A DNA stretch of 64,000 bases. Origin: Prostheceraeus crozeri. Lineage: Eukaryota; Platyhelminthes; Polycladida; Euryleptidae. Both the position numbers and the translations under genes were made by a program. The DNA is taken from the NCBI GenBank assembly GCA_907163375.1, contig CAJQUW010005318.1, positions 1 through 64,000 on the forward strand, given 5' to 3'. A model generated the notes under the pieces. It was not told the DNA's origin. It did not search any database and saw nothing but the letters and a program-made list of their open reading frames with translations. Every line of letters starts with the position of its first letter. Position 1 is the stretch's first letter. Shown in pieces: positions 1-64,000 of the stretch.

Positions 1-439
1 AGATTGCCACATGTACAGGTAACCAACAACTAATGAGAGCTGCAGGAAAAAGTTCGGGTTCATAACACAAATTGTAACTGCTGGTACGAATCTTCAAAAA
101 TGATACACTTTCACTCAATTGAGTAGAGATCACCATATTGTCCACAGTCAGATTCGACATCACACACCTCTCCCTCTTCCATATCCGACGTAGTAGTCTT
201 TGTAGCTCTAAGCGCATTGACTGCGCCGATGAATGAGAAAGGGCGCCGAGAATCTGTACAGTTCCATTTGGGAAGAGTTGAAGATTCCGTGAATTGTTCA
301 TCTTCACCACTAACATTTGAGGTCGGCCCGGGTAATACTTGCTGTTTGGAAGCTGTTGGTGTGATGTTGTGAGATCGATTTTGGTGTAGAGTCTGAAGCG
401 ACGGAGAATGTTGACGATGGTGTAGCGATGACGCTTCAT
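1..439 (-). CDS. TBP-like protein, truncated by the window edge
   Basis: The frame starts at ATG 439-437 and stays open for 146 codons to the window edge, so the C-terminus is missing. It aligns almost end to end with the 179-residue TBP-like protein at 34802-35341. Shared stretches include GRPQML, RNLQ(L/I)F and QILGALSHS against QVLGNLSHF. The second half reads YEPELFPAALI, close to the YEPELFPGLIYRM of eukaryotic TBP; this is the part of TBP that inserts a phenylalanine into the TATA minor groove. Visible are repeat 1 (about residues 3-85) and the start of repeat 2. The likely role is promoter recognition for element transcription; this is inference. The gene overlaps the next one by 329 bp in another frame. 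Confidence 0.75.
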   Translation of the reverse strand, partial: MKRHRYTIVNILRRFRLYTKIDLTTSHQQLPNSKYYPGRPQMLVVKMNNSRNLQLFPNGTVQILGALSHSSAQSMRLELQRLLRRIWKRERCVMSNLTVDNMVISTQLSESVSFLKIRTSSYNLCYEPELFPAALISCWLPVHVAI

Positions 440-761
440 GATGAAAGAATGAGTAAATTGAGCGATGCACCTTCCTTTTATACTTCTCCCAACTACCTTG
501 ATGAAATGTGAAGTTAGTATGAAGTTGGGAATGATAGAGTTGAATTCGCCGATTGTTGACGCGCAGCCAGATGCGATTTCCAATACGTGAATGTCTTTTC
601 ATATAGAAGTATTTCAAATCCTTCATGATATGATGTAGAGATTGAAAATGACGATAAGATAAAACAAACTCTCTACTCACATTTCCAGTTGAATCTTTGA
701 AATAGACGTTTCGATCATGATCCGTTTCAATACGTTGTAGGGAATCTAATTTCCAACTCAT
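111..761 (-). CDS. Basic, possibly PC4-like DNA-binding protein that overprints the TBP-like gene
   Basis: This is a 216-residue protein starting at ATG 761. The N-terminal 100 residues hold two beta-rich units, the second ending SWEKYKRKVHRSI. The same module occurs in the neighbour at 784-1140 and in the element B protein at 34513-35142. The low-complexity Ser/His/Gln middle leads to a conserved C-terminal patch, RRPFSFIGAVNALR, matching RKPFSFRDAVHVLR in element B, then an acidic tail. The strand-and-helix pattern ending in W-x-K-Y is reminiscent of PC4/Sub1 single-strand-binding coactivators, but the similarity is weak. The C-terminal half shares its DNA with the TBP-like frame. Confidence 0.6.
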   Translation of the reverse strand: MSWKLDSLQRIETDHDRNVYFKDSTGNVSREFVLSYRHFQSLHHIMKDLKYFYMKRHSRIGNRIWLRVNNRRIQLYHSQLHTNFTFHQGSWEKYKRKVHRSIYSFFHHEASSLHHRQHSPSLQTLHQNRSHNITPTASKQQVLPGPTSNVSGEDEQFTESSTLPKWNCTDSRRPFSFIGAVNALRATKTTTSDMEEGEVCDVESDCGQYGDLYSIE

Positions 762-783
762 GATGTGTGGTAGTCATGTCTGA

Positions 784-1140
784 TTAAGATTTGCATAGTA
801 GGGCGATGAACTCACGACGAATAAATGTCATGATGGAGCGATGTATGTATCTTCTATACTTCTCCCAATTGTATTTGCGAAATGAGAAACAGTTTGCGGA
901 ATGAGAATGGTAGATTTGAATTTCATTTCTGTAATGTTGAAGCCAAACTTGATCACCCAAGGAGATGAATCTTAATGTTTCAAAATATTCCAAATCCCTC
1001 ATGATATCATTGAGGTTGACAAATTGTCGCCATGTTAATGTAATTCCTCTTGATGTATGACCATGAGAATTTTTGAAATGTACGTTTCCATTACGATCAA
1101 CTCTGATATATTGTAGAGAGTCCAAAATCCAAGTCTTCAT
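784..1140 (-). CDS. Paralogue of the basic SWEKY-module protein, without C-terminal tail
   Basis: The ATG at 1140 is chosen because the protein then begins MKTWILDSLQYIRV, matching MSWKLDSLQRIET of the paralogue at 111-761; an upstream in-frame TTG at 1152 is unlikely. The 118 residues cover both beta-rich units and end just after NWEKYRRYIHRSIMTFI, so the Ser-rich tail and PFSF patch are absent. It is divergent from the G-x-WEVG gene at 1176, with only about 35 bp between start codons, so the two probably share a promoter. Function is not known; nucleic-acid binding is a guess from the basic composition. Confidence 0.55.
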   Translation of the reverse strand: MKTWILDSLQYIRVDRNGNVHFKNSHGHTSRGITLTWRQFVNLNDIMRDLEYFETLRFISLGDQVWLQHYRNEIQIYHSHSANCFSFRKYNWEKYRRYIHRSIMTFIRREFIALLCKS

Positions 1141-1175
1141 GATGTTATGCAAAGTCGCAGATCAGCAATATAAAA

Positions 1176-1742
1176 ATGTCGTTTTATCATATTTTGCTTA
1201 GCAATGCGGCTACAAAGAGATTTGCTAGTAATCGAGCCGCACTCTTTTCTACTCCCATTGATCATACACAACAGCTAAATGGAAAGTGGGAAGTGGGTGT
1301 CACTCAACTTGTTTATAGCAACTGTGTCTATACTTTTGATCATGAGGTGATGACTATTAATATGAGACGTACAGCTGCTTATCAATGTGAAAAGGGGTGC
1401 CGAGTATACATTCCACAGTGGCCAAAGAAAGATCTCTTATCATGTAAAAAGTTTATATATGATTTCTTGAATAAAGCGTGTAAACATATTGTCCAATTTA
1501 CTCCGCACAATGATGATTATACCTATGTACATCATGTAGTTGAGAAAGATTGGACTGTTGGTTTAAGTCCAAGTTTAAGAAATGATTTAGGCTACCTCGC
1601 TAGCGCCTTAACAAGCTATGATAATTTTAACGTTAATTACCACATAAGTGGTCATAAACAGTTAATATATCGAGAGGAAGCTTATTATGTAGATCTTATT
1701 CCAAGAAATGAGAAGACGTTGGTGAAGAAGATTGTGATTTAG
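1176..1742 (+). pseudogene. N-terminal half of a G-x-WEVG family protein, ending at an in-frame TAG
   Basis: The 188 residues include the signature LNGKWEVGVTQLVYS, which matches LEGEWEVGVSSICYD in the gene at 2583-4133. I know this family from memory as a recurrent open frame in Polinton/Maverick-like DNA of invertebrates; its function is unassigned, and a structural virion role is only a guess. The frame stops at TAG 1740-1742. The next open frame, at 1758, is in the same reading frame and supplies the middle and C-terminal parts of the family. The two therefore look like one gene interrupted by one stop, unless they are read as two cistrons or the stop is suppressed. Confidence 0.6.
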
Positions 1743-1757
1743 CCAAGAAAGACAAAC

Positions 1758-2573
1758 ATGACTCCTGAAACATTATTGAAGAAATTTAATTATCTCCTTC
1801 GAGTTGATGGTAAACAAGTGGCAACATTGACTTATATTAAATCATCTAATCATATTGCAATAAGCAAATTAAATGATGATGATCTAGTATTAGTTTGTTC
1901 AAAAGATTTTCATCAGTTCTTGCGACATCGTTCTGCAGCTGTTCATGGAAAATCTGATATGCAACATTTACCATGTGAAAGGTCAAATCAATTTGATACA
2001 GAATGGTCCGTATCTTTATACAGAAAGTGTGTAGAGTCTTTAGGTGGTATCTTACATGAAACAAGAGTGTTGATGCCTCGCATTATTATTTCGGTTAAAT
2101 TGGTTGTAGATTATTTAAATGAAGTGATTAATGAGCAACATATTTCATTTTCTGAAAAAGAAGGTACTCTGTCTCTCACTATAAGTGGAAAAGGTATTGA
2201 ACTAATTATGGATAAAACTCTAATGGACATTTTGGGTTTTGATCAAAATATCTTTAAAAGTGGTACTGTAACCAAAGCTAGCGCAGACATGTCGCTATCG
2301 CGTCGTATTAACTGTTTTCAGATATATTCCAATATTGGTGAAGATGTACGTGTGGGAGATGTTGAAGCTCCATTGCTAGCAATGATACCATACCAGCCAA
2401 AAAGCTGCAGTATTTTATCTGAGCATACTTTCAAGAAAGTGCATTATACAAAGCTGAAATCAAACTACATCCCACAAATTGATATTGCCATTTATGACGA
2501 TGCTGGTGCGTTGATTCCTTTTCATAAAGATGCTGTAACAAGTATCACACTCCATTTCCGAATGAAGAGTTAA
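1758..2573 (+). CDS. C-terminal half of a G-x-WEVG family protein
   Basis: These 271 residues lie in frame with the preceding 1176-1742 frame, only 15 bp after its TAG stop. The protein aligns with residues of about 235 onward of the paralogue at 2583-4133 (LVLVCSKDFHQFLRH against LTVYFSPTLRHFVRH). It ends with the family tail: a VGD-x4-PLL block, then PFHKDAV and LHFRMKS. A stand-alone start at ATG 1758 is possible, because no other in-frame ATG lies between it and the stop. Together the two halves (188 + 271 residues) approach the length of the intact paralogue. Confidence 0.6.
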   Translation: MTPETLLKKFNYLLRVDGKQVATLTYIKSSNHIAISKLNDDDLVLVCSKDFHQFLRHRSAAVHGKSDMQHLPCERSNQFDTEWSVSLYRKCVESLGGILHETRVLMPRIIISVKLVVDYLNEVINEQHISFSEKEGTLSLTISGKGIELIMDKTLMDILGFDQNIFKSGTVTKASADMSLSRRINCFQIYSNIGEDVRVGDVEAPLLAMIPYQPKSCSILSEHTFKKVHYTKLKSNYIPQIDIAIYDDAGALIPFHKDAVTSITLHFRMKS

Positions 2574-2582
2574 TGCAAACGT

Positions 2583-4133
2583 ATGCTAATATATTTTTCC
2601 AATGTGAATAATATGGAAAGTGAAAATAAGGACTCGTTTCTAATCCACTTGCCCAGTAATGCTTCTATGAATAAATTTCCCAAAAATAAACCATCAGACT
2701 ATCGAGTAGAATTAAATCGGCCACTGCATTTAGAAGGTGAATGGGAAGTTGGTGTTTCTAGTATTTGCTATGATAGCAATATTCAGAATGTGAATGATTT
2801 GGAAGAAATGATATTGACTCCTCGCACCCATGATGGAATAACGATGAATAATGCATTTCAGTTCCCATACAATTTAACATCAGATGGAAAGTGGAACTAT
2901 GAATGGATTCAGATAAAATCAGATTCTTATGAACCATTTGGGAATGAGAAAATTATTAAGGCATTCAACAGTGGTAATACTTCCATCATGAAGAATAAAA
3001 ATCAGAAAGCTTATGAGTTTACTATCTATCATTGGAGTGGGAGACAGTTCCTCCGCTTTCATTCTTTTACTAAAGGTCTTACGCTGAGGTTGGATAATGA
3101 ATTCTATCCACATCTTGGTTTTGGTCATGGACTACATCTAACATCAATTGCTACTGCAAATGTTAAAAAAGTTTATTCAAATCGAATCAACAAATTTCAT
3201 TATAGATTTAAAATATTTGATAAAGATGTTGTAGAATGCGAAGAACGCATCATTTTGAAAAAGCGTGGTGTTCAACCTTTATCACTTATTGAGTTAGTAA
3301 AACGATGGAATGAGACTGTGGGTAAGAAGTATGGAGAGAAAATTATGGCGGACAAAAATAAGTTGGTTATTCAGAAATATAATGACAAACTTACAGTTTA
3401 TTTCTCTCCAACCTTGCGTCATTTTGTAAGACATTATACACCTATTATTGGAAGCGGTGTGGTGTATGCTTCTCATGAATATCACACTAAAGCTGATTCA
3501 GTTAATGATGAATGGTGGGTGGACATCTATGGCGATCGCATCAAGAAAATTTACCAGTCTTATCAAGAATCTAAAGTTGCTATCAATATAATGCCGCGTC
3601 TATATCATACAGTTGAAAGCTTCATTCATGTAGTAAATCCTTATATACAACAGAAGTTGAAGCATGTGATGAAAAGTAAATATGATGTAAAGACACACCA
3701 CATTTCGTTTTCAATTGAAAATCAACGCGTTGTTCTGAGACTGGGTGATGACATTCAATGTCAATTGAGTAAAAATTTGAAAAAACTCTTTGGTTTTACA
3801 ATGCTACAAACAGTGTTTGCTGCTGCGCATACGATTGGTATAGAAACACCAATGACACTTGATAAACATGAACAGAACCTTTACATTCAAAGTGATTTGA
3901 TTCTACCTATTTCTGTTGGTGAGAAAAAAGAATACATTTTACGTGATTTCATTCATGATAAAGACGCTTCATATGGAATAGTCGAGAAGATGTTTGAATC
4001 TATTTTCTATCATCCCGTCGTCAAACAAACTATACCCTCTATTGCTATCAAAATTACCAATGGTTTACAAGAGTGTATCCATGTGAAAGATACTAAATCC
4101 CTCGTATCTTTAGTGTTTCGGAAAACAAAGTGA
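2583..4133 (+). CDS. Intact G-x-WEVG family protein of Polinton-like elements
   Basis: The protein has up to 516 residues. A start at ATG 2613 (MESENKDSF) is also reasonable, because the family homology begins at FLIHLPSNAS just after it. Visible blocks are LPSNAS-MNKFP, LEGEWEVGVS and a C-terminal YIQSDLILPISVGEKKEYILRD block that parallels the VGD block of the tandem copy upstream. The final LVFRKTK corresponds to LHFRMKS there. No membrane segment is obvious. The gene follows its paralogue by 9 bp, so all three frames are probably transcribed together, with an AATAAA signal downstream. Element B has no equivalent. Function is unassigned. Confidence 0.65.
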   Translation: MLIYFSNVNNMESENKDSFLIHLPSNASMNKFPKNKPSDYRVELNRPLHLEGEWEVGVSSICYDSNIQNVNDLEEMILTPRTHDGITMNNAFQFPYNLTSDGKWNYEWIQIKSDSYEPFGNEKIIKAFNSGNTSIMKNKNQKAYEFTIYHWSGRQFLRFHSFTKGLTLRLDNEFYPHLGFGHGLHLTSIATANVKKVYSNRINKFHYRFKIFDKDVVECEERIILKKRGVQPLSLIELVKRWNETVGKKYGEKIMADKNKLVIQKYNDKLTVYFSPTLRHFVRHYTPIIGSGVVYASHEYHTKADSVNDEWWVDIYGDRIKKIYQSYQESKVAINIMPRLYHTVESFIHVVNPYIQQKLKHVMKSKYDVKTHHISFSIENQRVVLRLGDDIQCQLSKNLKKLFGFTMLQTVFAAAHTIGIETPMTLDKHEQNLYIQSDLILPISVGEKKEYILRDFIHDKDASYGIVEKMFESIFYHPVVKQTIPSIAIKITNGLQECIHVKDTKSLVSLVFRKTK

Positions 4134-4227
4134 AGTCTTTATACAACATTTATTGAAATATGTGCATGAATGTGAAGCAATAGACTTTATACAACATCCA
4201 CTGAAAATATATACATGAGCACACTTC

Positions 4228-4233
4228 AATAAA
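4228..4233 (+). terminator. Polyadenylation signal after the G-x-WEVG genes
   Basis: An AATAAA hexamer lies about 95 bp after the stop of the 2583-4133 gene, in the short convergent gap before the 3' end of PolB. The gap also holds two near-identical copies of CTTTATACAACAT (about 4137 and 4184). No other gene is seen in 4134-4437. Confidence 0.5.
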
Positions 4234-4437
4234 CATTGCTATATACAAAAAGTCTTTTTACTTCGTGAAGGGTGGAAATATACAGGGATAGGAAAAATGT
4301 CTTTCAGTGGAAAAGTCATCACATGGGGAATGTACAGATGTGGACACATATTCACAAGGAAAAACAATCTCATGCGATACATAAAACAACAATGTTTATC
4401 TACAGAAATCAACATCAAAATACTAAGTTAAGGATGA

Positions 4438-7400
4438 TTATGCTAAGACGTCTCCTGAATGTGGTAGTGTGGGTTTAATTCTTTTGGGTGGTGGTATACC
4501 TGTATCGGGATGTCCATGTGGAAGAGATATGTTGTGTTCTAACCAGCACCTCTTATCCTCCCATGCTGAAAGCGCCCGTTTCCTAAAAGTATGAGTTTTG
4601 ATCTCATGCGACTTAGATTTTAAGATTGTCATATTGACAAACGTTATATTTTTATTTCTATAGGCTTTCCTGAAATTTTTATGTTTCATGTTAAAGACCA
4701 ATGATCTTGATATGCCTTTAGCGCGCTTAATGCTATCATCACTATCCTTTAATTTCATAGAATACATTTTAGGGCGGAGGAGAATCATTTCAGGTATCTC
4801 CTTCCCTGCTGTCTCATCCTTAAAACAACCAAGTTTGGCCTTATTTTTGATGGAGTATAGTGGATGATCAGTAGGATAATTTGATGTATCAAAATATCTT
4901 TCTAAAGATTTTCCTACTTCATTAAAATTTAAATCTTTTTGAGTGGTAATACCTAAGAAGAAACTATCTGTGTCACCACCCAACAAACGAACCTCTTTTA
5001 CGAGAGGACACGGTTTTAGTATTTTATAGAAGAGTTGATACATTTCAAGCTTGGAGTAATCTAGTACAGCTTGACCAATATAGATGGGTTTGCACAACTC
5101 AACTTCAGATTTTATCATTTTAACACCTATAAGGTCCTCATCGATAATGTCTCTATCGATGAATAGAGGTGATGAGGTCAATTTGTGATACTTTTGATCA
5201 TCATTAACTAGTTTGTAGTTTACGCGCTTTCTAACATCCTCCATCGTCTTACCAAATAGACTGTTGTTCTTATATTTATAAAAATCTTTTTCAAAATTAT
5301 TTTGGGCTAGTGCACGTTTCTGGCTGTTGCTATCAATATATGGTTTGAGGAAGGCTTTCTGTCTAAATTTAATAATGCGGTGAACTCTTTTTAAAATCAT
5401 TCCCATTTCTAAATAAAATTTTAAGATGCTAAAGTGGACTAGATAGTTTTCCTTATCATACTGGGTGAGTAAAAGTTTGCGGCAAGGCTTATAGTCGGGT
5501 TGACCGCATGATTCTAAATCTTTATGAAATTGTTTCATAAAGTCGGAAAACATATCTTTACTCACTTCACCTGATTCGGGTGCGAGTGGAAAATCTACGG
5601 TTTTATGTTTAATATTATTTGGATAGATTAGATCTATCTCAAAACAATATCCCCAATCACCTTCATCTGGGATTGCTAGTATGTTAGAAGGGTTGGAGAA
5701 ATGCTGAATTTCACTATCATCTAACCAGCTAAACTCAGAGTGAGGGAGTGGTTTGGATAGTGAACTACCATATAAATTATTTTGGTCATAATACTTAAGA
5801 TGAGTCTGATCATTACCTACTGTTTCAGATTTTAACCTATGTTTATTTACAAATGTGAGACCACCGCGAATTCCTCGCTCAAATAAATTATACATCTCTG
5901 GATCTTGTAAGAGATGAATGGTCTCACCAGTCATTTTAAAAGCAGACTTAAATGACATGGCTGGCAGACTGACAAAGTGGACGGGATCTAACTTATCTTC
6001 TTCTAATGCCAATCGTCGAAACTCCTGAAATACATCAGCCAGCAAAATACATCTAACTTAAGGTAGGCAATCATATATTCACCAAATGTATGGCAGTCAA
6101 ATTTTATCCATGCATCTTGTGCATGATCATAATCTTCAGTCTTACATTCTGCGCCGGTCAAATCATTTTTAAATTTATCTATGGGCGGAAGAGAAGTCTC
6201 GCCGAGTTTACTAATCGCATCAAAATATGCATATGGAAAGACTCCTTTCCGTGTGATGACTTCATCGGTTAGATTTGGATATTGTTTCTTAAGATTTTGT
6301 GTTAGTGGAAGAGACTTTAGATTTTGCACGAGAGAGGCCAGTGATGCAGTCATAAATTGGTAGGAATCTAAAAATTTTATATCAAAATAGACCGTCTTAT
6401 TTTCTTTAGTTTTATCGACAGGCACTTTTGCTGTCATGGCCATAAACTTCTCTCTCGTTTGTGCTATTACATCAAGCTTCCACTCTTTCATTTGACCTAA
6501 ACCTCCTTTTATTATCATATGGCTGTCGTAGCCCTTGAAATTATGGAAAATGACGGGTAATGTACGCCGTTTCATCCTAAGTGAAAAATTGCATTTTGAA
6601 CATAGTGCGTTTCTAAATTTACCAGTGATGTGATCATGGTCGCGCACTTTCTTAATCTTATCATCGTCAAATGTTTTCCTACATTTGGGGCAAGCGTTGC
6701 AACTATCAAATTTTGCTTGATCATCTGCTGTCATATGCAATGATCTGCGATAGAGTTCACCATCATACTTTTGTTGAAATTTTACAGCCTGTTCGAGGAA
6801 TTGTAGGAATTGGTAAATACAATCCTCACCTTGCCAGACGCGCATTTTATTTTGCCTACTCCTAAAGTGATCATGCCATACTTCATAGCAGGAAATGGCT
6901 GCTGGTCGATGGATGTTGTCATCGATATAACATTCGATGTCAGCATAGATGACACGAAGAGGACTTAGTTCATCACCATTCTCTCTATGTGAAAACTCCT
7001 TATCTTTGGGCATGCGCTCCATTTGTAGTTTACCTCGCTTACACCATTCGTAATGAGTTTCAAATTTAGTTTTCCTCCTAAAGTGGCGAATACATCTGTC
7101 GCAGTAATATAACTCTCTACTAGAGTTTTCTAAGTGGTGGTATAAGCGAGAGATTTTGGGAATACCGCAGTAGTGCCATTCCTCACTATCATCCTGTTTT
7201 ACTAATAACAGGTTTACTGTACGTTCATAACAACTCGAACGCGAGTTGTAGCGCACACCCTTCAATCCCTTTTCCCAAACATGGAGAACTATTTTGATGT
7301 TGTTCAATTTTTCAAATTTTTCTATATCTTTAATTTTCATATCGTCACTATTACAGTCATCGAAGTTTAATTCATTCTCCCACTGTTGATACTTACTCTT

Positions 7401-8423
7401 GCGGTATCGGCTATTCTGCACATCATTATAGTGGAGAATAGAGAGGACGGCATACTTAAAACATTGCGATTCGCAATCTACAGAAATGACTGCTGCTTTA
7501 TTTCTTAAATTTTTCGGAAGTTTAAAGGAGCCTCGACCACTATGATTTCCTAATAAACTGATTTTAATCATGGCGGTCTCAATACCATCAAAAACGAGTC
7601 CACTATCACGCTCGTTAAATTTATCTATATTTAATTTTAACCCTTGGATATGAAAATTTATCCAAGACTCACAGTCTACAACTTCGGTTGCAGGAGAGGA
7701 GGGTATGTGAAACTCCAACCTCTCTATTATTTGTCCAGTATGGTGGTCGATTTTTACATATTTTATTTTAAGATAGATGAGCGCCTTCATTCTAAAATTG
7801 TCTAAATTGTTGAAGAGCGCTTCTATCAATGATGAATTTTGATGAAACCATTCCTCAAAGTTAGCAATGGTTTCTGAGGAGTCCATCTGGTAGTTCCTCA
7901 CTAAATTATTTATGCACACTTCAGTGAGTCGGATAGAGGAGGTACCGTTGGTGTAGGTATCGTTCGTGTGTGTATGTTGAAGTCTGTGCGAAGATAGTTC
8001 AAAACGTGTCTCGAAAGACTGAATGCATAAATCGCAAGAAAAGGAGACATCGTTAACAGAATCATCCCTACCTTCGGAGATTGATGCCGGCTTAGGTCTA
8101 CAAACACCTCGCTTGATGTGTCGGATGAGATCACGCTTCCTCGTGAAGATGTGTCCACAGTCAGCACATTGCCGATCGTCGCATTCCCGCGACAATGTTG
8201 ATATGGACTCGCACGAGATGGAACTGGTATCACCTGAAAGAGAAATCATTCTTTCATCTCTGTTCAAGTCTCAGTGTATTGTTACAACCTACCGTGACTC
8301 AACAACTCTAAACTTTCCTCGAGAAGGGAGGGTGTTGGTGATGAAGTTGATGCCTGAAATTGAGGAAGATGCTATTAGCCACACGTTTGAGGGAGATGAG
8401 TGAAGAAATTTTCAACTTACCAT
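4438..8423 (-). pseudogene. polB: Protein-primed family B DNA polymerase of element A (spliced, frameshifted)
   Basis: Splice sites define the 5' end. The start ATG (8423-8421) is the last codon of its exon, immediately before a GTAAGT donor. An exon at 8353-8293 follows, then the main exon from 8233. The first part encodes two C2H2 zinc fingers, a third Cys/His finger (CDRCIRHF), the exonuclease motif YADIECYI, a Cys-rich endonuclease-VII-like patch (KVRDHDHITGKFR), and exonuclease motifs FHNFKGYDSH and YLKLDV. The second part has polymerase motifs YDQNNLYG, KNNSLFGKTMED and GGDTDSFF, and ends with a His-rich tail. A one-base loss in a T run near 6045-6052 puts the two parts in different frames, so the copy is broken unless the base is a sequencing error. 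Confidence 0.85.
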
Positions 8424-8577
8424 TTGAACGAAATTATGTTTAAGCTTGATACTTCAACAAGACAGAGACTTCACACAAATTTGGAATTCACTTGTACGCC
8501 TCAAATATAGAATTCGCCAGAGAACACTGCACTTATACGTCTCAAAGACAGAGTGAAATGATACGAATGTCACTTTG

Positions 8578-8625
8578 CATATATACTTTCATATTCATCA
8601 TTCATTGGCTGTTCATTCTGATTGG
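8578..8625. promoter_or_regulatory. Divergent promoter between PolB and the 8683 gene
   Basis: A TATATA core (8579-8587) reads usefully on both strands. Two CCAAT-type boxes (ATTGG at 8604-8608 and 8621-8625) lie on the side away from PolB. On the minus strand this would start a leader that reaches the PolB start codon and its splice donor at 8420. On the plus strand the gap to ATG 8683 is about 100 bp. Confidence 0.5.
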
Positions 8626-8682
8626 TCGCTTGTTGATACTTAAGAATTAGAAAACATTTCAAAGTCATTATTCACAGTCAAC

Positions 8683-9132
8683 ATGACAAGCCCTCCGACA
8701 ACGCCAAACACAAAATTCTCTTCTCCATGCTCAACACCAAAGGCGCTCGTTACACCAAACGCTCCAACGAAGGGGAAGGTAGAGAAGGTGTACCGACTGG
8801 ACAATATCAGGAAGTTATCATTACCAGCGGATGAGGAAGAGGAGAGTGTATGTGAGAAGGAGTGTCCCGACTTAACAGGTGTGAGGTGGAAGTATCTCCA
8901 GTACGATACTGACGATGTGATGGAGATCACCAGCACGAAATTCCTCCACCAATTATGGGAGTGGTACACCCCTAACTCCCAGCCACGAACTATGGCAGAG
9001 TGGGAGTATATTGATAAAGTGAGGCTCGCAGTGGAAGAACGATTAAAGCAACTGAACTGTTTTTGTGATCTATGTGAAGCCAGACTCTGGGACGATATTG
9101 ACGATGAAGACCTTTTGAAATACATGCCATAA
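8683..9132 (+). CDS. Unknown acidic protein with a C-terminal Cys pair
   Basis: This is a 149-residue protein I do not recognise. The N-terminal 35 residues are Ser/Thr/Pro-rich and look disordered. The middle carries an acidic run (DEEEES), and the C-terminal half is helical and Trp-rich, ending with CFCDLCEARLWDDIDDEDLL. The C-x-C-x2-C cluster could bind metal. It is transcribed away from PolB out of the divergent promoter. An AATAAA hexamer (9131-9136) overlaps the stop codon, which is typical of compact viral genes. No counterpart was found in element B. Confidence 0.6.
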   Translation: MTSPPTTPNTKFSSPCSTPKALVTPNAPTKGKVEKVYRLDNIRKLSLPADEEEESVCEKECPDLTGVRWKYLQYDTDDVMEITSTKFLHQLWEWYTPNSQPRTMAEWEYIDKVRLAVEERLKQLNCFCDLCEARLWDDIDDEDLLKYMP

Positions 9133-9393
9133 TAAATTTTTATTTCATATTATCTTTGCTTTCATACTGACTTACTTGAACGGGACTTCAGTGGATGATT
9201 TAACCATGTATACTTTTTCATTTGGAAATAGTAGCACGCTTAGTCTAACTTGTAAATCTTATAACATTTCATATGGGCGATGATAATGGTAGATGAAATA
9301 GTGTTAAATAAAATTAAGATAGCTTACACTACTGATACAGGGATAGCAATCGACTGCGATCCATGTGTAAAGAGCTTGTTAGACTACGAAAGA

Positions 9394-9462
9394 GAGAAGT
9401 GTGTTATGTTGCGTGTGGCGCGTGAGTGTCCTCCCATTTCATTCCATTCATCAATTCGTCTC
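9394..9462. other. Short block conserved with element B (LRVA-x-ECPP)
   Basis: This stretch is about 85 percent identical to 42655-42720 in element B and occupies the same place in both, just beyond the 3' end of the coiled-coil gene. Read on the plus strand it gives LRVARECPPIS here and LRVAHECPPVS in B. In A it falls inside a 66-codon frame (9280-9480) and in B inside a longer one (42516-42884). It may be coding, or a shared 3' processing region of the convergent gene. Confidence 0.35.
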
Positions 9463-9682
9463 ATTGATAGAGACAGGTAGAACTCATGGTTCTCATAACG
9501 TATGCAATGGACAGTTTATAAGGCAACCTTCGACAGCTGGCTAAATGTCGCCCTAGCGCGAATGCATACTACGTTGAGACAGAGGCAATCACTTGCAAAC
9601 ATGACGCAGAGAGGTTTAACAAGATTCAACATTGCCGAATGTCCCTTGCGGTATACATAGCTACGGGTTTCACCGCCGCCCT

Positions 9683-11098
9683 TTACAGGAACGCCCGTCG
9701 AAAGGAAGTATTACACCGAACTTCATTTGCAACGTTCAAGTTGACTGATAGCAGATTCAACTTAATGATAGTATTCGCCAGTCCGAAGACTGCCCAGGGC
9801 AAACCGCGTGGAGGTTCTATCATGTCTTGCCCCATGGTGGCCCTTATGAGAGCCGTTGGTTCGTTCTCGTCGTATCTGAAAAATAGAAAGAAAATAGATG
9901 AAATTATATTCAAGTGATAGAGATGATATTAACTTACCATAAGAGAAATTTAGCCGGTTCGTGACCCCTTCGATGGTGGTGGCTCAGGCAAGTACTTGGC
10001 CGGCAGTTTTCGCTTCCGGTGGCGCAATTCTTTGATGTCGCCATCATGCTTGATGGAGACATGGATACAGCGCATCTCCGCCATTGCTCCCTCGTAGCAT
10101 TCGAACGTGCTGTCGACATCCTCACTTTGCAGCAGAATGTCATCAACAATCCTGCTGTTGATAATTGGTAGGTGGAGTGTTGTTCTTCTCTCCTTGTGCT
10201 GCTCGTTCTCAACCATTTTCATTTTTAGTTGCTCAATCTTGAGCTTAAGCACCCCTTCTTGTGATTTCAAATTTTTAATATTTGCTGCCTGCTCTTCAAC
10301 TCGCTTTTCACTTTGCAGTGCCCTATCCCGAAAAGCCTCCAAATTTATGACCTGCGTTTTGAGGTTCTTGATTTCCTGGACTTGAGCTTTCAGGCTAAAA
10401 TTTTCACCTCTCAAAGTCTCGCATTCGTTTCTAAAGCGACTCAGCTCATCTTTCAATTTATTGAGCGCAAACTCCTGGCTAACTTTGGCAGCCTGATCGT
10501 CCTTATTCCAGGCTAAAGTTTGGGCTTTAATCCCCTTCAATTTTTTTGGGGAAGATTGGCTGATTGGCTTCGCTATTCCTTTAACGGGCACTACAACCTC
10601 CTCAGAGTCGGACTCGTCTGAGGTGTCTGAATCACTGCTTAGATCATTTCCTGTAGTCGGAACAGCAGGATCGGCTGTTATTGCATTCTGTAATTCTTCA
10701 TTTCCTGTAGTCGGAACAGGAGGATCGGCTATTATTGGATTCTGCAATTCTTCATTTCCTGTAGTCGGAACAGGAGGATTTATGATATCTGCAATTGCAT
10801 TCTGCAGTTCTTGATCCAAATCGACCAATTCAAAATAGGGGGCTATGATTTTGCCTATGTCCGAAGTTGTATAATTTGCGAACTTCACAACTGGACAGTT
10901 CTGATGCCTCTCATAAAATTTTTCGTGCTGCTTGCCTCTTAAAAACTTTTGGCAATGTGTACAGCCGGAAACAACACCTTTCTCAACATGAATGTGAGGC
11001 GTATTCTTATATCTATTCAAGTGGCGTTTAAACTCACCACCTCTCTTCACTTCACCACAAGAGCATTTTTTTAACAGAAATTTTGAGTTGCCTCCCAT
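9683..11098 (-). CDS. Coiled-coil protein with N-terminal Cys/His zinc module (element A)
   Basis: The ATG at 11098 is preferred because a clean splice acceptor (TTCCTTCTACAG) ends three bases upstream, so the frame to 11149 is probably intronic. The first 110 residues carry paired CxC / H / CxHC-type motifs (KKCSCGEV, GCTHCQKF, HQNCPV) shared with the element B protein. An acidic region follows with three near-identical PVPTTGNEELQN-type repeats. Residues of about 240-320 form a coiled coil, then comes a conserved C-terminal domain (YEGAMAEMRCIHV). The frame ends at 9950. A donor at 9937 and acceptor at 9876 join it to a further exon (9875-9683) that has a counterpart in B, here probably 3' untranslated. 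The role is unknown. Confidence 0.65.
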
Positions 11099-11208
11099 AT
11101 TCTGTAGAAGGAAAGATAAAATAGAATTACTGACAAGTAACATTGACAATCATTTTAAAAATACAACTAATATGTCATTCAATACTTGAGGATAGACAAG
11201 CTAGGCTG

Positions 11209-11370
11209 ATGAATCCGTTACAGGCATTACTCAGAGGGGATCTTATCCCGACTCCAAGGCCTCGGCCCTCAAATCCAACCTCCCGCGGACAGAGCGTGCG
11301 TCATATCACTGTGTTGGTATTCGGACCCCGATTTTGACATGAAAACCGGTGGAGTTATTTACATCAGGAA
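11209..11370. other. Highly conserved block shared with element B
   Basis: The block is about 90 percent identical to 44520-44680 at the matching position in element B, far above the surrounding DNA. A plus-strand frame (ends at TGA 11335-11337) aligns over 43 codons with no indel; 6 of 11 differences fall in third positions. A minus-strand frame from ATG 11340 also aligns but has a stop in A. The identity continues past both stops through the word ACCGGTGGAGTTATTTACA, which argues for an RNA or regulatory role as well. Confidence 0.5.
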
Positions 11371-11768
11371 GCAAGTCTCGAGCCGAAGCTCGCCTCGTAC
11401 AACATTATAAATGCCTTAGTTGAAATCAGAAGGTTTGAAAACCCCAAAAATTGCCAAAAATAGCGAATTTAAATTTTTCAACTTTTTAGCACTACTTATG
11501 AAATTTTATAAGTAGTCTGTCACTTAGGGCAGGTCAATAGCGACCGAACCTTTTTGAATCAAGTCAAACGGACTTGTAGAAGCAAAGTTACAAGCCTTTA
11601 AAGTTTTGGAGTCTTTTATGGCCTGGAGACGAAGGCCATCTCCTGGCTAACCTCTAAGTCTGACGGCTTAGCTGATATCAGCAATGAAATTTTCTAAGTC
11701 GGTTTCTTACAGAAACTCGGAATTTGGAATGTCCGAAGCTATCATCGGAGTTCAGAGAGACGACTTAC

Positions 11769-11822
11769 CGTTGACAATCTCTCGTCTTAATGAAAAGTCT
11801 CCGTTGGTTCCCAGCTTATATA
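11769..11822 (-). promoter_or_regulatory. TATA box and spliced leader, minus strand
   Basis: TATATAA (11816-11822) is followed about 50 bp on by a splice donor, AACG/GTAAGTCG, with the intron starting at 11768. Element B has the same arrangement at the same spacing (45067-45073 and donor at 45018). The leader could splice to the acceptor in front of the coiled-coil gene. Confidence 0.5.
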
Positions 11823-11939
11823 GTGTGTGGCGATCAGCTGATGACGTAATACCCATCATCCAAACACTAAAAATCCCGTCTATCTCCGGTTCTAGTGCTC
11901 CGATTGAGCTGGAAATACACCATTTCCATGTAGAATTTG

Positions 11940-14064
11940 ACGCTGAATCCGAATCTGGCCTCCGTTTTCCCATCCGATGCTTCGTTTTGGCTCTACAGTA
12001 GGCAGCCATCGCAAAAATTCTAACTTGTCGTTTTTCCGAAAAATGTTGAAAATTCTTCTCTCCGATTGACTTGAAACTCTCCGATTGACATGAAACTCAC
12101 CATACAGATAAAGAATTTCACGCTGATTCCAAATCTGAAATCCGTTTTCCCATCCGATGCTTCGTTTTGAAGCTACAGCCCAAAACGTCCCAAATTCTAA
12201 CTCTGTCGTTTTTCGCCAATGTCCCAAAATCTTAAATGGCGTCTCACATCTAAACGAAGACAGATAGGAAGAAGCCGATTCTTTCAGTGAATTTGTCTCA
12301 CTCTTAGCTTTCAAACGAGCTAGGGCACGACAAAATCCGTCCACTGGAAGCCAAAATCGAAGCAAGCTGTCCAGAGGGGGGGGGACGTCAGCAAAATTTT
12401 TTCTCTCCGATGGCGTTCAAATTCACCATACGGATGCAGAATTTCACGCTGAATCCGAATCTGGCCTCCGTTTTCCCATCCGATGCTTCGTTTGGGCGCT
12501 ACACACCAAAACGTCCCAAATTCTAACTCTGTCGTTTTTTCGAAAAATGTTGAAAATTTTTTGTCGCCGATTGACTTGAAACTCACCATACAGATAGAGA
12601 ATTTCACGCTGATTCCAAATCTGAAATCCGTTTTCCAATCCGATGCTTCGTTTTGAAGCTAGAGTCCAAAACGTCCCAAATTCTAACTCTATCGTTTTTC
12701 GTCAATCTCTCAAAATCTTAAATGGCGTCTCACATCTAAACGAAGACAGATAGGAACAAGCCGATTCTTTCAGTGAATTTGTCTCACTCTTAGCTTTCAA
12801 ACGAGCTATTGCACGACTTTCTACGATCTCTAGAACCAAAGTTGGAAGATCGGTGCCGGGGGGGGGAGGGGGGGGACGTCAGCGAAAATTTTTCTCTCCG
12901 ATTGACTTGAAACTCTCCGATTGACATGAAACTCACCATACAGATAAAGAATTTCACGCTGATTCCAAATCTGAAATCCGTTTTCCCATCCGATGCTTCG
13001 TTTTGAAGCTACAGCCCAAAACGTCCCAAATTCTAACTCTGTCGTTTTTCGCCAATGTCCCAAAATCTTAAATGGCGTCTCACATCTAAACGAAGACAGA
13101 TAGGAACAAGCCGATTCTTTCAGTGAATTTTTCTCACTCTTAGCTTTCAAACGAGCTAGGGCACGACAAAATCCGTCCACTGGAAGCCAAAATCGAAGCA
13201 AGCTGTCCAGAGGGGGGGGGACGTCAGCAAAATTTTTTCTCTCCGATGGCGTTCAAATTCACCATACGGATGCAGAATTTCACGCTGAATCCGAATCTGG
13301 CCTCCGTTTTCCCATCCGATGCTTCGTTTGGGCGCTACACACCAAAACGTCCCAAATTCTAACTCTGTCGTTTTTTCGAAAAATGTTGAAAATTTTTTGT
13401 CGCCGATTGACTTGAAACTCACCATACAGATAGAGAATTTCACGCTGATTCCAAATCTGAAATCCGTTTTCCAATCCGATGCTTCGTTTTGAAGCTAGAG
13501 TCCAAAACGTCCCAAATTCTAACTCTATCGTTTTTCGTCAATCTCTCAAAATCTTAAATGGCGTCTCACATCTAAACGAAGACAGATAGGAACAAGCCGA
13601 TTCTTTCAGTGAATTTGTCTCACTCTTAGCTTTCAAACGAGCTATTGCACGACTTTCTACGATCTCTAGAACCAAAGTTGGAAGATCGGTGCCGGGGGGG
13701 GGGGGGAGGGGGGGGACGTCAGCGAAAATTTTTCTCTCCGATTGACTTGAAACTCACCATACCGATGCAGAATTTCACGCCGAATCCGAATGTGGCCTCC
13801 GTTTTCTCATCCGACCACTCCTTCCACTCGAAACAGCCCATTTTACAACCCAACATTCAGCAGATTGCACGAAAAACATCACACACTATAGCCTCAAGAC
13901 TAATCCTGGCGGTCGCCCAAGTCCACCACGACACTCTGTCGTTCCAGAGGGGGGGGAGTCAGCGAACATTTCGTGAACGTGAACCAACCTGGCCGGCACA
14001 CCACGACACTCTGCCGTTCCAGAGGGGGGGGCGCCGGTCGAATGTTTGTCACTTGCTTACTACT
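11940..14064. repeat. Right terminal repeat of element A
   Basis: Blocks of this region match the 730-bp terminal repeats of element B, for example the segment around 12120-12320 against 45140-45340. The outermost part keeps GCTGACTCCCC, poly-G/C tracts and the CCTCTGGAA word found at B's ends, then finishes TTACTACT. It is longer than in B because of an internal 836-bp duplication. Open frames here are repeat artefacts. Confidence 0.65.
12044..13728. repeat. Two tandem copies of an 836-bp unit
   Basis: The sequence from about 12044 recurs from about 12880 with near identity. For example, the G tract preceding ACGTCAGCAAAA lies at about 12373 and again at 13209, exactly 836 bp apart. The unit is itself built of shorter diverged repeats around TTCACGCTGATTCC and CCATCCGATGCTTCG. 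Each unit contains runs of 7-12 G followed by ACGTCAGC. Confidence 0.85.
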
Positions 14065-16910
14065 TAGATACTCGCATATTGATCAATATTCATGCTTGCT
14101 TTTGTGAAACATGTTGTACTTAATCACGATTAACTACAGAGAGGAATTTAAGTATAGTTCTTTTGAAATGAATGTGTGTATTTTTCATGAGAATGCTTCG
14201 CATAACATAACCGCGAACGCTAAAAGGCGAATAGAAGAAACATCGAAATTTCAAAATAGTGCACTATGCAATGCTCGAGTGTTGTGCAGAAATAAGTACA
14301 TACTCGTATTAATATTTCATCTCAACATTTTAATAAGGCAATGTTTCCTTTAGTCTACATGCATAGTTGTTGAATTTTATACAAATGTGTTTCCTTTAAG
14401 GGAACAGTAATGCAAAAATTGTACCCTTAAAATAATCCTGCAGCAAAATGAAGTAGGATCAACATGGTCAATAACTAGGTTGAGTGAACCAAAAATCCAA
14501 AGTGAGCAAAAGATGAAGTTTGAAAAGCACAAGCTGATCCAATAACCGATTTGTTATAAGAGCAAAGAAATAAAGACAATGTCGCCATGTTATTAAAAAG
14601 AAACATTTCGAGATAGAATTGCGTTTACGGTAAACTACGTTATGGCAGTTTTATGGAAAAAGGAAAAAGGGTGTCATGTCTCATGAATCATTAAAGAATT
14701 ATGAGCGGAATAAGAAGAACCTATGTAAACTGTACGTGCAAGCAGACGACAAAAACTTACGAATCAGTAGAGATAGATAAAGAGCACTTATCTGCTAATG
14801 CAACCAAATGATTCAAGCAAATGTAAATTTGTGAGTCAAATGCGTGTGCATTGAAGGAGCATCAAGTTAAATTTTCGGTACAATAATTTCTAAGTGACAA
14901 GTCACAATCAAAGCTCAATGATCATAGAAAATGGGCTACTACAATTTTAAAGAGCAATAGGCCTATATATGCCGAGGACAGCAAAGAAAAGTCATAAAAG
15001 TTACAACACGCAGTCGGTGACTTTCTTCAAGGACTCCCATTCCACATCTCTGGAGTCAACTACGGCCTTCGGATCGTTGAATGATGTGCAGAAGTTCCAC
15101 TGAGATGGAGATATTGGACATCAAGCATTCTATACGAACAGGAGCAGCATATTAATCAGGAGCCTATCCTGTGGGGGCGTGGGGATTGTGTGGGGATACC
15201 CACAGGTATTTCTGTGGGTATGGGGTGGGGTGGGGATTCAAATATCAATCCCCACGGCAACCCTGCCGATGGACCATGTCACATTTACCCCGGACCTGGT
15301 CTTCACTACCAAAATCGATCGGGCCTCGTAAACGATGAAGAGGTATTCGATCGAATCCGCTGTTTCGTGTGGATGAACTTGACATCCTACTGTGATCTAA
15401 AAGATCGCCCATATTTAATTCCAGCTTGCTTCTCTTGACAGCAAACAAAATTTGTTGCAGAGTAAAGCAAATAAGGCCCAATTTTCAAAAACTGCCAAAT
15501 CGTTCACCAAGTGCCAATGCAATACTCATGCGAAATGAAATATTTTAGAGATTACCTATCGATGTACACGTAGGTACATATGGATGCAAACTGAACGGTT
15601 TCTTGCCTATGAGTAGTTGGTTTTGGCTACAACCTAGTCGCATTTACCTTACATGCATTTCCCCAAGCCAGCCTATCGTAATAATAATCCTGCAATATTT
15701 TTTTATACACTGTATGTTCAATATTTTCATCTACAATCAACGATCAAGGTCACTTAACTATCACATGTAGATTTAAAAATTTGGCGGATGACTGAATGGT
15801 CAAAATTCCATCTTTTGCAGTGAATTGCGTGCATTTGTATTTCTTAATCTATGCGCGGCTGTTTATGTTTAAATGGCACATAGAATTACAAACTTTCACA
15901 TAGGAAAGTGAAGTAATATGTAAGTTTGCTGGGCTTACATTCATTCATGCAGCATCATTCAATTAGTATTAGCACACAAGAAGATCTAATTGTTCAAATA
16001 TTTGACGATGAATAAATCAATAAAAATGAGATTAGCACTGAATATAGCCCTTAAGTTTTATGTCAACATTTTATGGCTACTGAACTGAGAGCCTAACTAT
16101 CCTGCCTGACTATGATACAATTTTTGATGCATCCGGTGATTATCATCATCAGTTATGGTTCAGTTTATGGTTCATTTTACTAATACCTTCAATTCACATA
16201 TGCAGACAAACCTTTTTCCCTTTGTATTCTACGGATCCCATTGCTTCGTCATATCAGCTGGACTATGGGCAAGCATATACAGTTGTTACATTTATTATAC
16301 CTTCGATTGTTTTCCAGATATTAATGATAAATTGCAAGCAACACTTACTATCAAGATTGTTGTTTTTTACCGTGATTTCTTTAATGCATTTGTAATTGTT
16401 TTGACTACAATTTGTTGACACAACTTAGTACAGGCATTTTCAGCGATGTTTCTCTTTTCTATACTTTGTGGTTGTTTTTCTATATGCGTTTCGGATTGTC
16501 CGATCATTATCGTATTTAAGATAGTCGGCCTTCATTGCATAAATGTCGCAAGTCATTTTTATCTTATCTGACCTGTCGATGCTGTGCTTCCCACTGTAAT
16601 AGATCATGCAAAAATTGAGGCATGGATATTCATCTGTCGTCCTTCTACCATGTCAGCATCAGGATTTGGTGCAGCTATTCATTTTTGGAGCACCACCTAC
16701 ATTATGCTTTCCACCCGCACCCTTTATGATGTACATGGGCTTTTTCCAGAGTTTTGTGTACCATTCTCAGTAGATGTAATATTTTGATGGATAATAACAT
16801 TTCTTGAAACAATATATTTTTTTAATTGACGCTTCATTAGTGGAGGTTAGCGATTCAACTGACAGTTGAATTTTGAAAAAAGACATCGCATCGCCATTTT
16901 AGTTACTGTA
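14065..16910. other. Gene-poor stretch
   Basis: This is AT-rich, probably host DNA; no frame resembles a known protein. A short G-rich, partly repetitive patch occurs at 15170-15260 (TGGGGAT words on both sides of a CCCACAG). Nothing else is recognised. Confidence 0.5.
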
Positions 16911-17042
16911 TAATAACCGGTATTTACCGGTCGTAGGAGTGCTGGAGTGTCGGAGAAGTGTGTGTTCAAACTCAGACTCGATTAGTAGAACACTCTTCCA
17001 CCGGTTAGAGCACTGTACAAACTGATTTTCCATGTAGCACCA
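16911..17042. repeat. 132-bp direct repeat, left copy flanking a LINE
   Basis: It is almost identical to 18913-19044 (start TAATAACCGGTATTTACCGG, end CCATGTAGCACCAA). The right copy continues into the CTGTACAAACTC motif array, so it is the original locus, and this left copy looks like a duplication made when the LINE inserted. Confidence 0.8.
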
Positions 17043-18912
17043 ATTGATTTGTTCATAAATGGGCAGTATTCTTGTACTTACTGTATAATATATTTAAGCC
17101 CATTGCTAAAAGATCTTATAACACAGAGATGGACATATTTCAGGAATAATGAGACGACCAAATACCAGTACTTGAAAGACAAGGTGGAAACAGAGATCAA
17201 GAAAGCAAAATTGGCGTGGTATCACAGATGTGCAAATTCAAATAAGAACATGTGGAATATTGCCAAAGAGATCGTACCAAATCAGAACTGCAATGCATTT
17301 AGCACTCTTTTGGAAGATTATGGCAACTATTGCAACATTGGTGAAGAAATAAACAATAAGTTATTGTTAGACAGTGATGCACATATCCTTTTGGACAACA
17401 AGGAAGTATGCAATCATCCTGATCATATGCCTTTAATAACAGTTGATCAATGTCTGTCTATGTTCATAAAATTGAATACCAAAAAATCATGCGGGCCTGA
17501 CGGTATTCCTATTAGACTACTCAAAGAAGCAGCATATTTGCTTGTGGAACCGTTTACCCATATCATAAACTCCTGCTTCATTGAATGCCATATTCCCGAG
17601 AAACTTAAATGCACCGATATATGCCCAATTCCCAAAACTAAGCCTATTGACATTGAGAACATCAGACCTATTTCTGTGATGACAGTTCAGATGAAGATGC
17701 TTGAAAAACACGTTTTAAATTGCGTACAAGATCATATTGATCGAACTGCTGATAAATATCAATATGCATACAAGAAAATGTCATCAACAGCATGTGCCCT
17801 AATTGATCTACATGAGAAAGTCACTTGTGCACTGGATAGGAAAAGCACAGAAGCAGTAATTGTGCTCAGCTTCGATTATTCCAGAGCATTTGAGAAAGTC
17901 ATAGTAGCCAACTTAATTTCAAAAATGAGGGACATGAATTTCCCACCTGAATTTGTATGTTTTACATATAACTACTTGCAAGAACGATCACAATGTGTCA
18001 GACTGAATAATCAACGCAGCTGATTCAGTCGAGTAAATAGAGGGGTACCACAAGGATCAATTTTGTGACCTCAGTATTTCAATATTTACCTGAATTTGCT
18101 GAGACCCTTAAATCTAAGTACTCACATGATTAAGTACGCCGATGACGTCACGATGACCATAACGATCAATAAGGAAACAAGAGCGGAAGACATTGACAAG
18201 ATGAGCAACGAAATACAGCAAATTACTGCCTGGTCGATATCAAACGGTCTAAAGCTGAATGCTTCAAAAACAAAAATTATTGTGGTGTCAAAGAACCAAG
18301 AGATCAAAGGTATTTTGAAAAGTAAATTTCCTGACATAAACTGCTGCAGTGGAATGAAGCTCCTAGGGGTGGTTTGGACTGAAGACCTTAAATGGAAAAC
18401 GCACTTCAATCGTTTGATAAAGAGGACATCCCAGCGGTTATATATCATTCGCAAATTGAGGAATGTACTGGATCGAAAATCCCTGAAACGAGCTTGCATG
18501 TCGCTTATTTTTGCTCCAATTGAGTACGCGTTCCCTCTGTTCTGCAAACTGGACAGTGAGACAGTAAGATCAATAGAGATACTACAAAAGAGGTGTTCTA
18601 AGGTTATCAATGGAAGAAATGCGAAAAATATTTTTGAAAAACCCCAATGTCGCTTGAATAAAGGACTTCTACGACTCTACGACAAATCTGTAAAAGAAAA
18701 GCATCCACTTCATCATTTGCACGAAGAATCGAATTTGAAGTCAAAACAACAAGTAATTTTTGCTAGCACCAAACGTCGACAAAACTCATTTTTGATATAT
18801 GCCAGTTTACTGAAATGTGGTTTTGAGAAACTTTTTTACTTTGAATGACTTTGAATTATGTCATTATGTTTTGATCATGACTTTGAATATAAACATTTAT
18901 TATTTTATTATT
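17043..18912 (+). pseudogene. 5'-truncated LINE (CR1/Jockey-type) reverse transcriptase
   Basis: The frame opens with the linker that normally follows a LINE endonuclease (KVETEIKKAKLAWYHR) and lacks the endonuclease itself. It then gives reverse-transcriptase blocks: KKSCGPDGIP, FDYSRAFEKV, RGVPQGSIL, KYADDVTMT, LNASKTK and KLLGVVW, and a C-terminal thumb-like region ending near 18846. Two in-frame TGA stops (18021-18023 and 18067-18069) interrupt it, one inside the conserved QGSIL-x-P motif. An AT-rich tail (TTTATTATTTTATTATT) precedes the right flanking repeat. It is a dead copy. Confidence 0.85.
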
Positions 18913-19044
18913 ATAATAACCGGTATTTACCGGTCGTAGGAGTGCTGGAGTGTCGGAGAAGTGTGTGTTCAAACTCAGACTCGATTAGTAGAGCACTCTT
19001 CCACCGGTTTGAGCACTGTACAAACTCATTTTCCATGTAGCACC
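18913..19044. repeat. 132-bp direct repeat, right copy flanking the LINE
   Basis: Mate of 16911-17042, with about four differences. If produced by target-primed insertion this is an unusually long target-site duplication. Confidence 0.8.
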
Positions 19045-19375
19045 AAGAACTTTTCTGGAAAATCTTTTCATTTTTTTGAAAAAAATCGGTTTTGGTGGTT
19101 TTTGCCGGTTGTTCGTGTAGGGAAATGCTGGAAGTTCCTGTACAAACTCAGTTTTTTGTTCTTGCATCTGAATTTTTCCATGGGAATGCTGTACAAACTC
19201 GCTAACTAGGTAGCACCAATACTTGCACCAATTTTTCGAATTTAGATTTGAATTTTGAAGGTGAAGGAGTTTTTGGAAATTTTGGAAAAGTTTTCGGCTG
19301 TACAAACTCTGCGTCATTAATAGTACCTGAACATATGGTTTTCTATTCTGTACAAACTCTATTCAAAAAGTTTGT
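19012..19375 (+). repeat. Array of dispersed CTGTACAAACTC motifs
   Basis: The 12-mer occurs at about 19016, 19139, 19191, 19301 and 19349, with a related TGTTCAAACTC at 18966. GTAGCACCAA accompanies three of them. The spacing is irregular (50-120 bp) and the DNA between copies is not obviously repeated. No gene is seen from here to 20290. Confidence 0.6.
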
Positions 19376-20291
19376 GTTGAAGTTGGTGCTAACTTCAACG
19401 ACATATTACATACATGTACAGAGGATCTGACAAGGAATTTAACGTGTAGGCCTACATTTCGTGCTCGTAAAACTCTTAAAAATCACTGCTTTGTTCAATA
19501 AAAAAGATGAATGATGTCATGATCACCAACATCAAATATTCTGTATGATTGAATTGTTAATCTTCCCCGAATTTTATATCACTTCATCCTAGCATTCGAT
19601 CATTTTGTAGTCGTGATGATGTCGTTATAGCCACGAAATATTAGAATTGAATTTTCATGTTCAACATCAGCATGGCTTATTTATCCCCAGAAGCACAGTT
19701 CCTCATTATCTCAGTGAAATCCACATTCACTTTTCGAAATCAAAACAGACAATTCGTCTTGTCGATGTCTTATCAAATGACTCAAAATCTAAATGTGCAA
19801 GACATAAATGCTGCTGAATTCGTGTAGGTCAAGTCAAGGATTTGTGTTACTTGTCAACTGTAGGAATAAGCCAGTTCATTATTAATCTTCCTACCATTTA
19901 GATACAGACAAGACCCCATCGACTTTCAGATGAGTCGTAATGTGTGTTGCTAGATGATGTTGCTACCCCAAAATCGTGATGAATAGCTATTTTCTTGATA
20001 TCAACTTTTCTTCCCTCAGCTATGTTGTACATCACGAGCGCAGCGAGGTTTCTTTCCTCTCGAAAGAAGTAGCTTTTCATTTTGTGCCTCATCGATGTCT
20101 ATTGCTCATTATAAAATTGATGGCCATACCGTGAATCATAGCTTGCTTATAGACTTCTATGATTTTTTTACACTGGAGGTAATTGCGGGTGGAAAAGTTT
20201 TTTTGCATGTGAAAGATAATTTTTATTATTCAATGATAAGGAAAAAAGGAAGTGTACAAATACAAAGATGTCAGTAAAAAATCAACCTGAT

Positions 20292-21870
20292 GGGCTCCCT
20301 CCAAGCCGAAGCTCTTGGCCTCCGAAAGATATTTAGGAGCGCATAAGCAGTGCCCGAGCATTTAAGCGTTGGAGTGTAATGCTCATGCGTCCAAAAACAC
20401 CAGACTCAACAGCGTCTCTTGATGTCAAGGTGTTGGTGACAGTCGGGAAGAAATGCGTTTGAAGACGCTTCTCGCTGCCTCACCCCAGTGTCCACACACC
20501 GTGACTGCTGGGGGTATGCATTTCCATTTGAGGTCAACGCACTTTGACAGGTTTGCGGATATCTTCCTCTCCTCAGCAGCATCTGTAACCGATCTTGCAG
20601 TGAGTCTCGCTCCCATCAATACAGGTGAATTAAGCTAGCGGTTCTCAAACCTTTTATCGAGATTACCCACTTTGTACGCCGAGACTACCAATTACCGGCT
20701 ATTTTCTACAATGTATTCACGAACCAGAACTGAACTATAAAACAATATTTCACAATAATCTTTATCTTATTTTGCACAATGCAATCTGAAACATGTAAAA
20801 TAAGCTATAAGAATAATACATATATACAATATATGTAAACACAAAACTAGATTTTCAACTATTCAAAAATTGTTCCATTGAATCCTGTCAGTGAGAAGAG
20901 TGCAATTGCTTTTTGGAGATCAGATGATCAATACGAGGACATGTCTTTGATAGAGCCAGCCTTAGGTCAGAACCAGCTTGCAGGCGCACTCGATATTTAT
21001 CTTTCATATGAAAGAAAGCAGAAAAACCAGACTCATACAGATATGTGGTCGGGAAAGCCAGCAAAACTTTAAGAACTCTTTGAAAACAGCTGTGGATAAA
21101 CTTCACTCATTGACAACCAAAACGCCGGAAGTTCTTGACTCGAAAACTTCTCCTTACTTACCTCATCGGCTCGTAGTTGGACGAATTCGTATTTTATATT
21201 ATCACTGTCCTCGATACATGATTCACGGGAAGCAAATGGCTGCTTAACTCAGACATCTGTGTTACGCTGTGTTTTTGGACAGTATTATCATATCATGTAT
21301 GCCGCACGCGCAGACAATGAGAGAGTGAAGCTCCCTCAGTCGATCTACGCCCTTAGTCTATCTGGTAAGGCAATGGAATAAAGAAATGGACCCTCTTTAA
21401 TCTTACTTTATTTAAAAATTCATTCCTTACCTAAAAAATATTCTAATTTTAACCAACTTTGAGTAATTACCCAGAGTTTGAGAACCGCTGAATTAAGCGG
21501 ATGAGTCACTGTTCACTGTTGGCAGCAGTGTTACCTAAATGCCATGCAGGAAGAAGAATGTCAGCAGGTCAACGTTGATCGTTGCCTACAGCACCTCCCT
21601 TCTCGAGTTGAGGAGCTAAGTGTGCTCTCTGACAATATCCAAATAAGCAGTCTCGCATATTATTGTGTCTGCTCACAACACTGGGTCCGTATTTGCAATT
21701 TGCATGTTAGAGCATGATGTCCTAGTTGATCAAGGACTTGGCGATTTTCCGCTGGGCATGTAGGACAGAAGGAATTCTGAGGGAAAAAGTCAAGACCAAG
21801 CCACCACTTCAACAAAGTTTGCATCTCATTTGGCTCAAGATGAAGACGGACCAGACTTTCTGAAGGCATA
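20292..21870 (-). pseudogene. Retroelement-like remnant split by the hAT element
   Basis: Two minus-strand fragments look like parts of one transposon protein: 21869-21660, with a Cys/His pattern (CPTCPAENRQVLDQLGHHAL), and 20619-20425, with IPPAVTVCGHWGEAARS. The order on the minus strand fits the C-terminal region of a LINE-like retroelement family known from memory. The hAT element at 20636-21490 sits between them. This is weak evidence and no catalytic motif is visible. Confidence 0.35.
20636..21490. mobile_element. hAT element relic (Buster/ZBED-like) with 8-bp target duplication
   Basis: The ends are TAGCGGTTCTCAAAC and its near-perfect inverse GTTTGAGAACCGCTG, the usual hAT terminal word. 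AATTAAGC flanks both sides (20628-20635 and 21491-21498), an 8-bp duplication as expected for hAT. On the minus strand, 21106-20888 encodes the C-terminal end of a hAT transposase (FPTTYLYESGFSAFFHMKDK, then LRLALSKTCPRID). Only 855 bp remain, so most of the transposase is deleted and it cannot move by itself. Confidence 0.85.
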
Positions 21871-24369
21871 ACACGAAGCCAACAAGAAGCATCTTTTGTA
21901 GCAATTCCCCCGAAGACGCGCTTGATTCGCTGTTGTTAGAGAATCAAAAAGTTCGATAAAATGCGCTTCCTCAACTACTTTGGATAGTTGACGCTGCTTC
22001 ATAGGATCTTATAACACGAACTCTCCTATCTGGTGTTCTGGGTGGACCGAAACGTTATTCAAAGCAATGGAATCAGTGAAATTGCACGAAATTTCCGTCA
22101 TCGCAGCAGAGTAGGAGGCGATATATACTGATGTTGAATGATACTTTAACGAATACAAGCCCAATCCGCCAAAGTGAATCCCAACTGAGTTTGTCATCTT
22201 GCATTTGTAGTTAATTCTATACCAGCAATATCTTCAAGTACTTGCAAGACATTGTCATCGTACTCTTGCAATTCAAATTGAGCCAAAATGGTTAAGTTAA
22301 AGCAGGAAAAGTTAACTTTGCGACACCGTGAGACTGAAACGTTGATTTTCCTCCCGGCAGTTTACATAATAATAATAATTTATTCAATATCTACGCAAAT
22401 GAGAACAGACAAATTAGAAATTAAAAATGAAAGCAAATCATCATGAGGAGGCGCGAACGTTAAGGCTGATTGAAATATCATAGAAGAGATATCTTTTCAA
22501 TCCCACACAAAATGAAAAATAATGGATGTTTAGAAGAAAACCGCGTTTAAGAGTTATGTATCCCGAGTTGAATATCAATCATAGCATTCATAGACATCTC
22601 TATTCCTACACAGAAAGTGTCGATCATAGAAATTAACAGTACCATAGAAAGTCCTAGAATGGAAATTGCATGAAAATTATGGCACACTCCGGGGGAACTT
22701 AGTTGGGGCCACAGAATTAGACAGGTCGTCTCTTCTTCTGTTTGACTAGAAAGGAAACATTGGAACATGTAACGTAAATGAAATGGCACAATCTGCTGAC
22801 TAAATACCATAGCAATCGAACAATGAGCAGCCAGTTCAACATTAAACACGTCAAATTGTGCAAGGTTTCAGTGACTGCTATCAACCGGATCACACAGCAA
22901 AGAGACGCAGTCGATGTTAAGTTCTACAGAGAAGTTTTTGAACGTTTTTCCATGCTCCTGCTAACTTTTTGTAAAATGATCGGAGGGCCCAACATTATCG
23001 AGAAAACTTTTGCGCAATGATCTGAATTCTTCGAATGTGAAGGAATCGTGGTGATCGGAGCATTTTGAAGGAATTCAGAGCAATCCGCACGACTATTTTT
23101 CCTATCTCTGCAAGGTATTAAAAATGTCTTTTTGCCCAATTATTAAGTTCCTGCATGTGCCATCTGTTTGCACTTCTAGCGAAGTGATACGATCAAACAA
23201 TCTAATTCTGTGGTTGGGGCAAAAAGCAAATTTTGCGAGCTGGCTTTCTTGTTTTCGGGTTGACATTTTTAATTATCAAGTCAATTTGTGATCTGGATTG
23301 TTGCTCCTAGTCTAAAGATCATGTAAACAAAAGCATTAGTGAATTTACAAAATGCTGCGCCGACAGGATGACAAAGAAGGAAATCCTGTAAAAAGTTCTG
23401 TACGTTCATCACTTTGAAATATCGCTCCTATAATCAATCAAGAGTATAATCAGACACATACGCAACTTGTAATGTCGATTTACAGAGCGTGCATTGCTCC
23501 AACTTGAAATGAGAGGCCAAGAAATCTCAGAGTATTCATTTCACTTAAAAGGGGTTCCCCTGCTCATTATATTTGAACAATTTTCAAAACCTTTGCATGC
23601 ATTCGAATATGAGATTCCAAAATATCATCACACTGCATCACATAAGTCATTTAGTGATTAATGGAAAAGTTCCAGCGACATTTCATTTATCTGAGAAATG
23701 ACTGTCGGTAAAGAAGCTTTCAATGTGTTTATTCCAGAAAGCGCTAAGTTTCTTGACCGCTAGAATGAGAAATTATCCAATAATTAGAATTTTTGACTTT
23801 GAATTCTTGAGATATTCTTACAACCAGTACCGCACAGCGACCACATTCGATTATGACTCTGAACCAATTTTTGATTCGCATTCCAGCATTGAAAAATTGG
23901 AAAATAGTTGTCAATGACTACAAACTTACTACTTCTGTGACTATACTTCTTACAAATAGACACAGTACATTTATCCATGGAATAGTAGTCTATTTCACAT
24001 GAAACAATGCCACCATCACGCGTGAAATTCTTTTCATGAAAATCCTGCAATTCGCTGTCAACAACTTCCACAACCAACTTGGCGAATAGTTTGACTATGA
24101 TATAATGTTTTAGATCTAAGCTGAAATATGTACGAACCATAGATTTTTCCATGTGCCATCATTGCACATAGGCAAGATATCAAACTTCCATTCTAGTGTA
24201 CTATCTACTTCTATGGTGTCGATGATAAAGGACTTCAATGATACACTGTATGTCGTAAATGAAGAATTCTCTTTCTATGTAACCTCATCAATCATAGATA
24301 AATGTTTGTAGTGCAAGCTTTAGATTTCAAGTATGCATTTTTAACTTTTACGTCCATTTTTGATTGCAG
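21871..24369. other. Gene-poor stretch upstream of the transporter
   Basis: AT-rich with no recognisable coding sequence. A splice acceptor (TTTTTGATTGCAG, ending 24369) precedes the transporter start, so part of this stretch is probably the intron and leader of that gene. Confidence 0.4.
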
Positions 24370-24377
24370 CTACAGAA

Positions 24378-26024
24378 ATGGTTGTCGCATTTAGTGATTT
24401 TGAGAGCGTGGTATTATACAGTCCTTACATATACTACATTATTGCACTGCTATTTGTTATTGAAGTAATCTTGGCCAGCATTGCATATCGAAACCGGATT
24501 CACAATAATTCCACTGAGGGAATAACAGATGAATATGAGAATTGTCGGCAAAAAATTCAAGCAATATTTGTTGTCATAACTTGTAGCCTGGTTGGCAACA
24601 TGACCTCTATGGATCTATATGGAAGGCCATTTATAAGTATCGGTTTCATTCTGGCAAGACTTCTAACATCTTTGTTAGCTACTCCATTCTTGCTATTATA
24701 CCGAAAGAATTCGATGAATTTGCTTGAGTACTTTGATCGGCGCTTTAAAAGTAATTTTTTTACTTATTATGTCGTTATAACTGGACTTACACTATATTTC
24801 ATACAATTGAACTTGAGTCTTACCGATATTTTCAAAGTGTTTCGAGCATACGGTATGGGCGAATTTACAATGCTTGCAGTGATGTTTGCATATACTTCAG
24901 TGATAATCCCATTAGGTGGAGTTAGAGGGTTTGTATGGATTGGAGTATACCGATATTGTGTCGTGTTTGTATTGAGACTCGTTCTTGTAATTCAACTTTC
25001 TTTGAGTCTAGCAAAAGGTGACCCACCGAAATTGAATGAATTGAGAATGCCCAGTTCGAGCGACACGATCAGAGAAATATTTACTGGTTTAATTGGTTCT
25101 ATGTTATACTTCCTATCTGTAAGCATGGCGTCTTGTTCGTGGTGTAAATACACGAATTCAGTATCTTCAAGCAGGTCTGCAAAGATAACAATTTATGCCA
25201 GTATTGCTCCATACAGTCTTCTAATCCTCATGAAAGATGTTATAGTAGGTCTATGTTATTTATATTACGCTCAAGGAAGCTGCGATCCAGTCGGTGCAGG
25301 CCGAGCAGCGAAATCCGTGTTGGTGTATAGTTTCCTGCAAGAAGTTGTGGTAAATTCAATGCATTATCAACTAATGTACACTGTTTCGGACATTTTGGTT
25401 GGAACGTTCGTGATAGCTGATTGCCTTATGTCCTATTATTTTCATATTTCTTTTGTGATAAAAAAATTTCGACAGCCACAAGATTGTCAATGGGATATAC
25501 CTCGCCTGCATGCAACAATAATCGGCTGTCTCTTATTCGGAGGCATATATATACTGTTAAATGTAGTAAACCAAGAGTCGATATTTTGGTGGATTCACGC
25601 TTATTTGGAATTGATAGGCTTATTGTTCATTATGTCAATGACAGCAGTAATGATTCTTGGGTCCCTCTTACCACAAATGAGTTCTATGTCCCTGTGGGTT
25701 CTACCTTTTCAACAGGTAATCACTATTTTTCTTCTTGTCTCCAAGGCAATGGACACTGCGATGACTTTTGGAAAATCTTATGGATCAACTTGTGTTTTTC
25801 AATATAAAAATTGTTCTATGCCGTGTGAATATAGATGTACTAAGGAATATCATTCAGTTTATCTAGTATATGTCTCAGGGGGAGTAATTGGTGCATGTGG
25901 ATTGACAGTCTTCGTTATAAACAGAATCTCAAACAAATCTTACCGCAATCTTGATGTAGATATGTATTTATCTGCAGCTGTAACATTCTGGAGGAAAAAA
26001 TATGGTACACGACGACGAAATTGA
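24378..26024 (+). CDS. SLC5-like sodium/solute symporter
   Basis: The 548 residues from ATG 24378 follow directly after a good splice acceptor (exon start 24370), so an upstream untranslated exon is likely. The protein has about 12-13 hydrophobic segments. Family features are the LYGRP turn after the second segment, NSMNLLEYFDRRF (the SSF 'YEYLE-x-RF' position), the GGVRGFVWIGVYR segment and the VNSMHYQLMYTVSDILVG segment. These fit the sodium:solute symporter fold; substrate cannot be told. A Cys-rich loop (CVFQYKNCSMPCEYRC) lies before the last segment. The coding part has no intron, unlike most animal SLC5 genes, so it may be a retrocopy or belong to a lineage-specific expansion. Confidence 0.65.
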   Translation: MVVAFSDFESVVLYSPYIYYIIALLFVIEVILASIAYRNRIHNNSTEGITDEYENCRQKIQAIFVVITCSLVGNMTSMDLYGRPFISIGFILARLLTSLLATPFLLLYRKNSMNLLEYFDRRFKSNFFTYYVVITGLTLYFIQLNLSLTDIFKVFRAYGMGEFTMLAVMFAYTSVIIPLGGVRGFVWIGVYRYCVVFVLRLVLVIQLSLSLAKGDPPKLNELRMPSSSDTIREIFTGLIGSMLYFLSVSMASCSWCKYTNSVSSSRSAKITIYASIAPYSLLILMKDVIVGLCYLYYAQGSCDPVGAGRAAKSVLVYSFLQEVVVNSMHYQLMYTVSDILVGTFVIADCLMSYYFHISFVIKKFRQPQDCQWDIPRLHATIIGCLLFGGIYILLNVVNQESIFWWIHAYLELIGLLFIMSMTAVMILGSLLPQMSSMSLWVLPFQQVITIFLLVSKAMDTAMTFGKSYGSTCVFQYKNCSMPCEYRCTKEYHSVYLVYVSGGVIGACGLTVFVINRISNKSYRNLDVDMYLSAAVTFWRKKYGTRRRN

Positions 26025-29000
26025 TCCAATTTATTTGACAATGTGTGTGCAAGCTTAACATAACTTCATTATAGCTTGTTCGAACGCTGATTGTGCAAGC
26101 GGTGATTTATTCCTAAATCTACAAAACTAGTCATACCGATGTAACTTATTTTCAGCATTTTTCTTTGTGTAAAACTTTTCTATGGAAGCATGTTATCTTC
26201 ACTGAGTAATAGTTAAAAGAATAGTGATGCAATTACCTTTGGGTTATTGATTTATCATGGAATAGGGAGCTTCCTTCCTGAGACTTTCAGAGCATAAGTA
26301 TTTGATTGTAGAGGGAAACAGGGTTGGAGAAGGCCGCCATACTGTGGGGCTGACCACTTGAAAAGACGATGTCCACCGCCAATTTTTGGGATTACATTAA
26401 GAATGTGGCCATGTTCAGGACTGCTGAGTCACCTGTGTCTTCTTGCGTTCCGACTCCAAATTCTCTCTTCACCACTAGAGCCTACTATTATTTCAGATAA
26501 TATGAGGAAAGTCCAATCGACTGAAGAGTTTTCCCTCTTCTTTATTGCCAGTCCTTTCAACCGTTATCAATGGTCATCCACAGGCGGGTGAAAATTACAA
26601 ACTGGTCAACGACCAGTTTGTCAACAAAATCCGTTTATGAACCATGTCACGAGCGTGTCCCGAACCAAGTAATTAGATCACGTACACAACACAATAAAAG
26701 CATTTTGTTTCTAAAAGAAATAAAGAAACAAGGACATAATACTGTGGCATGTGGGCGAGATTCACAAAATTTAGCTAAAAGATGTATTATCAAGGTAAGG
26801 TCCAATCGGCGAAATTGACAGCCTGAAACCAAGAACATACGAAAGGAGCGACTACACAAAACTCGTGTACCATCTGACGGAAGCTGTTGAACATCTTTTC
26901 TGCAGCTTTTCTAAATTTTTAAAACACTTTCATGTTCATTCAAATATTTTAGTTATCTGAATTCCTGCTTGACATTCGCAATTAGTGCTTGAATGTTTAC
27001 AAAAATCAAAAAGTCAGACGTCATTACTTCAATAAAATTATGGCACCAATAAGCGATAGTAAATAACTTAGAACCAGTGTTGCTCAGCCGCTGAAAGTCT
27101 CAAAAGCTGCTGCTAGCGTTGCTGCAAGCCTCCTGATAGCACATAAGAATTTTCTCAACACCGCTGCGCTTCCACTTAAATCGAGTTTTAATTATCTCAA
27201 TGGGATTTGCTCAAATCAATTTGGCATACAACGTCCTTGTACTTTTATATCATATTATATACACAATAGCCTCCAAAACAATTTCCTGTTTTATTTAGAA
27301 AGTAAGTAGTAGCTTGGTAATGCTTTTGCATATTAATCGGTTTAAACATCCAAATTGCGTACTCACAAGCTCTGCATGCGGGCAATGGCAATTTTTGCTT
27401 GTGCAGAAATATAACTTTTGTAAACTTGGAGATGACGCTTTTACTAATCCTCATTGCTAAAGTGCTGTTGCATTTTTCCGATTATTGCGGTGTGTAGAGA
27501 GTAAGAATCGGGTTGGGTGCCGAATTGCTTTGAGTAAATTCAAATGAGGAGAGTAAAGCTCGATTTCAATGGAAGCGGCGTTGAGCAAATTATTTTGTGC
27601 TATCGGGAGGGTAGCAGCAGTTTTTTCAGCATTTTGGCATGCTATGATTCTCGAACTGTCTCTTTCATATCAGAGGCCAGTTTCTCGTAACTTTTTACAG
27701 AGGTATATATACATGTGTATGCATGACGCATATGCATAGGCACATATAATATGACGATTCGTTGAAGTCATGAATTTTTGAAAAATAGTCGCTGAACTTC
27801 AACGAATCGTCACATTCCTCCTAAATTGAGAAGATAATCACATGAAGTACATTCGTCAATTTGGAGCAGCGTCCGCAATCCCGTTATGAAATATAGCATA
27901 AATTTTTGCGTGAGATCGGGTATTAGCGAAACAACGGGTAAATAACGGGATTGCGTTCTATAAATGGCAAAGAAAAATGACAGGAAAATAGCGCTTAAAT
28001 AGCAGAGAAATGACGGGATTGTCTCGGTATCGCGGTGAAATTCTGTCGTTATGTTCTGACGGTCATAGGCGCCGGAAACAATTTCTCATTGGTATGGCAA
28101 AATGCCACACATATTTTAGGTAATTGAGTAGACATATAGTCCTACCTACTTGCCATCTAGCATACTTTATTCATGTATTCTACATGCATACGTTGGTTGT
28201 TATTAGTCGACATGAATTTTGAATTCAAAAAAACATGTAATGCTCGGCACTAATGCAGTTCCCTCTCTATATATCTTAACTCATCTAACCCTTGCGTATC
28301 TTCGTATGATACCGGGTGGCTGACATAACTGCAATACTGGTTCCAGCGCCTGTGGTGACGGGTATTCTTTTCAGTGTGCAGGTGATTTCAAAGGATACCG
28401 GTATATCACATTGGGACCAACCTCGCCAACGATGCTACAGGGGCATTAATAGAAGTGTAAAGCATAACTTATTCGAAGACTTAAAAAAAAACAAATGAGA
28501 CAAAATTCAATTTTTGAGAAGCTGTCTCTTGACTATATTAGACCAAATGTCAAACCGGGTTGCACTACTGGAAATCACTTCCAATGACTACTGAATAAGA
28601 CAGACTCACTATTGGAATTCTCAAATATATTCTAAACCAAACATCTTTATGGACTGTGGTAAATGGTTAATTGAATCAAGTGAAATTTATTGATTGTTAT
28701 TGAAATCACAATTAAATTAGTCACATGCAGTGTTGTACTTAGCGCGTCAATTTGACGGCGTTAATGACGCCGTGAATTTCAGAAATTTACGCCAGCGGTG
28801 ACAACTTGCTTCTGAAAAAAGCGTCAGCTTCAATTTCAGAATAGCGCGGGCAATCTGTCATTGCTATGCTTGGTCACTTGTGTACAATAGTTCCAACAAT
28901 AGTGTACAATATTTCCGAGGTGAATCACAGTGACGCTGACAAGGCATTGCAGTCAACTCGAGAGATGACGTATTTAACTAATTTATTATTAAAGAAACTT

Positions 29001-29192
29001 CGCCATTGAGTTTTGGCGTGTTTAACATTGAGACTGATCACAGATCTGTGACAGTGACGGCGTTTAACATAATTCGCACGCTCGGTGTGTGACGCTATAG
29101 ACATCAAATACATTAGAAAATGTCAATTGGATATCAAGCCGCACCCCGTCAGACTTCAGATCACCCAGTATTCAGCCTTTGCATAGAGTAGG
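26025..29192. other. Gene-poor stretch
   Basis: No convincing coding sequence. It contains a hairpin at 27753-27813 (17-bp arms around GACGATTCGTTGAAGT) and, at 27886-27956, a pair of inverted ATAACGGGATTGCG words. These may be MITE remnants. Confidence 0.4.
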
Positions 29193-29585
29193 TACCTAAA
29201 ATGGGGTGAATTGGGACGGATTTTTCAATTATTTTACTTTTTCATATGTTAAACAATTTAATTTCGTCCATTCCATAGTACTTATATGTATTTCAGAGTT
29301 TCATCTCAGGATTATCGCATAATTTGTATAAATTAATGCATGATAACTATCTGAAATATCCCATCAAAAATTGTCCCGACTCACCCCTCTTGAGGGTGTA
29401 TTGGGACATGCCACATGAAAACTACAAGTAGCCCAAGCAATGTTTTCTTTAATTACAAATCGCTTTCATAGTTTGTTCTTTTCTATTACAAAAACCAAAG
29501 CACAAATAATTTTGTCTAAAATCTTTATTCTATTAGCTATAAACAGTTACCACAAATGTTTTTCTAAAAAATCTATAGAATCGTG

Positions 29586-30315
29586 AGTAGTAATCCCATT
29601 GCAAATTCAAGCCCAAAATGTGAAATGCTGACTCAGCCCCCACCCCCGACCCCACCCTCTGGAAGGAAGGTGAGGGAGTTCGTCAAGGATGTGCTGGGAG
29701 GAATGGGTCCGTGAGGAGGAAACTGTCCCCCCCCCTCGGCACCGATCTTCCAACTTTGGTTGTAGAGATGGTAGAAAGTCGTGCAATAGCTCATTTGAAA
29801 GCTGAGAATGAGAAAAAGGCAGTGGAAAGCTCAGTTTGGACTCATTTTCTTGGGTTTAGGGAGGAAAATGGCAGGAAACTGTCAGAGTTGGAAAAAGTCA
29901 GGTTTTGGAGGTTTTGGGATGAGAAAAGTCGTTTTTCGACATGAAGGAGTGCTTGGATGGGAAAATGGAGTGCAAATTCGGACGTTTTGGCCAATTTTGG
30001 GTCTAGGAACGTCTTCCCAACTCAATCGGAGAGAAAAAGTTCTGACTCCCACCCCCCCTCGGCACCGATCTTCCAACTTTGGTTGTAGAGATGGTAGAAA
30101 GTCGTGCAATAGCTCGTTTGAAAGCTAAGAGTGAGACAAATTCAGTGGAAAACATGGCTTGTTCGTATCTGCCTTCGTTTAGAGGTGAGACGTCATTTAA
30201 GATTTTGGGAGATTGGCGAAGAAACGACAGGGTTAGAATGTTTATGAAAATCGCTCTAGCGTGTGAAGCAAGCCTCGGACGGGAAAACAGAGACCAGATT
30301 TGGCATCAGCGTGTC
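29586..30315. repeat. Left terminal inverted repeat of element B
   Basis: Pairs with 45147-45876. Inside it, the block ACTTTGGTTGTAGAGATGGT, preceded by a poly-C tract and CTCGGCACCGATCTTCC, occurs twice about 322 bp apart (from about 29735 and 30057). The right-hand repeat mirrors this. Confidence 0.9.
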
Positions 30316-30368
30316 ATGTTGCACCTGAATGTCATTCATGCTATGTCTCCGAAGTGAAAGGAAGAAAG

Positions 30369-30791
30369 ATGACAGAAGCAGTAAAGTTTACGAATGAATT
30401 TTGTTCACTACATTTTCATCGACAAAGTCTTCGTGGTGTGATTAGGGACTACATCATCTCCTTTCATCATGAAAAGGCAGACTTAGAATTTGCTATCGCT
30501 AAAGGTTACTTCGTTTTCCAACAGCTCATGGACAGTTTGATGAATAAAGATGTGAAAGGACGATTAGTTGCAGAGATTGAATTTGAGAAAGTGACTGATG
30601 AACATGCAGGTGAACGTGTAGTGTTTCATTTTGCATCCTATTCTGCAGAGACGATACATGATCCCAAAGATTTCTATCAGCGACACATGGCAAAAATTGC
30701 ATCTCGACTAGATTCATTTCATGAGCATGGATCCAACTTGCTCTTATGTCGCATAAAACACATTCATATTCAACTCAATGTGTTAAACTAG
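30369..30791 (+). CDS. Stand-alone relative of the PolB N-terminal region, copy 1
   Basis: This 140-residue protein (MTEAVKFTN start) is homologous to the frames at 32982 and 41717. Shared blocks are a Cys/His-containing N-terminus, (D/K)VKGRLVA(E/Y)IE, a DP-x2-FYQRHM block and a C-terminal LLLCRIKHIHIQL. The same arrangement is seen in the region just upstream of the exonuclease domain of both PolB proteins (MKALIYLKIKYVKI ... LNIDKFNERDSG). This is the only one of the three copies without a stop. It lies immediately inside the left terminal repeat. The function is unknown; a replication accessory role is a guess. Confidence 0.6.
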   Translation: MTEAVKFTNEFCSLHFHRQSLRGVIRDYIISFHHEKADLEFAIAKGYFVFQQLMDSLMNKDVKGRLVAEIEFEKVTDEHAGERVVFHFASYSAETIHDPKDFYQRHMAKIASRLDSFHEHGSNLLLCRIKHIHIQLNVLN

Positions 30792-30893
30792 ATTTGACTA
30801 CAAGACTTGGGTAAAGCATTCATGAGTCAGACGTCCGCGTGCCTCCTTTTCCCTGCCGCAACGAAGTCAGGGGAGAAACGGAGGTCTCTGATT

Positions 30894-31056
30894 GGCTCAC
30901 ATAGTGTCAAATGTGGATTCGCAGGAGATTATAAAAGCAGACATCTCCCCATTTTCTCTTCATTTCATTCTCTTGACTTGGAAAGCGTGTGTGACTTGCT
31001 GAATCCATTCTGCCCTCTCAACTTTGTCTGATCAATCCTGTTTGCAAATTTACAAG
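30894..31056 (+). promoter_or_regulatory. CCAAT/TATA promoter and spliced leader for the rightward genes
   Basis: GATTGGCTCAC (a CCAAT box, about 30889-30899) is followed by TTATAAAAGC (about 30934-30943) and a leader that ends at a donor, ACAA/GTGAGTGT, with the intron starting at 31057. Acceptors that could be served are at 31099, 31412 and 32272, each just before a start codon, so one leader may feed several genes by alternative splicing. Confidence 0.55.
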
Positions 31057-31127
31057 TGAGTGTCATGACTGTCTCGCCTAAACCTTACCAGCATTTTAGA
31101 AGAGAGACGCAGGAGAGTGTGTGGCCG

Positions 31128-31295
31128 ATGATTGTACAAGCTTATTTTGTTGAACCATCACCGCCACCGCCACCACCGCCTAGACTCTTTACCTTTAAGT
31201 CTTTTAGGGAATTGAAACTCAATTCGGGTCCTAAGCCCAAGACATTTAATTTACTGGACGATGACGAAGACTTAGACTTTGGTGATCAGCTTTAA
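31128..31295 (+). CDS. Small proline-rich protein with acidic tail
   Basis: A short frame of 55 residues begins at the first ATG after a splice acceptor at 31099; it is open further upstream to 31056. It has seven consecutive prolines, a basic middle and an acidic C-terminus (LLDDDEDLDFGDQL). Acidic tails of this sort occur in single-strand DNA-binding proteins, but nothing else identifies it. It lies first in the rightward gene series. Confidence 0.4.
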   Translation: MIVQAYFVEPSPPPPPPPRLFTFKSFRELKLNSGPKPKTFNLLDDDEDLDFGDQL

Positions 31296-31418
31296 ATCCT
31301 GTGAACGCTCCAAAAGGTCCTCTTAAGGGCCACCTCATATGTCACTGCTAAGCTAACAATTTTCTTTTCTCTGATGATCATGAATGTACTTAGTGGTATT
31401 CTTTCGTTACAGACTGCC

Positions 31419-32099
31419 ATGGCCATGAATCCTACTCCAACTGCTGCATCACTGAATCCTGAACATCTCGAGCTGTGGAATCCGAAAATTGAAAAGGTAA
31501 TTTACGGCTATTCTACCTACAAACAACAAGTGCGCTACAACGGTGTTCGACTCTATCTTCAAACGCCGGCGGTATACTTACCAAAAGTGGATACGCAAGT
31601 AAATCGTTGCGGTTAAAACCTGAGTATCCCTATTAATTGGTTGCGAGCAGCAGACGTTTTTTTTTAGAAGACTTTGGCAAAAGGCTCTTATTCTACTATA
31701 GAACTATTACAGTTGTGGCCAGAAAAGAAAACTTCTTATTATAAACCATTGTATCGCGGCACTCGCTGCTATATTTTACAAAGCAAGTATTGTAAAGTCA
31801 CTTCAGGAGTGACAGTTGAACAATCAGTTGAAACAGAATTGTCATCGCTAGGTGCAGGCTTTTGTTCATTTCATATTGAGGTGCCTGCTGTTTATGTGGG
31901 ACCTCATCAATCTGACGGTAATTTGATTTCTCTCAATTTGCGCATTGCTCAAATTCATCATCAACCTGAGTTAGCAGGACTTGATCACATTGAGAAAGTC
32001 ATTGATTCTTGTGTCAAAGAGTGTCAAGAACCTGTCACTAAACCTAAACGTCGTCGCACATCAAAGAAAGATGGTGCTACCACCAAAGAGAAATCTTAA
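31419..32099 (+). CDS. 'QTP/YxGP' family protein, two exons
   Basis: An acceptor (TCTTTCGTTACAG, ending 31412) precedes ATG 31419. The first exon ends at 31598 (CAA/GTAAAT) and the second begins at 31668 after TTTTTTTTAG, in phase 0. This intron of 69 bp removes the stop that otherwise ends the first frame. The product is about 203 residues: an RYNGVRLYLQTP block, YKPLYRGTRCYILQ, then SFHIEVPAVYVGP and a basic Lys/Arg-rich tail. The 33706 gene is a paralogue (SFEIKIQTIYMGP). I recall related proteins in DNA-virus-like elements without an established function; single-strand binding is possible. Confidence 0.55.
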
Positions 32100-32250
32100 G
32101 TATTGTAATCAGTTAGTATGTAGTGAATGTGGAAAACGCGGTCTTGCGCGTTATGTTCAAATAAAACATTGTCATCATGTTGTATGTATCTTTTGTTATG
32201 TAAAGGACAGACATCCTTGTAAAGTCCCTGCTCAATGCATTATTTTGTAA
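32071..32250 (+). CDS. Small RING-like zinc-finger protein
   Basis: The 59 residues from ATG 32071 overlap the end of the previous gene in another frame. The pattern is C-x2-C-x11-12-HC-x-H-x2-C-x2-C-x7-C-x5-C (CSEC ... HCHHVVCIFC ... PCKVPAQC). The C3-x-H4-x2-C5-x2-C6 core is as in RING fingers, while the last pair is wider than usual. Such domains in viral genomes often act as ubiquitin ligases, but a structural zinc role is equally possible. Confidence 0.5.
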   Translation: MVLPPKRNLKYCNQLVCSECGKRGLARYVQIKHCHHVVCIFCYVKDRHPCKVPAQCIIL

Positions 32251-32305
32251 TGACGTCTTTTTGATATTGTAGGTTGTCATCTTCATAGACAGTGAGAGAA
32301 CGCCC

Positions 32306-32659
32306 ATGCAGGAATTGAGTGCTATTGCAATGAGAGAAAGTGATCAAACTGTTGTTAGTGTATATCATAGATTTGCCTACTGTCCTCCACACAAAGACGA
32401 ATGGTCACGACGTCATGTGCATGGACTTGATCCTTCTATTTTGATTCATATTGGATTTGTAAATGAAACGTATTTGATAAGTGATTTCAAACGGTGGCTG
32501 TCAGGTTTTCATATTGTTAAAATATTAGGAAATGATTCTGAACGAGAAGCAACAACACTTCAGTTGCACATTGATAATTTATATTTACCATGTTGGGTAG
32601 ATCGTGTAAGACAAGACTATCATATGCATTGTGACCAAAGAAGTTTAGAGATGAAATGA
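32306..32659 (+). CDS. Unknown 117-residue protein
   Basis: The ATG at 32306 follows a splice acceptor (GATATTGTAG, ending 32272). The protein has no recognised domain; it contains two short Cys/His patches (FAYCPPHKDEW and MHCDQ) and is otherwise mixed. Nothing coding was recognised between it and 32982. Confidence 0.4.
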   Translation: MQELSAIAMRESDQTVVSVYHRFAYCPPHKDEWSRRHVHGLDPSILIHIGFVNETYLISDFKRWLSGFHIVKILGNDSEREATTLQLHIDNLYLPCWVDRVRQDYHMHCDQRSLEMK

Positions 32660-32981
32660 TTTTTGACATGGCAATATGTTTCGGTGAGAGACATCACCTT
32701 TACAGACCACCATCCCATTGTAATACTAGAAATAAAGCTACCTACATTGCAAAACTCTCTTCACGCTGGCATTGTAGTCTCTATGACGTTTATGAACTGT
32801 ATCTATGTTATTGTCAACAGCATGGGTCTATGTAAAACATGTTTTTGCTCCTTGTGAATGAATGATGATCATTTTATGAAGTGTATTCTGTACTTGTAAA
32901 TTTTGTTTGGTGTTGAATGAACTTACAGTGGAACATGATTGTTATTTCTGCTTTATTCATAGTGGAAGTCATTGAAGCAAT

Positions 32982-33428
32982 GTGAAATCTATAGTTACAT
33001 CGTTTATGATGGCGCATCGTACCTTAAGTAACCACATGTGTCATTTGACTCTTGATAAACAAGGATTCGATGGATTTTTACAAGATTGGAAACTTACATT
33101 TAAAATGAAGATGAATGATATGAAAGTAGTGCTCACTGAAAGCCTTCCTCTCTTCAAAAGATTGATGGAGAGTTTGCAACCTCAAGATGTAAAGGGTAGA
33201 CTCGTTGCTTATATAGAGTTGAAAGATTTACAAAAACCACTTCGTTTTGGATCTTATTGCACAAAATGGATTACTCTTAGTGATCAATTTTATGGTCGTC
33301 ATATGTAGAAAATTATGGAGAGAATAGAAGAGACGTTGGAAGGAAATGCGTACGTTGTTAAACATATCATGATTCAACTGAGTGTGTTTACATCCACGAC
33401 TTTGTTTGATGCGCGACACATTGTGTAG
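32982..33428 (+). pseudogene. Relative of the PolB N-terminal region, copy 2, with one in-frame stop
   Basis: Residues follow the copy at 30369: QDVKGRLVAYIEL, then QFYGRHM. A TAG at 33306-33308 stands just after the RHM block. In the same frame beyond the stop the homology resumes (KIMERIEETL, HIMIQLSVF) and ends at TAG 33426. The interruption is one codon only. Confidence 0.6.
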
Positions 33429-33480
33429 ATGCAATAATGATTTCTTTTCACTGAGTATTTTGTAATGGTGTATAGAGCAA

Positions 33481-33744
33481 CATGAGTCATTGCGCTTTGT
33501 GCATTACTATCAGGCTCTTTGTTAGATAAATGAATGCGTCGTTGTTCGAGAAAAGGGGCGTGTCATAACATGAGTCATTCCGCTTTGTGCATTACTATCA
33601 GGCTCTTTGTTAGATAAATGAATGCGTCTTTGTTCGAGAAAAGGGGTGTGTCACAACATGAGTCATTGCGCTTTGTGCATTACTATCAGGCTCTTTGTTA
33701 GATAAATGAATGCGTCCTTGTTCGCTAGAAGGGATGTGTCATTT
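33481..33744. repeat. Three tandem 88-bp repeats
   Basis: Units start at 33481, 33569 and 33657 with CATGAGTCATT. The third is slightly diverged, and its ATGAATGCGTC is the apparent start of the next frame (33706). Position and copy number suggest an upstream regulatory array. Confidence 0.85.
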
Positions 33745-34356
33745 CCGTCTGAGCGCATGGCAATCATTTCCGTCCTTGCGCTAACCATGCGGTTGCTCGA
33801 AGCCATCAACTCCTCTGCTCTCGCACTGGGTACACTGAACTCCCTTACTTTAGCATCGGGTAAAAATGCTTTCAATCAAAAGATAACTCATCATGGAGAA
33901 GCTGTAACCATAAAAACTCCAAGTCATCGGATAGATTATCTAAACATTATGTCAACAATGTATGGAGTGGCCGTGTGTGTGCCATTAGACTATTGGACAC
34001 GGTTACAATTCAATACTCTTGAAACATTCCTGAAAGAAAATCTCACCATTCCCAAAGAAATTGTTCGACACAATGGGAAGCGGCCACAAGTTCCCATCAT
34101 GGAAAGACGATACATGTATGTGCATATGGATAGACACTGTCTCATCATCCATGAAAAGGAGGGCAGCGAATTCGACTTACTCAATTGCAAACCACTCCAC
34201 ATTTTGGGAAAAGGATTCTACTCCTTCGAAATTAAAATTCAAACCATCTACATGGGTCCGCGCAGGGACGGAAGGTTGTTTACGTTGAATCCCTATCTTG
34301 TTTCCATCACCTTTAAAAATGATGTCCATGTTGATGATCATGATCAACTACAGTAA
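33706..34356 (+). CDS. 'QTP/YxGP' family paralogue
   Basis: Up to 216 residues; the first 60, encoded partly by the third 88-bp repeat, are not conserved and the true start may be later or spliced. The remainder parallels the 31419-32099 protein: ITHHGEAVTIKTP, MERRYMYVHM, then GFYSFEIKIQTIYMGPRRDG. The function is unassigned. It precedes the TBP-like pair on the same strand. Confidence 0.5.
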   Translation: MNASLFARRDVSFPSERMAIISVLALTMRLLEAINSSALALGTLNSLTLASGKNAFNQKITHHGEAVTIKTPSHRIDYLNIMSTMYGVAVCVPLDYWTRLQFNTLETFLKENLTIPKEIVRHNGKRPQVPIMERRYMYVHMDRHCLIIHEKEGSEFDLLNCKPLHILGKGFYSFEIKIQTIYMGPRRDGRLFTLNPYLVSITFKNDVHVDDHDQLQ

Positions 34357-34512
34357 CACTCTCCACACACTGAGAACGCACCATCGGTCTTTATGAGACC
34401 ACGGCCTAACGGCCACCGTATCAAGAAAGAAAATGTACACTCACCATGCCACACATGAACATGACTCTCTCCTTCTTTCTTAGGCATACCCTTCTTTACT
34501 CAAGTTTTAATC

Positions 34513-35142
34513 ATGTGGAAATTATCAGCATGTCTCCATGTATCATGGAAAAGTCAGTGTGTTACATTTCATGATACGAAACGTCAACTTCAGATAACTC
34601 TAGAACGCTTTCATCTACGAAGGTTACATCGCGCTATCCTATCCCACTCTTGCCGTGTCATTAACGTAGGAGACAGCATTGTATTTATTCGCATTCAAGA
34701 GATGATTCTACATAATGATCACTGCTACATTGTGATTCCAAAACCCTCATGGGAAAAGTATAAAAGGGAAGTTCACTCAACCCTCATGTCATTTGTGAGT
34801 CATGCTCCCCATCCGCATCATCAACGCCATGCGCGAAATGAATCTCAGAAGAGACATCGATTTAGAAAAGTTGCATACCCATCTTCCCGATTCAGTCTAT
34901 CATCGCGGTCGTCCGCAAATGTTGGTCATTCGCATGAGCAACGGTCGAAATCTTCAAATCTTTCACTGCGGCAAAATCCAAGTCCTAGGAAACCTTTCTC
35001 ATTTCGTGATGCAGTCCATGTGTTACGAAGTCGTCAAGAAAATGCGAACACTCATGCCTCATCTACGCCTCAGTCCCCTGACATTGAAGAATATAGTAGT
35101 GTCTGTTCAATTGAAGATGTTAGTGTATCTAGCCAACATTAA
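34513..35142 (+). CDS. Basic SWEKY-module protein that overprints the TBP-like gene (element B)
   Basis: A 209-residue counterpart of the element A protein at 111-761. The beta-rich N-terminal part ends PSWEKYKREVHSTLMSF, followed by a His/Ser/Arg-rich stretch and the conserved RKPFSFRDAVHVLR patch and acidic end. From 34802 its DNA is also read one frame on (+1) as the TBP-like protein, as in element A. PC4-like single-strand binding is a weak structural guess. Confidence 0.6.
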   Translation: MWKLSACLHVSWKSQCVTFHDTKRQLQITLERFHLRRLHRAILSHSCRVINVGDSIVFIRIQEMILHNDHCYIVIPKPSWEKYKREVHSTLMSFVSHAPHPHHQRHARNESQKRHRFRKVAYPSSRFSLSSRSSANVGHSHEQRSKSSNLSLRQNPSPRKPFSFRDAVHVLRSRQENANTHASSTPQSPDIEEYSSVCSIEDVSVSSQH

Positions 35143-35341
35143 AACCAGTAATCATTGTATATTTTATGAAACTGAACTCTTTCCTGCTGCTCTGATTCGG
35201 AAGTGGCATCCTGCACATATTGCAGTGTTTCACAACGGACATTGTATCATTACTGGTTTACGTGATATCAGTAAAGTAGCTGACATTGTTAAATCTTTAA
35301 TGCGTTATCTGTATGAATCACAGTTAATAGAATCGTGTTAA
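34802..35341 (+). CDS. TATA-binding-protein-like protein (element B)
   Basis: The 179 residues form two repeats of the TBP fold. Repeat 1 is about 3-86 (DIDLEKLHTHLPDSVY, RPQMLVIRM, LQIFHCGKIQVLG) and repeat 2 about 92-172 (LKNIVVSVQL, YETELFPAALIR, AVFHNGHCIITGL). Cellular TBP has YEPELFPGLIYRM and IFVSGKVVLTGA at the latter places. Three of the four DNA-intercalating Phe positions are kept (IFHCGK, ELFP, VFHNG); the fourth is Pro (GRPQM). The two-repeat length agrees with a core TBP. Expected role: binding TATA promoters of the element or competing with host TBP. Partner factors were not found. Confidence 0.75.
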   Translation: MLPIRIINAMREMNLRRDIDLEKLHTHLPDSVYHRGRPQMLVIRMSNGRNLQIFHCGKIQVLGNLSHFVMQSMCYEVVKKMRTLMPHLRLSPLTLKNIVVSVQLKMLVYLANIKTSNHCIFYETELFPAALIRKWHPAHIAVFHNGHCIITGLRDISKVADIVKSLMRYLYESQLIESC

Positions 35342-36266
35342 TCACATGATGTGTTTTAAATGAGTCATCACAATGAACTATCGTCCACACACGTGTCGGT
35401 GAAAAGGTTATCTACAAGGTTCTTCGCTTTATGATGAGTCAGCGCTATTTATACACATGAAATGATGTCCACACACTTGTCGGTGAAAAGAGCTATTTAT
35501 AGACATGCGTCAGCAAAGTGGTTGATGTTTCCTAAGCCGAAGAAATTGCCATGATGTTACATGCGTTGATGAGGATGTTAACTTACAAACTCTAACATGG
35601 TTTTGACTTTATTTTATACTTAACCTATCTTGAAAATAGTGAAATACTTATGACTTCATTTTATATTTCACCTATCCTACAAACTGTACAAACAGTGAAA
35701 TGATTTTAACATTAATTCAAACTTTACAATCATCAACTTTATTTCTAACTTTACAAACAGTGATTCTAACTTCATTTATATTTCACCTATCTTACAAACT
35801 GTACAAACAGTAAAATGATTTTGACATTAATTCAAACTTTACAATCATCAACTTTATTTCTAACTTTACAAACGTCAACTTTATTTCTAACCCTACCCAT
35901 CTTACAAAATGATCAAAACTTTTACTTCTGTCTAATGAGTGAGAATTCCATCTGTATGTCAAAAGAAGAACGACACAGTCTGTACATGATATGTTATTCA
36001 TCATCACAACCGATTTTCATAGCACTCCACATAGTTAATACTGATGGTAGTAGAAAACAAAGTTTTATGGCTCACATCACCAGAGAAAACAAAGTCACTG
36101 ATATGCAGGGAGAAAACCAGGAAAAAACCAGTTGATATGTAAGTCATGATATGAAGTGATCAGGAGTTGGACGCATGTTACAAGGCACTCACTCACAACG
36201 CACCATAGAAAACGCCATGGAGTAAAAAGCAAAACATCAACCACGACAGAGAGGAAGCATTCATCA
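35342..36266. repeat. Convergent noncoding region with tandem duplications
   Basis: No gene is seen between the TBP-like stop and the PolB 3' end. A unit of about 130 bp containing CTGTACAAACAGT and ATTCAAACTTTACAATCATC occurs twice (from about 35669 and 35799). A shorter pair (ACAC-TGTCGGTGAAAAG) lies at about 35390 and 35473. Element A has its G-x-WEVG genes at this place, so this may be where they were lost. Confidence 0.6.
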
Positions 36267-39200
36267 TCAGACATCGCCGGACGGAGGAGGAGAAAGTTTC
36301 TGTCTCTTGGGTGGAGGTAGATGAGTGTCTGGATGGCCGTACGGTAATGAGTGGTTAGGACTCATCCAGCATCGCTTGTCTTCCCAAGCAGAGAGATCTC
36401 GTTTCCTAAACGTCGTTGTTCTGACTTGATGCGACTGAGATTTTAAAATGGTCATTTCTACTTTTTTGATTTTAAGTTAATCTAAGGCATCTTGATAGTC
36501 CCTATGTGTCATTTTTCTAACGATTGACTTCGAGATGCCTTTCGCCCGTTTTATAGGAAGCTCTGAGGATTTTAGCTTCATGGAGTACATCTTGGGGCGA
36601 AGCAAGATCATCTCCTCTATCTGTTTGCCGGCACACTCATCCTTGAAGCAGCCAAGCTTCGCTTTATTTGAGGTAGAGTAAAGCGGATGGTCAGTGGGAT
36701 AGTTGGAACTATCAAACTTGGGTGCTAAATATTTTAAAATGTCTTCCTGCTTGACTTGGCTCGTGGTTGTCAAAGCTAGGAAGAAGCTGTCTGAATCACC
36801 TCCTACTAATTCCACACGTTGGAGAAGTGGACATGTCTTAAAAGTGTGGTAAAATAACTTGTACATTTCTAACTTGGAGTGATCCAAGACAGCTTGACCG
36901 ACATAAATGGGCTTACAAAGTTCTACTTTAGATTTTAACATTTTAAAACCAGTGATGTCTTCGGAAATGACATCATGGTGGCAAAACAACGGCGAGCGAC
37001 ATAACTTGATACTCGTTTCTGGATCAGTTACGATGCGATAGTCCATGCGCTTTCTTACATCCTCCATGGTTTTACCAAAGAGGGCATTATTCTTAAATTT
37101 AAAGAAGTCCTTTTCGAAAGGATTCTTGTATTCAGCCCGTTTCTTGCTATTAAATTCTATATACGGTTTTAGAAAGGGCTTCTGCTTAAACTGGATAGCG
37201 CGATGGACGTTGTCAAGTTGCATCCCCATACCTAGATAGAATTTGAGGATGGAATAGTGCACGATGTAATGCTGCTTGTTCAATTGGGTGAGCAACAACT
37301 TCCTAGTGGGTTTATTCTTTAAGTCATTTTCCGCCTCATATTTCTTATTGTGTTCTTCCATAAAGGGAGAGAACATATCTGGACTGACTATGCCAGATTC
37401 GGGTGCGAGAGGAAAATCAGCGGTCCTATTCTTAATGCAGTCTGGATAGATGAGGTCGACTTCAAATAAATAACCTATGTCGGCCTCATCTCCCAGTGCC
37501 ATGATGTGTGCTGGATTGGAGAAGTGTTCAATGTCATGGGGCTCTACCCATTGGAAGTCAGACTGTGGCAAAGGCTTGGAGAGTGCACTCCCATACAAAT
37601 TATTTTGGTCTATGTACATTAAATGCGTGGTCGATCTTATGTCTTGGGTGCTGTTGACAACATGTTTGTTAACAAATGTCAAGCCACCCCTAATACCACG
37701 TTCAAATAACGTATACATTTCTGCATCTTGCAGTAAATGAATGCTCTCTTTCGTCATCTTGAAGGCTGACTGATAGGACAGACCCGGCAGACTAACAAAA
37801 TGGACGGGGTCTAAGGCGTCCTGTTCTAATGTGACTTTCCTAAAAGTCTCAAACACGTCAGCCAACAGATAGACGTCCAGTTTTAAGTAGGCAAGCATGT
37901 AGTCACCAAACGTGCAACACCTAAATTCTAACCATGCTTGCTCTGCATGCCTATAATCATCCAGCGAACAGTCCTCACCCGTCAAATCATTTTTAAACTT
38001 ATCAATGGACGGAAGGGATGTCTCCTTCAATGTATCCATTGAACTAAAATTATTATAAGGAAACACCCCTTTCCGTCGTATCAGACTGTCACTTATGTTG
38101 GGATAGTCTTTCTTTAAATGTTGAGTGAGGGGAAGTGTTTCTAAATTATTAGCCAACGCGGATAAGGAAGAAGACATAAACTGGAAACTGTCCAGAAACT
38201 TTATGTCATAGAAGACAGGCTTCCCCTCCTTCGTCTTATCGACTTGGACTTTAGCAGTGATGCACATAAATTTTTCCTTACTTTGTGCAATCACTTTGGA
38301 TGACCAGGATTTCATTTTACCGAATTCATGGCGAATGATGATGTGAGCATCATAACATTTAAAGTTATGAAAGATGACGGGGAGCATTCGCCGTTTGAGC
38401 CTAAGTTTCATATTGCATTTACTGCATAAGGCAGACCTAAATTTACCACTGAGATGGCAATGGTCCCTCACTCTCTTATGTTGCTGATCATCAAAGGATG
38501 AACAGCAGCGGGGACATTCCGTGGTCTTATCAAATTTGATTTTATCGGCTTCTGTGAAGCACATGGGTTTCCTAGTTAGCTCCGTTTCATAGCGTTGATG
38601 AAAACGGGCTTTCCTATCTAAAAAGTTGAGGAAGTTTTCAACGCACTCCTCGCCTTGCCACACATGCATCTTATTTTGGTTCCTATAATATGGATGCAAA
38701 ACTTCATAACAGGCAATGGCTGCTGGCTCATGACTTAGGTCTTCTTGTTCAATATAACATTCAATGTCCGCATAGATGGTACATATGTGACTGAGCTCAT
38801 TGCCGTTTTCCTCATACCTATAAAATTTATCTTTGGGCATGACTTCCATTTGAAGCTTATTACCCTGAGAGCACCACTCGTAATGCTCTTCAAAAAATGC
38901 TTTTGATGTGAAACGCCGTGTGCAGCGATCACAGTAATAATGTTTGTTATCATAACTTTGCTGGTGGTGATACAATCTAGAAATTTTGGGAATGCCACAA
39001 TAATGCCATTCTGGGTGGTTGTCGCTATAGACTAGGAGGAGATTGACAACCCGGTCGAAGTTACTTTGGCGATTATTATACCTAACGCCCTTCAGACCTT
39101 TTTCCCAGAGATGGATGACAATCTTAATATTGTTGAGTTTTTCAAATTGGGCGATGCCTTTAAAATCTAATGTGTTGACATCTAACCCGTCAAACTTAAG

Positions 39201-41086
39201 CTCATCCTCCCATTCACAATACTTGGTGACTCTTTGACGATGCACCCTTGTATCATTGTAGTGAAGAATGGAGAGGACGGCATACTTGAAACACTGGGAC
39301 TGACATTCTTCATTGATGACAACCTTTTTGTCAGCCAGTGCTTTGGGGAGAGTGAAACAACCACTCCCTTGTAAATTTTCTAAAAGATTGATTTTGATGT
39401 CTACCTTCTCTATCCCATCAAAGACCAGACCGCTGTCTCTCATTAAATTTATTCAAGTTGCTGACGAGATAGGTCGCATGTCTCTCTACCCACTCGTTTA
39501 CATCACCTATGAGATCAGCAGCACAGGAGGCTATCCTAATGGTCACAGTGGACTCTACTTCTCCCGTGCTACTGTCTACCTTATTGAAACGAGCAGTGAG
39601 ATAGAACATACCCTTAAGTAAAAATCTATCTAAACTCGCCAACATTTGATGAATTAAGCCTATATGATTCATCAAGAAAGGATGAATGTCCTGCACAGCT
39701 TCAGAGCTTTCTAACTCATAATCGCGAACGAGCCTCTCAAGGGAAAACTTGCTCAGCCTTAGAGTGACGTTGTTGTCAGTGTAAAGCCCAGTGGAATGTG
39801 TGTGACAGAGTGTGTGCGAAGAAAGAACAAACTCTGTAGGAAAGGTCTTCTGACACGAAGAACAGGAAAAGCCGACGTGTGATGAAGGATGCTTCCTACC
39901 TGTTGTTGTCGGTGGTTGCCTCACACTGCCACAGGAACCGCCTTTGATGTGGACTCGCAAGTTGGTGCTGTTGTAGAACGTGCGTCCAGAACCTTCACAC
40001 TTGGGCCGTTGAGGGATCGGTCGGCGTTTTCCTCCCCTGCAGGCATGGCCAGCGGTGTGACGTCTCAAACTGTAGGCTGAGGCGATGACCCTGTCACACC
40101 GCTGGCATCGAAAGTCCTCCTCTTCGACTTCCATCTCCCTCTCCTCTCCGACGATCTCCAACTCCTCCTGCTCCAACAATCTCTCCACCGACTTGACGGA
40201 GAGGAGAGGGAGTTCGGCCGCTGCAGGTGGTGGTGGTGATGCCGGGATGATGGGACGGGAGGGAACGTCGCCGTCCAGGAGGTAGGCCGCCAAATCTGTT
40301 GAGAAAAAGAGAAAAGAGATTAGTAACATGATCAACATTTCAAGTTTGAAGTCTTAGCCCCCTATTTCCCAATCACGATTACTTACCATCTAAGGACTGT
40401 AACTCCGGCAGCAAGGATGGACGCGGAGGAGGCAGGAGAGGGACACGAGCCGAGGGTGGAAGGGTCCTGGGCTTCGGTGTTGGAGGGACGTGATGGCGAG
40501 GAGCAGGGACTGGCGCAGGTACCGGAGCTGGTGGCGGTTGAGGTGGGGCGAGAAAGATGCCCGAGAAAGGTGTCGCAGCTTGTGCAGAGGTAGATGGGCG
40601 GGAAGGTAGGGTCGGAAATTCAGCTTCGAATCTCCGCCTCGCGGCTTCTTCCCACTTCTTCTTCTTCGCCATATCTGTAGAGAGGAAAGAGAGATTAGAT
40701 TAGAGGTTGTGGAGATAATAATGATGGAGAGTAAGCTATACGAATACAGAAGTGCTAAAACATGACATTCCAACTCTCATAGGTGAGGATACTTACACTT
40801 TCCGAGCCGCTCATAGGCTTCCCCGATTGCTCCTTGGGGGACGGGTTCCCCATTACGAATGCATTCATGTACTGAAAAAGAATGACGGCAAAGATAAGCA
40901 GAGGTAAAATTTGGATTCGGTTTAAACATGAACAAAATAAGGGAAGGGCTCTTGATTTTAATGAGGATGACTACCCTAATGATGTTAGTAATAGAGTCAA
41001 CCTTGATACAAATACTTACATTGCTCGATGGTGGCATTTTCCATCTCGACAGCAATGCGGTAGTTCTCAATTTTCTTGGATTCCAT
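36267..41086 (-). pseudogene. polB: Protein-primed family B DNA polymerase of element B (five exons, broken)
   Basis: Splice sites give a leader exon (ends 41534), then exons 41125-41020 (ATG at 41086), 40871-40797, 40674-40387 and from 40295 down; all coding introns are phase 1. The N-terminus is lysine- then proline-rich, followed by C2H2 fingers, the exonuclease motif YADIECYI, an endonuclease-VII-like Cys/His patch, FHNFKCYDAH, and the polymerase motifs YIDQNNLYG, KNNALFGKTMED and GGDSDSFF. Two lesions are present: loss of two bases of a GA repeat near 39437 (frames 40338-39418 and 39443-36477), and an in-frame TAA at 36477-36479 with the conserved tail (KRDLSAWEDKRCW) continuing beyond it. 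Neither lesion coincides with the one in element A. Confidence 0.85.
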
Positions 41087-41533
41087 TTTTGATCGATTGC
41101 AGATTATGTTAGTAGATTTCAATCACTGAAAAGGAAAGATGAAAATCGTTTCATTTGCCTAGTCAACGTTTATTATGGGAACAATCATTGAAGTGACATC
41201 TAATGAATTACATTTCCCTCTACTCCATATCATAAAGACTAACCTTTGTCGAATGGCTGAAGTACTCTGACCTGGCGAGAGAAAGCGTCACGTTGAGTAT
41301 GAAGTCGAACGCCCAACATGAGCAACGGCTCAGAGGTTTCGGTCTAACAAACGACGAACAACCCGTGCAACGCAATCCCACTACGGCAGTACCCGCCGTC
41401 CAGAAGGAACGCTCGAGCAAAGGAGGTATTACAGCGATGATATGTTTCATGAGCAGAAGATGTGATAGCAAGAGACTATTCAACTTGATAGCAAGTCAAA
41501 ACAACCTGATAGCAGGAGCTCACCGACACTCAC

Positions 41534-41582
41534 CTTGTGAAAGATAAATGTGAAGAGCAGAGCTGGTGCACTGCCTTTTATA
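41534..41582 (-). promoter_or_regulatory. PolB promoter and leader exon (element B)
   Basis: TATAAAAG (41575-41582, minus strand) is followed 40 bp later by a donor, CACAAG/GTGAGT (exon end 41534). The acceptor at 41126 (TTCCTTTTCAG) starts the exon with the PolB ATG. A CCAAT sequence (about 41620, plus strand) could serve the divergent gene at 41717. Confidence 0.6.
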
Positions 41583-41716
41583 AGATTTTCTTAAGTGGTG
41601 AATGGATCAGACCTCTCGTCCAATCACAGACGAGCTAAGAGTTCCCGATGTGCGTACGCACAATTGTAACGCGTTATTGAAATCGTGTTAGGCAAAAATG
41701 TTGTTTTTGACCAACC

Positions 41717-42169
41717 ATGGCACCTGAAGTCAATACATTGAAACATGATGATTGCTCGATTCGTTTTCATCAAGAGTGCTTCGGAGGCTTAATACAAGAT
41801 TACATCCTTGAGTTTCAAAGGGAGGAGACAGAATTGGAAGCATGCTTAGACTAAACACGAAAAATATTTACGGAGTTGATATCTTATTTCAAAGACAGTC
41901 TCATCAAGGCTCACTTAATTGCACATGTCAATTACATTCATTTTCCAGAAGGTGAAGTAGCGGAAAGTGTTGATTTTCAATTTCGTTCCTGTGGACAAGA
42001 ATATGTTACTGATCCTCCGGTTTTTTATACACGACATCTACGGAAGATTATTTCTCGTATGGACAACTTTCATGGTTACGGTGATCATTTGCTTCTGAAT
42101 AAAATAAAGCATATGGTCATTGCTATTAGTAAAGTGGGTTTCAATGATGTTAAATCAAAGACCAAATAA
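41717..42169 (+). pseudogene. Relative of the PolB N-terminal region, copy 3, with one in-frame stop
   Basis: It starts at ATG 41717 in a good context (ACCATGG). The early part (SIRFHQECFGGLIQDYILEF) matches LHFHRQSLRGVIRDYIISF of the 30369 copy. TAA at 41852-41854 interrupts; the same frame then runs on through DPPVFYTRHLRKIISRMDNF to 42169. It is divergent from PolB. Confidence 0.6.
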
Positions 42170-42448
42170 AGTATTTTTTCATGACACTTGTGTTGTGCTA
42201 AACGTTCTAATGCTGTGGTGTACACCGTTTTCATATAACATTCTAAACTCTCATTGCAGTACAAGACTGCTTTTAGTAAACCTGATGAAGCGAATCTAAC
42301 AGCCATGAATTTTTCTAATAAGGGAAACATTTGGCAACTGTCTCCCATAAAACTTTCTAACATTGAAAGTAAGTTACAAGACAATCTACACTGTGCAGTA
42401 AAACCTTCTAAAACTTTCTAGTGCTGCTGTGAGTTCGGTCAGTCATAC

Positions 42449-42645
42449 AACGTCATGATCAAACTTTTCTAACTATACATCAACCTTTGTTGCAGTAAAA
42501 ACTTTTGTACAAACCATGATACACTTTCTGACTAGACTTATGAATAAACGTCATGATCAAACTTTTCTAACTATACATCAACCTGTGTTGCAGTATAAAC
42601 TTTTGTACAACATGATAAAGTTTCTGACGACACTGACAAGAGCTT
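42449..42645. repeat. Two tandem 98-bp repeats
   Basis: The words CGTCATGATCAAACTTTTCT and TTGCAGTA-AAACTTTTGTAC recur 98 bp apart. They lie in 42170-42650, which holds no convincing gene. Confidence 0.75.
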
Positions 42646-42707
42646 GTTCACTAGCGAAGCGAGAAGTCTATGATGTGTTGCGTGTGGCGCATGAATGTCC
42701 TCCCGTT

Positions 42708-43968
42708 TCATCCCTTCATCATTTTTCTTCCCCTCTGCATTCCATATCCGAAGATATGTGGCGGGCTTGGGACCGCTTTAGCTGCATTAGAAGGTTGGAC
42801 CTTAAAAGAGCCCATGGGTCGTTCTCCGTCCACCGACACTCTCACTTCTGCAAAAACTCTGAAAGAAAAAGTATAGGAGATTAGAGGCGGCAAGGAAATG
42901 ATGATATTGAAGTAACTTACTGGGCAACTTCTTCCGAACTTTTCGGACGACGAAGTTCTCCAGCTCTCCAGTGATGTTCAAATTGATATATAGGCACCGG
43001 ACTCCGTCGCCCTCATAGCATTGCTGAGTCACATTGGGGTCGTCAGTGATTGTGGGGACGTCACATATATTATTTTGGAAGAGGGGAAGATGGACTTCAT
43101 ACACTCTTCTTTTTCTACTCTTCAAACACTCATGCAGTCGCTCAACTTCACCCGCCAACCTCTAATTTATACCCTTCACTTCCTCCGTCTCCTTCACCAC
43201 GCTTCGCATCCGCTCTATCTCTTCATCCTTCCTCGACAAACTCGCCTGCAAACTCTCCACCAAACCTGCCTTCCTCATCAACTCGCTCCTTTCCGCCATC
43301 CATTCCTTTTCCTTCTTTCTCATACTCTCCAACTCTTTCCTCGTTGCCCTATACCCCTCAACCTTCGCCACCAGCTCTTCATTCTCCTTCAAAACTTTTC
43401 TATTTACACTTTCCAAACCCATCACACGATCCTTCAACCTAACAAATGCCTCCGTATCACACCTCTCTTCCCGCCGTGGCGATGACGCTGCCATCGGCTT
43501 ACCCACTTCCTCACCCTCCCCCTCCAGATCACCGATATCCCCAAACAAATCCTTAATCACCTTATCCAAATCAACATCATCCTTCTTCTTCATTTCCGCT
43601 CTCAACTCAACTTCCTCTCTAGAACTCTCATCACTCGCCTTCGTCACCACTTTTTCCCCAACCACGCCCTCAATCGTTGCCACCGCCTTCCTCACCTCTT
43701 CCCTTTCCAAAAACTCTCCCTCAAACCACTCCTTGAACCCTGCCATAGCTATATTGCCACTTGGACACTCGTTGTGATCCTTAATAAATGCCACCTCATT
43801 CCCTTCCCCACATACCACCCGATGATGGACGCACACTCTCAACAACACCTCTCTCATATGCACGCCCACCGTCCCCTCTTTAATGTGCTTCCTCAGCTCA
43901 CTACCTCTGGCAATCTTGCCGCAACTGCATTTGCCAACCAACATTTTTGCATTGCTTGATTTCGTCAT
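42708..43968 (-). pseudogene. Coiled-coil zinc-module protein of element B, with one in-frame stop
   Basis: The ATG at 43968 lies seven bases after a splice acceptor (intron end 43976). The N-terminal Cys/His module (GKCSCGKIARGSELRKH) matches element A, an acidic middle follows, and about 130 residues of coiled coil end at TAG 43162-43164. In the same frame the coil resumes (AGEVERLHECL) and leads into the conserved C-terminal domain (CYEGDGVRCLYINL). A donor at 42920 joins to an acceptor at 42859 or 42857; the second keeps a frame open to 42708, the first ends within six residues. Confidence 0.65.
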
Positions 43969-44167
43969 TATGATTCTGTAAAGATAGAGTAAAATTTGAT
44001 GGCAAGTGTTTATAGGATACTACTTGATGATATGCATTGAAAGACTAAGTCATCAAACATTTGATAGCAAACGTTGGAATAAAATCGTCAACCAAAGTTA
44101 AAGAGTATGATTCCTAGCTTTATCCTAAATCCCAAAGTTTGATAGCAAACCTTGTCAGAGCACTCAC

Positions 44168-44225
44168 CGTTCGTCTTGCAACTTGAAACAGGAGTGAAGA
44201 CTAGAGAAAAGTCGCGGTTTATATA
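44168..44225 (-). promoter_or_regulatory. TATA box and leader exon of the coiled-coil gene
   Basis: TATATAAAC (44217-44225, minus strand) precedes a leader ending GACGAACG at a GTGAGT donor (exon end 44168). The acceptor at 43976 lies just before the start codon. Confidence 0.6.
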
Positions 44226-44519
44226 CCCAGCGAGCACAAAGCTATGATTCAGACCTTCCTTATTTGGTCATGCTTTTAACTTGACAACAGCAGTTTTACC
44301 ATGTATGGGCATCGGCAGTCACCGTGCTTTCTGTTACCAACTCCCAACACAAATACGGATTCCCCTATGACGCGAAAAGGTTTGACGTCAATGCTTGCAG
44401 TAACCATCCCATTTTTACCAAGTTACAATGACAAACGATAGACGTTGCCAAGCCTGAGTTACTGAGGCTAGACGAAGAAGGCCTGATAGCAAGCCAGCAA
44501 CCGTTTGGGTGTTAAGCTC

Positions 44520-44680
44520 TTGAATCCGTTACAGGCATTACTCAGAGGGGATCTTATCCCAGCTCCAAGGCCTCGACCCACAAATCCAACCTCGGGCGGA
44601 CAGAGTGTGCGTCATATCACTGTGTTGGTATCCGGGCCCCAGTTTTGACATGAAAACCGGTGGAGTTATTTACAAGAGGA
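44520..44680. other. Highly conserved block shared with element A
   Basis: Counterpart of 11209-11370, at about 90 percent identity over about 150 bp. The plus-strand frame seen in A is open here too but has no ATG: an in-frame TAG lies 36-39 bp upstream of the aligned region. A minus-strand frame from ATG 44651 is open for about 37 codons. No acceptor that obviously serves either was found. Confidence 0.5.
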
Positions 44681-45018
44681 AACGACCCAAGTCACAGAGA
44701 CTCATAAACGACTGCTTTTTATTCAAAAACTTTAATTATTATCATTAAATATGAATTTAAATTTTTCAGTATTTTAGTACTCCTCATAAAACGTTTATAA
44801 GTAGTCTGTCACCTACAGCACAGCATGAGCTGTCGAATGTTTTTTGAATCAAGTCTAAAGGACTTGTAGAAGCAAAGTTATAGCCGTTAGAAGATTTCGG
44901 CCTACTATCATCAAATGGTCAGTCATGCTATACTGACTAACCTATAAGTCTGACACCTTAGCTGATATCGGCAATGGAAAGTCAGAAGTCCGATATCGGA
45001 ACTCAAGAAACGACTTAC

Positions 45019-45073
45019 CTGTAGTCAGTTTCTCAACTTAGTGAAATTCCTCTCCCGATCCCATTCTTATATA
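45019..45073 (-). promoter_or_regulatory. TATA box and spliced leader, minus strand, next to the right terminal repeat
   Basis: TATATAA (45067-45073) and a donor ACAG/GTAAGTCG (exon end 45019) have the same spacing as at 11769-11822 in element A. The intron would cover the conserved region that follows. Confidence 0.5.
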
Positions 45074-45146
45074 CCCTGTGAATATGCAATCGATAAGGGG
45101 GTGGCGGTGGGGGTCAAAACATCATTTGTCTCAAATTTGACGCTGA

Positions 45147-45876
45147 TTCCAAATCTGGTCTCTGTTTGCCCGTCCGACGCTTGCTTCACCTGCTAGAGCG
45201 ATTTTCATAAACATTCTAACTCTGTCGTTTTTCGCCAATCTCCCAAAATCTTAAATGACGCCTCACATCTAAACGAAGGCAGATACGAACAAGCCATGTT
45301 TTCCACTGAATTTGTCTCACTCTTAGCTTTCAAACGAGCTATTGCACGACTTTCTACCATCTCTACAACCAAAGTTGGAAGATCGGTGCCGAGGGGGGGT
45401 GGGGATGGGGGTGGGAGTCAGAACTTTTTCTCTCCGATTGAGTTGGGAAGACGTTCCTAAACCCAAAATTGGCCAAAACGTCCGAATTTGCACTCCATTT
45501 TCCCATCCAAGCACTCCTTCATGTCGAAAAACGACTTTTCTCATCCCAAAACCTCCAAAACCTGACTTTTTCCAACTCTGACAGTTTCCTGCCATTTTCC
45601 TCCCTAAACCCAAGAAAATGAGTCCAAACTGAGCTTTTCACTGCCTTTTTCTCATTCTCAGCTTTCAAATGAGCTATTGCACGACTTTCTACCATCTCTA
45701 CAACCAAAGTTGGAAGATCGGTGCCGAGGGGGGGGACAGTTTCCTCCTCACGGACCCATTCCTCCCAGCACATCCTTGACGAACTCCCTCACCTTCCTTC
45801 CAGAGGGTGGGGTCGGGGGTGGGGGCTGAGTCAGCATTTCACATTTTGTCCTTGCGCCTGCAATGGGGATACTACT
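45147..45876. repeat. Right terminal inverted repeat of element B
   Basis: Inverted mate of 29586-30315, with high identity and small length changes in poly-G tracts (for example at 45393 and 45728). It ends GGGGATACTACT, followed by the ATCGTG duplication. Confidence 0.9.
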
Positions 45877-45908
45877 ATCGTGCGCATGTAAATGCATCTA
45901 TGTTAAAC

Positions 45909-47561
45909 TCACAACTCGGTGAAGAGCATCACACATCGTCGGAGTAGCGTATAGGTTAATTCATTCAAAACACGTTTTATTTCCGGGAATTCAATATCGC
46001 TGACATCGTCTATAGAAGGCCAAACAAACTGTTGAGGCTCATTACGATACTGTACGACAAATTTCACTTCAAATTCATAATTTCCGTATAACTTTTGAAC
46101 TTGACCGAGATAAGTAGGCCTATTCTGAGCATTCCGTGCTGTTGAAAGGCTGACGACGATCCAAGCACCTTCGCTTATGGATAGTTTCGGGACCAAGCTG
46201 GAGTTTTCTACGTGGTCTGATAAAGATTCGTTATAAATGATTCGGCTGATGTACATTATTGTCTCTGAGCCAGACATCTCTGATTCAGTATCAATAGCGG
46301 AACCTGTATCGGTATCCTCACTCGGATCTTGCGTGGGATTACTTATATCCATCAATGATACACTTTTCCAGCTACGATGTTGACCTTGCGACGAGTAGTA
46401 ACAATTCGTTTATCCGGACGATATCTCATTTCTCTGAAAAAGGAAACTAAACTATCGGAGAGATTTTCATCTGAGAGCTTATTTTCTTCTCTGTTCTCAT
46501 CACTAGTAGATTCGCGAATTTGGCATATCACTTTATCTCGATTCAGAGGTATCCTACAATACCAGTTTTTTTCAAACCCTGCTACTACGTTTTTGTTTCC
46601 TCTTCCATCAAACTCAAGTTGCTCCAATGTTTTCTTTAGTAATGCGGGAAACTGATCCTTATGCAAACTAGGCTGATTTTTTCCAAGACCTCGCTTCCAT
46701 TCGTCAAGGACATTTCTCCATGTACGCTTTAGAGGACAGAAGTATGAAACATCTGAAGGTTGTGTTAGATGTGTTGAATTTCTGGGAAGAAATACAAAGG
46801 CAATGTTGTTTCTTTCACACGATTCAGTTACATCCTTCGTTAAATGACTGGCAGGATTATCACCTATCAATACTTTTCTACCTGGTAATCGTCTGAGGCA
46901 ACGCAAGGCTACTTTAAGAAACCAATCGGTAAATGTAATTGAATCAAACCATCCACTAGCTGATCTGTTATATCTGGCATTGGACGGGCCATTCAGCATC
47001 CAAGTGTGCCACATCCCAGTGGCTTTGTAGACAGTGTAAACAGGAAGAATACTTCCATCCGCAGCAGCACAAAACATAACTGAAATAGAAGATTTCGTAC
47101 TATTGACTACACGCTCCGGATGCTTGCAACCTCTTCGAACAAGACATTTCCTCGTGCCAGGATTATCCACAAAGCATGTTTCGTCGTAATTTAGTATATT
47201 GTGTGGAGGCACTCCCTTCAAAGTCTTGCTCAAGTTATCAAAATACTAATTTATCACACCTCTGCTAACCTTAGCTCTTGCCCTTTTGATGTTAGGAGTC
47301 ATTCGAATCGTAACGTCTTTATGTCTTGATAAAAAAACTCATCTTTCCCCCGGGAGATTCCTTCGAAATTTCTTGATGTGGATATCTTGTTTGTTGATGT
47401 TTAATCCGGCGCCCCAGGACATTTTTGGAAACACCATACTTCTGGGCAGCATTCCGTATGCTTATACCATCATTAATTTCTTTCACAGCATTCTCAATTA
47501 CTTCATGATCGTGGGCCTTGTATCCTCTTGTGCCGGTTTTCTTCTTATATTTTCGCGGCAT
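45909..47561 (-). pseudogene. pogo-like DDE transposase, internally deleted
   Basis: Three frames on the minus strand make one broken gene. 47561-47319 is an N-terminal helix-turn-helix (IRNAAQKYGVSKNVLGRR). 47233-46352 is the DDE catalytic domain with the acidic positions in NILNYDET, LIGDNPASH and THLTQPSDV. 46355-45909 is a C-terminal domain (YEFEVKFVVQYR, QQFVWPSIDD) typical of insect/invertebrate pogo relatives. About 100 residues between the helix-turn-helix and the catalytic domain are missing, so it is inactive. Confidence 0.8.
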
Positions 47562-49030
47562 CGTCTCGCAAAACTGGTGGAGTGACTTGAGACACCTGAA
47601 ATATAAGGAAATATTATAGTCAATAAAATCGATGTATACAACAATTATGTGTTGAAATGTTATTAGATAGAAGCATTTACTAAAATAGAGTGATGATAAG
47701 TTCGGGTATGCTACATTTTTAGTTTTACAGTTTATAATCAGTGACTATCTCAGATAGTAAATAATTTATTTCACAAATAGAATACTCGTATAAGAATATT
47801 TTTGTTGATAATTGATCTTGTGTTTGATATGTTATTTTGTTCATGAAGTGTAGTATCTATAGTATCAAATAAAGCTGATTTGTTATACCAAACAATACGT
47901 TTGAGGACGGACAGGGAACCTAAATATAAGGTTGATATAAAGTAAGAAGTGAATTGGGACAATGAAAAATTACAAAATGTAATTAATTTAGTATATCGCC
48001 TCATTGCAGCAACTCACATTTATTTATCAATACACGTTATAAGTATGGACATATGTCCTCGTTGTAGATACTTACACTTTGAATGTGGCTGCTTCTATCT
48101 AACCAGTTCAGGTGAATTAAGATGGCAACTTAAAATCATATGATTGATCTGAATTAAAGTACCACTTAAACAAATATATACGTAAGCATACGTTGTAAAT
48201 ATAAAAAAATCCGAAAGATAAAGTTGATTTCAGATAGTTTCTAAAAAGTGTAGCTAAATGGAATTTGATAAATTAGTTTTGATGATAGACCGGTAAATTG
48301 TCTCAAAATTCAAATTAGTCCCATTTCACCCCGCTGTCCCAATTCACCTCGTTCTACGGTATATTAGGTAGAGTGGTAACTCCTCATTTATTAAATTCCA
48401 ATGTATACACTTTCGATTTTATTAAATGAACTCAAGGGAGATACAGGTGGCAATGTCACCAAATGTGAGATATGCAAATTTTTTTTGCAGTTTTTCAGAA
48501 ATTGCAACGTAATTGAGTGATCATGATTGTAATGCAGAAGGAATGATGGTATTTCACAGATTCTCATGACAGCCTTAATGTTTGTTCACAATTCGATGGG
48601 CTCCTATTACTTTCATGCTCAACCTCAAGGGTATTTTCTTGAGCGTGATCATCACAGGCAACCTGCAACTGACAGAAAGTCACATAAGCACAAACAATGA
48701 TTTCAACATAGACATCGGATTAACATCCTAATAATGTTATCTGATGTCTATGGATTTCAATTAACTTTGAAAGTTGCAAATGGGTCGACTACATCACTAT
48801 TCAGATTCATGAAATAAAACATGAATTTAATGAATCATAAAATCATGCCGGTGAAAATTGAATTAAAAACTTGAAATTTCAGCCAAGAAACTAGCACGAT
48901 TAATATCGTGACTTTTTCATGAAGACTTTCATTATAATACAATTCATGAAAATCCCTTGATAATCAGCTTGATTTCCGCTTTGTTAGGATGCTTTTCAGC
49001 AAATATTCATTCCTTTTGATATTCAACTTG

Positions 49031-49715
49031 TTTCATACTACATATTTAGGAGAGCCACCTCGGTAGTAAATAAATTGGCAAATTTTGACTTTTTTTCAAA
49101 AGTGCTCAAATAATTTTTTGGACCACGGGAACGTCATCTCCGCAAAAAACTGAATCTTTTGATATAAAATTTTTCACTGTGTGCAGATACCAAAGACATT
49201 TAATTGTTTAAAAGGGCTAGATGCCTAAATTTGAACCCATTTTAGTACGGTCCTTATCGTGGCAAAAAAAGCATTACGGCAATGGGGCGAAATTGCTGTT
49301 TTGTCGGCTGTACGGTATGCAATGCGACAAAAAGCCTTGGAAATGGCACATGATGTAAAGCATAATTCCCTGATATCATATGATAAGTTTCAAGAATATT
49401 CGTCTAGTAGTTTCTCTGATAAAAATTGTTAAAGATAATAGCAGTAATACAGCAGTTTAATGCAGTACTATCAATTTGGAAGAAAAAATATTCAGATGAA
49501 GACTGATGGGGTCATAGAGTAGGGATATACAGGTAGAGTGTCGACTCAAAAAAGTATCTATATACAGTGAAAATTTTTGTATCAAAAGATTCAGTTTTTT
49601 GCGGAGATTACGTTCCTGTGGTCCAAAAAATTATTTAAGCAGTTTTAAAAATGTCAAAATTTTGCATATTTTAATACTACCGAGATGACTCTCCTATATA
49701 AGTAGTATGAAACAA
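49031..49715. repeat. Nested inverted-repeat element in the left foldback arm
   Basis: GTTTCATACTACATATTTAG and its inverse near 49700 bound a unit whose subterminal GGACCACGGGAACGTCATCT-type words are inverted near 49600. Relatives occur at 54780-55365 and 63687-63870, so this is a repeated MITE-like family. A central word, GCAATGGGGCGAAATTGC, recurs inverted at about 55009. Confidence 0.65.
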
Positions 49716-50000
49716 CACTTGACGAAATGACTTGCTATGTCTTATCAAGTCTGATCAGATTCTTGCAAAGTCTGATCAGAACTTATTATTATTTAAGATC
49801 TTACATTTCCTGACCAGAAAGTATCAGACTTACTAAGTAATTCTGCAAAATAAGATCTTTTCAGATCTTACCAGTTGATAATTGAAATTAAAAAGTAATT
49901 AAAATTTAAACCTTCAAGTCCGAATATAGTGCGAAGTCAGACGACATGAATGATTTTGGTTGTTAAATGACATTGATGGAACATCAGTGCACTGGATATA

Positions 50001-50458
50001 CAGGGTGAGGCAAAAGTCACGCCCCAGTAAAAAGAAAAGGAATTTTTTGTTATTCTTCTATTTTTATTATATGTACATCTAATTATCACTGGGGTACAAC
50101 ACAAGATGCATTCAGCAGTTCATAATAACACTTCTCGAATTGCTTACCGTCAGTCACTCTGCCACATTGCAGTTGTTCGATTGTTCGTGGTCGATGACTA
50201 CAGACTTCAAGTGACCCCGCCATGGCAAAGGACCCGCCCTACCGATCCAGTGATTCGGGTTCACGAACTTTTCTGGATTTGATTCAGCATAAAAACGGCC
50301 CATTGCAAAAAGCTTATGTTAACTGCCCTTACTTTTCTCATAGAGCAATTTCAATCAATGACTAAATTTGCAATCTAACAGAGCTAGATGGAAGACACTT
50401 GCTCTAACATGACTAATCGACTATATTTTTGCTGGGGCGTGACTTTTGCCTCACCCTG
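50001..50458. mobile_element. 458-bp mariner-type MITE
   Basis: Perfect 27-bp inverted ends (50001-50027 and 50432-50458, starting CAGGGTGAGGC) are flanked by TA on both sides (49999-50000, 50459-50460). No coding capacity. It is inserted in the centre of the large foldback. Confidence 0.9.
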
Positions 50459-51219
50459 TATGTAGACAAACGCATTTTTTCTACTTAAAAGATTCCTAAA
50501 AATTTACAAATAAGATCTTACACGACTGATACTTTCTGGTCAGAACTTGTAAGATTTCCTTAGTAAGATTAGGTAAGTCATTCCGTCTAGTGAAGTTGGA
50601 TATCAAAGGGAATGACTATTTGCTAATAAGCATCCTAACTAAGCGGAAATTAAGCTGATTATCAAGGAAATCTAATGAACGGCATTATAATAGAAGTCTT
50701 CATGAAAATGGTCGCGATCTTATCCGTGTTTTCTTGACTGAAATCTCAAGTTTTTAATTCAATTTTCACCGCCATGATTTCATGATTCACTATAAATTCA
50801 TGTCTCATTTCTTGAATCTGCATAATGATATGGACCCATATACATCTTTCAAAGTTAATTGTCTTTGAATCTAGATTTTGCTCTACAGTGGCAGGTTGCT
50901 TATGATCACGCTTAAGAAGATTCTCTTGAGGTTGAGCACGACAGCAATAGCAGGTCATCGAGTTGCTTATTTTAGAAACATTGCCTCTCCAAGGCTGTCA
51001 TGACACGGAGGATCTGTAAAATAATATCATTTCCTTCTGCTATGCTATCATGATCAGTCAATTCCGTTGTAATTTCTTCAAAACTGCATAAATGTGCAAT
51101 ATGTCACATCTGGAACAAACTCCGACTGTATGTCCTTTGAGTTGATTTAATAAATTCGAAAGTGTATGTATACACATTGGGGATTTAATAAATGCGGAGT
51201 ACCACTCTACCTAATATAT

Positions 51220-54200
51220 TTACTCTATGGATGGGGTGTTGATGAACACTGAAGTCCCCCCTGTAGAATTCATTGCTATTAACAAATTCAGTGAGAATCC
51301 GAATATTACACTGAGGAATTGGCTATTAACCCGTTCAACTCGGATGTCGAGCGCTACTCGACATGAGATATCTGTTCTCTGAAGCGAATATTTGAATTCA
51401 TCACTCCTCTCCGTGAGCGAATAGACTCCTGGGCAGTTAGCTCAGGAGCGAAATAAATTTCTGCATTCCTTCTCATCTTTCTTGTTTTAGAATGAATAGC
51501 TAGGAGGGATATTTTGTTTAGGGAGACCAGGCCTAGTTGCACTTTCTTTACACTTCAGTCTACTAGCATGTAGTAGCTCACACATGTAGCCCTCTTGGAA
51601 CATGGATCGTAGATCCCCCATTGTTTTCTAGGGAATGGCAGTTATTTAGTATCACCGAAAAGAACCCAAAAAAAACCTAAGTATTTAATGCTCTATCCCA
51701 AGCATTACAATGCACACATGACAAAAAAACAGACGTCAGTCATGAGCGAGCGGAACAGGTAGTCCGATACACAGACCGGATACACAGACCCGATTGGGCA
51801 CAGTACCGGGTCTCCTTGTCGATATCCACAGCGATGCGGCTCTCCTTTCGCAATGTCTTTCGCGTTTTGCGGCGCGACCTGCGCTGCGTCGGGCCTGGGT
51901 TTCTTGATGGCTTCTTGATGCGGCCACGTGGAATTTGTGGGGCGGCCTAAAAATCAAAACTTCTTTGCGGCCATACACAATCAATCACTTAGAACGAATT
52001 TACTTTTTACTTGTTTACAATCATTGTCCTTTGTCCTTAAGTAAGCTGTCTTGTGAATTTCATGAAGCGCTGATTGCCATTTAGAGAACATCTGCATTCA
52101 TCAATCGTCTCTGTATCAGATATTCGATGAAGGCTCTATTAGAAGTGATCTTCAAAATTTTACCATCAAATCCATCTCAATTCTAACTAAATCGATACTC
52201 GCCCATCCTTGCATTTCATTTCGAGTTCGTCATTGCTTTTCCATTACTCATCATTTCTCTGGGATCGTATTCTGTTTATTGGGACTTATTCATTTCCCAC
52301 TCATCTTTCTTACCTATCGAGGCCTGCCGATATTCACTTCGTTTGCTCGTTTTTGTCCAGCAACTTCCGCCTGCTTTTTTTCCACGTCTTTCAAAGGCAT
52401 GAGAGTCGAAGCTCCCTCGCAAATCGGTTCTGCGGTCAGGCCAGTGAGTGTGCCGGTTTCGGCCCAGTCGCGTCGAATTTCGTATCGACGCAAGGTTTTC
52501 GCAACGCAAGTTTTTCAGTCCAAAACAAGTTGGCCAAGCTGGTCGAAAGGTTTCGTTAAAACATCAGTTTTCCAGATGCAAAATGGCATTCGAGCACAAA
52601 AGAGTTTCGATGATGTTCTTGAAGGCCAATTCGCTTCAAAATGAACAGATTCCAAATACACATTCGTCCAAAGTGTAAGGTCATCACACCATTGATCGCT
52701 CTCTTCGACCTCACTTTCGCTTGATGCTCAATCTTGTCGAGAACTCACGTGTCTCCTCGGACAACGCTGACTGCTTGTAAGGTGATAATATCTAAAAAAG
52801 AAAATTTAAACACAATCAGAAATTATACTTTGAGGGGTGGTATATCTCCTTGCAAATGCTGAGGCTCGTTGACTGGTAATACCGTGTTCCTCTCGAAGCT
52901 TCCGTAAAAGCACAGGAGTGTAATCGAGCCCGCTACGATGTCGATCTTGACTTCCTTTGAGGCGTATAAAGCGAACCATCCGTAAACCATAAGGTTTCCT
53001 CAACAAATCCCATGAGAAGAGTCCAATCCAGAATGAAGCTCCGCAGAACTTCCTCAACTCGCCGAACATCAAGGCCGCGTTTCGAATCATCAACAGTTTT
53101 GTAGGCCCCGGCACATTGTTCCACCCACCTTGAAAATAAAGAGGGGACAGTTGCGACAGTTGGGTTACTACGTTATGAGTTTCGATTCGTAATATGAATC
53201 AAGGTTTTTTATTACTCCGCGTCCTGTCGTCAACATTCGCGGGTCGCTTCTTCACTTCCTGGTTCGTTCTGAGTCATCAAAACTCGTCATTTGCTGACCT
53301 TTTGGTCTTATTTTTCGTCACCACCGATTCAGAACTTTCGGTCGACACCATTTCGTGGTCACCCTATGGCGTTCCTCATCCAGTCATGGTCACTTCAATC
53401 CTCGATTCTACTGGCTCGCTGGACTCTAATGTCCGTTCTGATGTTCCCTCGAAAGGCCTCCGGTGTTCCCAGTAGCCATCTCGATCACACCAAAAAGATT
53501 CACAATCGATAGCAACTGATTCACACCAAACAATGACACACAGAGGAATTTCAGACCTCGCAGACTGAAAAATTTCAAAGAGTCAATTGTTATGCGCTCT
53601 GGTTAGTTTAATCATATCATTGAATGTCAGTTCGCATTGTCAAACAACAGCATCCCTCATCATTCAAATTAACTGTGTTCAAAAACCAGATGACTAAATC
53701 CCCTCTCAAAATTCATCATGGACCATTGAACAGTTAGTTCAATTGATTTTGATCTTTTAGATTGCTTTTGAAACAACACTGATACAGCTGACGGAATAGA
53801 TTCACATGTACTTAAGCATAACACTGATTAAGACAAACATTATTATACATGTCGATGAAAATCGTACAAGTTCAATCAAAATAGTAAAATAGAAAACTCG
53901 ACATCCGCTCCTGAAACAATCAAAAGCATAAAAAGCAGCTCGACAGAGAACTCTGAATAATGAAATGTCATAGATTGTCTGAGTTCCCTCTCGACAGTGC
54001 AAAAGAAGGTTGATTGCATCGAGATCATCCGCCGCTCGCCCCTCGACTGAAGGTTGCTTCTGAAGTTAGAAAGTTAGAGTTGATTGGGTTAATAAGGCTC
54101 AGCCATGTCAACAACGCTCTTAGTTATTCACCAGGAATGAAACTATTTAACATGGATCTATGTATTGTAAATAATTAACAGAAGAGGTCATTTTACGTCC

Positions 54201-54779
54201 AAGTGGAATCGATCATCGGATGTCTGTCAATGTCAAAGATGTCAATGTGCATTGTATAACATCCGTAATATATGTTGTTTGTTTTTATTTGCCTGAGCCA
54301 ATTTTACATCAAATTTTCTGATAATTCATATATTTTTTTCTGTTGTATCATGTAATTTCTTACCGCAAAATTACATTTACACGTTAGATTATTGCCAAGC
54401 TTGGCAATCGCGTTTGGCGTGGCCGGGCAACGGTGGGCACAGCAACGATAACCATAGCCAGGCTTCGCTCTTATTACAAGAAAACAATCTGCATGACCAA
54501 AAGTAAAGACGCGGTTCATTTTTCTGTTCAGAAAAGTCATTTAGTCATGTATTTGGTGAATTGTAGGTGAACTTCACTCTGCTTTTATCTAAGAATGATA
54601 CAATTGGATTTCATTTGAGCTATTCCTATAAAACATGAGCTCTTCACATCTGCTTCACATTTAATAATCAACTGACATAAAATAATTCAATGGAGTCTAA
54701 TTGAAAGAATTGTATCAACAGGATGCTCTTATTTACAACTACGTTATGCAAAACATCTGAAAAAGTAGAATAAACTATT
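51220..54779. other. Stretch without a convincing gene
   Basis: Mostly AT-rich. Two patches look exon-like. 51950-51740 on the minus strand follows a TTTTGATTTTTAG acceptor and gives a basic peptide (RGRIKKPSRNPGPTQRR). 53124-52806 on the minus strand has two overlapping open frames (for example WVEQCAGAYKTVDDSKRG). Neither resembles a protein I know, and either could be a retroelement fragment. Confidence 0.3.
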
Positions 54780-55365
54780 ATTTGTTGGAACTTGGACGCT
54801 GTATTTAGACCAAAGATATTTAATATATATGAGGGCTAGATAGGAAGTAAACGACAATCCTATTGTTCTCGATGGACCGGCTTTGGTCAGCTGACTTCAA
54901 ATGTTTTTAATTTTTGAAACAACACACAGTATCAGTGGCTTATGCTTTATACAAAATGATATTCATATGGCGCTCTGTCGCATCGCACATCGTACGTCAA
55001 CAACATAGCAATTTCGCCCCATTGCCGCAATGCTCCTTTTGCCCTCAACCGTACCGAAACTAGTTCACAGCTGATAGCCCATTACATAAACAAGTGTTAA
55101 ATATCTTTGATTTAGACATATATACACATTTCTTGAATGCGCTTTAGTTCTGTAATTGCTAAAAAGAGGCAATGAAAATGACTATTTGTTGCTCGCTTAC
55201 AAATATTTTCAAATTCATGCAAGATCAGCTGATTTTCACTGGTTTCGTTGTACACAATGTAAAAACACGCCTATTTCCTATCTAACCCTTTATAATATTA
55301 AATATCTTTGACAGACACTTTTTTCAGTCGACACTCTACCTATATATTTCCCTACTCTATAATAC
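54780..55365. repeat. MITE-like copy into which the retrotransposon inserted
   Basis: AAAGATATTTAATAT (about 54817) is inverted near 55300, with GCAATTTCGCCCCATTGC in the middle, matching the nested element at 49031-49715. The family sequence resumes beyond the retrotransposon at 63687. Confidence 0.55.
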
Positions 55366-57148
55366 TGTGACCTCTGCTCTATCGTGTATATTTCCACTTA
55401 TCGGTGAACGGAGAGAATTTACACTCTCCTGAACTTTGATATCAGGTTAACGCTTTTGATTAATGACTTGTGAATCAGATGGCGAGACGGAAAGAGAAGA
55501 TGCACACGGTTACTATCGTTGCATCTAAATCTGCTTTGATTGCTGTTCCCCATAACGGTCCAATGACGGGCAGAGCAGCTCCGCGGGACGTGTGTGAAGT
55601 TAGCGGAACCACCCAGCGGAACCATTTTTTGCTATAGCTTAATTCTATTCGAAACAGCTGCTAGTTTGTCAATTTCAGTCTCCTGATTACGAATCTGAGC
55701 TCAGATTTCACAAATTAACAGTCGTTTTTGAGAAAATCAAGTTTGAAGATAAAAGTGGTTCCGCTGTGAAGTTAGCGGAACCATCCAGCGGAACCAATTG
55801 CTGAGTCTCGCTGATTGACGCAGTAAATCAATTTCTTTTGGTCAATACCCGATCAATTTTGTTGTGCTGATCACGAATATGTGCCTCATCTTTCAAAACA
55901 ATGCAGATTTCACCCAGAAATCTGAATTTCACTTTTTCTGCAAGCTGATTGTGAAGTTAGCGGAACCATTTTTTAATACAAAGAATTTTTCAGCAAAATC
56001 CATCCTCTCCTACTAATTTGAAGCTCCTAATCACAATTCTGTAATCAGATTTGCAAAACTTGCCCGCATTGCAAAGATATTCCTCTATGTGGGTCCGCTG
56101 AGATTCCGATGAAATCCTTGAAAACCGTAAAATCAATTTTTCTCGGCAAGTACTTATCCTCCCGTGAAATCGGACGGCAGACCGTGATCAGTGAAGCAAT
56201 TCCATTCTCTTGGTATGTCTATTGCAGTGATTCTCTGCAAAAATTAGAATTTGAAATTTTAATGCCAGTAGGTGGTTGGCGAACTTCACAGCGGACCCAC
56301 ATAGAGGAATATCTTTGCAATGCGGGCGAGTTTTGCAAATCTGATTACAGAATTGTGATTAGGAGCTTCAAATTAGTAGGAGAGGATGGATTTTGCTGAA
56401 AAATTCTTTGTATTAAAAAATGGTTCCGCTAACTTCACAATCAGCTTGCAGAAAAAGTGAAATTCAGATTTCTGGGTGAAATCTGCATTGTTTTGAAAGA
56501 TGAGGCACATATTCGTGATCAGCACAACAAAATTGATCGGGTATTGACCAAAAGAAATTGATTTACTGCGTCAATCAGCGAGACTCAGCAATTGGTTCCG
56601 CTGGATGGTTCCGCTAACTTCACAGCGGAACCACTTTTATCTTCAAACTTGATTTTCTCAAAAACGACTGTTAATTTGTGAAATCTGAGCTCAGATTCGT
56701 AATCAGGAGACTGAAATTGACAAACTAGCAGCTGTTTCGAATAGAATTAAGCTATAGCAAAAAATGGTTCCGCTGGGTGGTTCCGCTAACTTCACACACG
56801 GTCCCCATAACTGTCCAATGACGGGCAGAACAGCTCCGCGGGATCCTCGATGGTCAAAACGCGGCGGTGGTTACCAAAGACCAGTACAGAATGATGACCC
56901 AAGCCAAATTTCGATATTTAAAGTGAAACCCAGAAACCTAGACGTCACGGATCTGCTATCCTTCCTTCCTCTTCCGTATCTTCTCCTTATTACTTGTAAG
57001 TCTCGTCGTAGTTGAACTGAGGTTTCAATACACATATATTATTTGAAACGCCTTTTTGTCTTCGGATTTCCTTATAGTTGAACCGCATCGGATTTGAACT
57101 CGAGGGGATCGAATACCTGTCTTGTATATAGAATAAGACGAGGTTGCA
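55366..57148 (+). repeat. 5' LTR, split by a foldback insertion
   Basis: Without the insertion and its duplicated flank it is about 529 bp, matching the 3' LTR at a few percent divergence. Confidence 0.9.
55589..56800. mobile_element. 1.2-kb foldback element with about 500-bp arms
   Basis: The arms (55589-56100 and 56290-56800) are near-perfect inverted copies around a spacer of about 190 bp. Each arm holds three copies of GTGAAGTTAGCGGAACCA, spread along it, likely binding sites for a transposase encoded elsewhere. A 42-bp stretch of the LTR is present on both sides (55547-55588 and 56802-56843) with two mismatches; the 3' LTR has it once. No coding sequence. Confidence 0.85.
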
Positions 57149-57803
57149 TTGGAGGTCCCACCAAGTCCGAGTCCGGTATTCCTTTCCTCTTCACTTCCTT
57201 CCACGCTATGTTCACAGTCCGTCGACCGGGAATCCACTATATGGTAAGTAAATAAATTTTCTATTCTGAACGGTTGACAATTTCAAAATATTTCATATCA
57301 CATTATACACTGTTGAGTATTATATTTTCATTAATGTGTATATTTAATATTAATTTGTTCGTACGTTAGTGTGTGGCCACCGCTATTGTCGAAATCGCAT
57401 TCCCCAAATTATCGGTGTTATTGAGTTATGTGAATTATTGAGTTCAGTGAATTATTGAGTATGAAGCCTGATTGTAAGAAAGGCTGTGTTGAGAAATATT
57501 GATTGCTGCGGCGTAGTTATCTGTTCCTTAAGATATAAGAATAGGCCTATATTTCGATTGTAATTGTGCATTTCGACAAAAACTTTAAAGTTGTAACTTT
57601 AAATTTCGAGCACAACCTTCAATTTTATCTGTAATCCATCTATACTGGCAAGTCACAGAATATATAATACCCGAAGTTGAACCATGACGGCAGTAGAAGA
57701 CTTAGTACCGGTACTTAGAATCGAGCAAGTTTCACAATCTCTGGCGGACATCCAAAATAATGGCAAATGACTCAATGTCCCAGTTAGCGCTTCCGCCTTA
57801 GTT

Positions 57804-58588
57804 TTGAAGCCATTTTCCGGAGACTTGCGAGACTCCAACAACCAGAGGAGTGAATTCGAGTCACAATTCCAGTTAATCTCGAACGCCTTAGAGTGGAAAA
57901 ACGAACAAAAAAGTAGCCATGTGTCTCTATATCTAACCGGCCACGCCCGGGAAATTTATCGTGGGTTACCAGGCGTTTATAAAGCCGATATCACTATTCT
58001 TCTTGAAGAGCTAGGCAAACGTTTACAAACACCTGAAATGAATCGCTACACAGCAATTCAGCTAAGGAACCGGCAACAAAAAGAGGGAGAAACGGTAGCT
58101 AGTTATGCGGCAGACATTAAGAAGCTGGTCAGGCTAGCTTATAGTAATCAAAATCATTCGGCGCGAGACGCCTTAGCTTTAGAAGCATTCATAGCGGGGC
58201 TTAACCCAACACTAAAAAATTAGTATTACGGTTAGAACCTAAGTCTTTGGACGATGCAATTATCATGTCTTCGAAAGAAGAAATCAGGAAAAAGGTGTTA
58301 CAGCCTCTAACACCGGATTCATCAACTAAAAATATAGATGAGCTATCGGAGAGAGTCGGTCGTCTCCTCGCGACTATTACTACGACAAAGCCCACCATGG
58401 CCTACCAGCCCAGGCCATTAGCAAAATGGACCACAGGCGGTCTACCACAGTGCTATGGCTTTGGAAAGAGTGCGCACATAGCAAGGCGATGTATGACCGT
58501 CATACCGCCTTATAATTCAAATAATACTTTTCGAACATCTCAGCCGCAACCTCAGCGAAATTACAACCCATCTTTCAGACCATCATAA
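57804..58588 (+). pseudogene. gag: Ty3/gypsy gag
   Basis: The first frame (to 58223) encodes the capsid-like helical part (FSGDLRDSNNQRSEFESQFQ, then LYLTGHAREIYRGL). The gene really begins upstream (ATG about 57762) with a one-base frameshift near 57800, and another break occurs at about 58223. The second frame (58247-58588) reaches a zinc knuckle written CYGFGKSAHIARRC, whose second Cys is replaced by Phe. Gag would package RNA. Confidence 0.75.
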
Positions 58589-58611
58589 TTTCGCCTAGGA
58601 GTATCTCATAT

Positions 58612-61531
58612 TTGGACGGATTAGTTCTCAATCCTCTGCCGATCCAAACTGCGCTCTTAGAACCGGCACCTAAATTTTATCACTATCCTCTTAAAGTGTT
58701 TGACATAGTAGGTAAAGTTTCCGATGGTCAATTTCCATTAATGCTGTTTAATTGCGCGACGTTCCCAGTTACTATATACAAAGATACTACTCTCGGTTTT
58801 ATAGAGCCACTTTTACAGAAGGCCGGACTATCGACTGAATCAATTGCTACAGTAAACTCACCTCCTAAACATTGGCTAAATTCTGTAAAATTCGACCACT
58901 CGCAACTTTTAAGCGGTGAGCTAGAACAACTGAAGCAAGTATTAAATAAATATAAAAATGCTTTCTCTCAAGGTGAATATGATTTAGGACACCTTACAGC
59001 ATATCACCACAGGATAGATATCGGAAACCATCCGCCAATCCGCCAAAAGCCGTATAGAATTCCTCACGTTCAGAAAGAAGAGCTTCGGAACCATATACAA
59101 AATATGCTTGACTACAATATAATTCGCCCATCTAATTCACCCTTTAGTTCACCCGTAGTATTGGTCTCAAAACGCGACGGGTCTACACGTTTCTGCATCA
59201 ATTACAGAAAGTTGAACAAAATCACGCATCCACAATGTCAACCACTTCCGCAATTAGAATCTATCACAGATTGCCTACACAGAGCCAAGTATTTTTCGAC
59301 ACTAGATCTCGCTTCTGGATTCTGGCAGTTAGATGTAGCAGAAGAGGACAGACATAAAACTGCATTTACAACCCATCTTGGTAACTTTGAATTCGTCAGA
59401 ATGCCCTTTGGTTTGAGTAACAGTCCGGCATCATTCATTTCGGCGTTAGAACTTGTATTGGCTGGGCTACAATACGTCGACTGTATAACGTATTTAGATG
59501 ACATAATAATCTTCGCTGAGACATTTACAGAACACATGCAAAAATTAGAGTGAATACTAAAGCGTCTTACCGAGTATGGCCTGAAACTCAAATTATCGAA
59601 ATGCGACTTCGTAAAGCCAGAGGTTCAATTTCTAGGTCACGTCATGTCAGGCAACGGTCTACGTCCTACGAAAACTAATATTGAAAAAATTGAAAGTTAT
59701 CCTACGCCAGCAAATACGAAACAGGTTCGTCAATTTTTGGGTTTGTGCAGCTATTACCGACGTTTTGTCAAAAATTTCGCCAAAATAGCGGCACTACTAT
59801 TTGAGCTTATCAATAAGGACAAAAAGTTTTATTGGCAATAGGCTCAGCAAGACTCCTTCTTTAAGTTACGGAAAGCTCTAGTTACACCACCAATTTTAAC
59901 ATACCCGAACTTCGATAAACCATTTTACCTCCAGTCAGATGCCAGCGACACGGCAGTAGGAGTTGTTCTTAGTCAATATGTAGACGGCAGAGATCACCCA
60001 ATAGCCTACGCCAGCAGAATATTACAAAAACCAGAAAGGGCATATCCGACAGTCGAGAAAGAAGCCGCAGCTCTAATATTTGGAGTAAAACATTTTCGCG
60101 AATATCTCTGGGGAAAAAATTCTATTGTATCGTCGACCATGCACCTCTCAAATATCTTCTGAATCATAAAGACCTTTCTTCACGTCTGATGAGGTGGTCA
60201 CTTTATTTACAACAATACAACTTTGAAATTGTTTATAGACCAGGACGGGTTCACTCTAATGCCGATACACTCTCACGTCTACCCGAACACAAATTCGGTG
60301 AGTGAAATAAAATCGAAATATGACTTCTCATCAGTTCAAATTTTGCAGCAACAGGATCCCTTGTATTCTGCCCTCATGCAGAAATTGCGCGGAGAGCCAA
60401 TGCCGAAAAATTTAGCAAGACCATTCTCAAAATTTATCACTACAGAATGGTACAAATTTCGAATTGTAAAAGGTCTATTATTCTTCAAGTTGACGAACAC
60501 TTTCGGAAATGACTTAGCTTTGGCCCTTCCTCACGATATACGCAGAAAAGTTTTCATAGAATTGCATGAACGTGCCTTTGGAGGACACCTAGGAATAGAA
60601 AAAAAACCACATCGCGCATTGCAAGATTTTACTATTGGCCTACATTAAAGAAGGATGTGACTGATTGGTGTCAAGCGTGTATGGCTTGTGCAACAAAGAA
60701 AAATCCTAAACAAAATTAGTCGTACCAATGGTTTCCATTGCGGTAAAAAGACCAATGTCTAGACTAGGAGTGGATCTTATTGGTCCACTACCCGTGACTT
60801 TGAACAGCAATAAATACATAGTAGTCTTTTCAGATTATTTCACGAAATGGCCTGAAGCTTTCGCTGTTCGGGACCAGAAAGCAACAGCTGTTGCCAGGCT
60901 ATTTGTCGAAAACATTATCGCTGTGCACGGTTTTCCCGAATCCTTATTATCCGATCGAGGTAAAAATTTTACTTCTGAGTTATTACGAGAAGTTTGTAGA
61001 CTTACAAATACCGATAAGGTGTACACATCGGCCTACCACGCTCAGACAGATGGCTTAGTAGAAAACTTTAACAAAACTTTACTGACAATGCTATCGTTTT
61101 ATACAAGTCGAAACCAAAAAGATTGGGATACATTTTTGCCGTACGTTCTGTTCGCCTACAGATCCGCCGCTCATAGTTCTACCAAAGAAAGTCCATTTTT
61201 CTTATTATATGGCCGCGACCCACGTCTGCCTAATGACTTAGTACTACGAGAATTTTCAGATTCTTCACAAAACTTGGATGATTATAAACATGACCTCGCT
61301 AGGCGTTTAGAAAGTGTTTGGCACGTCACAAGTGTCACTATCAAAGAGGCCCAACAAAAACAAAAGAAATATTATGACCGCAATGTAACTTTTTCCGCCG
61401 AAAATCTAGCGGTAGGGGACAGAGTATATCTTTATATCCCCAGCCGAACAAAAGGGTTATCTCCCAATCTCCAGTGCCGCTGGAAAGGCCCTATGAGGAT
61501 TTGCAGGTTACCGATTCAAATTGTAAGATAG
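58612..61531 (+). pseudogene. pol: Ty3/gypsy pol (reverse transcriptase, RNase H, integrase)
   Basis: Reverse transcriptase covers about 58990-59550 (FCINYRKLNKIT, STLDLASGFWQLDV, MPFGLSNSPASF, YLDDIIIF). A stop at 59551-59553 precedes the thumb/connection (FLGLCSYYRRFVKNF). RNase H follows with DASDTAVGVVLSQ and further breaks. Integrase (60223-61531) has a zinc-binding start, then the DDE core: LGVDLIGP, LLSDRGKNF and DGLVENFN. No D-S/T-G protease motif is seen between gag and RT. Confidence 0.85.
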
Positions 61532-61848
61532 TACCAATACGCGAGCCACGTTCAAAGCCGCAGTGGGTTCATATAAATCGATTGAAGCTGGATAAAGCAG
61601 CAGGACTTCCGCCAGTCATTGAGATGGACAGAAATGAGGAAGGAACGGAGGACCAAGAGTTGGTCATTGATGAGATTGATGAAAATGATGAATTTAATGA
61701 TGAATTTGATAGTGATGAAAAAATAAAGTTGCGCAACAAGTTGACATGTCCGGAACGCGGGTCGTTCCTCCTGATTGTACTGACCTCACAGGAGAGGCGG
61801 AGAAAAATATTCAACCGGTTGAAAATCACCGATACCCCTCCGAAATAG
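61474..61848 (+). pseudogene. C-terminal end of the Ty3/gypsy pol
   Basis: A frame overlapping the integrase end reads HINRLKLD and then an acidic region (EIDENDEFNDEFDSDEK); it probably continues the integrase C-terminal domain after a frameshift near 61500. Confidence 0.5.
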
Positions 61849-63158
61849 AAAAGTAACTTACCCTAATTAATAACTGCCGACCGTTCAGCATAAAAAAATA
61901 TATATCCTAATAAACTATACCAAGCTAATTGCAATCTGTTAATAATAACTGCTTGATCATAAGGATATATAAATAATGAAAATTAATTCAATTACATTTT
62001 CTCTTATCACTGAAAAAGCTATCTCTACAAAAGAAGCAACTGCATGTGAAAGATGACTGAGTAATACCCAGAGTGCTGACTAATTAAGTTCACTAGTTGA
62101 ATTAACCGACAGTCAATAGCAATTGTGGGACTTGTGCGATGTGCAGGGTAATATCCATTATGCACTAATAACTACATAGGAGTTACCTGCTTACAAAACT
62201 ATACATTATATCTCTATATGCGATGTCCCAAGTTAGTCTCCTTAGAAAGCAGAAATGATTGTTGAAGAAGTTGTATATGTGTTGAATTTTGGGAGACCAC
62301 TGTATATGTTCCAATCTTTACAAATTTGTGACTAAAGTGATGAACATTATAACACTCTATAACGTCTATGCAGATTCTTATCTATACATACAGTGCATTG
62401 CATGTATTTGTGACTAGTGATGAACTACTTGACTCTCTATAACCCATTTGCACTGCAATGTATCTTCGAAAGATGATTGCATGATTACTTCAGGATGACA
62501 GTTATTGCACCTTTTCATATACATTTCATCCTTGTTACTTGCACATAGCTCTGAGGTGACAAGCTCCGAAATTTCTTTTAATTTTCACTTATAATTTTGT
62601 GAATAGAGAGGTTCGCATGAGAATGCTGTCGAGTATGGGTGTGCTATTATATGAATAGGTAGAATAATGTTGTGTGACTGGATAATCTTATTGCATGAAT
62701 TCTTTTGATCATCTTCTATCAAATTGTGTCATATCTATATCTCCCTTGTTGTTGAGAACCATATTTTCATCTACATGTAAATAGAACCATTTCTTTACGA
62801 CTTTCGTTTGCTTCGGTATTTGATGTGTACTCGAACAATAGGCCTACCTCTCTCTTTCTGTCTGTAATCTATCAAACATTGTCCACCTCAGCCTCATATA
62901 AATGAATGTTCATTGTGCGCATGTTCTTATAAATACTGCATCATTACATGTGTTCCTGACAATTTTATCGCGTATATTTTTATAGCCTCTGCTTTTCTAC
63001 TACGAGACCTCTTCTCTTGATTGTAATCTTCCATCTTCTCTATCAGCAGAGCAATATCATTCATGTGTATCAACCTCTGAACAATTAATTATCTTCCTGC
63101 ATATGATGCTTTCTGTCAATCTGATGACGTGGACGTCATCCTACAAAGGACGAACGTA

Positions 63159-63686
63159 TGTGACCTCTGCTCTATCGTGTATATTTCCATTTATCGGCGA
63201 ACGGAGAGAATTTACACTCTCCTGAATTTTGATATCAGGTTAACGCTTTTGATGACTTGTGAATCAGATGGCGAGACGGAAAGAGAAGATGCACACGGTT
63301 ACTATCGTGGCATCTAAATCTGCTTTGATTGCTGATCCCCATAACGGTCCAATGACGGGCAGAGCAGCTCCGCGGGATCCTCGATGGTCAATACGCGGCG
63401 GTGGTTACCAACGACCAGTACAGAATGATGACCCAAGCCAAATTTCGATATTTAAAGTGAAGCCCAGAAACCTAGACGTCACGGATCTGCTATCCTTCCT
63501 TCCTCTTCCGTATCTTCTCCTTATTACTTGTAAGTCTCGTCGTAGTTGAACTGAGGTTTCAATACACATATATTATTTGAAACGCCTTTTTGTCTTCGGA
63601 TTTCCTTATAGTTGAACCGCATCGGATTTGAACTCGAGGGGATCGAATACCTACCTGTCTTATATATAGAATAAGACGAGGTTGCA
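63159..63686 (+). repeat. 3' LTR
   Basis: TGTGACC to GTTGCA, followed by ATAC; uninterrupted mate of the 5' LTR. Confidence 0.9.
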
Positions 63687-64000
63687 ATACTTACTCTATT
63701 ATCGGTAGTATATAAATTGGCAAAATTTAGCATTTTTCAAAACTGCTCAAATATTTTTTTGGACCACAGGAACGCATCTTCGCAAAAAACTGAATATTTT
63801 CAAATAAAAAGTTTCACTGTATACAGATACCTTTTTGAGTCGACACTATACCTACATATACTTACTCTATGCTTTTTTGAGTCGACATCATGATTAATGT
63901 TCGATGTCTGTGGTTTGGTTACGTTTTGCTAAGATTATGCGAACATGTTGAAAATTCCATACCCTGAGTAACTGAAACTAGAAGAACCAGGTTGATTTCG
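63687..64000. repeat. Right flank of the retrotransposon: MITE-like repeat
   Basis: Matches the nested element at 49031-49715 (TTTTTGGACCACAGGAACG, CGCAAAAAACTGAAT, TTGAGTCGACA). No gene. Confidence 0.6.

Follow-up and report, generated by a model that had tools for sequence, protein, structure and literature searches.

In this work we asked whether a mobile element of an animal genome can carry a gene for a TATA-binding protein (TBP) of its own. The question was raised by an open reading frame in the window, by which we mean the whole analysed stretch of 64,000 nucleotides of the polyclad flatworm Prostheceraeus crozeri, because a first-pass annotation had described its product as a two-repeat TBP-like protein encoded by a Polinton-like element. 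Our analysis showed that the product of 34802-35341 is a TBP-fold protein and that Polintons of this genome carry its gene as a regular component. These coordinates are the exact bounds of a forward-strand ORF of 179 codons from ATG to stop, and the opposite strand is interrupted by stops. The Pfam TBP profile (PF00352) matched two stretches of the 179-aa protein with E 1.5e-21 and 76.5 bits against a cut-off of 22.9; the two repeats occupy residues ~4-88 and ~93-173, and the original description of the protein therefore stands. A database search with the single sequence returned 89 proteins at E<=1e-3, every one with a TBP domain, and a profile search returned 257 at the same threshold, the best 120 of which were listed, while the remainder may contain TBPs of other kinds. 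We term these proteins relatives and not Polinton genes. Since the database matches all carry a TBP domain and exact 27-mers of the gene have hundreds to thousands of matches genome-wide, the ORF is not a product of chance.

Structure prediction and profile searches had been proposed as checks of the identification. The profile searches return TBP, as described above, and the predicted structure is the two-repeat TBP saddle. The idea that the N-terminal half is a broken repeat was ruled out by a pLDDT above 90 in that half. Structural alignments to solved TBPs (rows 1-44) gave identities of 19-24%. Repeat 2 had been called strikingly close to cellular TBP; this is true of its YExELFP motif, which is identical, but the repeat shares only 30.0% identity with the host’s own TBP over 60 aligned residues, and repeat 1 shares 20.5% over 83 (the host sequence is incomplete at its end). 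We then counted conserved residues in 92 element or environmental TBPs aligned with the host TBP, one fungal and two archaeal TBPs. The four DNA-intercalating Phe positions, which we presume from alignment to cellular TBPs to be F54, F127, F143 and the site of Pro38, hold three phenylalanines instead of the full four expected of a TBP, just as had been noticed from the sequence. F127 and F143 are present in all 92 proteins, as is G152, and F54 in 90 (the other two have gaps), while the fourth site is Pro in 84; of the remaining eight proteins, five have a gap there and three a different residue. The proline makes a canonical TATA binder less likely and leaves membership in the TBP fold family unaffected. 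N97, V99 and E125 were found in 91 of the 92, E123 and T151 in 90, and L126 in 88. We take N97, V99, F127, F143 and T151 to be DNA-contact positions of cellular TBP, and E123, E125 and L126 to be its TFIIB-contact positions. In cellular TBP the N-terminal half holds the TFIIA side. Here N8 is found in 72 proteins (the remaining 20 have a gap), Met10 stands in place of Val in 71 (gaps in 12, Val in 6) and Leu62 in place of Thr in 83. As three presumed N-terminal DNA-contact positions are altered, TATA binding may be lost or changed, and the combination of a kept C-terminal with an altered N-terminal half suggests that recognition of one half-site has changed.

What could such a protein do for a mobile element? 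Judging from its residues, we think it fairly probable that it is an element-encoded promoter-recognition factor, with host TFIIB and Pol II being recruited. The C-terminal half would bind and bend a TATA-like half site, the changed N-terminal half would shift the preference for the other half-site, and the kept TFIIB-contact face would recruit host TFIIB and RNA polymerase II. That the elements have their own version of TBP suggests that they steer the host transcription machinery to their own genes. Among the element ORFs that were listed or Pfam-tested we noticed no TFIIB gene and none for an RNA polymerase either; for transcription they probably rely on RNA polymerase II of the host. No consistent TATA-like or common motif was found upstream of 25 element genes; GCAATATA, which lies near the divergent start of the OV gene (described below) and the minor-capsid-like genes in two of the element types, A and C, was considered as a promoter motif and dropped, its pattern being inconsistent. 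Could the protein act against host promoters rather than for those of the element? It might sequester TFIIB (or the Pol III factor Brf) or occupy host promoters, and so damp host transcription or element silencing instead of starting element genes. Such a decoy would be expected to keep its TFIIB-side residues, as this protein does, and could afford a remodelled N-terminal half with Pro replacing one intercalating Phe; the host genome also has targets that could be displaced, namely a normal TBP (exons on contig C9306) and a TLF/TBPL1-like gene (G000:C3829:151570-151938). However, a pure protein decoy has no need of near-invariant C-terminal DNA contacts, and an element resident in the genome profits little by harming its host. 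We therefore regard this explanation as unlikely and prefer the promoter-recognition factor.

The element that hosts the gene, which we call element B, extends over 29586-45876 (16,291 bp). Its left terminal inverted repeat (TIR) covers 29586-30312 on the forward strand (727 bp, with the outer end AGTAGTA) and was delimited from the inverted repeats I2, I3, I6 and I15 and by alignment; the right one, from the inverted-repeat search and alignment, covers 45140-45876 on the reverse strand (737 bp) and has the same outer end. A perfect 6-bp target-site duplication (TSD), ATCGTG, lies outside both ends at 29580-29585 and 45877-45882, in this one copy. The long TIRs and the TSD, together with sister elements that carry integrase, protease, ATPase and capsid-like genes, bear out the Polinton-like nature of the element. 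On the reverse strand, 36477-39443 encodes a protein of 988 aa with an endonuclease VII-like insertion (PF02945, E 6.1e-5, slightly under the cut-off), which we take to be a type B DNA polymerase from the motifs YADIE, DQNNLYG, KFKNNALFGK, GDSDS and RPKMYS. No PolB profile of Pfam, NCBIfam or the PDB set matched it. It is 64% and 61% identical to the two pieces of the A-type polymerase, and the match to the C-terminus of the latter extends over 36270-36476 in a different frame. A C2H2 zinc-finger ORF at 39418-40338 on the reverse strand (PF00096, 2.8e-6) is the counterpart of the N-terminal part of the A-type polymerase ORF (E 9e-34), and sequence comparison relates the reverse-strand ORF at 43162-43968 to 9950-11149 of element A. 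There are also small forward-strand genes at 33706-34356, related to 31674-32099, and at 30300-30791, with kin stretches at 32976-33305 and 41855-42166; these last three stretches are mutually related and also resemble the zinc-finger/polymerase N-terminal region. At 33479-33742 an 88-nt unit is repeated three times in tandem, and this array extends into the beginning of the 33706 ORF.

With the protease, capsid-like, integrase, ATPase and minor-capsid-like proteins of sister elements as queries, tblastn gave no match in the window’s element B at E 1e-3, and the same five kinds were undetected at that threshold in three further B copies (L048/L049, L050/L051, L052 only partly covered). The small genes of the window’s element are present in L050/L051, and fewer of them were matched in L048/L049. 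Element B thus looks like a shortened, capsid-less form that moves as a unit. Pieces of its left TIR, 99 to 294 bp long, match the ends of two A-type copies with 83-91% identity; within the two C-type loci searched no match was found. For the functions that it lacks, B may depend on longer relatives whose end repeats are similar.

A second Polinton, of type A, lies at the left edge of the window and is truncated by the contig start. Its TBP gene (2-439, reverse strand; Pfam TBP 1.1e-14) is cut by the same contig end, and its product is 47% identical to that of B over 139 residues (E 4.8e-39). Three forward-strand ORFs (1176-1742, 1758-2573 and 2583-4133) are putative minor-capsid-like genes, named by general resemblance, and had no noteworthy Pfam match. 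The polymerase, recognized by sequence comparison and by what we take to be type B motifs, occupies 4438-8267 on the reverse strand in two frames. In the A-type copies L039, L041 and L053, TBP is adjoined on the opposite strand by genes for an Ulp1/adenain-type protease, a capsid-like protein, a small basic protein, a chromodomain-bearing rve integrase and a P-loop ATPase, this gene set being pooled over the copies. In type C (L044-L047) the genes follow the order of A, and the minor-capsid-like genes and the polymerase flank TBP on its other side. In the divergent type D (L042-L043) protease, capsid-like, ATPase and partial integrase genes lie beside a TBP gene with a stop, and the minor-capsid-like block is inverted. 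The integrase scored above the Pfam cut-off in A (2.2e-12) and C (1.4e-13), both with chromodomain, and in D only its C-terminal end was matched. The protease was above the cut-off in C (PF02902, 7.1e-5) and below it in A (1.1e-3) and D (0.093). For the ATPase, the profile of the A32-like packaging type stayed below the cut-off in A (E 0.026) and C (0.069) and was unlisted in D, and the ATPases of D and C are 60% and 64% identical to that of A. The capsid-like candidate, 52-54% identical between types, matched nothing in Pfam, NCBIfam or PDB profiles; we treat it as a candidate for the double jelly-roll major capsid protein from its general resemblance, its place next to the protease and its conservation. 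Outside the two Polintons, the window holds pieces of further mobile elements, with reverse transcriptase pieces at 17049-18848 (+), a DDE_1 transposase at 46352-47233 (-) and a reverse transcriptase with rve integrase at 58612-61531 (+). It also contains a 554-codon ORF at 24360-26024 (+) with many hydrophobic stretches, of sodium-solute-symporter type by eye and with a Pfam match at chance level only, and an inverted repeat of 528 nt (55576-56103 and 56286-56813), 98% complementary, with 182 nt between its arms.

How regular is the TBP gene in the genome? In the genome, which has 2,048,925,868 bases, a protein search with TBP gave 11,367 first-look candidates, the best 150 of which were scored, all with 95-100% identity over residues 1-179 or 2-179. 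No internal stop was present in 147 of them, a proportion that overstates intactness because the scored matches are the best ones. We fetched 38 loci, chosen as best-scoring and not at random; four proved to be exons of the host TBP or TLF-like gene and 34 were element loci. The two host genes suggest a bilaterian animal; the arthropod cuticle family PF00379 had no match, which is no more than a hint because the control found nothing either. Not counting OV, one or more further element genes accompanied TBP at every one of the 34 loci; an OV match was seen at 33, and in one of these (L012) it was confined to the TBP-near part. An exact 27-mer of the B-type TBP occurs 726 times (365+361) genome-wide, one of the A-type TBP 5,174 times (2,651+2,523) and one of the A-type capsid-like gene 4,683 times (2,284+2,399); the reversed controls gave 0 in each case, and since matching was exact these copy counts are lower bounds. 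Among the places listed, which are ordered by contig number, the A-type TBP 27-mer lay less than 1 kb away on the opposite strand at 79 of 88 capsid places (at exactly 784 bp in 59), the other nine having no exact TBP 27-mer within 1 kb. Conversely, the capsid 27-mer was within 1 kb at 79 of 100 A-type TBP places and absent at 21. It had been suggested that the same protein be sought next to the polymerase in further Polinton-like elements; this was confirmed for the elements of this genome. In IMG/VR no locus was found with TBP alone, the TBP alignment, the polymerase alone or its alignment, or the ATPase or capsid-like alignments, and the TBP alignment gave no match in GTDB genomes. If most of the 4,683 A-type capsid 27-mers mark copies of ~20 kb, the A family by itself would account for several per cent of all bases; shares of Mavericks in crustacean genomes are given in an excerpt of PMC9107163.

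High copy number might also be reached by a functionless gene, a copy of the host TBP that one element acquired and that spread by hitch-hiking. Some copies do have a stop inside TBP, 4 of 17 in B and 2 of 11 in A, as does the D-type copy, which is what a passenger would show. Pairwise dN/dS in the TBP frame is, however, 0.44 for the 17 B-type and 0.45 for the 11 A-type copies (2 of 13 A copies, lacking a full ungapped match, were excluded), whereas the same B-type DNA gave 0.90 and 1.13 in two other frames (calculated for B only), so that selection is specific to the TBP frame. In the TBP part free of OV overlap dN/dS is 0.53 (B) and 0.54 (A), which together with the stops indicates that many copies are decaying; as copies decay after insertion and pairs are not independent, all these values reflect neutral drift as well as selection on active elements. 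The descent of the gene also speaks against a passenger. In a tree built from 97 rows, of which 92 were element or environmental TBPs and five were cellular TBP/TLF rows (with the D-type left out), the two sets were separated at 100/100 on a very long branch, and a recent capture of the host TBP was rejected on this ground; between an archaeal and a eukaryotic origin, the length of the branch brings a risk of long-branch joining. Moreover, TBP is found in four diverged element types, and a single TBP sequence has 89 relatives in the databases. A passenger is thus very improbable.

The TBP gene overlaps a second gene, OV, at 34513-35142 on the forward strand of element B (209 aa), whose 3' part runs over the TBP start in a different frame. 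Element A has an OV gene at 111-761 on the reverse strand, which likewise overlaps TBP, and a second copy at 784-1140 on the same strand with no overlap. OV of A and B share 33% identity over 134 residues (E 9e-11), mainly within the TBP-overlapping part; the second copy of A is 44% identical to the first (E 5e-29) and 29% identical to OV of B over 80 residues (E 5e-5). The D-type locus has no OV match, and in B copies the OV part outside the overlap has a dN/dS of 0.81. A sequence search with OV produced 34 candidates, none of them a homolog at E<=1e-3, Pfam gave no PC4 or PUR match, and Foldseek gave nothing at E<=1e-3, its top rows being a dioxygenase, with human PURA standing at E 0.13. 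The OV paralog is predicted to have a fold common to single-strand-binding proteins, for which Pur-alpha, MRP1/MRP2, Whirly and PC4, representing the fold with beta4-alpha repeats, served as comparators. An earlier reading of OV by eye as PC4-like has been superseded, as Pur-alpha outscores PC4 in the fold comparison. Perhaps OV provides a PUR/PC4-like partner that binds nucleic acids when promoters are opened or in replication, a weaker inference than that for TBP.

In the short B form TBP, OV and polymerase are retained, which argues that TBP serves an expression or replication module and not virion building. Could the saddle instead bind the terminal repeats, or serve the polymerase or packaging by bending DNA, with no part in transcription? 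The retention of TBP with the polymerase in B, where integrase and capsid-like genes were undetected, would agree with such a role in replication or end recognition, and so would the single-strand-binding type of fold predicted for the OV paralog. It leaves unexplained, however, why E123, E125 and L126, which we take to be TFIIB contacts, are conserved in 88 to 91 of 92 rows, and we consider it improbable. We return, then, to a promoter-recognition factor. In its broadest form, our proposal would be of an animal Polinton lineage with a private transcription factor set, TBP and an overlapping PUR/PC4-like partner, which without an RNA polymerase of its own redirects host Pol II to its own promoters, and which even capsid-less satellites must keep; for this wider proposal we see about as much reason to accept as to doubt.

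We thus have strong confidence, from the evidence of identity and context, that TBP is a real, regular and unexpected gene of this genome’s Polintons, and moderate confidence in the proposed mechanism. The usual view is that small mobile elements, like small DNA viruses, employ the host promoter machinery unchanged, and to our knowledge viral TBPs otherwise come from large DNA viruses only. A TBP fixed in Polintons with thousands of copies would mean that elements from ~16 kb upward can supply a core promoter factor of their own. It would offer a handle on Polinton expression and bears on the origin of giant-virus TBPs, and one may ask how a single genome copes with foreign TBP genes in their thousands.

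Among the papers covered by our literature search we found no report of a Polinton, Maverick or adintovirus with TBP. The excerpt of PMC10675990 describes TATA-binding proteins as sporadic in putative mirusvirus-derived elements of a green alga without jelly-roll capsids. That of PMC11071296, about gene exchange in animal viruses, notes that some adintoviruses have zinc-finger transcriptional regulators. In the excerpt of PMC11071308 on double jelly-roll viruses none of the terms transcription, TATA, TBP and PC4 occurs, and a TATA match in that of PMC12220804 proved to be an author’s name in the reference list.

How, then, does the element TBP compare with known systems? With cellular TBP and TLF/TRF2 (TBPL1) it shares the two-repeat saddle, the YExELFP motif and the C-terminal DNA-contact residues; it differs from them in its structural-alignment identity of 19-24%, in the Pro for one intercalating Phe and in its place apart from host TBP and TLF in the tree. 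Among viruses, giant viruses have TBPs, for example Heterosigma akashiwo virus 01, mimivirus relatives and phycodnaviruses, and giant-virus TBPs were the best named folds in a BFVD structure search, the top named row being the TBP of Heterosigma akashiwo virus 01 (E 8.4e-11). The likeness is one of viral TBP folds, whereas identity to the element TBP is 7-17% in the 50 BFVD rows shown. Giant-virus genomes are also far larger than Polintons. The excerpt of PMC4602308 lists TBP and TFIIB for phycodnaviruses, and the Yellowstone Lake phycodnaviruses have the two together, whereas in the Polintons described here we noticed no TFIIB or RNA polymerase gene. With Polintons/Mavericks, finally, the elements agree in the long TIRs and 6-bp TSD of element B, in a polymerase with presumed type B motifs and, in the longer A and C types, in the rve integrase with chromodomain, the Ulp1/adenain-type protease, the P-loop ATPase and the capsid-like genes. 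The window’s element B departs from this plan in having no detectable integrase, protease, ATPase or capsid-like genes, and the elements of this genome depart from it in carrying TBP together with the overlapping OV.
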